DNA of 64,000 nucleotides from contig CM049317.1 in assembly GCA_026874595.1 (NCBI GenBank), positions 22,516,882-22,580,881 on the forward strand, written 5' to 3'. Positions 1-64,000 of this stretch are shown piece by piece. The stretch's first letter is position 1; each line of letters starts with the position of its first letter. The translations under genes were made by a program, and so were the position numbers. The notes under the pieces were generated by a model, which saw only the letters and a list, made by a program, of their open reading frames with translations, was not told where the DNA came from and ran no database searches. Source of the DNA: Sipunculus nudus. Its lineage: Eukaryota; Annelida; Sipuncula; Golfingiida; Sipunculidae.

Positions 1-179
1 CAGATGTATATTTTGTATTGTAAATTTATAAAATCAAAAAACTTATAAAAAATATTTGATATAATAAAAAAATGAGGATCTAATGCAATAATTTGTTCCA
101 TTTTTTCTGCCTCATTAGAATGGGAAAATAGGTTTTTCAGCTTTGCTTGTTCATCTGTCTGTTAATTTTTTTAGAAAAT

Positions 180-310
180 ATTTAATAATCATGAATCAAG
201 GTTTAGCTAAGCTGACTGTCAGCCAACTTTGCTATAGTGATCGGTCAGCGTCCGTCTGTCCGTCCGTCCATACGTATGCCTGTCTGTCTGTTAGACTGGC
301 ATGTTTTGAC
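180..310 (+). repeat. Dispersed repeat with CTGTCCGTCCGTCC core
   Basis: A short repeat with a run of TCTG/TCCG tetranucleotides and a neighbouring segment reading roughly TTTAGCTAAGCTGACTGTCA. The paralogous copy is at about 29,313-29,443. A diverged copy on the other strand is near 63,775-63,860. It looks like an interspersed invertebrate repeat; I cannot name the family. Confidence 0.5.
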
Positions 311-627
311 ATCGTTAGAAGTACGCATCTGAAACTCAGCATACTGTTAGATCTCCCAAAGAGCTACTACCGAACCCGAAATTAGGTCACTGTGACCTCA
401 TTTTTGTGATATTATAAAGAAAAAACTCCATATTTCGATATAAATCTATTGTTACTCTTTAAGATTGCATAATACCAAAACCACTTGTGTTGTTTTGCTC
501 ATATTTGGCATAAAGATTAATCAATATATTTCGTATGGACGTTTTCTAAATTAGGTATATATTGTGTAACCTTCTAGGAGTACTCGGCCATAGCATAAGA
601 TAAGATAAGAAAATCTATAGATTATTG

Positions 628-629
<2 letters not shown>

Positions 630-684
<55 letters not shown>
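630..684. repeat. (TA)n microsatellite
   Basis: About 27 uninterrupted TA units. The paralogous tract in copy B (29,763-29,803) is shorter, so length differs between the copies. Confidence 0.95.
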
Positions 685-687
<3 letters not shown>

Positions 688-799
688 AAATCATCACATA
701 CAATAGTATTTGGCTTGACTGGTTTGCTTAAACACATTAAACGGGAAATAATAAAATAAAATTGTGTATAGAAAAAAAGGACGAATGACTAAGAATATT

Positions 800-2119
800 T
801 GACAATATCATTGTGCTGCAAGTGATTTATTTAATTCCCGAACGGCTGACGCGTATGTGCTAGTTTGGGTTCTTTTGGAATTGCCTGATAGCGACCTATA
901 GCGAAGCCCCCGATTTCATTTTTTTAAACAAATAGTGTGCCGGATGACTATAGTCTTCTATAATGTTGTTTGCTTTCTTCAACAATCGTGTTTGAAATAT
1001 GGAGTCAACTGTGGGTAAACCAACCCCAATGATCCTCTCAGCTGTTCTAACTACCCTCGAACGACGGTTCCTTTCTTCGACAGTGATACTGTCTCCCCAT
1101 ACAGTGACTGACAACGTCAGGACTCCCTGAATTACCGCCCAATAAAACTTTAATAAAATCGGTTGACTGAGCCCGAAATCTTTTAGGTTCCTAAGAAAGA
1201 ATAAACATTGTTGTGCCTTCTTTACGCAATGATTAACATTTTCGGCCCACTTCAAATCAGAAGTAATAAAAATTCCTAAAAATTCAGTTACTAAGTGTAA
1301 TATTTCAGTTTTCTTCCGTCTAAAATCAATTATCATCCTCTTGGTTTTCTTTATATTTAACTCCAGATTATTTTCACAGCACTACGAAGTTAAAGTTTTC
1401 ATTTTATTGCAGTAAACACTTTCATTATTTCCCCGGATGAAATGTTGTCATCTGCAAATTTTACAATGAGGCAATCATCAGAAGTAGAGACACAGTCATA
1501 GGTGAATAGAGAGTTCAATTTTGGTGAAAGCACACAACCTTTGTGTGCTCCAATATTTAAGACCAATTCTTCGGAAATAATGTTACCAATCTTAACCACT
1601 TGAGGCTGATTTGTTAAAAAGTCTAAGATCCAGTTACACATTTTAATATTAAGACCCAGTTCTGATAGTTTTCTGATAGTGATAATTTATGGGGAAGGAT
1701 AGTGTTAAAGGCTGAGCTGATATCAATGAATAAAACCCTTACATGGGTAGATTCTCGTAAGTCGAGATGTTTAAAAATACGGTAAAGTGTGAATTATACA
1801 GCGTCATCTTCGGAGTGGTTACTACGATAGGCGAACTGAAAAGGATCAAAAGTTTCTGAAATACAGACTTTGAGATAATTTAACACCAGTCGCTCAAAAC
1901 TCTTGGCAATTACAGAAGTTAATGCAACAGGACGATAGTCATTCAAGCATGATGCATGAGATTTTTTCGGGACAGGAATAATTATTGATCGTTTAAAGAG
2001 TTCTGGCACTGTACACGATCGCAAGGACCGGCTAAAAAGAAGAGTGAGAACACCGGAAATTTCATCGGCGCAAGTTCTTAATAGTCGCGGCGTGATACCA
2101 CCAGGAACAGCCGCCTTTG
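800..2119 (-). mobile_element. LINE (copy A), 3' half: reverse transcriptase and C-terminus, dead
   Basis: Minus-strand remains of a non-LTR retrotransposon. Reading from 2,119 downward, the translation shows a fragment with VPELFKRS and PVPKKS, then NDYRPVALTSV, QFAYR and DDAV (reverse-transcriptase blocks). Next comes GCVLSP with KFADD (the catalytic YADD-type box, near 1,450-1,560), then a C-terminal stretch with LGIFITSDLKW and a VWG motif (896-1,336). The conserved PQG is changed to HKG, reading frames shift several times, and about 35 bp present in copy B is missing near 1,283. The element is therefore inactive. The order and motifs fit the Jockey superfamily (CR1/L2/Rex-like); the exact clade is uncertain. 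It is interrupted at 2,119/2,120 by the minisatellite and resumes at 15,563. Confidence 0.88.
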
Positions 2120-5100
2120 TCTACCTATGTAAACTCTACACAAGGGGACGTGCTCCTCATGGATGGTCTACCTATGTAACTCTACACAAGGGGACGTGCT
2201 ACTCATGGATGGTCTACCTATGTAACTCTACACAAGGGGACGTGCTCCTCATGGATGGTCTACCTATGTAACTCTACACAAGGGGACCTGCTCCTCATAA
2301 ATGGTCTGCCTGTGTAACTCTACACAAGGGGACGTGATCCTCATGGATGGTCTACCTATGTAACTCTATACCAGAGGACGTGCTCCTTTTGGATGGTCTA
2401 CCTATGTAACTCTACACAAGGGGTCCTGCTTTTCATGGATGGTCTACCTATGTAACTCTACACAAGGGGACGTGCTCCTCATGGATGGTCTGCCTGTGTA
2501 ACTCTACACAAGGGGACGTGATCCTCATGGATGGTCTACCTATGTAACTCTATACCAGAGGACGTGCTCCTCATGGATGGTCTACCTATGTAACTCTACA
2601 CAAGGGGACCTGCTCCTCATAAATGGTCTACCTATGTAACTCTACACAAGGGGACCTGCTCCTCATGGATGGTCTACCTATGTAACTCTACACAAGGGGA
2701 CGTGCTCCTCATGGATGGTCTGCCTGTGTAACTCTACACAAGGGGACGTGATCCTCATGGATGGTCTACCTATGTAACTCTATACCAGAGGACGTGCTCC
2801 TCATGGATGGTCTACCTATGTAACTCTACACAAGGGGACCTGCTTTTCATGGATGGTCTACCTATGTAACTCTACACCAGGGGACGTGCTCCTCATGGAT
2901 GGTCTACCTATGTAACTCTACACAAGGGGACAAGCTCCTCACGGATGGTCTACGTATGTAACTCTACACAAGAGGACCTGCTCCTCATGGATGGTCTACC
3001 TATGTAAACTCTACACAAGGGGACCTGCTCCTCATGGATGGTCTACCTGTGTAACTCTACACAAGGGGACGTGCTCCTCATGGATGGTCTACCTATGTAA
3101 CTCTACACCAGAGGACGTGCTCCTCATGGCTGGTCTACCTATGTAACTCTACACAAGGGGACGTGCTCCTCATGGAAGGTCTGCCTGTGTAACTCTACAC
3201 AAGGGGACGTGCTCCTCATGGATGGTCTACATATGTAAACTCTACACAAGGGGACCTGCTCCTCATGGATTGTCTACCTATGTAACTCTACACCAGAGGA
3301 CGTGCTCCTCATGGATGGTCTACCTATGTAACTCTACACAAGGGGACGTGCTCCTCATGGATGGTCTACCTATGTAACTCTATACCAGAGGACGTGCTCC
3401 TCATGGATGGTCTACCTATGTAACTCTACACAAGGGGACCTGCTCCTCATGGATGGTCTACCTATGTAACTCTACACAAGGGGACGTGCTCCTCATGGAT
3501 GGTCTGCCTGTGTAACTCTACACAAGGGGACGTGATCCACATGGATGGTCTACCTATGTAACTCTATACCAGAGGACGTGCTCCTCATGGATGGTCTACC
3601 TATGTAACTCTACACAAGGGGACCTGCTTTTCATGGATGGTCTACCTATGTAACTCTACACCAGGGGACGTGCTCCTCATGGATGGTCTACCTATGTAAC
3701 TCTATACCAGAGGACGTGCTCCTCATGGATGGTCTACCTATGTAACTCTACACCAGAGGACCTGCTCCTCATAAATGGTCTACCTATGTAACCCTACACA
3801 AGGGGACCTGCTCCTCATGGATAGTCTACCTATGTAACTCTACACAAGGGGACGTGCTCCTCATGGAAGGTCTGCCTGTGTAACTCTACACAAGGGGACG
3901 TGCTCCTCATGGATGGTCTACATATGTAAACTCTACACAAGGGGACCTGCTCCTCATGGATTGTCTACCTATGTAACTCTACACCAGAGGACGTGCTCCT
4001 CATGGATGGTCTACCTATGTAACTCTACACAAGGGGACGTGCTCCTCATGGATGGTCTACCTATGTAACTCTACACAAGGGGACCTGCTCCTCATGGATG
4101 GTCTACCTATGTAACTCTACACCAGAGGACGTGCTCCTCATGGATGGTCTACCTATGTAACTCTACACCAGAGGACGTGCTCCTCATGGATGGTCTATCT
4201 ATGTAACTCTACACAAGGGGATCCGCTTCTCACGGATGGTCTACCTATGTAACTCTACACAAGGGGACCTGCTCCTCATGGATGGTCTACCTATGTAACT
4301 CTACACCAGAGGACGTGCTCCTCATGGATGGTCTACCTATGTAACTCTACACAAGGGGACCTGCTCCTCATGGATGGTCTACCTATGTAACTCTACACCA
4401 GAGGACGTGCTCCTCATGGATGGTCTACCTATGTTACTCTACACAAGAGGACGTGCTCCTCATGGATGGTCTACCTATGTAACTCTACACAAGGGGATCC
4501 GCTTCTCATGGATGGTCTACCTATGTAACTCTACACCAGAGGACGTGCTCCTCATGGATGGTCTATCTATGTAACTCTACACAAGGGGACCTGCTCCTCA
4601 TGGATAGTCTACCTATGTAACTCTACACAAGGGGACGTGCTCCTCATGGATAGTGTACCTATGTTACTCTACACAAGGGGACGTGCTCCTCATGGAAGGT
4701 CTACCTATGTAACTCTACACAAGGGGACCTGCTCCTCATGGATGGTCTACCTATGTAACTCTACACCAGAGGACGTGCTCCTCATGGATGGTCTACCTAT
4801 GTAACTCTACACAAGGGGACGTGCTCCTCATGGATGGTCTACCTATGCAACTCTACACAAGGGGACGTGCTCCTCATGGATGATCTACCAGTGTAACTCT
4901 ACACAAGGGGACGTGCTCCTCATGGATGGTCTACCTATGTAAACTCTACACAAGGGGACGTGCCCCTCATGGATGGTCTACCTATGTAACTCTACACAAG
5001 AGGACGTGCCCCTAATGGATGGTCTATCTATGTAACTCTACACAAGGGGACGTGCTCCTCATGGATGGTCTACCTATGTAACTCTAAACAAGGGGACGTG

Positions 5101-8100
5101 CTCCTCATGGATGGTCTACCTATGTAACTTTACACAAGGGGACGTGCTCCTCATGGATGGTCTACCTATGTAACTCTTCACAAGGGGACGTGCTCCTCTT
5201 GGATGGTCTACCTATGTAACTCTACACAAGGGGACGTGCCCCTCATGGATTGTCTGCCTGTGTAACTCTACACAAGGGGACGTGATCCTCATGGATGGTC
5301 TACCTATGTAACTCTATACCAGAGGACGTGCTCCTTTTGGATGGTCTACCTATGTAACTCTACACAAGGGGTCCTGCTTTTCATGGATGGTCTACCTATG
5401 TAACTCTACACAAGGGGACGTGCTCCTCATGGATGGTCTGCCTGTGTAACTCTACACAAGGGGACGTGATCCTCATGGATGGTCTACCTATGTAACTATA
5501 CCAGAGGACGTGCTCCTCATGGATGGTCTACCTATGTAACTCTACACAAGGGGACCTGCTCCTCATAAATGGTCTACCTATGTAACTCTACACAAGGGGA
5601 CCTGCTCCTCATGGATGGTCTACCTATGTGACTCTACACAAGGGGACGTGCTCCTCATGGATGGTCTGCCTGTGTAACTCTACACAAGGGGACGTGATCC
5701 TCATGGATGGTCTACCTATGTAACTCTATACCAGAGGACGTGCTCCTCATGGATGGTCTACCTATGTAACTCTACACAAGGGGACCTGCTTTTCATGGAT
5801 GGTCTACCTATGTAACTCTACACCAGGGGACGTGCTCCTCATGGATGGTCTACCTATGTAACTCTATACCAGAGGACGTGCTCCTCATGGATGGTCTACC
5901 TATGTAACTCTACACAAGGGGACCTGCTCCTCATAAATGGTCTACCTATGTAACCCTACACAAGGGGACCTGCTCCTCATGGATAGTCTACCTATGTAAC
6001 TCTACACAAGGGGACGTGCTACTCATGGATGGTCTACCTATGTAACTCTACACAAGGGGACGTGCTCCTCATGGATGGTCTACCTATGTAACTCTACACA
6101 AGGGGACCTGCTCCTCATAAATGGTCTACCTATGTAACTCTACACAAGGGGACCTGCTCCTCATGGATGGTCTACCTATGTAACTCTACACAAGGGGACG
6201 TGCTCCTCATGGATGGTCTGCCTGTGTAACTCTACACAAGGGGACGTGATCCTCATGGATGGTCTACCTATGTAACTCTTTACCAGAGGACATGCTCCTC
6301 ATGGATGGTCTACCTATGTAACTCTACACAAGGGGTCCTGCTTTTCATGGATGGTCTACCTATGTAACTCTACACAAGGGGACGTGCTCCTCATGGATGG
6401 TCTGCCTGTGTAACTCTACACAAGGGGACGTGATCCTCATGGATGGTCTACCTATGTAACTCTATACCAGAGGACGTGCTCCTCATGGATGGTCTACCTA
6501 TGTAACTCTACACAAGGGGACCTGCTCCTCATAAATGGTCTACCTATGTAACTCTACACAAGGGGACCTGCTCCTCATGGATGGTCTACCTATGTAACTC
6601 TACACAAGGGGACGTGCTCCTCATGGATGGTCTGCCTGTGTAACTCTACACAAGGGGACGTGATCCTCATGGATGGTCTACCTATGTAACTCTACACAAG
6701 GGGACGTGCTCCTCATGGATGGTTTACATATGTAAACTCTACACAAGGGGACCTGCTCCTCATGGATGGTCTACCTATGTAACTCTACACCAGAGGACGT
6801 GCTCCTCATGGATGGTCTACCTATGTGACTCTACACAAGGGGACGTGCTCCTCATGGATGGTCTGCCTGTGTAACTCTACACAAGGGGACGTGATCCTCA
6901 TGGATGGTCTACCTATGTAACTCTATACCAGAGGACGTGCTCCTCATGGATGGTCTACCTATGTAACTCTACACAAGGGGACCTGCTCCTCATAAATGGT
7001 CTACCTATGTAACTCTACACAAGGGGACCTGCTCCTCATGGATGGTCTACCTATGTAACTCTACACAAGGGGACGTGCTCCTCATGGATGGTCTGCCTGT
7101 GTAACTCTACACAAGGGGACGTGATCCTCATGGATGGTCTACCTATGTAACTCTATACCAGAGGACGTGCTCCTCATGGATGGTCTACCTATGTAACTCT
7201 ACACAAGGGGACCTGCTTTTCATGGATGGTCTACCTATGTAACTCTATACCAGAGGACGTGCTCCTCATGGATGGTCTACCTATGTAACTCTACACAAGG
7301 GGACGTGCTCCTCATGGTCTACCTATGTAACTCTACACCAGGGGACGTGCTCCTCATGGATGGTCTACCTATGTTACTCTACACAAGGGGACGTGCTCCT
7401 CATGGTCTACCTATGTAACTCTACACCAGAGGACGTGCTCCTCATGGATGGTCTACCTATGTGACTCTACACAAGGGGACGTGCTCCTCATGGATGGTCT
7501 GCCTGTGTAACTCTACACAAGGGGACGTGATCCTCATGGATGGTCTACCTATGTAACTCTACACAAGGGGACGTGCTCCTCATGGATGGTCTACCTATGT
7601 AACTCTACACCAGAGGACGTGCTCCTCATGGATGGTCTACCTATGTAACTCTACACAAGGGGACGTGCTCCTCATGGATGGTCTACCTATGTAACTCTAC
7701 ACAAGGGGACGTGCTCCTCATGGATGGTCTACCTATGTAACTCTACACAAGGGGACGTGCTACTCATGGATGGTCTACCTATGTAACTCTACACAAGGGG
7801 ACGTGCTCCTCATGGATGGTCTACCTATGTAACTCTACACAAGGGGACCTGCTCCTCATAAATGGTCTACCTATGTAACTCTACACAAGGGGACCTGCTC
7901 CTCATGGATGGTCTACCTATGTAACTCTACACAAGGGGACGTGCTCCTCATGGATGGTCTGCCTGTGTAACTCTACACAAGGGGACGTGATCCTCATGGA
8001 TGGTCTACCTATGTAACTCTTTACCAGAGGACATGCTCCTCATGGATGGTCTACCTATGTAACTCTACACAAGGGGTCCTGCTTTTCATGGATGGTCTAC

Positions 8101-11100
8101 CTATGTAACTCTACACAAGGGGACGTGCTCCTCATGGATGGTCTGCCTGTGTAACTCTACACAAGGGGACGTGATCCTCATGGATGGTCTACCTATGTAA
8201 CTCTATACCAGAGGACGTGCTCCTCATGGATGGTCTACCTATGTAACTCTACACAAGGGGACCTGCTCCTCATAAATGGTCTACCTATGTAACTCTACAC
8301 AAGGGGACCTGCTCCTCATGGATGGTCTACCTATGTAACTCTACACAAGGGGACGTGCTCCTCATGGATGGTCTGCCTGTGTAACTCTACACAAGGGGAC
8401 GTGATCCTCATGGATGGTCTACCTATGTAACTCTACACAAGGGGACGTGCTCCTCATGGATGGTTTACATATGTAAACTCTACACAAGGGGACCTGCTCC
8501 TCATGGATGGTCTACCTATGTAACTCTACACCAGAGGACGTGCTCCTCATGGATGGTCTACCTATGTGACTCTACACAAGGGGACGTGCTCCTCATGGAT
8601 GGTCTGCCTATGTAACTCTACACAAGGGGACGTGCTCCTCATGGATGGTCTACCTATGTAACTCTACACAAGGGGACGTGCTCCTCATGGATGGTCTACC
8701 TATGTAACTCTACACCAGAGGACGTGCTCCTCATGGATGGTCTACCTATGTAACTCTACACAAGGGGACGTGCTCCTCATGGATGGTCTACCTATGTAAC
8801 TCTACACAAGGGGACGTGCTCCTCATGGATGGTCTACCTATGTAACTCTACACCAGAGGACGTGCTCCTCATGGATGGTCTACCTATGTAACTCTACACA
8901 AGAGGACGTGCTCCTCATGGATGGTCTACCTATGTAAACTCTACACCAGAGGACGTGCTCTTCAAGGATGGTCTACCTATGTAACTCTACACAAGGGGAC
9001 GTGCTCCTCATGGATGGTCTACATATGTAAACTCTACACAAGGGGACCTGCTCCTCATGGATGGTCTACCTATGTAACTCTACATAAGGGGACGTACCCC
9101 TCATGGATGGTCTACCTATGTAACTCTACACAAGGGGACGTGCTACTCATGGATGGTCTACCTATGTAACTCTACACAAGGGGACCTGCACCTCATAAGT
9201 GGTCTACCTGTGTAACTCTATACCAGAGGACGTGCTCCTCATGGATGGCTTACCTATGTAACTCTACACAAGGGGACGAGCTCCTCATGGATGGTCTACC
9301 TATGTAAACTCTACACCAGAGGACGTGCTCTTCAAGGATGGTCTACCTATGTAACTCTACACAAGGGGACGTGCTCCTCATGGATGGTCTACCTATTTAA
9401 CTCTACACCAGAGGACGTGCTCCTCATGGATGGTCTACCTATGTAACTCTTCACCAGAGGACGTGCTCCTCATGGATGGTCTACCTATGTAACTCTTCAC
9501 CAGAGGACGTGCTCCTCATGGATGGTCTACCTATGTAACTCTAAACAAGGGGACGTGCTCTTCAAGAATGGTCTACCTATGTAACTCTACACAAGGGGAC
9601 GTGCTCCTCATGGATGGTCTACCTATGTAACTCTAAACAAGGGGACGTGCTCCTCATGGATGGTCTACCTATGTAACTCTAAACAAGGGGACGTGCTCCT
9701 CATGGATGGTCTACCTATGTAACTCTACACAAGGGGACGTGCTCCTCATGGATGGTCTACCTATGTAACTCTACACCAGAGGACGTGCTCCTCATGGATG
9801 GTCTACCTATGTAACTCTACACAAGGGGACGTGCTCCTCATGGATGGTCTACCTATGTAACTCTACACAAGGGGACGTGCTACTCATGGATGGTCTACCT
9901 ATGTAACTCTACACAAGGGGACGTGCTCCTCATGGATGGTCTACCTATGTAACTCTACACAAGGGGACCTGCTCCTCATAAATGGTCTACCTATGTAACT
10001 CTACACAAGGGGACCTGCTCCTCATGGATGGTCTACCTATGTAACTCTACACAAGGGGACGTGCTCCTCATGGATGGTCTGCCTGTGTAACTCTACACAA
10101 GGGGACGTGATCCTCATGGATGGTCTACCTATGTAACTCTATACCAGAGGACATGCTCCTCATGGATGGTCTACCTATGTAACTCTACACAAGGGGTCCT
10201 GCTTTTCATGGATGGTCTACCTATGTAACTCTACACAAGGGGACGTGCTCCTCATGGATGGTCTGCCTGTGTAACTCTACACAAGGGGACGTGATCCTCA
10301 TGGATGGTCTACCTATGTAACTCTATACCAGAGGACGTGCTCCTCATGGATGGTCTACCTATGTAACTCTACACAAGGGGACCTGCTCCTCATAAATGGT
10401 CTACCTATGTAACTCTACACAAGGGGACCTGCTCCTCATGGATGGTCTACCTATGTAACTCTACACAAGGGGACGTGCTCCTCATGGATGGTCTGCCTGT
10501 GTAACTCTACACAAGGGGACGTGATCCTCATGGATGGTCTACCTATGTAACTCTACACAAGGGGACGTGCTCCTCATGGATGGTTTACATATGTAAACTC
10601 TACACAAGGGGACCTGCTCCTCATGGATGGTCTACCTATGTAACTCTACATAAGGGGACGTACCCCTCATGGATGGTCTACCTATGTAACTCTACACAAG
10701 GGGACGTGCTACTCATGGATGGTCTACCTATGTAACTCTACACAAGGGGACCTGCTCCTCATAAGTGGTCTACCTGTGTAACTCTATACCAGAGGACGTG
10801 CTCCTCATGGATGGCTTACCTATGTAACTCTACACAAGGGGACGAGCTCCTCATGGATGGTCTACCTATGTAAACTCTACACCAGAGGACGTGCTCTTCA
10901 AGGATGGTCTACCTATGTAACTCTACACAAGGGGACGTGCTCCTCATGGATGGTCTACCTATTTAACTCTACACCAGAGGACGTGCTCCTCATGGATGGT
11001 CTACCTATGTAACTCTTCACCAGAGGACGTGCTCCTCATGGATGGTCTACCTATGTAACTCTTCACCAGAGGACGTGCTCCTCATGGATGGTCTACCTAT

Positions 11101-14100
11101 GTAACTCTAAACAAGGGGACGTGCTCTTCAAGGATGGTCTACCTATGTAACTCTACACAAGGGGACGTGCTCCTCATGGATGGTCTACCTATGTAACTCT
11201 AAACAAGGGGACGTGCTCCTCATGGATGGTCTACCTATGTAACTCTACACAAGGGGACGTGCTCCTCATGGATGGTCTACCTATGTAACTCTACACCAGA
11301 GGACGTGCTCCTCATGGATGGTCTACCTATGTAACTCTACACAAGGGGACGTGCTCCTCATGGATGGTCTACCTATGTAACTCTACACAAGGGGACGTGC
11401 TACTCATGGATGGTCTACCTATGTAACTCTACAAAAGGGGACGTGCTCCTCATGGATGGTCTACCTATGTAACTCTACACAAGGGGACCTGCTCCTCATA
11501 AATGGTCTGCCTGTGTAACTCTACACAAGGGGACGTGATCCTCATGGATGGTCTACCTATGTAACTCTATACCAGAGGACGTGCTCCTTTTGGATGGTCT
11601 ACCTATGTAACTCTACACAAGGGGTCCTGCTTTTCATGGATGGTCTACCTATGTAACTCTACACAAGGGGACGTGCTCCTCATGGATGGTCTGCCTGTGT
11701 AACTCTACACAAGGGGACGTGATCCTCATGGATGGTCTACCTATGTAACTCTATACCAGAGGACGTGCTCCTCATGGATGGTCTACCTATGTAACTCTAC
11801 ACAAGGGGACCTGCTCCTCATAAATGGTCTACCTATGTAACTCTACACAAGGGGACCTGCTCCTCATGGATGGTCTACCTATGTAACTCTACACAAGGGG
11901 ACGTGCTCCTCATGGATGGTCTGCCTGTGTAACTCTACACAAGGGGACGTGATCCTCATGGATGGTCTACCTATGTAACTCTATACTAGAGGACGTGCTC
12001 CTCATGGATGGTCTACCTATGTAACTCTACACAAGGGGACCTGCTTTTCATGGATGGTCTACCTATGTAACTCTACACCAGGGGACGTGCTCCTCATGGA
12101 TGGTCTACCTATGTAACTCTACACAAGGGGACAAGCTCCTCACGGATGGTCTACGTATGTAACTCTACACAAGAGGACCTGCTCCTCATGGATGGTCTAC
12201 CTATGTAAACTCTACACAAGGGGACCTGCTCCTCATGGATGGTCTACCTGTGTAACTCTACACAAGGGGACGTGCTCCTCATGGATGGTCTACCTATGTA
12301 ACTCTACACCAGAGGACGTGCTCCTCATGGCTGGTCTACCTAAGTAACTCTACACAAGGGGACGTGCTCCTCATGGAAGGTCTGCCTGTGTAACTCTACA
12401 CAAGGGGACGTGCTCCTCATGGATGGTCTACATATGTAAACTCTACACAAGGGGACCTGCTCCTCATGGATTGTCTACCTATGTAACTCTACACCAGAGG
12501 ACGTGCTCCTCATGGATGGTCTACCTATGTAACTCTACACAAGGGGACGTGCTCCTCATGGATGGTCTACCTATGTAACTCTATACCAGAGGACGTGCTC
12601 CTCATGGATGGTCTACCTATGTAACTCTACACAAGGGGACCTGCTCCTCATGGATGGTCTACCTATGTAACTCTACACAAGGGGACGTGCTCCTCATGGA
12701 TGGTCTGCCTGTGTAACTCTACACAAGGGGACGTGATCCACATGGATGGTCTACCTATGTAACTCTATACCAGAGGACGTGCTCCTCATGGATGGTCTAC
12801 CTATGTAACTCTACACAAGGGGACCTGCTTTTCATGGATGGTCTACCTATGTAACTCTACACCAGGGGACGTGCTCCTCATGGATGGTCTACCTATGTAA
12901 CTCTATACCAGAGGACGTGCTCCTCATGGATGGTCTACCTATGTAACTCTACACAAGGGGACCTGCTCCTCATAAATGGTCTACCTATGTAACCCTACAC
13001 AAGGGGACCTGCTCCTCATGGATAGTCTACCTATGTAACTCTACACAAGGGGACGTGCTCCTCATGGAAGGTCTGCCTGTGTAACTCTACACAAGGGGAC
13101 GTGCTCCTCATGGATGGTCTACATATGTAAACTCTACACAAGGGGACCTGCTCCTCATGGATGGTCTACCTATGTAACTCTACATAAGGGGACCTACCCC
13201 TCATGGATGGTCTACCTCTGTAACTCTACACAAGGGGACGTGCTACTCATGGATGGTCTACCTATGTAACTCTACACCAGGGGACCTGCTCCTCATGGAT
13301 GGTCTACCTATGTAACTCTACACCAGAGGACGTGCTCCTCATGGATGGTCTACCTATGTAACTCTACACAAGGGGACGTGCTCCTCATGGATGGTCTACC
13401 TATGTAACTCTACACAAGGGGACGTGCTCCTCATGGTCTACCTATGTAACTCTACACCAGAGGACGTGCTCCTCATGGATGGTCTACCTATGTGACTCTA
13501 CACAAGGGGACGTGCTCCTCATGGATGGTCTGCCTGTGTAACTCTACACAAGGGGACGTGATCCTCATGGATGGTCTACATATGTAACTCTATACCAGAG
13601 GACGTGCTCCTCATGGATGGTCTACCTATGTAACTCTACACAAGGGGACCTGCTTTTCATGGATGGTCTACCTATGTAACTCTACACCAGGGGACGTGCT
13701 CCTCATGTGATGGTCTACCTATGTAACTCTACACAAGGGGACAAGTTCCTCACGGATGGTCTACGTATGTAACTCTACACAAGAGGACCTGCTCCTCATG
13801 GATGGTCTACCTATGTAAACTCTACACAAGGTGACCTGCTCCTCATGGATGGTCTACCTATGTAACTCTACACAAGGGGACGTGCTCCTCATGGATGGTC
13901 TACCTATGTAACTCTACACCAGAGGACGTGCTCCTCATGGCTGGTCTACCTATGTAACTCTACACAAGGAGACGTGCTCCTCATGGATGGTCTGCCTGTG
14001 TAACTCTACACAAGGGGACGTGATCCATATGGATGGTCTACTTATGTAACTCTATACCAGAGGACGTGCTCCTCATGGATGGTCTACCTATGTAACTCTA

Positions 14101-15562
14101 CACAAGGGGACCTGCTCCTCATAAATGGTCTACCTATGTAACTCTACACAAGGGGACCTGCTCCTCATGGATAGTCTACCTATGTAACTCTACACCAGAG
14201 GAGGTGCTCCTCATGGATTGTCTACCTATGTAACTCTACACCAGAGGACGTGCTCCTCATGGATGGTCTACCTATGTAACTCTACACAAGGGGACGTGCT
14301 CCTCATGGATGGTCTACCTATGTAAACTCTACACAAGGGGACCTGCTCCTCATGGATGGTCTACCTATGTAACTCTACACAAGGGGACGTGCTACTCATG
14401 GCTGGTCTACCTATGTAACTCTACACAAGGAGACGTGCTCCTCATGGATGGTCTGCCTGTGTAACTCTACACAAGGGGACGTGATCCATATGGATGGTCT
14501 ACTTATGTAACTCTATACCAGAGGACGTGCTCCTCATGGATGGTCTACCTATGTAACTCTACACAAGGGGACCTGCTCCTCATAAATGATCTACCTATGT
14601 AACTCTACACAAGGGGACCTGCTCCTCATGGATAGTCTACCTATGTAACTCTACACAAGGGGACGTGCTCCTCATGGAAGGTCTGCCTGTGTAACTCTAC
14701 ACAAGGGGACGTGCTCCTCATGGATGGTCTACATATGTAAACTCTACACAAGGGGACCTGCTCCTCATGGATGGTCTACCTATGTAACTCTACATAAGGG
14801 GACGTACCCCTCATGGATGGTCTACCTATGTAACTCTACACAAGGGGACGTTCTACTCATGGATGGTCTACCTATGTAACTCTACACCAGAGGAGGTGCT
14901 CCTCATGGATTGTCTACCTATGTAACTCTACACCAGAGGACGTGCTCCTCATGAATGGTCTACCTATGTAACTCTACACAAGGGGACGTGCTCCTCATGG
15001 ATGGTCTACCTATGTAAACTCTACACAAGGGGACCTGCTCCTCATGGATGGTCTACCTATGTAACTCTACACAAGGGGACGTGCTACTCATGGATGGTCT
15101 ACCTATGTAACTCTACACCAGAGGAGGTGCTCCTCATGGATTGTCTACCTATGTAACTCTACACAAGGGGACGTGCTCCTCATGGATGGTCTACCCACGA
15201 AACTCTACACCAGAGGACGTGCTCCTCATGGATGGTCTACCTATGTAACTCTACACAAGATGGCCTCCTCCTCATGGATGGTCTACCTATGTAACTCTAC
15301 ACAAGGGGACCTGCTACTCATGGATGGTCTACCTATGTAAGTCTACACCAGGGGACGTGCTCCTCATGGATGGTCTACCTATGTAACTCTACACAAGGGG
15401 ACGTGCTCCTCATGGATGGTCTACCTATGTAACTCTACACAAGGGGACGTGCTCCTCATGGCTGGTCTACCTATGTAACTCTACACCAGAGGACGTGCTC
15501 CTCATGGATGGTCTACCTATGTAACTCTACACAAGGGGACGTGCTCCTCATGGATGGTCTAC
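2120..15562. repeat. Giant 46-bp minisatellite array (about 292 units)
   Basis: A 13,443-bp head-to-tail array of a 46-bp unit. The unit begins CTACCTATGTAACTCTACAC, continues AAGGGGACGTGCTCC and ends TCATGGATGGT. Recurrent variants include CCAGAGGACGTG for CAAGGGGACGTG, CTGCCTGTG for CTACCTATG, GTGATCC for GTGCTCC, CTCATAAATGG for CTCATGGATGG, a 47-bp unit with GTAAACTC, and a 42-bp unit lacking GATG (about 7,316, 7,402 and 13,433). Single variants are shared by non-adjacent units, which shows block-wise amplification. Each unit carries a TAA, and 46 is not divisible by three. Open frames within the array are therefore short and accidental, and I do not consider it coding. It interrupts a LINE at a site that is uninterrupted in copy B. 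Confidence 0.98.
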
Positions 15563-17010
15563 CGTATGTCTAAGGAGGAAAGAATTCTCTTGGCATCTAA
15601 AGTTTTCATAATAAATGTAGGCGGATTGTCACAAGATGTCTTCTCAGAAAGGTTTTAAGGCCGATCAAAGCGAGCATAAAATTTGTTTAATTCATCAGGA
15701 AGATTCGGATCGTCTGAGATAGGGTTAGTACTTAGTTTTCTTGTTCACAGTACAATTGCCTTTATGCGCTGCCACGTCTGCCTGGAATCATCCGTTGTCC
15801 CTAGAGCAGATTCCAGCTTTTCGGTATATTTGATTTTAGCGAATTTGATGGCACGTCTACCTTCATATTTTGCTTATTTAAATTTGTTTGAGTCACCACT
15901 TCGATATGCCATGTCTCTGTCAATCAATTTATATCTGATTGAACGGTTGAACCATGGTTTATTATTCGGGTACTCTGTAACATTTTTATGCGGTATGCAT
16001 AGCGCCTGACAGAATCTCAGGTAATCAACAACCACCTCTGTGCTCTTGTTTAAATCATTGTTCAACAACACAGACCAATCAGTGCAAGCGTAGCAGCCTT
16101 GAAGGGATTGAATGGTGATTTCGCTACATTGCGGAAAGGACTTAACAATGGGTTTTCCACGCTTCAGTTGCTGGCGATACTGGGGCACAAGGTGAACAAT
16201 GTTGTGAGTCTCCGAGCGGGGCGCGTCGTAGAGACTTGTACACGTCTTCAGTCGTGGTGTAACAATGATCCAAAACCTTGCCATATCGTGTTGTACATTT
16301 AACATGTTGATAATATTTCGGTTGGCATTTTTTCAAATTAGTATGGTTGAAGTCTCCAGCTTTAATGTTAATAACCTCTGGGTTTTTATTTTCGTTTTCA
16401 GTCACAATACTTGACAGCTGTACGATAGCAGACAAAGAATCGCTTCTTGGGGGATATAGGCGATGGTCAAAATCAGTGAACTAAATTCTCTTGGCAGGTA
16501 GAATGGGCGACACTTAATTGACAGAGATTCCATCTATGGGGTACATGATCTAGAAATCACTTTCGTGTCCTTACACCATTTTTCGTTAATAAGAAAACAC
16601 ACTCCACCACCCTTTGATTTAGCAACACAGTCAAATTGACGGCCATGACGTAAAATAGCGAAACCTGGAGGCGTCACGGCGGAGTCAGGGATATTATCGT
16701 CGAGCCTTGTCTCGGCGATGAAATATGCGCAGCACTGACCGTAGTCTTTTCTTGTGGATACATGACAGCAAAATTCGTCGAATTTATTGCAGAAGGAACG
16801 GGCATCGGCTAATATGATGCTTGGTAGAGGCACCCGCGAGTTGCGTCTCCGTAAGCGTACGAGTGCCCCCTCCCCCAACCCCCTCGCTTGCTATGCCTCC
16901 GTCTACGAGAATGGTTCTGTTGGCCTGAACAATGACCTGACTTGTGAACAATTGTTCACAATTTCATCGATAAAATTCACATTTGCGAGGTTATTATAAT
17001 CCAATTGATA
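15563..17010 (-). mobile_element. LINE (copy A), 5' half: endonuclease and start of RT, dead
   Basis: Continuation of the minus-strand LINE on the far side of the minisatellite. Between 16,534 and 16,878 the translation matches the N-terminus of an APE-type LINE endonuclease: a basic leader with RLRRR, then AETRLDD (the catalytic ETW-like box with W changed to R) and KSKGGGVCFLINEKWC. Fragments between 15,874 and 16,435 carry linker sequence between endonuclease and RT, with several frameshifts. The paralogous LINE in copy B (29,930-32,730) is continuous, so both halves belong to one element present before the duplication. The 5' end is approximate. Confidence 0.85.
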
Positions 17011-17362
17011 ATCACTAAGGCTAAGATGGTATAAATCCTCTCTTCCGTAAGTATGCGTAAGAATAAAATCCTGGCACTATGAGTGAACATGTATTATAAT
17101 GTATATTGTCAACATATGAATAAAGATATTTATCCAAATTATATGGTAACTGTTGAAACCTTTTCCCAGCATGTAACTGTATTTAAATAGATTTAATTGT
17201 ATACAAGAAATTAGGTCAAGATTTTTCTTTATTTGAAAGTTATTAGCCTAAGTGTACAATCAGTGCTAAATGTTGCCCATTTTTTCACCCTATGATTACT
17301 TTTATTCAAGTTTTTAACCACCATGTCAAAAATTGTTGAGGCCAGAACGGTACTGTGGTATA

Positions 17363-17365
<3 letters not shown>

Positions 17366-17424
<59 letters not shown>
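17366..17424. repeat. (GA)n microsatellite
   Basis: About 29 GA units. The copy B tract at 33,067-33,101 is shorter. Confidence 0.95.
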
Positions 17425-17428
<4 letters not shown>

Positions 17429-17830
17429 TGCAGTTTCGGCCTCCCAAACCAATTTCTTAACTCACTTCAGTTCTGGATATCTTTACTCAGCTGAGCCTAG
17501 GTCCCCCTCAGTTGCACATTTATGCCTGTAAGCACTGTTGATATAATTTTATAAGATGCACATATACTGATTTAAGCTGTTACGGTCTCAAATTTGAAAG
17601 CAATTGAAAAAAAAAATTATAAGACCATGTCATAGGTGATGTGACCACCTGAGGCTGTTAATGTAACAAGGTCAAATAAACAAGATGAATCTGAGAATTT
17701 CATTGTTGATATAAACATATGTCATATTTAGGAACATGCTTCATCGTTGAAATATATAAGTTAATAACTATCAATATTCCCCTATCTAGTCAATTACATG
17801 TCACTAGACTAATCAGCCTCGATGTGTGTA

Positions 17831-18167
17831 AGTCCCTTCAAAATTCCCTATATGTTATGTAAAAGCGGGACCTCTATATGGCGGACACCTCACTACTGCG
17901 GGCAACGAGCAGCAGATTTCAAATCAAACCAACATTATAAGAGTAAATGTAACTGATAAAAAACGGACACGATACGTCATCTCCGGCGCACACTGATCGG
18001 TCGCCCCGGGTAACATCAAAGGCCCCCGGTACTGTTGTTGTTCCCGAGACTGGAACACAAAGGATTTTGCAATTCCAGTTGTTACCTTAATGCGTGCACG
18101 TGCTCATCTAACGGTGTGGTGTGCTCACAAGATAAACACAGCAAGGGTGAAGCGGTAAAAATCGTGC
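17831..18167 (+). mobile_element. Tigger/pogo element relic (copy A), termini lost
   Basis: Matches the inner part of the intact element at 48,390-49,054, including AAAGCGGGACCTCT, GGCGGACACCTCACTACTGC and GTTCCCGAGACTGGAACAC. Neither terminal inverted repeat survives, and the internal HTH-coding relic is gone. The right flank (TGTGTATAATTATATCAG) is the same as beside the copy C element, so this is the same insertion, later trimmed. The copy B equivalent is at about 33,510-33,847. Confidence 0.75.
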
Positions 18168-19193
18168 GTGTGTGTATAATTATATCAGAACCATAATAGT
18201 TCTGAAATAAATTTGAACACAGAAGGCGGAGGGGAAGGAGTTAGGGAGTTAAAGGAGTTAGGACATCAATGGTCAATACTGCATTTAACGCTGAAGCATT
18301 AATCCAGATAGGAAAACGCCCTATCCAGTTAATGACCACGTAAACCAGTATAATACATAAGCAAGTGACCTTCAGGTCAAGTAAATAATGTAGTTGGCAC
18401 CCGAATATTAAATAATCACAAGTGGGTAAAAGCTCTGTTGGTATTACATTCTCTTTAATCTTCCGAGAATAAATAACTGTATTGGCAACCAATGTTGTGT
18501 TATTTCTTTAAATAAATTTAAATCTTATTATCAACGTCGTGTAGGTGTATGTGGATTTAGTCATGTGCCAAGTACGTGTTACTGAAGCCCCGGAAGAGAA
18601 AGTTTCCTGTGTAAGATAAAACTAATTGTATTCATCAAGGTTACTTATACGTAATACACATGTCTAATTTGGCTCACCAGGGATTCAATATATTTGCATC
18701 AAATGATTTCTGTGTAATATGTCACTCTAAACCCGTATAGCCGTACCGAATTGAAGAACCATGAAAAAAATTATTATATATTTTGGTTACATCTCTTCTT
18801 TTAATATTTCAATAATTGCATCTTAAGTCAACGTGTTTGCTTAATTACCTCACAAGAGTAATAACCACATAAATAATTGCATTTATATAAAGCACTAATT
18901 TCAGAATTAAGAGGAACAATGACTTGCATGATTCTGTAAACTTATAACATTACTTAAACAATTACATTACTAATTATGTATTACTTCAATAATCAGGAAC
19001 AAATGGAAAAAATAAACATGCACTGATACCGTTAATTACATAGAAAATAAAAATTAACACATGATAAAGACTATCAAAGTGGTATATGATTGCTATAATT
19101 TATTGGTAAAACAAAAACGCCACCACCAATCTAACATCGAGCTCATCCATATATACTTGTCATACACATGCCCAGACATGGTTATTTGCAGTC
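18168..19193 (+). other. Upstream region of lectin-like gene A
   Basis: Non-coding region shared by copies A, B (about 33,848-34,951) and C (about 49,057-50,165). It presumably contains the promoter, but I see no TATA box or transcription start that I can defend. Conservation into the older copy C reflects shared ancestry and is not by itself evidence of function. A lacks about 75 bp near 18,238 that B and C both retain. Confidence 0.5.
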
Positions 19194-19269
19194 ATGTACC
19201 GGTTGATAATGCATATGGGGCTAGCAGTTAGTCTGTTCTGTGTGCACGATGCTTACACGGATGGCAAAG
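19194..19269 (+). CDS. Gene A exon 1: signal peptide
   Basis: The start was chosen at ATG 19,194 (MYRLIM), which gives a basic n-region followed by a hydrophobic stretch ([14 protein letters not shown]). A second in-frame ATG at 19,209 would weaken the signal. The exon ends AAAG|GTAACT in phase 1. Compared with the orphan exon in copy C it lacks 30 bp, which shortens the hydrophobic core. Confidence 0.6.
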
Positions 19270-19308
19270 GTAACTTGATAAATTATCTATGTTAACCTTC
19301 ATATAAAA

Positions 19309-19378
<70 letters not shown>

Positions 19379-19380
19379 TT

Positions 19381-19422
<42 letters not shown>

Positions 19423-22400
19423 GTATATAGTCATAATTTGTTGCAAAAACTGATGGCTGAGTGTTCGATAGGTAACTAGAGCATTTCTATGTTGTGCAGA
19501 AAGAACTAAACTAGTTTTTTTGCAGGCATTTCATGACTAATAACTTTCGTACCACACGCTCAGAGCGTGTGGCACTGTTCAGATGTTGTAGCCTAATAGT
19601 GCTGTGAATATCAGTTGCGGAATAAAGTCACTGGGGTCATGATAAGCTGTGTGGCGGCATCCATCTTTGATGAGGGCCGGCATCTGGTATTTTCACTGGT
19701 CCGAATGCTGGAGGCTGCGTATAAGGAAACCCGAGATCAATACTGTACTGGTCTGTTCGTTGTCGCTTGTTTGGTGTTGTGTTATATATTCCGCAGCAGG
19801 AATTAATGTGCGTGTTTACATGCCGTCACAAGTTGATATCTTTTGTTTAGAATTGCGAGTTGGGGTTGACATAAGGAAACATGATAAAATATCTACTTAA
19901 AGCCTCGAATACAAGCAAATAATAATGCATTAACATTAGATAAATTAATAAGGGATTAATAATTAATATGTTCTGAATAATCGCTCAGTATGTTTAAAAA
20001 GATTGCTGGTTATGCCCTACCCTCCTAGCTGCAATCAGATGAAGGTACAAATAAATATGACCCAGACACTGTAATGTCTGTTCAAATAGGTACTTGAGTT
20101 AACTAAATGAACCACATGTTTTAAAACCAAGGCTTGCATGTTTGGATTTACAACATCCATGTCTATCACAAGGGGACATGCTGCACATTCAATCTTTAGC
20201 TTAATCATTACAATTAATCATGGAATTGTTTGCTTCCTTTAAGTCCAATCCACGAAACCAAGCCCCTATATCGTGTAAATTATATCTCTAACAAGAATTT
20301 ATTACGGATAACCAATACCATTCCAAGCCTGTAAAAGAAACTTAACGCGTTGTTGAGAAGAAGTACAGAGCGTTTAGTAATTTATTTGATACTTAATGAC
20401 ACATGAAAAAAGGTAATTTATTTAAATCAATGAAGACACCAATAAAGACGATTCAAAGGGTAGCGCTCTCAGACACGTGTTTGTCCATTATATCACAAAC
20501 AAACAGGTGCCTTCAGATTATGATGTGCAAAAAAAGCCCCTTTTCTTTTTTTTCATACAATATGCATCTTCTGCCACAGAGTGTGATTGATTAAATTTTT
20601 AATAAAGAAGCGTGTGTCACTGAGGTTTAGAAAGAAAAAATATCATTGAACTTTGGTTTTCCTAAGATATCATTGACATGGAATGTCGGTTAAATCAGGC
20701 TTTAGTTGATTTTAATCGCGTTATCTGTGATTGGTCAATTTTATGACTCAATATTAATTTGATTGCTTTCATAAGATTATAAAATGACAAGGGTCATAAC
20801 ATATCTACATGCCGTCACACAGGTATTCCACTAATGCTCTAAGCACGTTCAGTTATGACATATTCATACATACGGATAAAGGACATCTTACTGGTGCATG
20901 CTTTCTCGATCCAACTATCGATACAATCATTCATTCACTATTACTAAGTAAATCCGGCCAGTTATGTTTACAAAAAGAACTCTATATAGAATGTTATTCC
21001 TCTTATTTAAAGTCTCTCAATCATACCAGGCAATGGGAAATTATCAAGACCGAAAATATTGAATACGCAAGTTACTCTATATCAGGTTTTATACCAGGAC
21101 CAGTATGAATTATTCTTTGTATGACTTAAAATGACCTAAATTAAATAAATATGTTACATATGCAGATGATACCAAAATGTACATTTGGAGAGTGATAGCA
21201 CTTAGAGAAGAATATTACATCAAGGTGTCAATCTGACGGGTAACTGGTTTGCTGTCAATCGATTGACCAATAATGTAGCTAAAATTAATATAATGTTATA
21301 AAGGAGTGATACGCGCGTGTATTGTAATAAACTAAACCTATTGGTTGACAGTGTAGTTCTACAACATCTTTACGTAACAATAATATAAGATATAACTATT
21401 GCTGCCGACCGATCTCGCTAAGCACATGGATAATCAGCACCATCAATAACGTACTACCTAAAACAACGCCTATAGGTAGGTCAGAATTATTGTTATTTGT
21501 CATAAACTATCATGATTACTCAAGGTGATCTCCAATGAATAATCCTATGCCCGGAATGGAGTACAAAAGATTAATTATTATTATTGAATATTTGTCAATA
21601 TGATCATTGAATACAAAAATCTCTGGAGAATTTAGCATGAAGATTTAAAGTATTCCCCATTAATAAACACTTTTTATTCTTAAAATAATACCAATACATA
21701 CTGGGTGAACGAAGAACACTTTAGATGTATCTATATTTAGTTTTATATTTATTACTATTACTCCATCAACTAAGGGGAATACCTGGGACGAGGCACATAT
21801 GACTGGGCTGTAACCACTTGCACCAACCTAAGTATGACACTCGCCTCTGAACGACAGGATAGCCACGCTCTGATCAAGATAATGGAACAGTTTAAATTAG
21901 ATTCAATGTGGCTGGGAATCCGTTATCTAACGCGCTCAGTATGGAATTGGATTCGCCCAGGCATCACAAACGGGATAAAAAGTAAGTTTTCAATTTGCGA
22001 GTGCAAGATAATAACGCAAAATATAGCTTCGCATTGATCAAAGTATTTTTTTTTCTGTTCATGCGTAAGCCTTTAATTTTTTTTATATGTTTATACTTCA
22101 GCCAAAATGTTTGTATTCCGAAACAGTGGCTCGATGCCGTGCGGTGCTCTGTATGGGAAAAATCTGTATGCAGCAAACTGTTTCATAGAATTACCTGCAC
22201 TTTGTTCTTTCAAAGGTATCTAGTTTATTATCTGAAAAAGCTTACATTTCAAACGGCAAAAAAGAATGCGTTCGGTTATCTCACTTATATAAAAGAGTAA
22301 TTTATATCAACAGCTGTATAAGTACGCACATTAGCTTCATATTGTTCATTTTTATTATTTCCAATGTGCCTCCTTTAAGCAGTTAAAGTGAAAGATGCTC

Positions 22401-25400
22401 CCTTTTCATGACATTTGAACATATTGATATATCCTAATAACCAGGCGTATTTATAAGGTAAAAATACAAATAAAAAAAAAATTATACATTTGTTTACAAT
22501 TATCTGTTTTTAACTCCTTTCAAACTTCACAACGTTAACGGATTATGCTCAATTTTTTATAAACCCCTTGCTTTTTAATTTGTCATTTATTATTTAACGT
22601 ATCAGGTCAGTTCTTTCTGATAACTTTCTTTAGTTCAGCTGCATCTATCAATGATTCTAACTCTGCGTCTTTTTTCCATAGGTATCTGCCCAAAATATGC
22701 TGACCGGTGTATTTCGGGCCCGAAGAATATGTCACCTACCTGGCTTGGTATAACATCCGGCAAAAGTAACTGGTTTGGCGTATTTGAGAGATGTAAAAAA
22801 ATGGGTGGTGTTCTGGTTAACACTGATGTTGCTATAACCTACTGGGCACCTCACACAATTCCGGAAATGGAGGCGTGGATTGCTCTATCAAAGGGTGGCT
22901 GGTTCCGGATTGGATCAAAAGGAGGCCCGTTGGTCACATTTTCTTAACACACTAGCATATACAGTAACATAAACAAAAACGAATGATATCTTCTTTGGAT
23001 CACTTTCGAATATGTCTAACATTGCCAATGAAAAGTTTATTAACCTCCTCCACACCGGTAACTGCGAAACGGCCACTTTTTACACTGAAAAAAAGTATTG
23101 CTTTCCCCATGGTTTGCAACAGCTTTTATCCAAAAAATAAATACATTTTAAAAAGTGCATTGCAGTGCCATTACCGTATTTACTTGATCAGACGCCGGGC
23201 CTTAAATAGTCGCCTCCTTCTTTAGTCGCCGGGGTAAAACAGTGTCCAGAAAAATAAACGCAGGCCTTAAATAGACGCCGGTTTTGTCCACAGGCCTGGT
23301 TTCAGAGTACTTTCAATGTTTGCCGCCAGATGTCTTATCCCTTCATTATAATTGGTGCATTTACCGGTCAAATTTACCATAGATTGTTGTATGAATTTCG
23401 GTTTGTGTTTTATTGATAATATGTTTCATTCTTCTATAAATCATTCTTCTTTTCTTACATGAATGCCTGTTTCCATGAGGGACGCCAAATATTCCCGATT
23501 CATCCTTTATGATTAAAGTCGATCACCGATCCTAATTAACGCTACACAAATACGTCAGCAGTGAGAAGCTAACACTATTACTGCTGTCAAGCTAGATAAC
23601 AATTGTACCGCCTAATACAAGCGGTACAACTTAGTACGATGAAAGTAAACCTTACGGATGGTTGAACAGAACTGTTCAAATACGTTTTTGCACATATTTC
23701 TTATGCAGCATGAAGACACCAAATGATGGTGTCAAGCGGTACAATTTGTAGCTACTGTCAAGCCAAATTACGCTCTTTGCTTTCATTTTTGAAGCGCTTT
23801 TAATAGTGTCCCCACTGTTACCAAAACTACGCTTCGAGATAAACTTTAAAGTTAGAAATAGCATTTACTCTTGTCAAAAATAATATTTTCAGAAATATTT
23901 CCGGTAGTACATGTCCCATACAGGTATATACCAGGTCGGAAACGCTTCAATACGCTGTGTCAAGCTGAATCATTTAAAAGTCGGACGGAAAGTGTAATGA
24001 AAACGAATTAGGCAATGCGTTATACGTACCAGCCCCCCATTTTTCGATGGAACAAATATTACTAGTTGTCCACGGTGCACAGGTCATTGAAGAGCCACCC
24101 GTGTTCAGTATAAACCAGGTCAGAAACGCTTAAATACGCTGTGTGGAGCTGAATCAGTTGAACATTTGACGGGAGGAAAGTGTCATGAAAATTACACCGT
24201 GCCGTTAGAGGTACCAACGCCCCGTATTTCGGCGGAACCAATGTTACCTGTTGTACGCGGAGAACAGTTAATGGAAGAGCCACCCGTGTTCAGAGGGAAA
24301 CAATGTTACAAACAACACGCGGTTTAAAATAAATGGAACAGCCACATTAATCACCTGGGTAACTGGTTTCAAGAGGCCCACGCCTACAGATTCTTGTCGA
24401 CAACTGCAGTCTCTCGCTGTGATTCCCCGCTGATTCTTATTATGGTGCGTGATTGTGGAGATTGTGCGTGTCCCATATCCCTATGGCATCTAAGGAAATT
24501 TCGTAAACATAATCCGTGTACCGGCGATGTTTCTCAATTGTGTCCCTAATTAGTGACCGGCGGGTTTATTTATTTGGCATGTTCTATTTTGGTAGCTTGT
24601 CTGATGAGCCTGATAATGTATTTTTTAATAAACGCCGGTATTAAATAGAAGCTGGCCATGTTTAGACGCCTGGTCAAAGCAGGGTTTGAAAAAAAATAAA
24701 CGCCCGGGCGTCTATTCATTATTCATTATCATTTTGTTCAAGCTAATCACCATATTTCTTGAAATCGATACATTTTACTATTCGGTTATGCTTTTATATG
24801 ACGCAATGTGACATAATATTACTCATGCGTCTGATTTGTGTGCAGATCATGTTCAGGTAACAGAAGATTATTGGGGGAACCATACAACTTGGAGTGAGGA
24901 TCAAGTGTGTACATACTTAAAACCCCGGAAAAAAGGACCACCTGTATGGAAACCAATAAACTGTCAATCAAATATGCCTGCGGTATGCATTACGGGTAAC
25001 AATTAAGGTTTTAATGTGTAGGGAATTAATATAACATGGGTATTGCCGTATTCTATGAGAGCTTTGATTTTTTTTTACTCTTTATACGAGGTGGTGAGGT
25101 TCAGTTTTTCATATACCTTGATTTAGTTGGGAATTCCTTCACTTGTTTTATTAATTGAAAATCAATAAATCCTTTCCAAATACCTTTCCAAACCCATTAA
25201 TGGTAAAGACAGAAAAATTTCCGCATTATGCGTAAAGTTGAATCATTACGATTTATAACTAAAACTGTCTCACCATAAGGTCTAAAATAATTATGCTATA
25301 ACGTTCAGATATGCCACATTATTATTAATTGTTCACCATTCATATTTTCATTAAAACAATCAAAATGTATGTTTTGCAACAAATTGGTGACATAACTCAG

Positions 25401-26576
25401 ATTGTTTGTGAAGCATGTGCTACCAACTATACTCCGATTCCTGTACTTATTGATCTAACTTTCCTCTGTAACTATAATTTAGATCTTCTGAAGTAACATT
25501 TTGTTTACGAAATACCAGTATTTGTAATCGTAAAATGTACCATGGAGGAATATAATAGACAGCGAATTTTATTACCAAACTCATTCTTTATATAACTCAG
25601 GAATTGGAGCGGTATATAATTGTACCCAAAATGACTTCCATGGAAAAAAAGTGATTTGAACATTTCAACAAGTTCTTCTTAATATTCTTTACTGATTGGC
25701 AATTTCTGCTCTCCTTATATAAGCATTAAGCGATTGGTAAAATTGAAAGCAAGGAACGTTCAATTTGTAAAGCCTTTTTATCAGAAACAAAAATGACAAC
25801 ATCACTGCATCCAACGGACGTGTTATCTTCGTGCAACACAAGTAACTGTCTTTCATGTAGGTGGCATAAATGTTTACATTTGCATTAAAAGTGTTCGTTC
25901 CTCAAACCAAACACATGTAAAAAAATATCCCCAAGTTATTTTCATTGACGGTACGTTGCTTTCATCCTCTCTTGTTAAATTAACTCACGAAGAGGATTCA
26001 CTTTTTTTTTTGTCTGATGGAAACTGTAATCCATTAAAACCAACACTACAGCACTGGTCGATTATCTAATCGAAATGTTATTGCAGCTGAACAGACTACA
26101 ACATGTTTTACCGGGCTGATGATTGGATTTGCCACTGGGCTTGTCATAATAGTTCTTGTGATACCAGGCATAACGTACTGGTGTATACATCGGAGAAGAC
26201 GGTAGGCGAAAGCAAGTTAATTCTGATAGAAGTAAGCAGGCTCATTTGAAGTAGCGGCCCGTAATGAAATGACGTTTGGTGTTTACTTGATAAATTAGCC
26301 TTCTAATTTACTTAAGATCTTCTTTTAAAAAATGTTTATATAAGAAATATATGTTTATTTCATTTGTCATTACACCGTTTACACAGTGCATATTGCTTTT
26401 CATTTTATTTTTTTTTTGGGTAATATAGGTCCTGTCAAGGTATTGTACAAGATCCACATGGGACGCCAATGGCTACCGCTACAGGAACCATCGCAAGCAA
26501 TCTCGAAGGGGACAGGTCAAACCTTGTTCAAGCATCATTGATTGCCCGCGGTGTATGTCAATATGCAGGTGCATGA
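19194..26576 (+). CDS. C-type-lectin-like membrane receptor, copy A (truncated tail, damaged donor)
   Basis: Six-exon gene reconstructed from splice signals: 19,194-19,269, 21,775-21,981, 22,682-22,924, 24,846-24,995, 26,087-26,201 and 26,429-26,576. The total is 939 nt (312 residues plus stop). Introns are phase 1 except the last, which is phase 2. Layout: short signal peptide, lectin-like domain 1 (exon 2 and start of exon 3), domain 2 (exons 3-4), transmembrane helix followed by RRRR (exon 5), cytoplasmic tail (exon 6). Two lesions distinguish it from copy B. The exon 3 donor reads GAG|GCCCGT rather than GAG|GTCCGT. A TGA at 26,574-26,576 replaces a glycine codon and removes the last 32 residues, including three tyrosines. 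It is either a truncated receptor variant or an early pseudogene. No Ca2+-binding EPN/WND motif is visible, so classical sugar binding is unlikely. The ligand is unknown. Confidence 0.68.
19311..19420. repeat. Compound (TA)n(TG)n(TA)n microsatellite in intron 1
   Basis: A TA tract, a short TG run, then a second TA tract, directly downstream of exon 1. Copy B has the same compound tract at about 35,070-35,170. In copy C the paralogy ends at the equivalent TA tract (50,298). Confidence 0.95.
19421..20808 (+). other. Intron 1 of gene A, first half: no recognisable element
   Basis: Shared with copy B (about 35,171-36,610). Two overlapping short open frames near 19,615-19,900 are present in both copies, but they differ at their stops and resemble no family I know. 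I treat them as chance. Confidence 0.5.
20809..21300 (+). mobile_element. Degenerate LINE reverse-transcriptase fragment in intron 1 (A)
   Basis: The plus-strand translation carries [21 protein letters not shown] and SGFIPGPV, recognisable as the RT palm region (canonical form: a DFxKAFDxxxH-like block followed by GVPQGS-like sequence). After a frameshift comes TYADDTKMY, with the catalytic YADD at 21,159-21,170. No intact frame remains. This LINE differs in family and orientation from the one at 800-17,010. Copy B has the same relic at about 36,611-37,100. Confidence 0.72.
21775..21981 (+). CDS. Gene A exon 2: first lectin-like domain
   Basis: Acceptor CAACTAAG|GG, donor AAAA|GTAAGT, 207 nt, phase 1 to 1. 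The translation has the lectin-fold signature: TYDWAVTTC near the start, LASERQDS, then MWLGIRY and VWNWIRPG, corresponding to the WIGL and W-x-W core strands. Five replacement and one silent difference from copy B were counted by hand. Confidence 0.72.
22682..22924 (+). CDS. Gene A exon 3: end of domain 1, start of lectin-like domain 2
   Basis: Acceptor TTTTTTCCATAG|GT. Shows NWFGVFERC (the W..A...C helix of a new domain), MGGVLVNTD and [14 protein letters not shown] (WIGL and W-x-W-like strands). The phase-1 donor expected from copy B falls at 22,925, where A has GC instead of GT. If unspliced here, translation would run six more residues past the donor codon and stop at TAA. Confidence 0.66.
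23170..24730. mobile_element. DNA-transposon-like insertion with AATAGACGCC-type ends (intron 3, A)
   Basis: The left end has CAGACGCCGGGCCTTAAATA, TAGTCGCC and AATAGACGCCGG. The right end (about 24,630-24,720) has the same words inverted, AAACGCCGG, TAGACGCC and CGCCCGGGCGTCTATT. This gives roughly 1.55 kb with inverted, multiply repeated subtermini. Inside, a segment of about 185-190 bp (from about 23,930) is repeated in diverged form from about 24,110. I see no transposase and cannot assign a superfamily. Copy B carries it at about 39,046-40,610, so it predates the duplication. Confidence 0.5.
24846..24995 (+). CDS. Gene A exon 4: C-terminal half of lectin-like domain 2
   Basis: Acceptor TGTGTGCAG|AT, donor ACGG|GTAACA, 150 nt. 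Encodes [14 protein letters not shown], then [15 protein letters not shown]. The spacing of the three cysteines with the preceding exon 3 cysteine matches the four-cysteine lectin-fold pattern. The W-N-D calcium motif is replaced by WKPIN, which argues against Ca2+-dependent carbohydrate binding. Confidence 0.72.
26087..26201 (+). CDS. Gene A exon 5: transmembrane segment
   Basis: Acceptor TTATTGCAG|CT, donor GACG|GTAGGC, 115 nt, phase 1 in and 2 out. Encodes a hydrophobic run ([20 protein letters not shown]) followed by YWCIHRRR, a basic stop-transfer sequence that fits type I topology. Confidence 0.72.
26429..26576 (+). CDS. Gene A exon 6: truncated cytoplasmic tail
   Basis: Acceptor TAATATAG|GT. 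Compared with B it has a 12-bp in-frame insertion near the start. It stops at TGA 26,574 after QYAGA. The sequence after the stop remains alignable to B's coding tail, but frame-neutral changes have also accumulated there. Confidence 0.68.
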
Positions 26577-26714
26577 TACTACGTGATCGATCCGGATTAC
26601 GCAAGGTGGAGCACAGGGCGCCCTGTTGTTGGGGAGACGATACTTCCCTCCACCGGAAGGGTAAAGCCATGAAAAACATCAGAATGGATTTGGTTAACTT
26701 TGACACAAAGAAGA

Positions 26715-26720
26715 AATAAA
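26715..26720 (+). terminator. AATAAA polyadenylation signal (gene A)
   Basis: A canonical AATAAA about 140 bp after the A stop codon; the equivalent in B is at 42,579-42,584. The A/B similarity ends shortly afterwards. Confidence 0.55.
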
Positions 26721-26752
26721 GAACTTGAATTGAATAGCAGTAATTTTCCATT

Positions 26753-27440
26753 TTTTGTAGGGAGGTCCTAGGCAAATTTCATAGGAAACCTAAAGTTGGG
26801 TCACTGAAGCCTATATTTTGCTCCCTACGGGCCGATAACATGATTTTGAGCACCAAGAAATACAGGGTAAAGATTGTATCCATTTTCCTTCGAACCCTCT
26901 TTTGTAAAATCCTTGGAATCCTGGGCAGGTTTCCTATTAATTCTTAAATATTTATTTTCTGTCGATTTTTCATTAGCCATAGGCTATTTCACAGACGATG
27001 TATAACATCAATTAAAGAAATGAGCACCAAGTCAAATCTAGCTGATTTCATAGCACATGGACCACTTGTTTTCAAATGAAGTGGTCGTCTTTTAACACTT
27101 ACAAATTGTCCTTGTTGGACCTAAAATCGTCTTACTCAACAACCAGGGAGGTTCATAAAACGTATACCTTGAAACCTGAAATTAGGTCTCAGTTACCCAT
27201 ATTCATAAAGTTTTGAAGCTTGTAAAACCCCAGAATTATTAAAAAAATATATATAAATGCTGCAGTATCTGAACAACTGATCCATTGCTCGCCATAATTC
27301 TTTGCACGCATTTCCATCAATCATGGAATATTTCATTAGTTCCTATAGACTTGTGGCACCACCTCGATATTTTTTAACGCATTTTTTCCATTTATTTTGG
27401 AGACTTTCACTCTGGGAGACATGTTGCCCATTGTTCAGTT
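26753..27440. repeat. Dispersed repeat pieces (GACCTAATTT...CCTCCC family)
   Basis: Two segments. At about 26,756-26,890, GGGAGGTCCTAGGCAAAT and GATTTTGAGCACC resemble 44,135-44,260. At about 27,100-27,240, the reverse complement of the stretch around AACCAGGGAGGTTC and GAAATTAGGTCTCAGTTAC matches 60,310-60,410. They look like diverged members of one interspersed family without coding capacity. Confidence 0.45.
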
Positions 27441-27993
27441 ATCCATGAATTCAGCTAACCGTGATGGCCTATGGAAAACTAGTTTACGTTTAAGCACATT
27501 GTAAAATCAGTATCTTAAATTTGGCCAAACGTTTCATATAAACACTATTGATTTAATTTTCACAGTATGTATAAATAATGATTTAATCTATTAAAATCTG
27601 AAATTTGAAAATAAAAGCTCAAAAATGGGGCTAGAAATTGAATCCTTACCCTCCCCCTCCACACACAGCAATATTCATCAAGTGTTATGCAGTAATTGTT
27701 ATTGTTTGAACTTTATTTTTTTAACTGTAAAGCTTTTTCCACTCATATATATAAAACATTACGTGAGATGGTAATGCAAGGAGTAATCCAGGTATGTAGC
27801 TTCTTCAAAGAATTTGAATTTCTGTTTAGAAAATTTGAACGAACTATAATATAAGTAAACCCACCAGAAAGCATAATGAGGTAATATATGAGCTGGATTA
27901 ATGAAAAATAAGGTTACAATTTAGAATCGGGAATTCGCGATCAAGTGTTATTTTAATATGTGTTTATCATTTTGCAAATTTATAAAATATATA
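27441..27993. other. No recognisable feature
   Basis: AT-rich spacer between copies A and B. I see no gene or defined repeat. Confidence 0.5.
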
Positions 27994-29021
27994 CAGTAGA
28001 GCGCCGCTATTCCGAATGCCGAATTTAAAAAAACCGTTTTTCCGAAATTTGAAAATCGGAAACCAAAATATTTTTTTTAAGCATGTTAATATCTCAAATG
28101 ATTTTCTTTGTAATTACGGTTGATGGAGCCTGCAACCAAGTGTTTAAGCCCAGTGGTGACCTTAATTAATTAGTTCTGGGCCGATGTTATCGCCGGGAAA
28201 GGTCAGAAAACTACAGCTAGTTCTGCAACGCTAGGTTCCCCTTTTGCCCAGAAAGCGGTTGAGTAGTTTATCCGAGGGGCACTTTTGTGTTATCAACCAT
28301 TATCTCGCTTTTACTCAAGCAAGCCTAGTTCGTCGGCTTGGGCTAGATATCACACCAAATAACTGAGCAGTTTACTCGCATGGACATTGGTGAGGTATCA
28401 TTTATACATCGCTTGTGCTCAAATAGGTCTATATGTGCGAGGACAAAGCGTGCCGGTCTGGCCATACAGATAAGCAGTACATTTATAAAAACAATTGTGT
28501 CGTCTACTAAACTCGCCGTTATTCAGCTTTTTCATCATTTCACTTCACTGTCAAGAAGAACACTACTGAAGCACGATCGTCTTGATGTCAATTGTCAGAG
28601 ATATAGAGTCAAAGAAAAGAAAACCGATCGCTGTATGCCTTGATGACAAGGTGACAATCCTTGAGCGTCCAGACTGTGGTGACAAGCCTGCCATCATCCA
28701 GATGTTAAAAAATAAAGAAACCATTCTCAAGTCAGGAAGTTAATTATGCGACGTAGGCAAGGGTATTCAAATAGTTACATTAGATCTGAAAGTTATAGAT
28801 TATCTTTACCAATCAAGCTCTGCAATATATCCAATATTTTTATATGTCAGTTACGTAGGTTGAAAAGAAACAAGGTGTTCCCTAAGTAAAGTGGCGTTAA
28901 AATAATCACTAACTGTTGTACGAACTTGCCGCTTTATCCCAGACCGATTTTTTCGAAAAATAATTTTTTTCCGAAAGAAGAGTTTGTCCCCTTACGCTTT
29001 CGGATCAATTGCGCTGTACTG
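27994..29021 (+). mobile_element. Tigger/pogo-like DNA transposon, decayed, 1.03 kb
   Basis: TA dinucleotides flank both ends. The ends are inverted: the left reads CAGTAGAGCGCCGCTATTCC and the reverse complement of the right reads CAGTACAGCGCAATTGATCC. Near 28,610-28,740 a plus-strand frame reads KRKPIAVCLDDKVTILERPD followed by a block with MLKNKETIL. This is the CENP-B-type N-terminal DNA-binding helix-turn-helix of Tigger transposases, apparently with the middle deleted, then a stop. No DDE catalytic domain remains, so the copy is non-autonomous. It lies between the two gene copies and has no counterpart in B's flank at 42,620. Confidence 0.72.
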
Positions 29022-29762
29022 TATATATTTTTTTGTAACAGATAAAATACATCTATGCATAATCCAAAGCTCTTTGGTCTTAATAAGGGATTGATTGTGG
29101 TGCATTTTAGAATGGCGAATCAACAAATATATTCAGATGTATATTTTGTATTGTAAATTTATAAAATCAAAAAACTTATAAAAAATATTTGATATAATAA
29201 AAAAATGAGGATCTAATGCAATAATTTGTTCAATTTTTTCTTCCTCATTAGAATGGGAAAATAAGTTTTTCAGCTTTGCTTGTTCATCTGTCTGTTAATT
29301 TTTTTAGAAAATATTTAATAATCATGAATCAAGGTTTAGCTAAGCTGACTGTCAGCCAACTTTGCTATAGTGATCGGTCAGCGTCCGTCTGTCCGTCCGT
29401 CCATCCGTATGTCTGTCTGTCTGTTAGACTGGCATGTTTTGACTTCGTTAGAAGTACGCATCTGAAACTCAGCATACTGTTAGATCTCCCAAAGATCTAC
29501 TACCGAACCCGAAATTAGGTCACTGTGACCTCATTTTTGTGATATTATAAAGAAAAAAAACTCCATATTTCGATATAAATCTATTGTTACTCTTTAAGAT
29601 TGCACAATACCAAAACCACTTGTGTTGTTTTGCTCATATTTGGCATAAAGATTAATCCATATATTTCGTATGGACGTTTTCTAAATTAGGTAAATATTGT
29701 GTAACTTTCTAGGAGTACTCGGCCATAGCATAAGATAAGATAAGAAAATCTATAGTTTATTG

Positions 29763-29803
<41 letters not shown>
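29763..29803. repeat. (TA)n microsatellite (copy B)
   Basis: About 20 TA units, paralogous to the longer tract at 630-684. Confidence 0.95.
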
Positions 29804-29806
<3 letters not shown>

Positions 29807-29929
29807 AAATCATCACATACAATAGTATTTGGCTTGACTGGTTTGCTTAAACAAACACATTAAACGAGAAATAATAAAATAAAATTTTGTATACAAAAAA
29901 AGGACGAATGACAAAAAATATTTGACAAT

Positions 29930-32730
29930 ATCATTGTGCTGCAAGTGATTTATTTAATTCCCGAACGGCTGACGCGTATGTGCTAGTTTGGGTTCTTTTG
30001 GAATTGCCTGATAGCGACCTATAGCGAAGCCCCCGATTTCATTTTTTTAAACAAATAGTGTGCCTGATGACTATAGTCTTCTATAATGTTGTTTGCTTTT
30101 TAACAATCGTGTTTGAAATATGGAGTCAGCTGTGGGTAAACCAACCCCAATGATCCTCTCAGCTGTTCTAACTACCCTCGAATGACGGTTCCTTTCCTCG
30201 ACAGTAATGCTGCCTCCCCATACAGTGACTGACAACGTCAGGACTCCCTGAATTACCGCCCGATAAAACTTTAATAAAATCGGTTGACTGAGCCCGAAAT
30301 CTTTTAGGTTCCTAAGAAAGAATAAACATTGTTGTGCCTTCTTTACGCAATGATTAACTTTTTCGGCCCACTTAAAATCAGAAGTAATAAAAATTCCTAA
30401 AACTTTAAAAGTGAACGATTTCAACCTCGGAGCCTTCAGTTACTAAGTGTAATATTTCAGTTTTCTTCCGTCTAAAATCAATTATCATCTCCTTGGTTTT
30501 CTTTATATTTAACTCCAGATTATTTTCACAGCATTACGAAGTTAAAGTTTTAATTTTATTGCAGTAAACACTTTCATTATTTCCCCGGATGAAATGTTGT
30601 CATCTGCAAATTTTACAATCAGGGCAATCATCAGAAGTAGAGACACAGTCATAGGTGAATAGAGAGTTCAATTTTGGTGAAAGCACACAACCTTTGGGTG
30701 CTCCAGTGTTTAAGACCAATTCTTCGGAAATAATGTTATCAATCTTAACCACTTGAGGCTGATTTGTTTAAAAGTCTAAGATCCAGTTACACATTTTAAT
30801 ATTAAGACCCAGTTCTGATAGTTTTCTGATAGTGATAATTTATGGGGAAGGATAGTGTTAAAGGCTGAGCTGATATCAATGAATAAAACCCTTACATAGG
30901 TAGATTCTCGTAAGTCGAGATGTTTAAAAATACGGTAAAGTGTGAATTATACAGCGTCATCTTCGGAGCGGTTACTACGATAGGCGAACTGAAAAGGATC
31001 AAAAGTTTCTGAAATACAGACTTTGAGATAATTTAACACCAGTCGCTCAAAACTCTTGGCAATTACAGAAGTTAATGCAACAGGACGATAGTCATTCAAG
31101 CATGATGCATGAAATTTTTTTCGGGACAGGAATAATCATTGATCGTTTAAAGAGCTCTGGCACTGTACACGATCGCAAGGACCGGTTAAAAAGAAGAGTG
31201 AGAACACCGGATATTTCATCGGCGCAAGTTCTTAATAGTCGCGGCGTGATACCATCAGGAACAGCCGCCTTTCGTATGTCTAAGCAGGCAAGAATTCTCA
31301 TGGCATCTAAAGTTTTTATAACAAATGGAGGCGGATTGTCACATGATGTCTTCTCAGAAAGGTTTTCAGGCCGATCAAAGCGAGCATAAAATTTGTTTAG
31401 TTCATCAGGAAGATTCGGATCGTCTGAGATAGGGTTAGTACTCAGTTTTCTTGTTCACGGTACAATTGCCTTTATGCGCTGCCACGGCTGCCTGGAATCA
31501 TCCGTTGTCCCTAGAGCAGATTCCAGCTTTTCGGTATATTTGATTTTAGCGAATTTGATGGCACGTCTACCTTCATATTTAGCTTATTTAAATTTGTTTG
31601 AGTCACCACTTCGATATGCCATGTCTCTGTCAATCAATTTATATCTGATTGAACGGTTGAACTATGGTTTATTATTTGGGTACCCTGTAACATTTTTATG
31701 CGGTATGCATAGCGCCTGACAGAATCTCAGGTAATGAACAACCACCTCTGTGCTCTTGTTTAAATCATTGTTCAACAACACAGACCAATCAGTGCAAGCG
31801 TAGCAGCCTTGAAGGGATTGAATGGTGATTTCGCTACATTGTGGAAAGGACTTAACAATGGGTTTTCCACGCTTCAGTTGCTGGCGATACTGGGGCACAA
31901 GGTGAACCATGTTGTGAGTCCCCGAGCGGGGCGCGTCGTAGATACATGTACACGTCTTCAATCGTGGTGTAACAATGATCCAAAACCTTGCCATATCGTG
32001 TTGTACATTTAGAATGTTGATAATATTTCGGTTGGCATTTTTTCAAATTAGTATGGTTGAAGTCTCCAGCTTTAATGTTAATAATCTCTGGGTTTTTATT
32101 TTCGTTTTCAGTCACAATACTTGACAGCTGTTCGATAGCAGACAAAGCATTCGCTTCTTGGGGGGATATAGGCGATGGTCAAAATCGGTGAACTAAATTC
32201 TCTTGGCAGGTAGAATGGGCGACACTTAATTGACAGAGATTCCATCTATGGGGTACATGATCTAGAAATCACTTTCGTGTCCTTACACCATTTTTCGTTA
32301 ATAAGAAAACACACTCCACCACCCATTGATTTAGCAACACAGTCAAATTGACGACCATGGCGTAAAATAGCGAAACCTGAAGCGTCACGGCGGAGTCAGG
32401 GATATTATCGTCGAGCCTTGTCTCGGTGATGAAATATGCGCATCACTGACCGTAGTCTTTTCTTGTGGATACATGACAGCAAAATTCGTCGAATTTATTG
32501 CAGAAGGAACGGGCATCGGCTAATATGATGTTTGGTAGAGGCACCCGCGAGTTGCGTCTCCGTAAGCGTACGAGTGCCCCCTCCCCCAACCCCCTCGCTT
32601 GCTATGCCTCCGTCTACGAGAATGGTTCTGTTGGCCTGTACAATGACCTGACTTGTGAACTGAATTGTTCACAATTTCATCGATAAAATTCACATTTGCG
32701 AGGGTATTATAATCCAATTGATAATCACTC
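29930..32730 (-). mobile_element. LINE (copy B), continuous, dead
   Basis: Minus-strand non-LTR element without the minisatellite. Reading down from 32,730: basic leader and endonuclease N-terminus, linker fragments (31,662-32,145), RT start with KAAVPDGITPRLL and VPELFKRS (31,092-31,301), the NDYRPVALTSV and QFAYR blocks, the YADD-type box near 30,610, and the C-terminal domain with VLGIFITSDFKW (30,071-30,424). At 31,273/31,274 the frame reads LACLDIRKAAVPDG, a normal-looking LINE sequence. This shows that B preserves the pre-insertion site. Frameshifts and stops make it inactive. Confidence 0.88.
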
Positions 32731-33064
32731 CAGCTAAGATGGTATAAATCCTCTCTTCCGTAAGTATGCGTAAGAATAAAATCCTGGCACTATGAGTGAA
32801 CATGTATTATAATGTATATTATCAACATATGAAGAAAGATATTTATCAAAATTATATGGTAACTGTTGAAGCCTTTTCCCAGCATGTAACTGTATTTAAA
32901 TAGATTTAATTGTATACAAGAAATTAGGTCTTTATTTGAAAGTTATTAGCCTAAGTGTACAATCAATGCCAAATGTTGCCCATTTTTTCACCCTATGATT
33001 ACTTTTATTCAAGTTTTCAACCACCATGTCAAGAATTGTTGAGGCCAGAACGGTACTGTAGTAC

Positions 33065-33066
<2 letters not shown>

Positions 33067-33101
<35 letters not shown>
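33067..33101. repeat. (GA)n microsatellite (copy B)
   Basis: Shorter paralogue of the tract at 17,366-17,424. Confidence 0.95.
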
Positions 33102-33105
<4 letters not shown>

Positions 33106-33509
33106 TGCAGCTCCGGCCTCCCAAACCTATTACATAACTCACTTCATTTCTGGGTCTCTTTACTCAGCTGAGTCTAGGTCCCCCTCAGTTGCACATTTAT
33201 GCCTGTAAGCACTGTTGATATAATTTTATAAGATGCACATATATTAATTTAAGCTGTTACGGTCTCAAATGTGAAAGCAATTGAAAAAAAAATTATAAGA
33301 CCATGTCATAGGTGATGTGGCCACCTGAGGCTGTTTATGTAACAATTGACCGGTCAAATAAACAAGATGAATCTGAGAATTTCATTGATGATATAAACAG
33401 ATGTCATATTTAGGAACATGCTTCATCGTTGAAATATATGTTTATAACTATCACAATTCCCCTATATAGTCAATTACATGTCACTAGACTAATCAGCCTC
33501 GATGCATGT

Positions 33510-33847
33510 AAGTCCCTTCAAAATTCCCTATATGTTATGTAAAAGCGGGACCTCTATAAGGCGGACACCTCACTACTGCGGGCAACGAGCAGCAGATTTC
33601 AAATCAAACCAACATTATAAGAGTAAATGTAACTTATAAAAAACGGACACGATACGTCATCTCCGGCGCACACTGATCAGTCGCCCCGGGTAACATCAAA
33701 GGCTCCCGGTATTGTTGTTGTTCCCGAGACTGGAACACAAAAGGATTTTGCAATCCCAGTTGTTACCTTAATGCGTGCACGTGCTCATTTCACGGTGTGG
33801 TGTGCTCACAAGATAAACACAGCAAGGGTGAAGCGGTAAAAATCGTG
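33510..33847 (+). mobile_element. Tigger/pogo relic (copy B), termini lost
   Basis: Same trimmed insertion as at 17,831-18,167, with both terminal inverted repeats absent. The trimming therefore predates the A/B duplication. Confidence 0.75.
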
Positions 33848-34951
33848 CGTGTGTGTATAATTATTTCAGAACCATAATAGTTCTGAAATAAATTTGAACA
33901 CAGTAGGCGGAGGGGAAGCTGAATTATCACAGATACAATGGAGAGAAGATTTAGTATTTTTGTGCATGTACCTGACATGTTAATTCAGATTCCTTTGTTA
34001 AAGGAGTTAGGGCATCAATGGTCAATACTGCATTTAACGCTGAAGCATTAATCCAGATAGAAAAACGCTCTATCAAGTTAATGGCCACGTAAACCAGTAT
34101 AATGCATAAGCAAGTGACCTTCAGGTCACGTAAATAATGTAGTTGGCACACGAATATTAAATAATCACAAGTGGGTAAAAGCTCTGTTGGTATTACATTC
34201 TGTTTAATCTTCCGAGAATAAATAACTGCATTGGCAACCAATGTTGTGTTATTTCTTTAAAATAAATTTAAATCTTATTATCAACGTCGTGTATGTGTAT
34301 GTGGATTTTTTCATGTGCCAAGTACGTATTACTGAAGCCCCGGAAGAGCAAGTTTTCCTGTGTAAGATAAAACTAATTGTGTTCATCAAGGTAACTTATA
34401 CGTAATACACATGTCTAATTTGGCTCACCAGGGATTCAATATATTTGCATCAAATGATTTCTGTGTAATATGTCACTCTAAACCCGTATAGCCGTACCGA
34501 ATTGAAGAACCATGAAAAAAGTATTATATATTTTGGTTGCATCTCTTCTTTTAATATTTCAATTATTGCATCTTAAGTCAGCGTGTTTGCTTAGTAACCT
34601 CGCAAGAGTAATAACCACATAAATAATTGCATTTATATAAAGCACTAATTTCAGAATTAAGAGGAACAATGACTTGCATGATTCTGTAAATTTATAACAT
34701 TACTTAAACAATTACATTACTAATTATGTATTACTTCAATTATTAGGAACAAACGGAAAAAATAAACATGAACTGATACCGTTAATTACATAGAAAATGA
34801 AAATTAACACATGATAAAGACTATCAAAGTGGTATATAATTTCTATAATTTATTGGTAAAACAAAAACGCCACCACCAATCTAACATCCAGCTCATCCAT
34901 ATATATATATATATTTGTCATACACATGCCCAGACATGGTTATTTGCAGTC

Positions 34952-35027
34952 ATGTACCGGTTGATAATGCAAATGGGGCTAGCAGTTAGTCTCTTTTGTG
35001 TGCACGATTCTTACACGGATGGCAAAG
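34952..35027 (+). CDS. Gene B exon 1: signal peptide
   Basis: ATG at 34,952 begins [16 protein letters not shown]; donor AAAG|GTAACT in phase 1. The hydrophobic core is short because of the same 30-bp difference seen in copy A relative to the exon in copy C (50,166-50,271). Confidence 0.6.
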
Positions 35028-35066
35028 GTAACTTGATAAATTATCTGTGTTAACCTTCATATTAAA

Positions 35067-35116
<50 letters not shown>

Positions 35117-35121
35117 TTGAT

Positions 35122-35172
<51 letters not shown>

Positions 35173-38100
35173 TTATATGGTCATAATTTGTTGCAAAAAC
35201 TGATGGCTGAGTGTTCGATAGGTAACCAGAGCATTTCTATGTTGTGCAGAAAGAACTAAACTAGTTTTTTCTGCAGGCATTTCATGACTAATTAGTTTCG
35301 TACCACACGCTCAGAGAGTGTGGCACTGTTAAGATGTTGTAGCCTAATAGTGCTGTGAATATCAGTTGCGGAATAAAGTCACTGGGGTCATGATCAGCTG
35401 TGTGGCGACATCCATCTTTGATGAGGGCCGGCATCTGGTATTTTTACTGGTCCGAATGCTGGAGGCTGCGTATAAGGAAACCCGGGATCAATACTGTACT
35501 GGTCTGTTCGTTGTCGCTTGTTTGGTGTTGTGTTATATATTCCGCAGCAGGAATTTATGTGCGTGTTTACATGCCGTCACAAGTTGATTTCTTTTGTTTA
35601 GAGTTCCGAGTTGGGGTTGACATAAGGAAACATGATAAAATATCTACTTAAAGCCTGGTATACAAGCAAATAATAATGCATTAACATTAGATAAATTAAT
35701 AAGGGAAAGGAAACTACACAGAGTGGTTCAAGTGTATGCATAAGCAATACAATTATAAAAACATAAATGTTCTGAATAATCGCTCAGTATATTTAAAAGG
35801 ATTGCTGGTAATGCCCTACCTTCTAGCTGTCTGCAATCAGATGAAGGTACAAATAAATATGACCCAGACACTGTAATGTCTGTTCAAATAGGTATTTGAG
35901 TTAACTAAATGAACCACATGTTTTAAAACCAAGGCCTGCATGTTTGGATTTACAACATCCATGTCTATCACAAGGGAACATGCTGCACATTCAATCTTTA
36001 GCTTAATCATTACTATTAATCATTGAGTTGTTTGCTACCTTTAAGTCCAATCCACGAAACCAAGCCCCTATATCGTGTAAATTAAATCTCTAACAAGACT
36101 TTATTACGGATAACCAATACCATTCCAAGCCTGTAAAAGAAATTTAATGCGTTGTTGAGAATAAATACAGAGCGTTTAGCAATTTATTTGATACTTTATA
36201 ACACATGAAAAAAGGTAATTTATTTAAATCAATGAAGACACCAATAAAGGTGATTCAGAGGGTAGCGCTCTCAGACACGTGTTTGTCCATAATATCACAA
36301 ACAAACAGGTGCCTTCAGATTATGATGTGCAAAAAAAGCCCCTTTTCTTTTTTTTCATACAATATTCATCTTCTGCCACAGAATGTGATAGATTAAATCT
36401 TTAATAAAAAAGCTTGTGTCACTGAGGTTTAAAAAAGAAACAATATCATTGAACTTTGGTTTTCCTAAGATATCCTTGACATGGAATGTCGTTTTAATCA
36501 GGCTGTAGTTGATTTAATCGCGTTATCTGTGATTGGTCAATTTAACGACTCAATATTAATTTGATTGCTTTCATAAGATTATAAAATGACAAGGGTCATA
36601 ACATATCTACATGCCGTCACACAGGTATTCCACTAATGCTGTAAGCACGATCAGTTATGACATATTCATACATACGGATAAAGGACATCTTACTGGTGCA
36701 TGCTTTCTCGATCCAACTATCGATACAATCATTCATTCACTATTACTAAGTAAATCCGGCCAGTTATGTTTACAAAAAGAACTCTATATAGAATGTTATT
36801 CCTCTTATTTAAAGTCTCTCAATCATACCAGGCAATGGGAAATTATCAAGACCGAAAATATTGAATACGCAAGTTACTCCATATCAGATTTTATACCAGG
36901 ACCAGTATAAATTATTCTTTGTATGACTTAAAATGACCTAAATTAAATAAATATGTTACATATGCAGATGATACCAAAATGTACATTTGGAGAGTGAAAG
37001 CACTTAGAGAAGAATATTACAGGAAGGTGTCAATCTTACGGGTAATTGGTTTGCTGTCAATCGATTGACGATTAATGTAGCTAAACTTAATATAATGTTA
37101 TAAAGGAGTGATATGAGCGTGTATTGCAATAAACTAAACCTATTGGTTGACAGTGTAGTTCTACATCTTCTTTACATAACAATAATATAAGATATAAGTA
37201 TTGCTGCCGACCGATCTCGCAGAGCACATGGATAATCAGTACCATCAATAACGTACTACCTCAAACAACGCCTATTGGTAGGTCAGAATTATTGTTATTT
37301 GTCATAAACTATCATGATTACTCAAGGTGATCTCCAATGAATAATCCTATGCCCGGAATGGAGTACAAAAGATTAATTATTGTTATTGAATACTTGTCAA
37401 TATGATCATTGAATACAAAAATCTCTGGAGAATTAATCATGAAGATTTAAAGTATTCCCCATTAATAAACACTTTATATTCTTAAAATAATACCAATACA
37501 TACTTGGTGAACGAAGAACACTTTCGATGTATCTATATTTAGTTTTATATTTATTACGATTACTCCATCAACTAAGGGGAATACCTGGGACGAGGCACAT
37601 ATGACTGGGCTGTAATCACTTGCACCAACCTAAGTATGACACTCGCCTCTGAACGACAGGATAGCCAGGCTCTGATCAAGATAATGGAACAGTTTAAATT
37701 AGATTCGATGTGGCTGGGAATCCGTTATCAAACGCGCTCAGTATGGAAATGGATTCGCCCAGGCATCAAAAACGGGATAAAAAGTAAGTTTTCAATTTGC
37801 GAGTCCAAGAGAATAACGCAAAATTTAGCTTCACATTGATCAAAGTATTTTTTTTATCTGTTCATGCGTAAGCCTTTAATGTTTTTTTTCCTATATGTTT
37901 ATACTTCAGCCAAAATGTCTGTATTCCGAAACAGAAGCTCGATGCCGTGCGGTGTTCTCAGAGGGAAAAATCTTTATGCAGCAAACTGTTTCATAGAATT
38001 ACCTGCACTTTGTTCTTTCAAAGGTATCTAGTTTATTATCTGAAAAGGCTTACATTTCTAACGGCGAAATAACAGGGCCTTCTAAAGTCCTTTGTACTAT

Positions 38101-41100
38101 CATATTATTTAAATACTATAGAAAAAAGAATGCGTTCGGTTATCTCACTTATATAAAAGAGTAATTTATATCAACAGCTGTATAAGTACGCACATTAGCT
38201 TCATATTGTTCATTTTTATTATTTCAAATGTGCCTCCTTTAAGCAGTTAAAGTGAAAGATGCTCCCTTTTCATGACATTTGAACATATTGATATGTCCTA
38301 ATAACATATCCTAATAACCAGGCGTATTTATAAGGTAAAAATTGAAATAAAAAAATATAAACATTTGTTTACAATTATCTGTTTTTAACTCCTTCATCAC
38401 CTTCACAAAGTTAACGGATTCTGCTCAATTTTCTATAAACCCCTGCTTTTTAATTTGTCATTTAGTATTTAACGTATCAGGTCAGTTCTTTCTGATAACT
38501 TTCTTTAGTTCAGCTGCATCTATCAATAATTCTAACTCTGCGTCTTTTTTTCCATAGGTATCTGCCCAAAATATGCTGACCGGTGTATTTCGGGCCCGAA
38601 GAATATGTCACCTACCTGGCTTGGTACAACATCCGGCAAAAGTAACTGGTTTGGCGCATTTGAGAGATGTAAACAAATGGGTGGTGTTCTGGTTAACACT
38701 GATGTTGCTATAACCTACTGGGCACCTCACACAATTCCGGAAATGGAGGTGTGGATTGCTCTATCAAAGGGTGGCTGGTTCCGGATTGGATCAAAAGGAG
38801 GTCCGTTGGTCAGATTTTCTTAACACACTGGCATATACAGTAACATAAAAACGAATGATATCTTCTTTGGATTACTTTCGAATATGTCTAACATTGCTAA
38901 TGTAAAGTTTATTAACCTCCTCCACACCGGTAACTGCAAAACCGCCACTTTTTACACTGAAAAAAGTATTGTTTTCCCCATGGTTTTGCAACAGCTTTTA
39001 TCCATTACAGAAAATGAATACATTTTAAAAAGTGCATTGCAGTGCCATTACCGTATTTCCTTGATCAGACGTTGGGCCTTAAATAGTCGCCTGCCTTCTT
39101 TAGTCACCGGGGTAAAACAGTGTCCAGAAAAATAAAGCAGGCCTTAATTAGACGCCGGTTTTGTTCAAAGGCCTGGTTTCAGAGTACTTTCAATGTTTGC
39201 CGCCAGATGTCTTATCCCTTCATTATAACTGGTGCATTTACCGGTCAAATTGACCATAGATCGTTGTATGAATTTCGGTTTGTGTTGTATTGATAATATG
39301 TTTCATTCTTCTATAAATCATTCTTCTTTTCTTACATGAATGCCTGTTTCCATGAGGGACGCCAAATATTCCCGATTCATCCTTTATGATTAAAGTCGGT
39401 CACCAATCCTAATAAACGCTACACAAATACGTCAGCAGTGAGAAGCTAACACTATTACTGCTGTCAAGCTAGATAAAAATTGTACCGCCTGATACAAGCA
39501 GTACAACTTAGTACGATGAAAGTAAACCTTACGGACGGTTGAACAGAACTGTTCAAATACGTTTTGGCACATATTTCTTATGTAGCATGAAGACACCAAA
39601 TGATGGTGTCAAGCGGTACAATTTGTAGCTACGGTCAAGCCATATTACGCTCTTTGCTTTCATTTTTGAAGAGCTTTTAATAGCGTCCCCACTGTTACCA
39701 ATACTACGCTTCGAGATTAACTTTAGAGTTATAAATAGCATTTACTCTTGTCCAAAATAATATTTTCGGAAACATTTCCGGCAGTACATGTCCCATACCA
39801 GTATATTCCAGGTCGGAAACGCTTCAATACGCTGTGTCAAGCTGAATCAGTTAAAAGTCGGACGGAAAGTGTCATGAAAACGAATTAGGCAGTGCCGTTA
39901 TACGTACCAGCCCCCCATTTTTCGATGGAACTAATATTACTAGTTGTCCACAGTGCACGGGTAATGGAAGAGCCACCCGTGTTCAGTATAAACCAGGTCA
40001 GAAACGCTTAAATACGCTGTGTGGAGCTGAATCAGTTGAATATTTGACGGGAGGAAAGTGTCATGAAAATTACACTGTGCCGTTATAGGTACCAACGCCC
40101 CGTATTTCGGTGGAACCAATGTTACCTGTTGTACGCGGAGAACAGTTTATAGAAGAGCCACCCGTGTTCAGAGGGAAACAATGTTACCAACAACACGCGG
40201 TTTAAAATAAATGGAACAGCCACATGAATCACCAGGGTAGCTGGTTTCGAGAGGCCCACGCCGACAGTTTCTTGTCGACAACTGCAGTCTCCCGCTGTGA
40301 TTCCCTGCTGATTCTTATTATGATACGTGATTGTGGAGATTGTGCGTGTCCAATATCCCTATGGCATCTAAGGAAATTTCGTAAACATAATCCGTGTACC
40401 GGCGATGTTTCTCAATTGTGTCCCTAATTAGTGACCGGCGGGTTTATTTCTTTGGCATGTTCTATTTTTGTAGCTTGTCTGATGAGCCTGATAATGTATT
40501 TTTTTAATAAACGCCGGTATTAAATAGAAGCTGGCCTTGTTTAGACGCCTAGTCAAAGCAGGGTTTGAAAAAAAATAAACGCCCGGGCGTCTATTCATTA
40601 TTCATTATCATTTTGTTCAAGCTAATCACCATATTTCTTGATATCGATACATTTTACTATTCGTTTATGCTTTTATATGACGCAATGTGACATTATATTA
40701 CTCATGCGTCTGATTTGTGTGTGCAGATCATGTTCAGGTAACGGAAGATTATTGGGGGAAACATACAACTTGGAGTGAGGATCAAGTGTGTACATACTTA
40801 AAAACCCGGAAAAAAGGACCACCTGTATGGAAACCAATAAACTGTCAATCAAATATGCCTGCGGTATGCATTACAGGTAACAATTAAGGTTTAAATGTGT
40901 AGGGAATTAATATAACATGGGTATTGCCGTATTCTATGAGAGCTTTGATTTTTTTTACTCTTTATACCAGGTGGTGAGGTTCAGTTTTTTTTTCATATAC
41001 CTAGATTTAGTTGGGAATTCCTTCACTTGTTTTAATAATTGAAAATCAATAAATCCTTTCCAAATACCTTTCTAAACCCATTAATGGTAAAGACAGAAAA

Positions 41101-42536
41101 ATTTCCGCATTATGCGTAAAGTTGAATCATTACGATTTATAACTAAAACTGTCTCACCATAAGGTCTGAAATAATTATGCTATAACGTTCAGATATGCTA
41201 CATTATTAATAATTGTTCACCTTTCATATTTTCATTAAAACAATCAAAATGTATGTTTTGCAACAAATTGGTGACATAACTCAGCCATTTTTTGTGAAGC
41301 ATGTACTACCAACAATACTCCGATTCCTGTACTTATTGATCTAACTTTCCTCTGTTACTATAATTTAGATCTTCTGAAGTAACATTTTGTTTACGAAATA
41401 CCAGTATTTGTAATCGTAAAATGTACCATGAAGGAATATAATAGACAGCGAATTTTATTACCAAACTCATTCTTTATATTCCTCAGGAATTGGAGCGGTA
41501 TATAATTGTACCTAAAATGACTTCCATGGAAAAAAAGTGATTTGAACATTTCATCAAGTTCTTCTTAATATTCCTAACTGATTTTCTGCTCTCCTTACAA
41601 AAGCATTAAGCGATTGGTAAAAGTGAAAGCAAGGAACGTTTAATTTGTAAAGCCTTTTTTTCAGAATCAAAAGTGACTTCCCCACTGCATCCAACGGACA
41701 TGTTATCTTCGTGCAACACAAGTTACTGTCTTACACGTACGTGGCATAAATGTTTTTCATTTGCATCCAAAGTGTCCGTTCCTGAAACCAAATACATGTA
41801 AAAAATATCACAAAGTTATTTTCATTGACGGTACGTTGCTTTCATCCTCATCTTTTAAATTAACTCACGAAGAGGATTCACTGTTTTATTGTCTGATGGA
41901 AACTGTAATCCATTAAAACCAACACTACAGCACTGGTCGATTATCTAATCGAAATGTCATTGCAGCTGAACATACTACCACATCTTTTACCGGGCTGATG
42001 ATGGGGTTGGCCACTGGGCTTGTCATAATAGTTCTTGCGATACCAGGCGTAATGTACTGGTGTATACACCGGAGAAGACGGTAGGCGAAAGCAATATATT
42101 CTAATAGAAGTAAGCAGGCTCCTTTAAAGTTGCGGCCCGTAATGAAATGACGTTCGGTGTTTACTTGATAAATTAGCCTTCTAATTTACTTTAGATCTTC
42201 TTTTAAAAAATGTTTTATACAAGTAATATAAGTTTATTTCATTTGTTATTACACCGTTTACACATTGCACATTGCTTTTCATTTTATTTTTTTGGTAATA
42301 CTAGGTCCTGTCAAGGTCCACATGCGACGCCAATGGCAACCGCTAGAGGAACCATCGCAAGCAATCTCGAAGGGGACAGGTCAAACCTTGTTCAAGCATC
42401 ATTGATTGCCCGCGGTGTGTGTCAATATACAGGTGCAGGATACTACGTGATCGATTCGGATTACGTAAGGGGGAGAACAGGGCGCCGTGTTATTGGAGAA
42501 ACAAGACTTCCCTCCACCGGAAGGGTAATGCCATGA
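34952..42536 (+). CDS. C-type-lectin-like membrane receptor, copy B (full length)
   Basis: Exons 34,952-35,027, 37,577-37,783, 38,558-38,800, 40,727-40,876, 41,966-42,080 and 42,305-42,536 total 1,023 nt (340 residues plus stop). Every junction has GT/AG and matching phase. Predicted layout: signal peptide about 1-20; lectin-like domain 1 about 28-110 (C41, W71-L-G, W82/W84); domain 2 about 112-225 (W125, C132, W160-I-A-L, W168, W185, C197, W210, C215, C223); transmembrane helix about 235-258; R261-R264 stop-transfer; cytoplasmic tail 265-340 with tyrosines 305, 310, 311 and 317. No EPN/QPD or WND calcium motif is seen, so ligand binding is probably Ca2+-independent. It is likely a type I cell-surface receptor; an immune or adhesion role would be inference from the fold only. 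The start at MYRLIM was chosen for its signal-peptide shape; other start sites are possible. There is no transcript evidence. Confidence 0.76.
35070..35170. repeat. Compound (TA)n(TG)n(TA)n microsatellite (copy B)
   Basis: Paralogue of 19,311-19,420 with different tract lengths. Confidence 0.95.
36611..37100 (+). mobile_element. Degenerate LINE RT fragment in intron 1 (B)
   Basis: Same relic as at 20,809-21,300, with [17 protein letters not shown] and a displaced YADDTKMY box. Its presence in both copies shows insertion before the duplication. Confidence 0.72.
37577..37783 (+). CDS. Gene B exon 2: first lectin-like domain
   Basis: Acceptor CAACTAAG|GG, donor AAAA|GTAAGT. Residues 26-95 include TYDWAVITC, MWLGIRYQ and VWKWIRPG. 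The domain's second half seems short, with the next tryptophan-rich block (SPTWLG) arriving soon after C97 and C104. Domain 1 may therefore be reduced. Confidence 0.74.
38558..38800 (+). CDS. Gene B exon 3: second lectin-like domain, N-terminal half
   Basis: The donor was chosen at GAG|GTCCGT (38,801) because it is the only phase-1 GT that keeps the lectin fold continuous into exon 4 (SKG joined to [11 protein letters not shown]). An alternative phase-1 GT at AAGG|GTGGCT, upstream, would delete the GGWFRIG strand and fits the fold less well. Confidence 0.7.
39046..40610. mobile_element. DNA-transposon-like insertion with AATAGACGCC-type ends (intron 3, B)
   Basis: Paralogue of 23,170-24,730 with the same inverted subterminal words and the same internal tandem of about 185-190 bp. 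No transposase frame is visible. Confidence 0.5.
40727..40876 (+). CDS. Gene B exon 4: second lectin-like domain, C-terminal half
   Basis: Acceptor TGTGTGCAG|AT, donor ACAG|GTAACA, which is stronger than the ACGG|GTAACA of copy A. Contains [14 protein letters not shown] and [14 protein letters not shown], providing the remaining cysteines of the fold. Confidence 0.74.
41966..42080 (+). CDS. Gene B exon 5: transmembrane segment
   Basis: Hydrophobic run [19 protein letters not shown] followed by YWCIHRRR. The membrane-proximal cysteine present in A (TTTCF) is serine in B (TTTSF), so a possible stalk disulfide exists only in A. Confidence 0.74.
42305..42536 (+). CDS. Gene B exon 6: full cytoplasmic tail
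   Basis: Acceptor AATACTAG|GT, stop at 42,534-42,536. The 76-residue tail contains GAGYYVIDSDYVRG. YYVI fits a YxxΦ sorting-type motif and is near, but not identical to, an ITIM (alanine instead of S/I/V/L two residues before the tyrosine). The function is unproven. Confidence 0.72.
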
Positions 42537-42578
42537 AAAACATCAGACTGGATTTGGTTAACTTTGACACAAAGAAGA

Positions 42579-42584
42579 AATAAA
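42579..42584 (+). terminator. AATAAA polyadenylation signal (gene B)
   Basis: A canonical signal 42 bp after the stop codon, paralogous to 26,715-26,720. Confidence 0.55.
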
Positions 42585-42620
42585 GAACCTGTTTTGAATG
42601 GCAGTAATTCTAAATTTTCT

Positions 42621-44130
42621 TGAAGTGAAATTGATATGACTGATATCATCCCACAACCAATGCTTAATATTAATAAGAAGAACAAAGATTAAACAAATAT
42701 AAGATATAAGCAGCTACACCTCTCATACTACGGCAAAGTCTCTTTGTTTGCAAATGTAACGAAAATGTGTTACAATAAAGAAATCCAAAACGGAGGCATT
42801 TAGGACTATCAAAGACTGGCCACTTAATCCTGTATGTGGTGTAAGAATAAACATAAAAAAATCGCATGTCCCCCCGGTTTTATTTTATACAGAAAATATT
42901 TCAGCATAAAACTGCTCATGTCACTAATTCCATAACTTAATATAAAAGTTAATCTGATAGCTTACCATGAATGACTTGGGTTAAATAATGTATGCATAAA
43001 CCATTATTATCTAATGAGTTTCCCAGAAGTCATGTTGTGAAAAAGAAAACTGAAAAAGACATGAGGACCCTTCAAATTAAGTAAAGATATATAATTTTAT
43101 ATTGTCATATGACATTATACGTACACCCTTCATCAATGCGTGACGTCTTTTAACATTAAATCAAAACACAAGGTAATGATTTCCATCTGGCATATACGGC
43201 AACGTTGAACACATTTTCAAACGAAATAAATGCGGGCGTATATTTTTATACACACTGTTCATATGTTACATTTTAACATATGAAAAGAAAGCGAATTGTG
43301 CTGTACTTGTTATTCTGGATCATCGCATTTGAATGTGGTTTACATGATTTCTTCATTCTGGCCCCGTATAATTGTTTAAGCTATCTTTCAGTAAGAAATC
43401 GTATCAAGATTAAAATATCAATACGTTTAGCTGATTTTTTACTTTCATTTTCATAGAGAATTTTAAAGACACTATGTGAATGATGTCACGCTTATATAAC
43501 AAGATTCAAATAATTATGCAGGTGCTATTTACAGTCACACATGTGAGCTGGAGCGAAAGGGATTTGTCGAAGTCGAGATGTTCAGACTCATGTAAAATAA
43601 ATTAGAAGATGATTATATTAATCACCTTCACCGCCGGAATCCGAACAATTTCTTGAAAAAAGAGGAAAAAGCCGTTTAATATTTTTAATGCCTATAATCT
43701 GCTCTTACTTATGAACGTCATTTGTAGGCAACCTTGCTGGATTGACATATCGTTCAATCAAATTTGTGCATATGTGTATCCTAGGTGTTACCGTGGAACA
43801 GAAACACAAGTTTACACCCATTGACACCAAACGTTTCTTCTAAAATAAACCGACCGTGTTGTTAATACCGATTAATATCTCCGGTACCTTGGGGATGTGA
43901 CACCCGCATCCGCATTGGGGCAGGGGAAGCACGACTTTTGGCAGAATCCGGCAACGTCCAACACCGTAATTGTTAACTTCAAACCAACTTGCGCCAGAGA
44001 CGCTAACTACACGACAGCAGGACTGTTTCTTTCGCTCAGCTGTCTTGCGTCCGTCCGGTCGTCCGGCCATTCGGCCGTTAACAGGGCACAAATCGTAACC
44101 GGTAACTCTATAAACTTCTAACTGTACATC
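42621..44130. other. No recognisable feature
   Basis: AT-rich single-copy-looking sequence. Short open frames on both strands (for example 43,840-44,148) resemble nothing I recognise and lack codon or splice support. Confidence 0.5.
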
Positions 44131-44300
44131 CGGGCAGGTCCTAGGCAAATCACCTTCAAAACTTCAAATTAGGTGATGGTGACCTAATTTTTGTGACCCA
44201 AGGGCTGAAAATTTGATTTTGAGCACCCAGACACTAAGACTGGGCACAAAAAGTATCCATAAGGTCTAGCATCTTCTAACGTGATTTAAAGCCTGCTGTC
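44131..44300 (+). repeat. Dispersed repeat (AGGTCCTAGGCAAAT family)
   Basis: Contains CAGGTCCTAGGCAAAT and TTTGATTTTGAGCACC, shared with about 26,760-26,860. It also has an internal inverted pair around AAATTAGGTGATGGTGACCT. Confidence 0.4.
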
Positions 44301-44478
44301 CACTGGCGATTTCCTTCTTTAAGTTATGGGCTCAAACATAATGCGCTTTATGAAAGAACCATAAAAGGCATTTACTCACTTATTATGATAATCTTTTTAG
44401 ATGAGCGATTTTTTTTGGTTTAATCAAAACAATTTTATACTCAAAAATAGTTCTAAATTTTGTATTTTTTAAATTTAT

Positions 44479-44800
44479 GGTGGCCTAATGGATAGGGCGC
44501 TGGACTTGTGACCACAAGGTTGTAGGTTTGCGCTAAGACTCTTTCCCAAAAGTCTTTACCACAAGGGGGCGCTCTCTCGGCCAAGGAGTGAATGATTACT
44601 TGTCAGGTAGGCAAATTTTGAATGAATAACAGTCTAACGCCGGGTATGGCTGCTTTGGTTGTATACTCCTCAGGGGAGTCGAGAAAAGCTACAAGAAAGG
44701 ATACGCCCGCCATACCATGTAGGCAAAGTGTAAAGTCGGAGGATATCAGACTATAAACCCCACCTTTACCCTCTATTGGCAAAAAAAAAAAAAAAAAAAA
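44479..44800 (+). mobile_element. tRNA-derived SINE with poly(A) tail
   Basis: The head GGTGGCCTAATGGATAGGGC resembles a tRNA 5' part with an A-box (TGGCCTAATGG). CAAGGTTGTAGGTTTGCGC is a degenerate B-box. About 230 bp of unrelated body follows, then a pure run of 20 A at 44,781-44,800. Target-site duplications are not clear. Pol III-driven retroposon by structure; family unknown. Confidence 0.72.
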
Positions 44801-47800
44801 TACAATCAGTACCTTAAATTTTTCCCAGCTTAGACCATGTCACGCCTTTATTCGCCACTTTTGATTTAATTTCCACAGCATGAAAAAGGTAAATACTCAA
44901 GCTGTTTAAATCCAAAATTTGAAAATAAAATCTAAAAAAAACAGGCTTGTTAATGATTTTTTTAGCTCTATTGTATTAAATTGCACTGTCCAGTTGAAGG
45001 CAGGCCATTCTGGTCTCTGAAGGTCAGCCATGCCAGGGACCTTATTTGTAAGGGGTCATTGGAGGAGGTCCCCTGCTGTGACAGGTGTACAGTTGTTTTC
45101 ATAGCAATCCCCCAAGCCCCCATCCCATGGGAACTGATAAAAAATATGACTTTTTTTGTCCTGTATTTATTTTTTGTAATTCTCCCCTCCCATAGAGTCC
45201 TTGCGCCGGTTCATTCGGGACATTAGTTTTATTGCAAATGTGTAAAACGTATTAAATTAAAAAAATAGCATTAGAAAATAATATATAGTTAAAACACATT
45301 CTTGCTTCAGGAGAATGGGACATAAAGTGATTAGCTCCACCTACAATATGTTTTGTGTTGTTTGCACTTTGCTAGTTTTTCAGCAGTGATGTTTGTGTAA
45401 CTGGACTATTTTCAAAATGTTTATCATTTGCATTGTTCATGTACATATTACACATGTCTTTCAATAGAAATGGTTTAGCAAAGAAGCATTATACCTGGTG
45501 TATATGCCACTGCACATGTTCGCATTAGGCCTGTGGTCGTGTAATATATTTATTAATTTTGAAAGGATTAATAAGTATATTTCAACTGTATTTATTTAAT
45601 AAAATAAATAATATGTATATATATATATATTTAATATTATATCAATAAATAGATCTAAATAAACAAATGTGTACACTACTGAACTTTTATCAATTCATCA
45701 AAAAGCCAACCAATGACCATGGTAAGAGTACTCCTATCTTATGCATATCTTATGTTCATAAACTGTACACATGCTTCAGTTTAAACTTTAGGAAACACAT
45801 GGCCAGGTCACAAAATATTATTTGCAACAATTTCTTACTAATCAATACAAAGCAATTATATCAACCAACCTTGATCTATATTACCTATATATATATATCA
45901 AGGTCGGATTACCGGGCCTAGTATATGATCTAGTTATGACAGTCTGCAAACAAGGCATAAAAAGTCACAAGATCAAGGCTATGGTTATGTTATTGTGTCT
46001 GTGAGTATCTGTTTGTCTGAATAGATTCATAGTCACATTGTAATGTACTAAGGGCCAGTCTATTGCTACAATTCTCACTGTCTGTATTTCATCATGATTA
46101 TATATTATGTAAGTTGCAGGTGTTTAAGTTAATTGGGACTTTGTGTATTCAAGTTGAGTTGCCAGGTATTTACATAATGATTGTAATTGCGTAGCCTTGA
46201 TTACATGGCAACTCTTTTCAGTCTAATTGCACTTTCATTGCACACCTTTCCTTAATTGCATCTGTGGTGACACGTTAGGGAAACCTCTGATTGGTTTACT
46301 TATGGTGTATGAATCATGCTTGGGGAGATGCGATGTGTTCAGAGGCAGTTTCAAACTGGGGGCCAAGCCCTGGACTAGGGCTTGGCATCCCCTCTCCTGT
46401 ATAGTTAAAATAAAGAATACTTTACATCAACTCAGAGACTTGTAAGTTTGTCACCCATGCATCCTGGACCAGGTTATAATCCCTACAACATGAATATTCT
46501 TTGAGGGCATACTCAGGGAGGTACGTGATGAACTGACGCTTTGGCCTTACAATCTTATCATGAAAAAACACATATTCAGAACCACGACAAGGTAAGGTTT
46601 TATATACAATGAAAATTTAAAATTTAGTTTTCCTTGTGAAATGAGGTAAGCAACGCAGTACAAATAAAATGTGTAAAAAACATATACAAGAAATGTTCAG
46701 ATCCTGATGTGGCAGAACAAGGGACTCAATATTTGCATATTATGTTTAAAACACACCAGGCCGTAGGTAGTTAATAACAAAATTCCTGTTCACGCATAGG
46801 TCCTGTGTTTTGCTATATTTAAGATTACCTGTGTGATCAAGTCAGAAACGCCTACGCTGGAATAAATTTTCAGCTAACAATAAAAACTATGAAACAAATA
46901 CATCAAACCCAAATATAAATTGACTGTCATATATCTGTGCCTTGATTTGCGACGTTATTCTGAGAGCAGCGTTAATTCACATCAATGCAATTGTCATGCC
47001 ATTATGATGACCATAATGATGCATTAATACTTCTAACCATAATAAGAAGTGTTCACTGTGGTGGACCAAATCAATGATAAATAAATTACGGCATTACATA
47101 TTATGTCAGGAACAAGACATTTCACAAATTCCATTCTGCTCATAAAAAAAAATAAATAGTCGGCATGTACTGAAACGCTTGATCCAAATATATCCATTTA
47201 ACCATACGATGGTCACTCTTATTATACTTTCATTTGTATTTATATTTTCAAACAGTGTGCCTTTGTGGTCGAAGTATCTCTTGTTACACACAGGAAAATG
47301 GGCAATGTGAATACATCGTTTCATTACAGACAAGAAACACATCTTAGCAGGAATTCAGGAGAATCGAGACATCTTAAAGGCACAGGAGGATTTTATCTAA
47401 ATGTACAGGAATGACGGTGTCATCTAAGGGGAAGGAAGGCCGGCAGATGTGGGAAAAGAATAACATTTCCTGTGTTTGAATCAAGCAAAATCTGGTAGAG
47501 ACAAACTTTAAACAATAGATATTCATATATTCTGCCCCCCCCCTACCTTCCCGAGTCTGACAGATGGATTTGCTATGAAATGAATCATAACTGGATGCAA
47601 GACATTACAAATCATAATCATAACGCTGCAACTCAGAATCTCAGATGTCACAATCTGGACATTCCAATAGTAATTAGAAGAATACCATTGTTGAAACATG
47701 TTGCTAAAAAATAAATAAATGATCAAATGATAATGATAATGCGATAATGATCCTATTGCTTCATGTATCTACCAAGTAGAAGTGGTGATCTTCTACTTGA

Positions 47801-47980
47801 TGTTCGAGAGGGGTACCTCTCAGCTTTCATACAGGGCCTTGATCTTATATACATACACTGATTCACACGGGTTCCACAACAAACCTTTTTGGCTAAAACA
47901 GATTATTCACACAAAATATAATAAGCATTTATATATATTTATATAGATTTAAAAATATATCTTTAGACAAATTTGAGTGC
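44801..47980. other. No recognisable gene; AT-rich spacer
   Basis: Scattered short open frames, a short (TA)n at about 45,616-45,632, and no domain, splice-consistent exon or defined repeat that I can support. Confidence 0.5.
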
Positions 47981-47983
47981 AGG

Positions 47984-47984
<1 letters not shown>

Positions 47985-48064
<80 letters not shown>
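47985..48064. repeat. Compound (TA)n(GA)n microsatellite
   Basis: TA tract with a minor AATA interruption, running into a GA tract. Confidence 0.93.
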
Positions 48065-48065
<1 letters not shown>

Positions 48066-48389
48066 CAGCAACTTTATAAATACTTTTGTAATACAATCAT
48101 ATAACCTGGCAGGTTTAAATATCCACATATTCACCAAAATGACCAGTAAGAGAAGTTTATATGTAAACTTATGTACAGTTTAGTTTTTTTCTTTGGAGTG
48201 AAGAAAACCTCTGAACAGAATGAAAAGGGCAATTTATATACTTTCATATCTAAGGGGGGTCACTCGATGTGACAGAAAATGTAGGTCGCAAACAAATGAA
48301 AATACTCTTTTGGGAGAAAAGAAAAACAGCTGCTTAAAGGCTTTGCTATATACCTTTTGCGCCCTCACCAAAGGTTCATATGCTTAGTA

Positions 48390-49054
48390 CAGTGAAAACT
48401 GGTCTAACGGACACCTCACTTAGGTCGAAAACTTGTTATAATAGAAAGATAGTTATGTCCCTTCAATATTCCCTATATGTTTTGTAAAAGCGGGACCTCT
48501 TTTAGGCGGACACCTCACTACTGCGGACAACGGACAGCAGATTTCAAATCAAACCAACATTCATAGAGTAAATGAACCTAACAAATACGGACACGATACG
48601 TCATCTTCGGTGGACGCTGATCACTCGCCCCGGGCAACATCAAATGCCCCGGTTCTGTTGTTGTTCCCGAGACTGGAACACAAAGGATTATGCAATCCCT
48701 AGTTGCTACCTTAATGCATGTAAGTGCTCCTGTCACGGTGTAGTGTGCTTACAAGATAAACACAGCAAGGATGAAGCGTTAAACATCGTGTCACTTTATT
48801 TCACGCAATCTTCGCATTTTAAACGTCTTCATTATCTTTTAGGTAATTGCTTGGGGACAGCTGATCCAGGATAGGTTTAGAAAATGCCACTTGATGGCAC
48901 CACGCGTACTCCTACGCGGGATCTTTCACTATCTGAGAAAGTCAAGCTTATTTGACTGAGTGAATCAGCGAAAAAGATCATACCCGCACTTTCAGAAGAA
49001 TTTAAGTGTGGCAAGATACAGGTTGTTTAAACACTTTTAGACCAGTTTTCACTG
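48390..49054 (+). mobile_element. Non-autonomous Tigger/pogo element with perfect 18-bp TIRs
   Basis: Both ends read CAGTGAAAACTGGTCTAA in inverted orientation, 18 of 18 identical, and TA flanks each side (48,388-48,389 and 49,055-49,056). Subterminal sequence with GCGGGACCTCT and GGCGGACACC is typical of pogo/Tigger ends. Near 48,890-49,020 the plus strand encodes a relic reading LSEKVKLI, stop, LSESAKKIIPALSEEFKCGK. This corresponds to the CENP-B-like helix-turn-helix (LSEKVxLI...G...ELAxEFGVGKTQ). No catalytic domain is present. The element lies at the left edge of copy C. Confidence 0.8.
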
Positions 49055-49085
49055 TATATATATGTGTATAATTATATCAGTACTA

Positions 49086-49127
49086 TAATATATATATATA
49101 AATAAATATATATATATATATATATAT
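49086..49127. repeat. (TA)n-rich microsatellite
   Basis: TA tracts separated by AAATAA, immediately right of the Tigger element; weak or absent in A and B. Confidence 0.85.
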
Positions 49128-50165
49128 TATATTTCTGAAAAAAAAATTAAACACAGAAAGCGGAGGGGAAGGTGAATTATCACAGATATCATGGAGTCAA
49201 AATTTATTTTATTGGTACCCTTACCTGACATGTTAAGTCAGATCCTTTTGTTTAAGGGAGTTAGGATATCAATGGTCAATACTACTCTAAAGCATTAACC
49301 TAGATAGGAAATATTCAGTTTATGACCACGTAAACCATGTAAGCATAATCTGGTGACCTTCAGGTCACGTAAATAATTGTACTGGCAAACGGATATTAAA
49401 TCATCACGAATAGGTAAGAGCTCTGTTTGTATTACATTCTGTACAATCTTCAAAGATTAAATCATTGGATTGGCAACCTATGTTGTGTTAAATGTAATTT
49501 ATCAAAGTAGTGTATGTGTATGTGGATTGAGTCGTGTATCAAGTACAAATTCCTGCAGCCTGGACGAGTAAGATTTCCTGTGTACGATATACCTTTTGTG
49601 TTCATCAGGGTAAATTAGATAAACCATTATACACATGTCTAATATTGGGTTCCACGGATTCAATATATTTGCATCAAATGATTCGTTGGAATTATGTCAC
49701 TCTAAACCTGTATAACCGATACCGAATTAAAATAAATTATATAGTTATATATTATTATATATTTATACTCTTCTTTAAATATTTCAATTACTGCATCTTA
49801 AGTCGACGTGTTTGCTCAATAACCTAAAAAGAGTTATAACCATAAAAATAACTGTATTCTTATAAAACACTCATTACAGGATAAAGAGGACAATGACCCC
49901 ATGATTCTGTAAACATAACATTACATAAACAATAACATTAATGTTATATATTACAATAATAATCAGGAACAAACAGAAATCAAATAAACATTCACAGATA
50001 CCGTTATTGACATAGAAAATAAAAATTAACACATGATAAAGACTATCAATGTGATGGATGATTGCTATAATGTATTGTCAAAACAAAAACGCCACCAACA
50101 ATCTAACATCCAGTTCATCCATATATATTTGTCATACAAATGCCCAGACATGGTTATTTACAGTC

Positions 50166-50271
50166 ATGTACCGTTTGATAATGCATGTGGGGCTAGCAGT
50201 CGGTCTCTTTGGTTTCTTCTGTGTCGATGTTGCTTTCACGGGTGCCAATGGTGCTTACACGGGTGGCAAAG
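50166..50271 (+). pseudogene. Orphan exon 1 (signal peptide) of lectin-like gene, copy C
   Basis: The open frame from ATG 50,166 begins MYRLIMHVGLAVGLFGFFC, continues VDVAFTGANGAYTGGK, and ends at the conserved donor AAAG|GTAACT in phase 1. With its longer hydrophobic core and the small-residue site TGANG, it looks like a good signal peptide, better than those in A or B. The extra 30 bp contain the near-repeats TTCACGGGTGCCAA and TTACACGGGTGGCAA, so slippage in either direction is possible. Its partner exons are missing here. It may be a dead fragment, or exon 1 of a gene whose first intron was expanded beyond the window. Confidence 0.62.
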
Positions 50272-50296
50272 GTAACTTGTTAACCTTTATATAAAA

Positions 50297-50297
<1 letters not shown>

Positions 50298-50355
<58 letters not shown>

Positions 50356-50493
50356 ACACGGTGAGAAATGACTGGTGGCCCGATCGTGGAAACGAACCCG
50401 CACGGCATGCACAGAAGTCCGGCATTCTAACCGCTTCGCCAGAAAAGCAAGCTTCTTTGACAAGGAAATTGGAACGCTTATATGTGCACCATG

Positions 50494-50540
<47 letters not shown>

Positions 50541-50678
50541 ACACGGTGAGAAATGACTGGTGGCCCGATCGTGGAAACGAACCCGCACGGCATGCACAGA
50601 AGTCCGGCATTCTAACCGCTTCGCCAGAAAAGCAAGCTTCTTTGACAAGGAAATTGGAACGCTTATATGTGCACCATG

Positions 50679-50747
<69 letters not shown>
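50298..50747 (-). repeat. Two tRNA-like SINE units interleaved with (TA)n
   Basis: Units at 50,351-50,498 and 50,536-50,683 are almost identical and separated by TA tracts (period about 185 bp), with further TA tracts on each side. On the minus strand each contains TGGCGAAGCGGTTAGAATGC, a good A-box, and GGGTTCGTTTCC, a B-box with one mismatch. The unit is therefore tRNA-derived. The ends begin TGTCA on both strands, giving a weak terminal inverted repeat. Confidence 0.7.
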
Positions 50748-50749
<2 letters not shown>

Positions 50750-50825
50750 GCGTGTAGCCGTGTTAGTCCCTCAGTGTATAGATAACAGGATGAAGACGCC
50801 TTAGTGTTGACTAACTGTTTAATTC

Positions 50826-50868
50826 AACCACGAGCTTTCGAAGCTTTATTACTTCTTCATCATGTGTC
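50826..50868 (-). ncRNA. Candidate degenerate hammerhead-ribozyme motif of the Penelope terminal repeat
   Basis: On the minus strand, ATGATGA is followed by GAAG...CTTC (a possible stem II) and GAAAGC, resembling the hammerhead core CUGAUGA-stem II-GAAA. The first core base, C, is A here, so the copy is probably inactive. Penelope-like elements are known to carry hammerheads in their terminal repeats. Stems I and III were not established. Confidence 0.3.
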
Positions 50869-50892
50869 AAGTGGAAAGGTATAGAAATCGGC

Positions 50893-50896
50893 TATA

Positions 50897-50945
<49 letters not shown>
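50893..50945. repeat. (TA)n(TG)n microsatellite inside Penelope 3' region
   Basis: TA tract followed by a TG tract, splitting the terminal-repeat-like end from the rest of the element. Confidence 0.9.
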
Positions 50946-52846
50946 TAGATAAACAATTTCTAATGACCATAATGCATGGTATAGTGTAATGGATTTATGA
51001 TTGGCTACTCTGAATATGTATCATGTTGACCCAGGTTCCGAGTGTGTTATTTACCCATAATGCTAGGTTATGAGTGTCCGGGTTATGTTGAGTTCATGTC
51101 CTCTGACACAATAAAGGTTTAAAGTTCATTATGCTCATCGGTTTAATGTTGATGATGATTGACGACTAATGTGGTGGCGATCTGGTTGTGCAAGTCCATG
51201 ATTATAAATAGAGGTAATCCACATGTAAATGGTGTATTAATGATATATTAAATAGTCTGTATCAGAAAGTTTACGTATAAGATGATGACGTTTCTCGATT
51301 ACTTGATATTATTATTGTGCGTAAGCCTTAGAGGTGATCTCACAACACGGCGGTATCAGTGGCGGGAATGTGCACGTATGCATGAGGAATGACGTCACGT
51401 CATTATCAATATGGAGGGGTCGTTCGGTGCTATTAATATTATGGTATGTCTCAATGTCTGTAGTGTGCCATGAAACCGGCATCGCGATTTAATCCTTTCC
51501 TTATGGTGTCAAATTTATCAATCTGTCGTTGTCGTGTGTCTGTAAGGTGGCCCTTTAGAACGCAAATCGGCATGCATTCAGGCGAGTGTTCCTGTTGAGA
51601 AAAATGTTCTACGACCGGTAAGTTAGTGTCAGCGCTTTAATGGACTGTCTGTGGCCATTTATTCTGAGACTTTTGCATTAGGCGGGTTTCGCCTATATAA
51701 ATAACTCCTGGACATATTTTACCTGGAATGGTGGTATAGACTACACCTTTACTGGTGCAGTCAAAGTGTCCCTAAAATAGTGTTTGGCACCATGGATAAT
51801 TAGGGTTTCCTTGCGGACTATGAGTGGGCATGTGCGACAGCGCGGTCTTTTACATGGGAATGTACCGTTAGTGTTATCATATCTGAAGCTTTGATTTTGT
51901 ACTAATTTTTTTATGTAGATTATGGGGTTGTCTAAAAGACAGGAGTGGTGTGTCAGGAAAGAGGGGGTATAATGTAGGGTCCGATTCTAATAAAGGTTGT
52001 AGATCATGGATAATTCTTTTAGAGGTTTTAGTATAAGGGGATGATATGTTGTTACTAACGGTGTGCGATGGTTTTCTATTTTGATTTTTGGAGCGAGTAG
52101 AGAGCTGCGTGAAATTTTAGTGGCTTTTCCAATTTGTTTTTTTCTACTGTTTTCTGTTTGTACCCCATATTGATAAAAATATTTTGTAGTTTCGCAATGT
52201 TTCGATTTCTATCGGATATGTCGGAACATGTCCTATTGTATCTTATGGCTTGGCTGAATATATTGGATTTACCAACATGGGGTGGGTAAAACCTAGTAGG
52301 ATGGATATAATTATACCTGTCGGTGGGTTTGCGGTAAATAGATGTGTGAATGTTGTCATCTGTTAATTTTACTGTGGTGTCAAGGAAATTAAATTTATCT
52401 ACGGAGTACTCCATTTTGAATTTTATGTCGGGGTGAAAATTATGGAAATCGCTATAAAATTTTAATAGGTTTTCACGACCATGATGCCATATAAGAAATA
52501 TATCGTCGATGTAACGTAGGTAGAGTAGGGGTTTAAATGTTTGTTGATCAAGAAAATTTCTTCCATGGAAATCATAAATGTGTTTGCATATTGTGGCGCC
52601 ATGCGTGTACCCATGGCTGTTCCCATCATCTGAAGATAAATCTCATTGTTGAAGCTAAAATAATTATGGATGAGAATAAATTCCGCTAGTTTTTTTACGA
52701 CTGATGGGGCTGTCGCGTTTTCGGTATGAAATTTTGTGAGTAATTTTAAAGATGCGGCAAGCCCGTCATTATGGGGGATATTGGTGTTAAAGGATTCCAC
52801 ATCAAGAGTTGCTAAGATAGGATGTGGATGTGACGTTAGTCTCTTT

Positions 52847-53272
52847 TTACAAAGGATGTGGTAGGATTATGTCTAGAGGAGAAATGTATTTATTTTTGGC
52901 CGTTGTATGCTTGTGGTCATTTGTTAAGATCTGTATTGAGTTTATATGTTTTATCCTGTTGTAAGTTTTGACGGATTGTTCTATCATGTATTCTTTAACA
53001 GTCGGTGTGTTTGTGCGTGCTCTTATTTTTGATGTTTTAGTGAACCTACTAACTCTTAAGGCTGCTCTAAGGGCTTTATTTTGTTGAACTTCTAGTTCAT
53101 ATAAGTGTGTCTTAGCTGCGCCTAAGAAAGCTATGGATCCGCATATGTCTATAGGGCGGATCCATTGTTTATATAGGTGTGCAGCTGTCTCCAGTTTAGG
53201 TCCGCCCTTCTTATAGCACACAGCTATAGAGCATTCCCTGCAAACAATAATGCGTTCTAAAAACGTCCTCAC
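52847..53272 (-). mobile_element. LINE C-terminal fragment
   Basis: A 141-codon minus-strand open frame containing LYKQWIRPIDICGSIAFLGA, AAKTHLYELEVQQNKALR and TNTPTVKEYM. This matches the post-RT region of Jockey-type LINEs (LYKSLIRPxLxYGSxxW...L..LQxxQNKALR). It has no catalytic box. It directly abuts the Penelope remnant on one side and the 187-bp satellite on the other, so it is a broken piece, not a gene. Confidence 0.68.
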
Positions 53273-53279
53273 AACGTTT

Positions 53280-56200
53280 TAGTTAGGTTCGGATAACATT
53301 ATTTTGAAACGTTCTGTGCACGCAAAAATGTATGGTTTTATGTACGGACTGTGAACGTAAAATCAGACGTTCGTTGCCGTTGTTTTTGTTACGTGTTTGC
53401 AACGTTTTATCAAGTCGTTGTAGTTATGTTAAGAATACGTCTAATAAACGTTTGCTCCTAGTACAATGCTAACGTGTAAGCAACATTTCTGTTCAAACGT
53501 TCTGTGCACGCAAAAATGTATGGTTTTATGTACGGTTTGTGAACGTAAAATCAAACGTTCGCTGTCGTAGTTTTTATAACGTGTTTGCAACAGTCATCAA
53601 GTCGTTGTAGTAATGTTAGGAAAACGTCTGATAAACGTTCGCTTTTAGTATAATGCCAACGTGTAAGCAACATTTCTGTTAAAACGTTCTGTGCACGCAA
53701 AAATGTATGGTTTTGTGTACGGACTTTGAACATAAAATCAAACGTTCGTTGTCGTAGTTTTTATAACGTGTTTGCAAAGGTCATCAAGTCGTTGTAATTA
53801 TGTTAAGAATACGCCTTATAAACGTTTGCTATAAGTATAATGCTAATGTGTAAGCAATATTTCTGTTAAAACGTTCTGTGCACGCAAAAATGTATGGTTT
53901 TATGTACGGACTGTGAACATAAAATCAAACGTTCGTTGTCGTTGTTTTTATTACGTGTTTGCAACGGTCATCAAGTCGTTGTAGTAATGTTAGGAAAACG
54001 TCTCATAAACGTTTGCTCCTAGTACAATGCTAATGTGTAAGCAACATTTCTGTTCAAACGTTTTGTGTACGCAAAAATGTATGGTTTTATGTACGGTCTG
54101 TGAACGTAAAATCAAACGTTCGTTGTCGTAGTTTTTATAACGTGTTTGCAACGGTCATCAAGTCGTTGTAATTATGTTAAGAATACGCCTTATAAACGTT
54201 TGCTATAAGTATAATGCTAATGTGTAAGCAATATTTCTGTTAAAACGTTCTGTGCACGCAAAAATGTATGGTTTTATGTACGGACTGTGAACATAAAATC
54301 AAACGTTCGTTGTCGTTGTTTTTATTACGTGTTTGCAACGGTCATCAAGTCGTTGTAGTAATGTTAGGAAAACGTCTGATAAACGTTCGCTATTAGTATA
54401 ATGCTAACGTGTAAGCAACATTTCTGTTAAAACGTTCTGTGCACGCAAAAATGTATGGTTTTGTGTACGGACTTTGAACATAAAATCAAACGTTCGTTGT
54501 CGTGGTTTTCAGTACGTGTTTGCAACGGTCATCAAGTCGTTGTAATTATGTTAAGAATACGCCTTATAAACGTTTGCTATAAGTATAATGCTAATGTGTA
54601 AGCAACATTTATGTTAAAACGTTCTGTGCACGCAAAAATGTATGGTTTTATGTACGGACTGTGAACGTAAAATCAAACGTTCTTTGTCGTTTTTATTACG
54701 TGTTTGCGACGTTCATCAAGTCGTTGTAGTAATGTTAGGAAAACGTCTGATAAACGTTCGCTTTTAGTATAATGCCAACGTGTAAGCAACATTTCTGTTA
54801 AAACGTTCTGTGCACGCAAAAATATATGGTTTTGTGTACGGACTTTGAACATAAAATCAAACGTTCGTTGTCGTAGTTTTTATAACGTGTTTGCAACGGT
54901 CATCAAGTCGTTGTAATTATGTTAAGAATACGCCTTATAAACGTTTGCTATAAGTATAATGCTAATGTGTAAGCAATATTTCTGTTAAAACGTTCTGTGC
55001 ACGCAAAAATGTATGGTTTTATGTACGGACTGTGAACATAAAATCAAACGTTCGTTGTCGTTGTTTTTATTACGTGTTTGCAACGTTCATCAAGTCGTTG
55101 TAGTAATGTTAGGAAAACGTCTCATAAACGTTTGCTCCTAGTACAATGCTAATGTGTAAGCAACATTTCTGTTCAAACGTTTTGTGTACGCAAAAATGTA
55201 TGGTTTTATGTACGGTCTGTGAACGTAAAATCAAACGTTCGTTGTCGTAGTTTTTATAACGTGTTTGCAACGGTCATCAAGTCGTTGTAGTAATGTTAGG
55301 AAAACGTCTGATAAACGTTCGCTATTAGTATAATGCTAACGTGTAAGCAACATTTCTGTTAAAACGTTCTGTGCACGCAAAAATGTATGGTTTTGTGTAC
55401 GGACTTTGAACATAAAATCAAACGTTTGTTGTCGTGGTTTTCAGTACGTGTTTGCAACGGTCATCAAGTCGTTGTAATTATGTTAAGAATACGCCTTATA
55501 AACGTTTGCTATAAGTATAATGCTAATGTGTAAGCAACATTTATGTTAAAACGTTCTGTGCACGCAAAAATGTATGGTTTTATGTACGGACTGTGAACGT
55601 AAAATCAAACGTTCTTTGTCGTTTTTATTACGTGTTTGCGACGTTCATCAAGTCGTTGTAGTAATGTTAGGAAAACGTCTCATAAACGTTTGCTGTTAGT
55701 ATAATGCTAACGTGTAAGCAACATTTCTGTTAAAACGTTTTGTGCACGCAAAAATGTATGGTTTTGTGTACGGACTTTGAACATAAAATAAAACGTTTGT
55801 TGTCGTTGTTTTTATTACATTTTTGCAACGTTTCATCAAGTCGTTGTAGTTACGTTAAGAATACGTGTCATAAACGTTTGGTCTTTGTATAATGCTAACG
55901 TGTAGGAAACATTTCCGTTAAAACGTTCTGTGCACGCAAAAATGTATGGTTTTATGTACGGACTTTGAACGCGAAGCCAAACGTTCTTTGTTGCGTTTTT
56001 ATAACGTGTCCGCAATGTTTCATATAATCGTTGCAGTAATGTTGGGAATACGTCTAACCAACGTTTGCGCTTAGTTATAATGATAGCATGTAAGCAACGT
56101 TTCTGTTAAAACGTTCTAAGCACATACAAATGTATGGTTTTTTTTTGTACGGACTTTGAATGTAAAACCAAACGTCCTTTGTCATCGTTTTTATTACGTA

Positions 56201-56680
56201 CCTGCAATGTTTCATTAAATGATTGTAGTTATGTTTGGAATACGTCTCACCGACGTTTGTTCTTAGGTATAATGATAACATGTTAGAAACGTTTCTGTTA
56301 GAACGTTCTTAGCACATACTAATGTATGGTTTTATGTACGGACTTTGATCGTAAACCCTAACGTTCTTCATAGTTTTTATTTCTTGTATGAAAAGTTTCA
56401 CTTTATCTTTGTAGATACGCTGGGAATGTCTCATACATATTTGCTCTTAGTTTAATAAAGTGTTAGCAACATTTTTGATAACGTTCTTTGGTCACATAAA
56501 TGTGGTTTTATCTACGGTATATTTAACGTAAGATAACACCTTCTTTGTCGACGATTTTCTCATGAATCTACAACGTTTCACAATGTTGTTGCAGTTACGT
56601 TGGGAATACATCCCATCAATGTTTGCTCCTAAGTATAATGATAACATATTAACGAAATTCTTAAAACATAAAAAATGTAT
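53280..56680. repeat. 187-bp satellite array, about 18 units, with higher-order blocks
   Basis: Tandem unit of about 187 bp containing AACGTTCTGTGCACGCAAAA, TGTATGGTTTT, GTACGGACTGTGAACGT, TCAAGTCGTTGTAGT and GTGTAAGCAACATTTCTG. Unit starts fall at about 53,310, 53,498, 53,684, 53,872, 54,059 and 54,246, then continue to about 56,480. The centre is homogeneous; the last three or four units (56,100-56,680) are progressively diverged. AACGTT and related palindromes recur. No protein or RNA gene is visible. Confidence 0.95.
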
Positions 56681-59014
56681 TGCTAAGGTACAAAAATACC
56701 GGAAAAGGGGAAAGTGCTCAATGCCTGTATACTCGATTTATCCTAATATTTGTTCACTGGAGTAAGTCCATTGAAAAATTGTCTATATCAAGTTAACATT
56801 AATTCTGTTAAACAGTTTCGAGTATTTTAACCAATATCTTGATGATTCAACAAGTTATCAACATGTTGACAATTCTTATGATCTGTCACCGACCGTGTGA
56901 ACCGGCATGATTTATCCATATACATTAATACATTTTAAAAGAAAGTACATTGTACTTTATTTATACAGCACAGAGTAGGCTTTCATATAACTGGCAATAC
57001 TTCAGCTTCTGAATAGACCGCAGGTGTATTTTCCATTTCAGTCTGTGGAAGACATTTTCAATGAAGTGTTAAAATTGATGAGTGCATGTGCATAGCTTTA
57101 ATCATAAATCTGACCATGACACTGGTTTCCAGTCATATCTATTGTTTTCCGGCAAAAAATAGGAGATCATCCATTTGTCAAATCCATTTACCAACAGAAA
57201 GGTACCAACCAAACGTTCTCTTCATGTATTCAACAAAATACTAAAAGACATTAAAATTATTTATTTATTGTACAACAGAGTCAGAGTACTTGTAGTACTC
57301 TCAGAGTTCAAGTATTTCTGTGTTATACCACTCTTGGTCCCTCTCAGCCTTTCTTCTTTCAGGTTTTACACGGCCTGTAAAAGAAAAGTAAGTTAATTGT
57401 AATATATATAATATATATATGTTCAATTACTTTAAATCGACTTCATCTATTTTGTATTCAGTAATTTCATAAGATCTTTGTTAAAGTTGCTCGTACTCTT
57501 CAAGTATTGGGAACAATACAAATCCTATTTTTATATATATTTATAGTCCAATACTTATTTAATGGCAGGAAAACATAGCATTCCTGCAAACTGTCTTACA
57601 GGACCCCCTTCCCCTTTATTCATGCATAACGACATACAGCGAACAACTATAGGTGTTTCTACACTGCAAAAGTCACCCAGGCATCATTCCAGCTGACTAA
57701 TATATTGGTACTGGCTACAATATTTTTCGTACTGGTTGTCTTGAGGAACTCTACAAATTCTGTAAAATAAGCCAAAAAAGCCATAGTGACCTTATCACCC
57801 ATGTGGTGATCCAATGATTACAATTAGTGCCCTGCAATACATCCAAATTCCACAGGTTGAGTGAATGAAAATTTGTAACAGAAATTTAAACACATGGATC
57901 TCAACTTGTAATTAATGGATTAGTAATTTCAATAAATGAGTTAATACTATTCTGTCCAAAAAGTGTGAAATGGGCAAAATGATAATTAAAAAAAAATTGA
58001 TATGGTCAATCTCTACCCAGGTCTGAAAAAAGAATGTCCGAGGTTAAAACCCATTGATTAACCATTAAGTACTATATAATATATGCTGAAACTTCAATTG
58101 CTTTTTCCGTTTGTGTTTTTTTACAAAACAAATGACGCTCATGGTTCATGACACTCAGCATGGTGACATGCTGACAATATGTCCATGCACAGGCAACAAA
58201 TTAAGATAATATAGGTGGTATCATCATTCATGCATATTAGCATAAGTTCATCAAGACTCATTAGCACACCAAATTTGATGAAAATCCATCCAGCCATTTA
58301 TGAGGAATCCGGCAATTTGGGTGTAATTTGCATTATTTCTGGGTGCTCAAACATGCTCCGCAACTCTTCACAGTGACCTGATATTAGCATGACGCTACAT
58401 CCCCATTAAAAATCTTGGACAAAATTCTGGGTTCCTCCCACCCTACTGCTACTTAATAGGCCATCATTGAGGTAATCAGTTGATACAGACCTGATCAGCA
58501 GTGTGATAATGATCCCAGTGGGGAGCCATTAATCACTGCCGAACTACTTTTTTTTGGTTTGGGGTGGGGGGTTGAAAGGGACGGGGAGAAAAGCTTGTCA
58601 ATTTTGCTTCATAAAGTTTTATGGAATACAAATGGGGGAAAATATTTTTGATCAAGACATGCTCAGGAGTCACAGAGTTTATTGTTTAGAGCAAGGGAAA
58701 TAGAATGTGTTCCTAAAAGAAACAGTGTGAGTATCTAGATAGTGTAGAAAAACATGACTACATGGGACAATTATGATTGCACAAACTGGTCCCACAAATC
58801 ATGCCAAACAGTGACAACTTTTGGAAAGAGGAAATACTGTGCACAATGCTTGAAATGACTTGGATCATGTTTACGACACGTGGTTGCATTTTTAAATCAA
58901 TGTCAACCCAATATGCATGGTATAGGTAGACTACAATGAGACCTAAATTATTTAGGTATGTTTGCTATAGAGACTTAATTTGGATCTATAATGTCCTCAG
59001 TCAGCTTTATTTCC
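56681..59014. other. No recognisable feature
   Basis: AT-rich sequence with only short, unsupported open frames. Confidence 0.5.
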
Positions 59015-59190
59015 CAGGAGCGGATCAATGGGGAGGGTCCAAGGGGGCCCGGACCCCCCCCCCCCTTTTTAAGGGTTTCCGACCTATTTTTGCGGCCCCT
59101 TTTTCGAACCTGGGGACCTTTTTTTTAGCTTTTGTCATTTGTCCTCTTGTGTTGGACCCCTCCTTTTCCTAAATCCTGGATCCGCCCCTG
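59015..59190. mobile_element. Short MITE with CAGGGGCGGATCC-type ends
   Basis: The left end reads CAGGAGCGGATCAATGGGG. The reverse complement of the right end reads CAGGGGCGGATCCAGGATTT. Length is about 176 bp, with no coding. It contains a run of 13 C near 59,055 and the text GGGGGCCCGGACCCCC. The termini resemble hAT-type MITEs, but I could not find an 8-bp target duplication. Confidence 0.6.
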
Positions 59191-60060
59191 TTTCTTAGGT
59201 AAGAAGGAGGAGATTATGATACAGGCAGGACCATAATGGATTATAGGGAGTTTATGTTGATATGGCATCAGATGAAGTATTAATAGTAAAACTATAGTGT
59301 TTTGTAGTTGTATTTTTGTATGTTTGTGTCTGAATTATGAGAATGAAAGCGAGGTAGTTAATGTTTAAGTTAGTACTTTGCAATGATGCAACAAATATAT
59401 TCTAATTATGAGTTGTCTCAATGATATTAACTGATTATGTGTGTAAGCTGACACTGTATAAATGAATTTATAATAATAGTCAACGCAAAGTGCTGTGTTA
59501 ATTCAAACAACAATGTTGTTCTTTATTTCTTTTAAACTATATTTATCGCAATTTTAGAAGTTTTCATCCTATATCCCTGATTTCAAAAGTGCTAGAATAT
59601 AGTACATAGTGTTTTACTGTATAATAATTTTAGGTTTACACTTTACAAATGTACTTAGCTTATCAATTTCATATAGTACTGATTTTTTACGAGCCAATGT
59701 TTATCAGCTGAATAATTATATGCACAAGATACATACTTATTTATTAAAGGGTGTGCTATCATGATTCTTTAGGTCTTTAATGAAAAGTGATGCTCTTATG
59801 TATTAAAATATTTTAAAGTTAATTTATAAGTTCTAGATCTTTGCAAGTGCTTGAATATAATATCTGTGACAGTGCTCCAATGTAGTTATAACTATTTTTC
59901 TGTGAGATTTATGTATATTTATGTATTAATGTGTGTCTGCCTCATGATTGTGAATTATGACTATTAAAATGGTTTCGTTCAGTGTTAAGGGTGCCCAATC
60001 ACCTATAAAGCATGTTGAATTTACATGAAAAATAGCTTCCTCCCTTTAAAATAATTGTAT
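59191..60060. other. No recognisable feature
   Basis: AT-rich sequence without a supported gene or repeat. Confidence 0.5.
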
Positions 60061-60950
60061 TACATGTTCCCCCTGCCCTGAGACCATTTGCCTAAAAACA
60101 GTGGACTGGGCGCGATCGAAGGTGTCAACAAGAACATAGTGCGTTGAACTCTGTGCATAGCTGAGCCACGGCTTTCTCAGGAGAATTTTGAGAAACCCTC
60201 AGAATGTCAAGTAAGAAGATTCTATGTCCAATGGTTATGAATTGTGCCCTGCTTTGGTATCAAATTTTCAATTATTCTGGGGTGAGCTTATAAGCCCCAA
60301 AGCAAGGAGAATATATGTAACTGAGACCTAATTTCTAGTTTGCAAGGAGAGTTTTTCATCAACCTCCCTGGATGTCAAGTAAGAAGATTCTAGGACCAAC
60401 GGTTACGATTTGAGCCCTGTTAACGGATGACCACATATTTAAAGGTGTCAAAATAGAGAAAAAATGTGTTAAAATTAGAAAAAAAAATTCAAGTGGCGCC
60501 ACCTGTCTGCAGGAAATGATGAAACACTCCATGTTCAATATGCATGCAAAGAATCATGGTGATCAATGCATTAGTTGTTCGGATACTGGTGCTTTTGTAT
60601 CAAATTTTTAATATTCTGGGGGTGCTTCTGACCTGAGCATAGCTCATAGGATATGGACAACAGTGACCTAGTTTCAGGTTTCAAAGGAGACTTTTCATGG
60701 ACTTCCCAGGATGTCAAGTAAAATATTTTAGTTCAAGTAGTTATGATTTGTGCCCTGTTGACAGATGACTGCATCTTTAAATAAACAGTTGAAACACTCC
60801 ATGATGAAGATGCATGCACAGAATCATGGTGATCAATGCATTAGTGTTCAGATACTGGAGCTTTTGTATCACATTTTTTTATTATTCGGGGGGGGGGGGG
60901 GGTTATTATTCCTCATGACCTCAGATTCAATAAAGTTCTTACATAAGTAA
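60061..60950 (+). repeat. Cluster of degenerate dispersed-repeat copies
   Basis: The words TGTCAAGTAAGAAGATTCTA, GATTTG(A/T)GCCCTGTT and AATCATGGTGATCAATGCAT recur two or three times (about 60,205, 60,365 and 60,714; 60,550 and 60,823). This indicates three partial copies in the same direction. The reverse complement of 27,100-27,240 belongs to the same family. A G-run sits at about 60,888-60,901. Confidence 0.6.
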
Positions 60951-61194
60951 GTAAAGTATAAAATCCATGTCAACCCAAACTGGAGTTACCATCCAGAAAC
61001 AAATTTTTGGAAGGACAAACATGGTGATTACTGTAGGGCAGCCAGATGAAACCAAAGTTACTGTAATTATTGACCTGATTGTGTCAATACATTTTTTATT
61101 TTCAAAATAAAAGGAATGCATTAAAAACAAAAAAAAAAAATACAGGCGGCAACACCTGTCCTCAGTAGAGGAAGAAACAGTCAAGATAAACATC

Positions 61195-61880
61195 TCTCAG
61201 CTGAGTTTTGGAAAATTATTTCTTTGGGTTTTTTTTCATATATATTAGCATTTGTAAAACTAAGAGGAAAAGGCCCTGCTAAGATGAAACCTTATAAATT
61301 ATAGAATATGGACATGAGCAAAGCATAATAATTAACATTTATTTATCAACTGAGATAAAATGCTGTAAAAATTTGGTATAAATTGCATATGCACTGTTTA
61401 ATAAATTAAACTTGAGGCTTGAAATCATTAAATGATGCAACAAGGAATAAATAGGCCTAAGTGTTATATAAAAGGATACAGTTCATAGACAAACAATTAA
61501 GGGACCCATGGGTCACATAACTCAGCTGAATTTTGGAAAATATTACCATATGCAAAATAAATTTTGGTTTTTGATATATATATATTAGCAATTGATAAGC
61601 TATGAGTAAATGGCCCTGCTAAAATGAAACTTTTTTTTTTTTAAATTACAGAATAACTGACTTGAGCCAAAGTTTAATAATAAACATTAATATATCAACT
61701 GAGATAAATTGCTGTAAAAATTTAAATGAGCATGAACAAAATTTAATAAGTATGTTTAAACAAGCCAATTAGGTACATATAAATTGCATTTGCAATGTGT
61801 TATAAACAAAACTGTTTAATGATGCAATAAGGCAAACATGGGCCTAAATGTTATATGAAAGGATACATTTCATAAACGAA
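61195..61880 (+). repeat. Diverged tandem duplication of about 320 bp
   Basis: Two neighbouring segments (about 61,195-61,495 and 61,518-61,880) share, in order, CTCAGCTGA(G/A)TTTTGGAAAA, GGCCCTGCTAA, ATCAACTGAGATAAA(A/T)TGCTG, TATAAATTGCAT and GGCCTAA(G/A)TGTTATAT. The second has extra AT-rich insertions. Confidence 0.7.
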
Positions 61881-62310
61881 AGATGTGTGAATTTTATTAA
61901 ATTTTATTCATCTTATTAAGGTTTCAATAGTTAAATAATTGGCAATATGAGCTAAAAATTAATACCACGAATATTTGCCCAATATTTCTGATTTACAGTG
62001 TTATTCATATCAAAGCCCTGCCAACTTAATATATTAGAACTATGAATGAAGTGCTACAAAGTATTTATATCTTATTTAATCTTAAATGTCAATGATCACT
62101 CAAACTAGATCCAAATATTTTATCACATTTGAATGTTAGGACTCAAATCCTGAATTTTTTTTAAATTCAAAATTGGTCAAGTTTCAACAAAAAATTGAAT
62201 TTAGCATTGAAATTATGAGTCATCTTCTTTATAATCCTGCTGGTTGCTAAAAATATGTGATATTTTAAGATTTGTCTTGTTTATTAAACAGGCATGTCAA
62301 CAGGATAGGG

Positions 62311-62312
<2 letters not shown>
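61881..62312. other. No recognisable feature
   Basis: AT-rich sequence only. Confidence 0.45.

Positions 62313-62368
<56 letters not shown>
62313..62368. repeat. (GA)n microsatellite
   Basis: About 28 uninterrupted GA units. Confidence 0.95.
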
Positions 62369-62371
<3 letters not shown>

Positions 62372-62890
62372 CTCTTTGTGGTAGTTACTCCAGACAGCCT
62401 GATCAAGACAGATGAGCTGAGGAGTGAAGCAGTTACATAACACTGCATACCACTGGTTTGATGTAAACAAATGACCCATGGGTCATGGCACTTAGCTTTT
62501 ATTTTTGATCATAAGATATGATTTGGAAGAAGGATAAGACAAATGTTAGTTTTGTGTTGTAATATATGCTGATTTATAAGGATGATGGCATTTAACTGGT
62601 TATGTAAAGATCTTGATAAAATCCTTGGAGAGGGAAGAGGGCTGGTGTCATTTATATTATTTACATTTGGAAAAAGTGTGCTATTGTCACACAGGTTTTG
62701 ACTTGGCCTAATAATTTTATCTACATTGCAGCAGAAGTATGGAAAAAAAAAATGTCCACTATAAGTCATGTTAACTATCATGCTTTTAACAACGTCCGAG
62801 TTTACAGTTATTCAATAATTACAGGTTACCTATGCCCAAGAGTAGCACTAGCACAAATGATATAAGAGTTTAACTATTTATTAAAAACTA
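62369..62890. other. No recognisable feature
   Basis: Short unsupported open frames only. Confidence 0.45.
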
Positions 62891-63515
62891 GAATACGGGT
62901 AGTCGACAAGCGACTATGTGTATCCGCCAAAATCAGAGTAGAACGGGTTAAGTGACGCATGGATTGAGTGGCAAATTTAAGGGGAAATAGAGTTACATGT
63001 ATTACATATTAGAATGGATGTCTGCCACGTAAACATGATTGTAGGTGGTGCCACCTGTTATTTGAACGAGAAACTATCCAGGATGTATACGCATGCCGAA
63101 TTCCAGGTGAATTAGTCAAACAACTGCAGAGATATGAGTGATTTTTAACCCAAGGCAGATGAACGGATGGACACTGTGCAAACATGGTTGCAGGTGGCGC
63201 CACTATTTTTTGTGTATGTTATAAAGCTATCCAAGCCCTACATTTGTACAAAATTTTTTTCCTGATCGGTCAAACGGTTCTCGAGATATGTGGGTTTATG
63301 TGTGGAAACAAACGGAAGCTGGGCAGAGAGGAAAGGTCAGAGGTCAAGGCCAATTGGTTAGGCACCAGTTCACTTGTGACCCGATAATTGGTGCAAGTTT
63401 TGGAAAAATCTGTCCAATAGTCTCACAGTAGTTCTCCGGAAACAAATGTGGCGGCGGCAGAACCCGGTCAAAAACATAGTATCCACAAAACTTTGTTTTG
63501 GCGGATACAATTATA
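62891..63515. repeat. Inverted-repeat element with internal tandem (MITE-like)
   Basis: TGTATCCGCCAAAA at 62,919-62,932 is perfectly inverted at 63,496-63,509, with weaker inverted similarity just outside and inside. Within it, a block starting AAACATG(A/G)TTG(T/C)AGGTGG at 63,031 recurs at 63,179 (period about 149 bp), followed in both by a CTATCCA word and GAGATATG. No transposase is seen. Confidence 0.55.
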
Positions 63516-63774
63516 TAATAAAGATCTAATTTCTGGCATGTACATAGGAACTATATAGTGGAATATTTATGGTAAATATGAGGAAAACCAGATAAGTGGT
63601 TTTGATATTAGGCAGTCCTGAAGTGTGAAAATAGGTCTTTAATAAAAAATTGAGGTTTTTCCTTAATTTCTCAAAGGAACAAAGTTGCAAAGACCCAGTT
63701 TTCAGCTTGGTAGTAGATCTTGAGGACATCTAGTATTATGCAGAATTTTGGATTCCTAGGTCTTACGGTTTCAA

Positions 63775-63860
63775 AACGTGCAACATCTATGGACGGACAG
63801 ACGGACGGTCAGACAGACTATAGCTCGGATGACTAACAGTTAGCTGAGCTAAAAAAAAAA
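63775..63860 (-). repeat. Dispersed GACGGACGGTC repeat
   Basis: The reverse complement resembles 190-290: a TTTAGCTCAGCTAACTGTTA-like start followed by CTGTCTGACCGTCCGTCTGT. Confidence 0.5.
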
Positions 63861-64000
63861 TTTCCTGGCCAAGGTTGATTTTTATATTTATGCAAATAAA
63901 TTAAAAATATTGCAAAATTCAGTTTTTATAAAGTCATTTCCATTTTTCATGCTTAGTGAGTAAATATATTTCCTGATTTTTTTACAAAGTGCATTATATG

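Follow-up and report, generated by a model that had tools for sequence, protein, structure and literature searches.

A 46-bp Minisatellite Array Within a LINE Copy of Sipunculus nudus, and Its Empty Site in a Paralogous Copy

A tandem array of 292 units of 46 bp is present in one of two LINE copies (termed A and B) in a 64,000-nt stretch of Sipunculus nudus DNA, the whole of which was analysed and is referred to here as the window. The second copy displays the same LINE sequence uninterrupted at the corresponding position. The insertion in A is clean, the array contains copied blocks of units, and its units are more diverse than would be expected from the divergence between A and B, which is lower. 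The best explanation appears to be an insertion into LINE A, probably of an older array from elsewhere that was already diversified, followed by growth in place by the copying of blocks. The probability given to this reading is about 0.48. Feature positions are listed in Table 1.

Table 1. Positions in the window of the array, its host LINE, the duplicated segment and related sequences.
Feature	Position	Strand	Basis
46-bp tandem array, 292 units + 6 bp, in LINE copy A	2119..15562	.	TRF and wraparound alignment
LINE A, RT part, 3′ (coding sense) of array; outer limit approximate	899..2118	-	ORF pieces; Pfam RVT_1 and ALKBH8_N
LINE A, part 5′ (coding sense) of array; outer limit approximate	15563..16890	-	ORF pieces; alignment with B
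Empty site in LINE B, between T and C, inside Arg codon of LDIR/KAAVPDGI (minus strand)	31272..31273	.	A/B alignment, ORF reading and junction text
Duplication copy A, with array; left end outside window	1..26757	.	Self-comparison and A/B alignment
Duplication copy B (part matching A within window), without array	29134..42622	.	Self-comparison and A/B alignment
Partial match to unit positions 16–41, 23/27 columns; also B 35964–35990, 22/27	20162..20188	+	Local alignment
13-bp exact inverted match to unit positions 2–14, LINE B, ~370 bp from empty site; A counterpart 12/13	30892..30904	-	Local alignment
40-unit block, units 0–39, 0.4% from block at 11321–13163	2119..3962	.	Unit alignment
Second copy of 40-unit block, units 200–239	11321..13163	.	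Unit alignment
20-unit block, units 84–103; near-identical at 7727–8647, first 17 units again at 9847–10629	5986..6906	.	Unit alignment

The array

The unit sequence is GTCTACCTATGTAACTCTACACAAGGGGACGTGCTCCTCATGGATG. By wraparound alignment the array has a length of 13,444 bp and ends with an incomplete unit of 6 bp (GTCTAC). TRF calls a single array at 2119–15569 (period 46, 292.3 copies), and the minisatellite of about 292 units that was described at the outset as splitting the LINE is therefore real. Most units (268) are 46 bp long, with 20 of 47 bp, three of 42 bp and one of 44 bp. The units are arranged head to tail and are longer than 10 but shorter than 100 bp, which places the array among the minisatellites. 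It consists of units only, with no foreign flank. The variants of the unit include the classes T20+C23+A26, G5+G9+A34, TT36-37 and AA42-43.

The distance of units from the consensus shows no clear gradient along the array. Folding of one unit is barely above that of shuffled sequences (z = −1.2 for one strand and −1.1 for the other; z = −1.7 for two units), and neither RNA families (gathering scores) nor tRNAs (ARAGORN) were detected across the window. The first 22 bases of the unit have no exact match in viral_contigs and genome_contigs, which are viral and prokaryote collections only. In the portions of the literature available to a search, no report was found of this array or of a minisatellite in a LINE with its empty-site pair; absence from print is not claimed.

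Junctions and the empty site

The left junction reads GCCGCCTTT/GTCTACC and the right junction GTCTAC/CGTATGTCT, where the slash marks the array limit. In B the flanks are joined as GCCGCCTTT/CGTATGTCT with the break point at 31272/31273, one base away from the position 31,273/31,274 given in the preliminary description. The sequence GCCGCCTTTCGTATGTCT, at 31264 in B, occurs only once in the window when both strands are checked.

When the array is removed in silico, A and B align gap-free over the junction and no target base is lost or gained. This alignment bears out the earlier statement that there is no target-site duplication, since the target bases at the array ends are unrepeated. The ambiguity of the junction is one base (C) at most, and microhomology is at most 1 bp.

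The minus-strand frame of B runs through the site as RILACLDIRKAAVPDGITPRLLRTCADEISG, with a longer reading of RILACLDIRKAAVPDGITPRLLRTCADEISGVLTLLF. It includes an RT-type motif, LDIR/KAAVPDGI, whose arginine codon is split by the array in A. Both the alignment and the minus-frame reading show the LINE in B to be uninterrupted, as had been proposed, and no residue of a unit is present at the empty site. Because the motif is unbroken in B, the B sequence is taken as the pre-insertion sequence. Most likely B carries the ancestral state and the array is an addition to A; the intact motif makes this argument stronger than it was when first put forward.

Several types of carriage and homology were considered and rejected. 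A transposon that makes a target-site duplication does not agree with the array ends. Helitrons insert between A and T and have ends of the form TC...CTRR; here the insertion is between T and C and the ends are GTCTACC...GTCTAC, so a Helitron-borne array was set aside. For Helitron or DNA-transposon carriage generally, there is no target-site duplication, no AT target and no element end beside the array. An apparent phase homology at the right junction (CC-TATGT compared with CCGTATGT) is equalled at 6 of 300 random LINE positions, and it was discarded because 5 of the 46 unit phases (its own included) score equally high.

The host LINE

LINE A and LINE B have in-frame stops in common, e.g. 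NKFK-stop-AKYEG, and thus the LINE was dead before the duplication. One stop is confined to A, by inspection. The earlier description of the B frame as a normal RT N-terminal sequence suits the motif, but not the element, which is dead, with stops shared by both copies. The B stretch gives a weak alignment with human L1 ORF2 (8uw3, E = 0.5), in which RKAAVPDGIT lies opposite KKSPGPDGFT, and at E 0.01 the B piece spanning the site matches no Pfam model. The LINE A part just downstream (coding sense) of the array matches RVT_1 with E = 1.7e-5 and 25.1 bits, which is below the curated cut-off of 29.6. The C-terminal piece of the LINE (899–1381) also shows a match to ALKBH8_N (E = 1.4e-8, 34.7 bits), a Pfam model that tends to match LINE proteins. 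A search for LINE relatives in viral_contigs yielded 28 pattern matches, of which none was confirmed.

The A/B duplication

Copies A and B are collinear over 13,210 aligned bases and show 517 differences (3.9%); in the LINE part there are 67 differences in 2,564 bases (2.6%). The similarity extends beyond one mobile element, the LINE being only a part of it, and A and B are thus a segmental duplication. It continues beyond the left edge of the window, as the A/B match is already running at base 1.

The high identity (94%) stops at 26757 in A and at 42622 in B. Past the end of A, however, stretches of 124 bp (69%) and 83 bp (79%) match the sequence that follows B, in the same order and about 1.5 kb further on. 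These ordered matches would suit an assembly artefact, in which A and B are alleles placed in tandem or the array is misplaced, and a divergence of 3.9% can occur between alleles in very variable animals. But the two stretches are far more diverged than A is from B, and the 83-bp stretch is a dispersed repeat, as it is found again at 17529 and 33206. Alleles should keep about 96% identity past 26757/42622, which argues, though without full force, that A and B are paralogues rather than alleles. The window contains no N bases, and the ordered blocks inside the array (see below) suit real long-read sequence. An artefact is therefore considered highly improbable, and even if allelic, A and B would remain a filled and empty pair.

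Five segments of 29–56 bp are present in B but not in A (at 30403, 33919, 33957, 35717 and 38066), with end microhomology of 0–3 bp. Apart from the array and dinucleotide-repeat lengths, no segment of more than 12 bp is present in A but not in B. An older, partial third copy of A 17829–19366 is found at 48454–50354 (80%–88% identity); it may stem from an earlier duplication event or belong to a dispersed repeat.

Diversity of the units and age of the duplication

The mean pairwise difference between units is 7.7% (0.0772, substitutions), and the average distance from the consensus is 4.5%. Adjacent units differ by 8.7% when length changes are counted. The pairwise value is higher than the A/B divergence, both over the whole alignment and in the LINE. 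If A and B changed alike, the change per lineage is 1.3%–2.0%, and in an array derived from one unit after the split, the difference between units cannot exceed roughly double what has accumulated along the A lineage.

Growth from 1 to 292 units was simulated in burst, linear and exponential modes, with 400 runs per setting. For birth from one unit at root-to-tip changes of 1.3, 1.96 and 2.6%, none of the 400 runs per setting attained the value of 0.0772 in any of the nine settings; at 1.96% the highest mean pairwise difference was 0.060. With all A/B change placed on the A lineage (3.9%), it was reached in 69, 102 and 18 of 400 runs (burst, linear and exponential, respectively). Birth of the array after the duplication at an ordinary mutation rate is thus unlikely. 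The array is an addition to A, as proposed; its origin from a new seed once the A/B duplication had taken place is less certain, as a birth at the rate of the flanks conflicts with the unit diversity.

The excess of unit diversity over A/B divergence implies that the array was already diversified on arrival, or mutates at about two to four times the rate of the flanks, or is older than the split. The first of these corresponds to a ready-made, diversified minisatellite that may have moved whole into a new site with neither duplication nor loss of target bases, its units being older than the site; this is put forward tentatively. On balance, import of an existing array is given slightly more weight than an on-site birth combined with rapid mutation, although a raised mutation rate in the array would also explain the diversity, with no import.

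The divergence of the flanks close to the site bears on the third possibility. A and B show 8 differences in the 100 bp to the right of the array (P = 0.005 by comparison with the rate in the LINE, 0.046 with that of the whole alignment) and 11 in the 200 bp around the site (P = 0.018 and 0.17, respectively). A rise of this type is what a conversion tract would leave if the array predates the duplication, or was polymorphic at that time, and B kept or regained the empty state, for example because conversion gave it the sequence of an allele or LINE copy that lacks the array; the unit diversity would also fit an array of this age. The rise is small, however, and mostly on one side. Moreover, internal recombination alone would leave a partial unit, whereas B has none and its motif is intact. 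This explanation is considered improbable.

The types of change within the array were compared with those between A and B. Adjacent multi-base changes account for 11 types in about 60 array variant events (an estimate from 71 distinct variants), compared with 31 of 478 A/B events (P = 0.004; P = 0.03 when only 9 types are counted). The ratios of transitions to transversions are alike, 32:33 for array variants and 252:265 for A/B. The multi-base changes and the flank divergence are weak signs of raised mutation in or near the array.

Search for a seed of the unit

Within 250 bp of the site, no match to the unit is above chance, the best score being equalled by 389 of 400 shuffled units in A and 279 of 400 in B. 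Amplification of the unit from LINE sequence at the junction, in the manner of a TE-derived tandem repeat, was rejected on these scores, and the earlier statement to this effect stands. That B has no seed is true for these 250 bp but is less clear further out, where there are two weak partial matches (Table 1). The one at 20162–20188, 4.6 kb from the array, has a score of 32, which is reached by 3 of 1,106 shuffled units and by 0 of 238 shuffled windows; it differs from the unit by about 15%, more than a copy younger than the split would have accumulated at the flank rate. The 13-bp match in B has a score that 4 of 400 shuffled units attain within 500 bp (42 of 400 for the A version), and over the whole window it is equalled by 188 of 1,106. 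Both were found post hoc, by looking everywhere, and they are regarded as an open lead rather than as the origin of the array.

These matches enter into the possibility that the array was born on site. In that case a short filler of about 52 bp, bearing GTCTAC at each end, would have been added during break repair in LINE A. The array would have begun by slippage or unequal exchange between these 6-bp ends, and would then have grown while mutating at two to four times the rate of the flanks. The array displays flanking direct repeats in the 5–10 bp range and a partial last unit: it begins and finishes with GTCTAC and has n units plus 6 bp, as expected by the models in the part of PMC3389668 that was available. 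This is weak support, as any array leaves a remainder of 0–45 bp and about 6 in 46 would show one of 5–10 bp by chance. The raised divergence to the right of the array and the clustered changes point in the same direction, as does break-linked instability: the available text of PMC7615360 indicates that minisatellites become unstable through meiotic breaks and that, in humans, the repair of breaks is mutagenic. On the other hand, birth on site requires a raised mutation rate as a further assumption, the transition/transversion balance equals that of A/B, one of the two candidate seeds is too far from the unit, and both were found after the fact. Birth on site is regarded as rather unlikely, though it is the most serious of the alternatives to transport.

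Copied blocks and the probable mode of growth

Long runs of units are repeated within the array in the same order. In addition to the 40-unit block in Table 1, units 84–103 differ from units 122–141 by 0.2%, units 84–100 from 168–184 by 0.1%, units 118–138 from 164–184 by 0.6%, and units 149–168 from 183–202 by 1.2%. Thus five runs of at least 17 units show 0.1%–1.2% divergence, and runs of 10–11 units show up to 1.6%; it should be noted that runs were chosen at no more than 2 differences per unit, which skews the sample to young copies, and that some runs overlap. The longest run of identical units is 19; when the order of the units was shuffled 20 times, it was 3–4. Provided that the mutation rate of the array is no lower than that of the flanks, the block copies are younger than the A/B split. 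Recombination-type copying of tracts of about 1–2 kb fits the blocks better than slippage of single units.

Other repeats in the window

At 53307–56381 a 187-bp unit is repeated in tandem about 16 times (87% matches); the best matches of the 46-bp unit outside its own array include no similarity to it. A 185-bp tandem unit with AT runs is present in 2.2 copies (99% alike) at 50315–50722; a stretch there looks tRNA-like by eye, but ARAGORN finds no tRNA. Minus-strand pieces at 52079–52866 resemble a Penelope-type reverse transcriptase by eye, and at E 0.01 a scan of 52079–52642 matched no Pfam model. The short sequences at 27071–27399, 44075–44260 and 60265–60892, which lie in unique parts of the window, are mutually similar (69%–78%), partly in inverted orientation, and form a dispersed repeat family.

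Proposed origin of the array

In the preferred reading, insertion of an older array, the dead LINE would have been part of a segment of more than 13 kb whose duplication gave rise to A and B. At some time after the duplication, LINE A may have been broken between two bases, and repair would have sealed in DNA made up of 46-bp units alone, with target bases neither lost nor duplicated. The inserted DNA would most likely have come from an older, diversified array elsewhere in the genome, as a copied or circular fragment. After arrival the array may have expanded at its new site as blocks of about 17–40 units were copied in a recombination-type process, and not mainly by slippage of single units.

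The beginnings of arrays with long units are usually difficult to trace, as the sequence from which they started has been lost; here the pre-insertion sequence is kept in a paralogue that can be dated. The units are more diverged than the two copies of their site, a contradiction that can be tested. If a ready-made array did move, the empty paralogue and the block copies would allow its arrival and its later growth to be timed separately.

Comparison with known systems

Hypervariable minisatellites resemble the present array in the 46-bp unit, the interspersed variants and the block-wise copying; expansion by conversion is a view cited in the part of PMC3389668 that was available. Unlike them, this array is known from one sequence, is 13.4 kb long with 292 units, lies in a dead LINE and lacks a clear gradient of consensus distance.

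The models of minisatellite birth of Taylor and Breden 2000 and Haber and Louis 1998, as described in the same portion of PMC3389668, share with the array the n units with an incomplete end and the 6-bp bounding repeat. These models, however, start from sequence at the site, and no unit of this kind is present at the empty site in B. TE-derived tandem repeats, from what is accessible of PMC3389668 and PMC12628747, are likewise tandem arrays inside a transposable element, but the present unit does not belong to the LINE sequence at the insertion site and was not amplified from it.

Templated insertions at double-strand breaks, to the extent covered by the available text of PMC11724301, show little microhomology and short inverted local copies, as is the case here. 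They differ in that no convincing template was found for the present insertion and that the inserted DNA is itself an array. Rolling-circle concatemer arrays (PMC12628747, available in part) also involve a concatemer inserted at a new place, though no element ends, terminator or circle are seen here. The kind of event is already known, and the present example is a clean and unusually well dated one.
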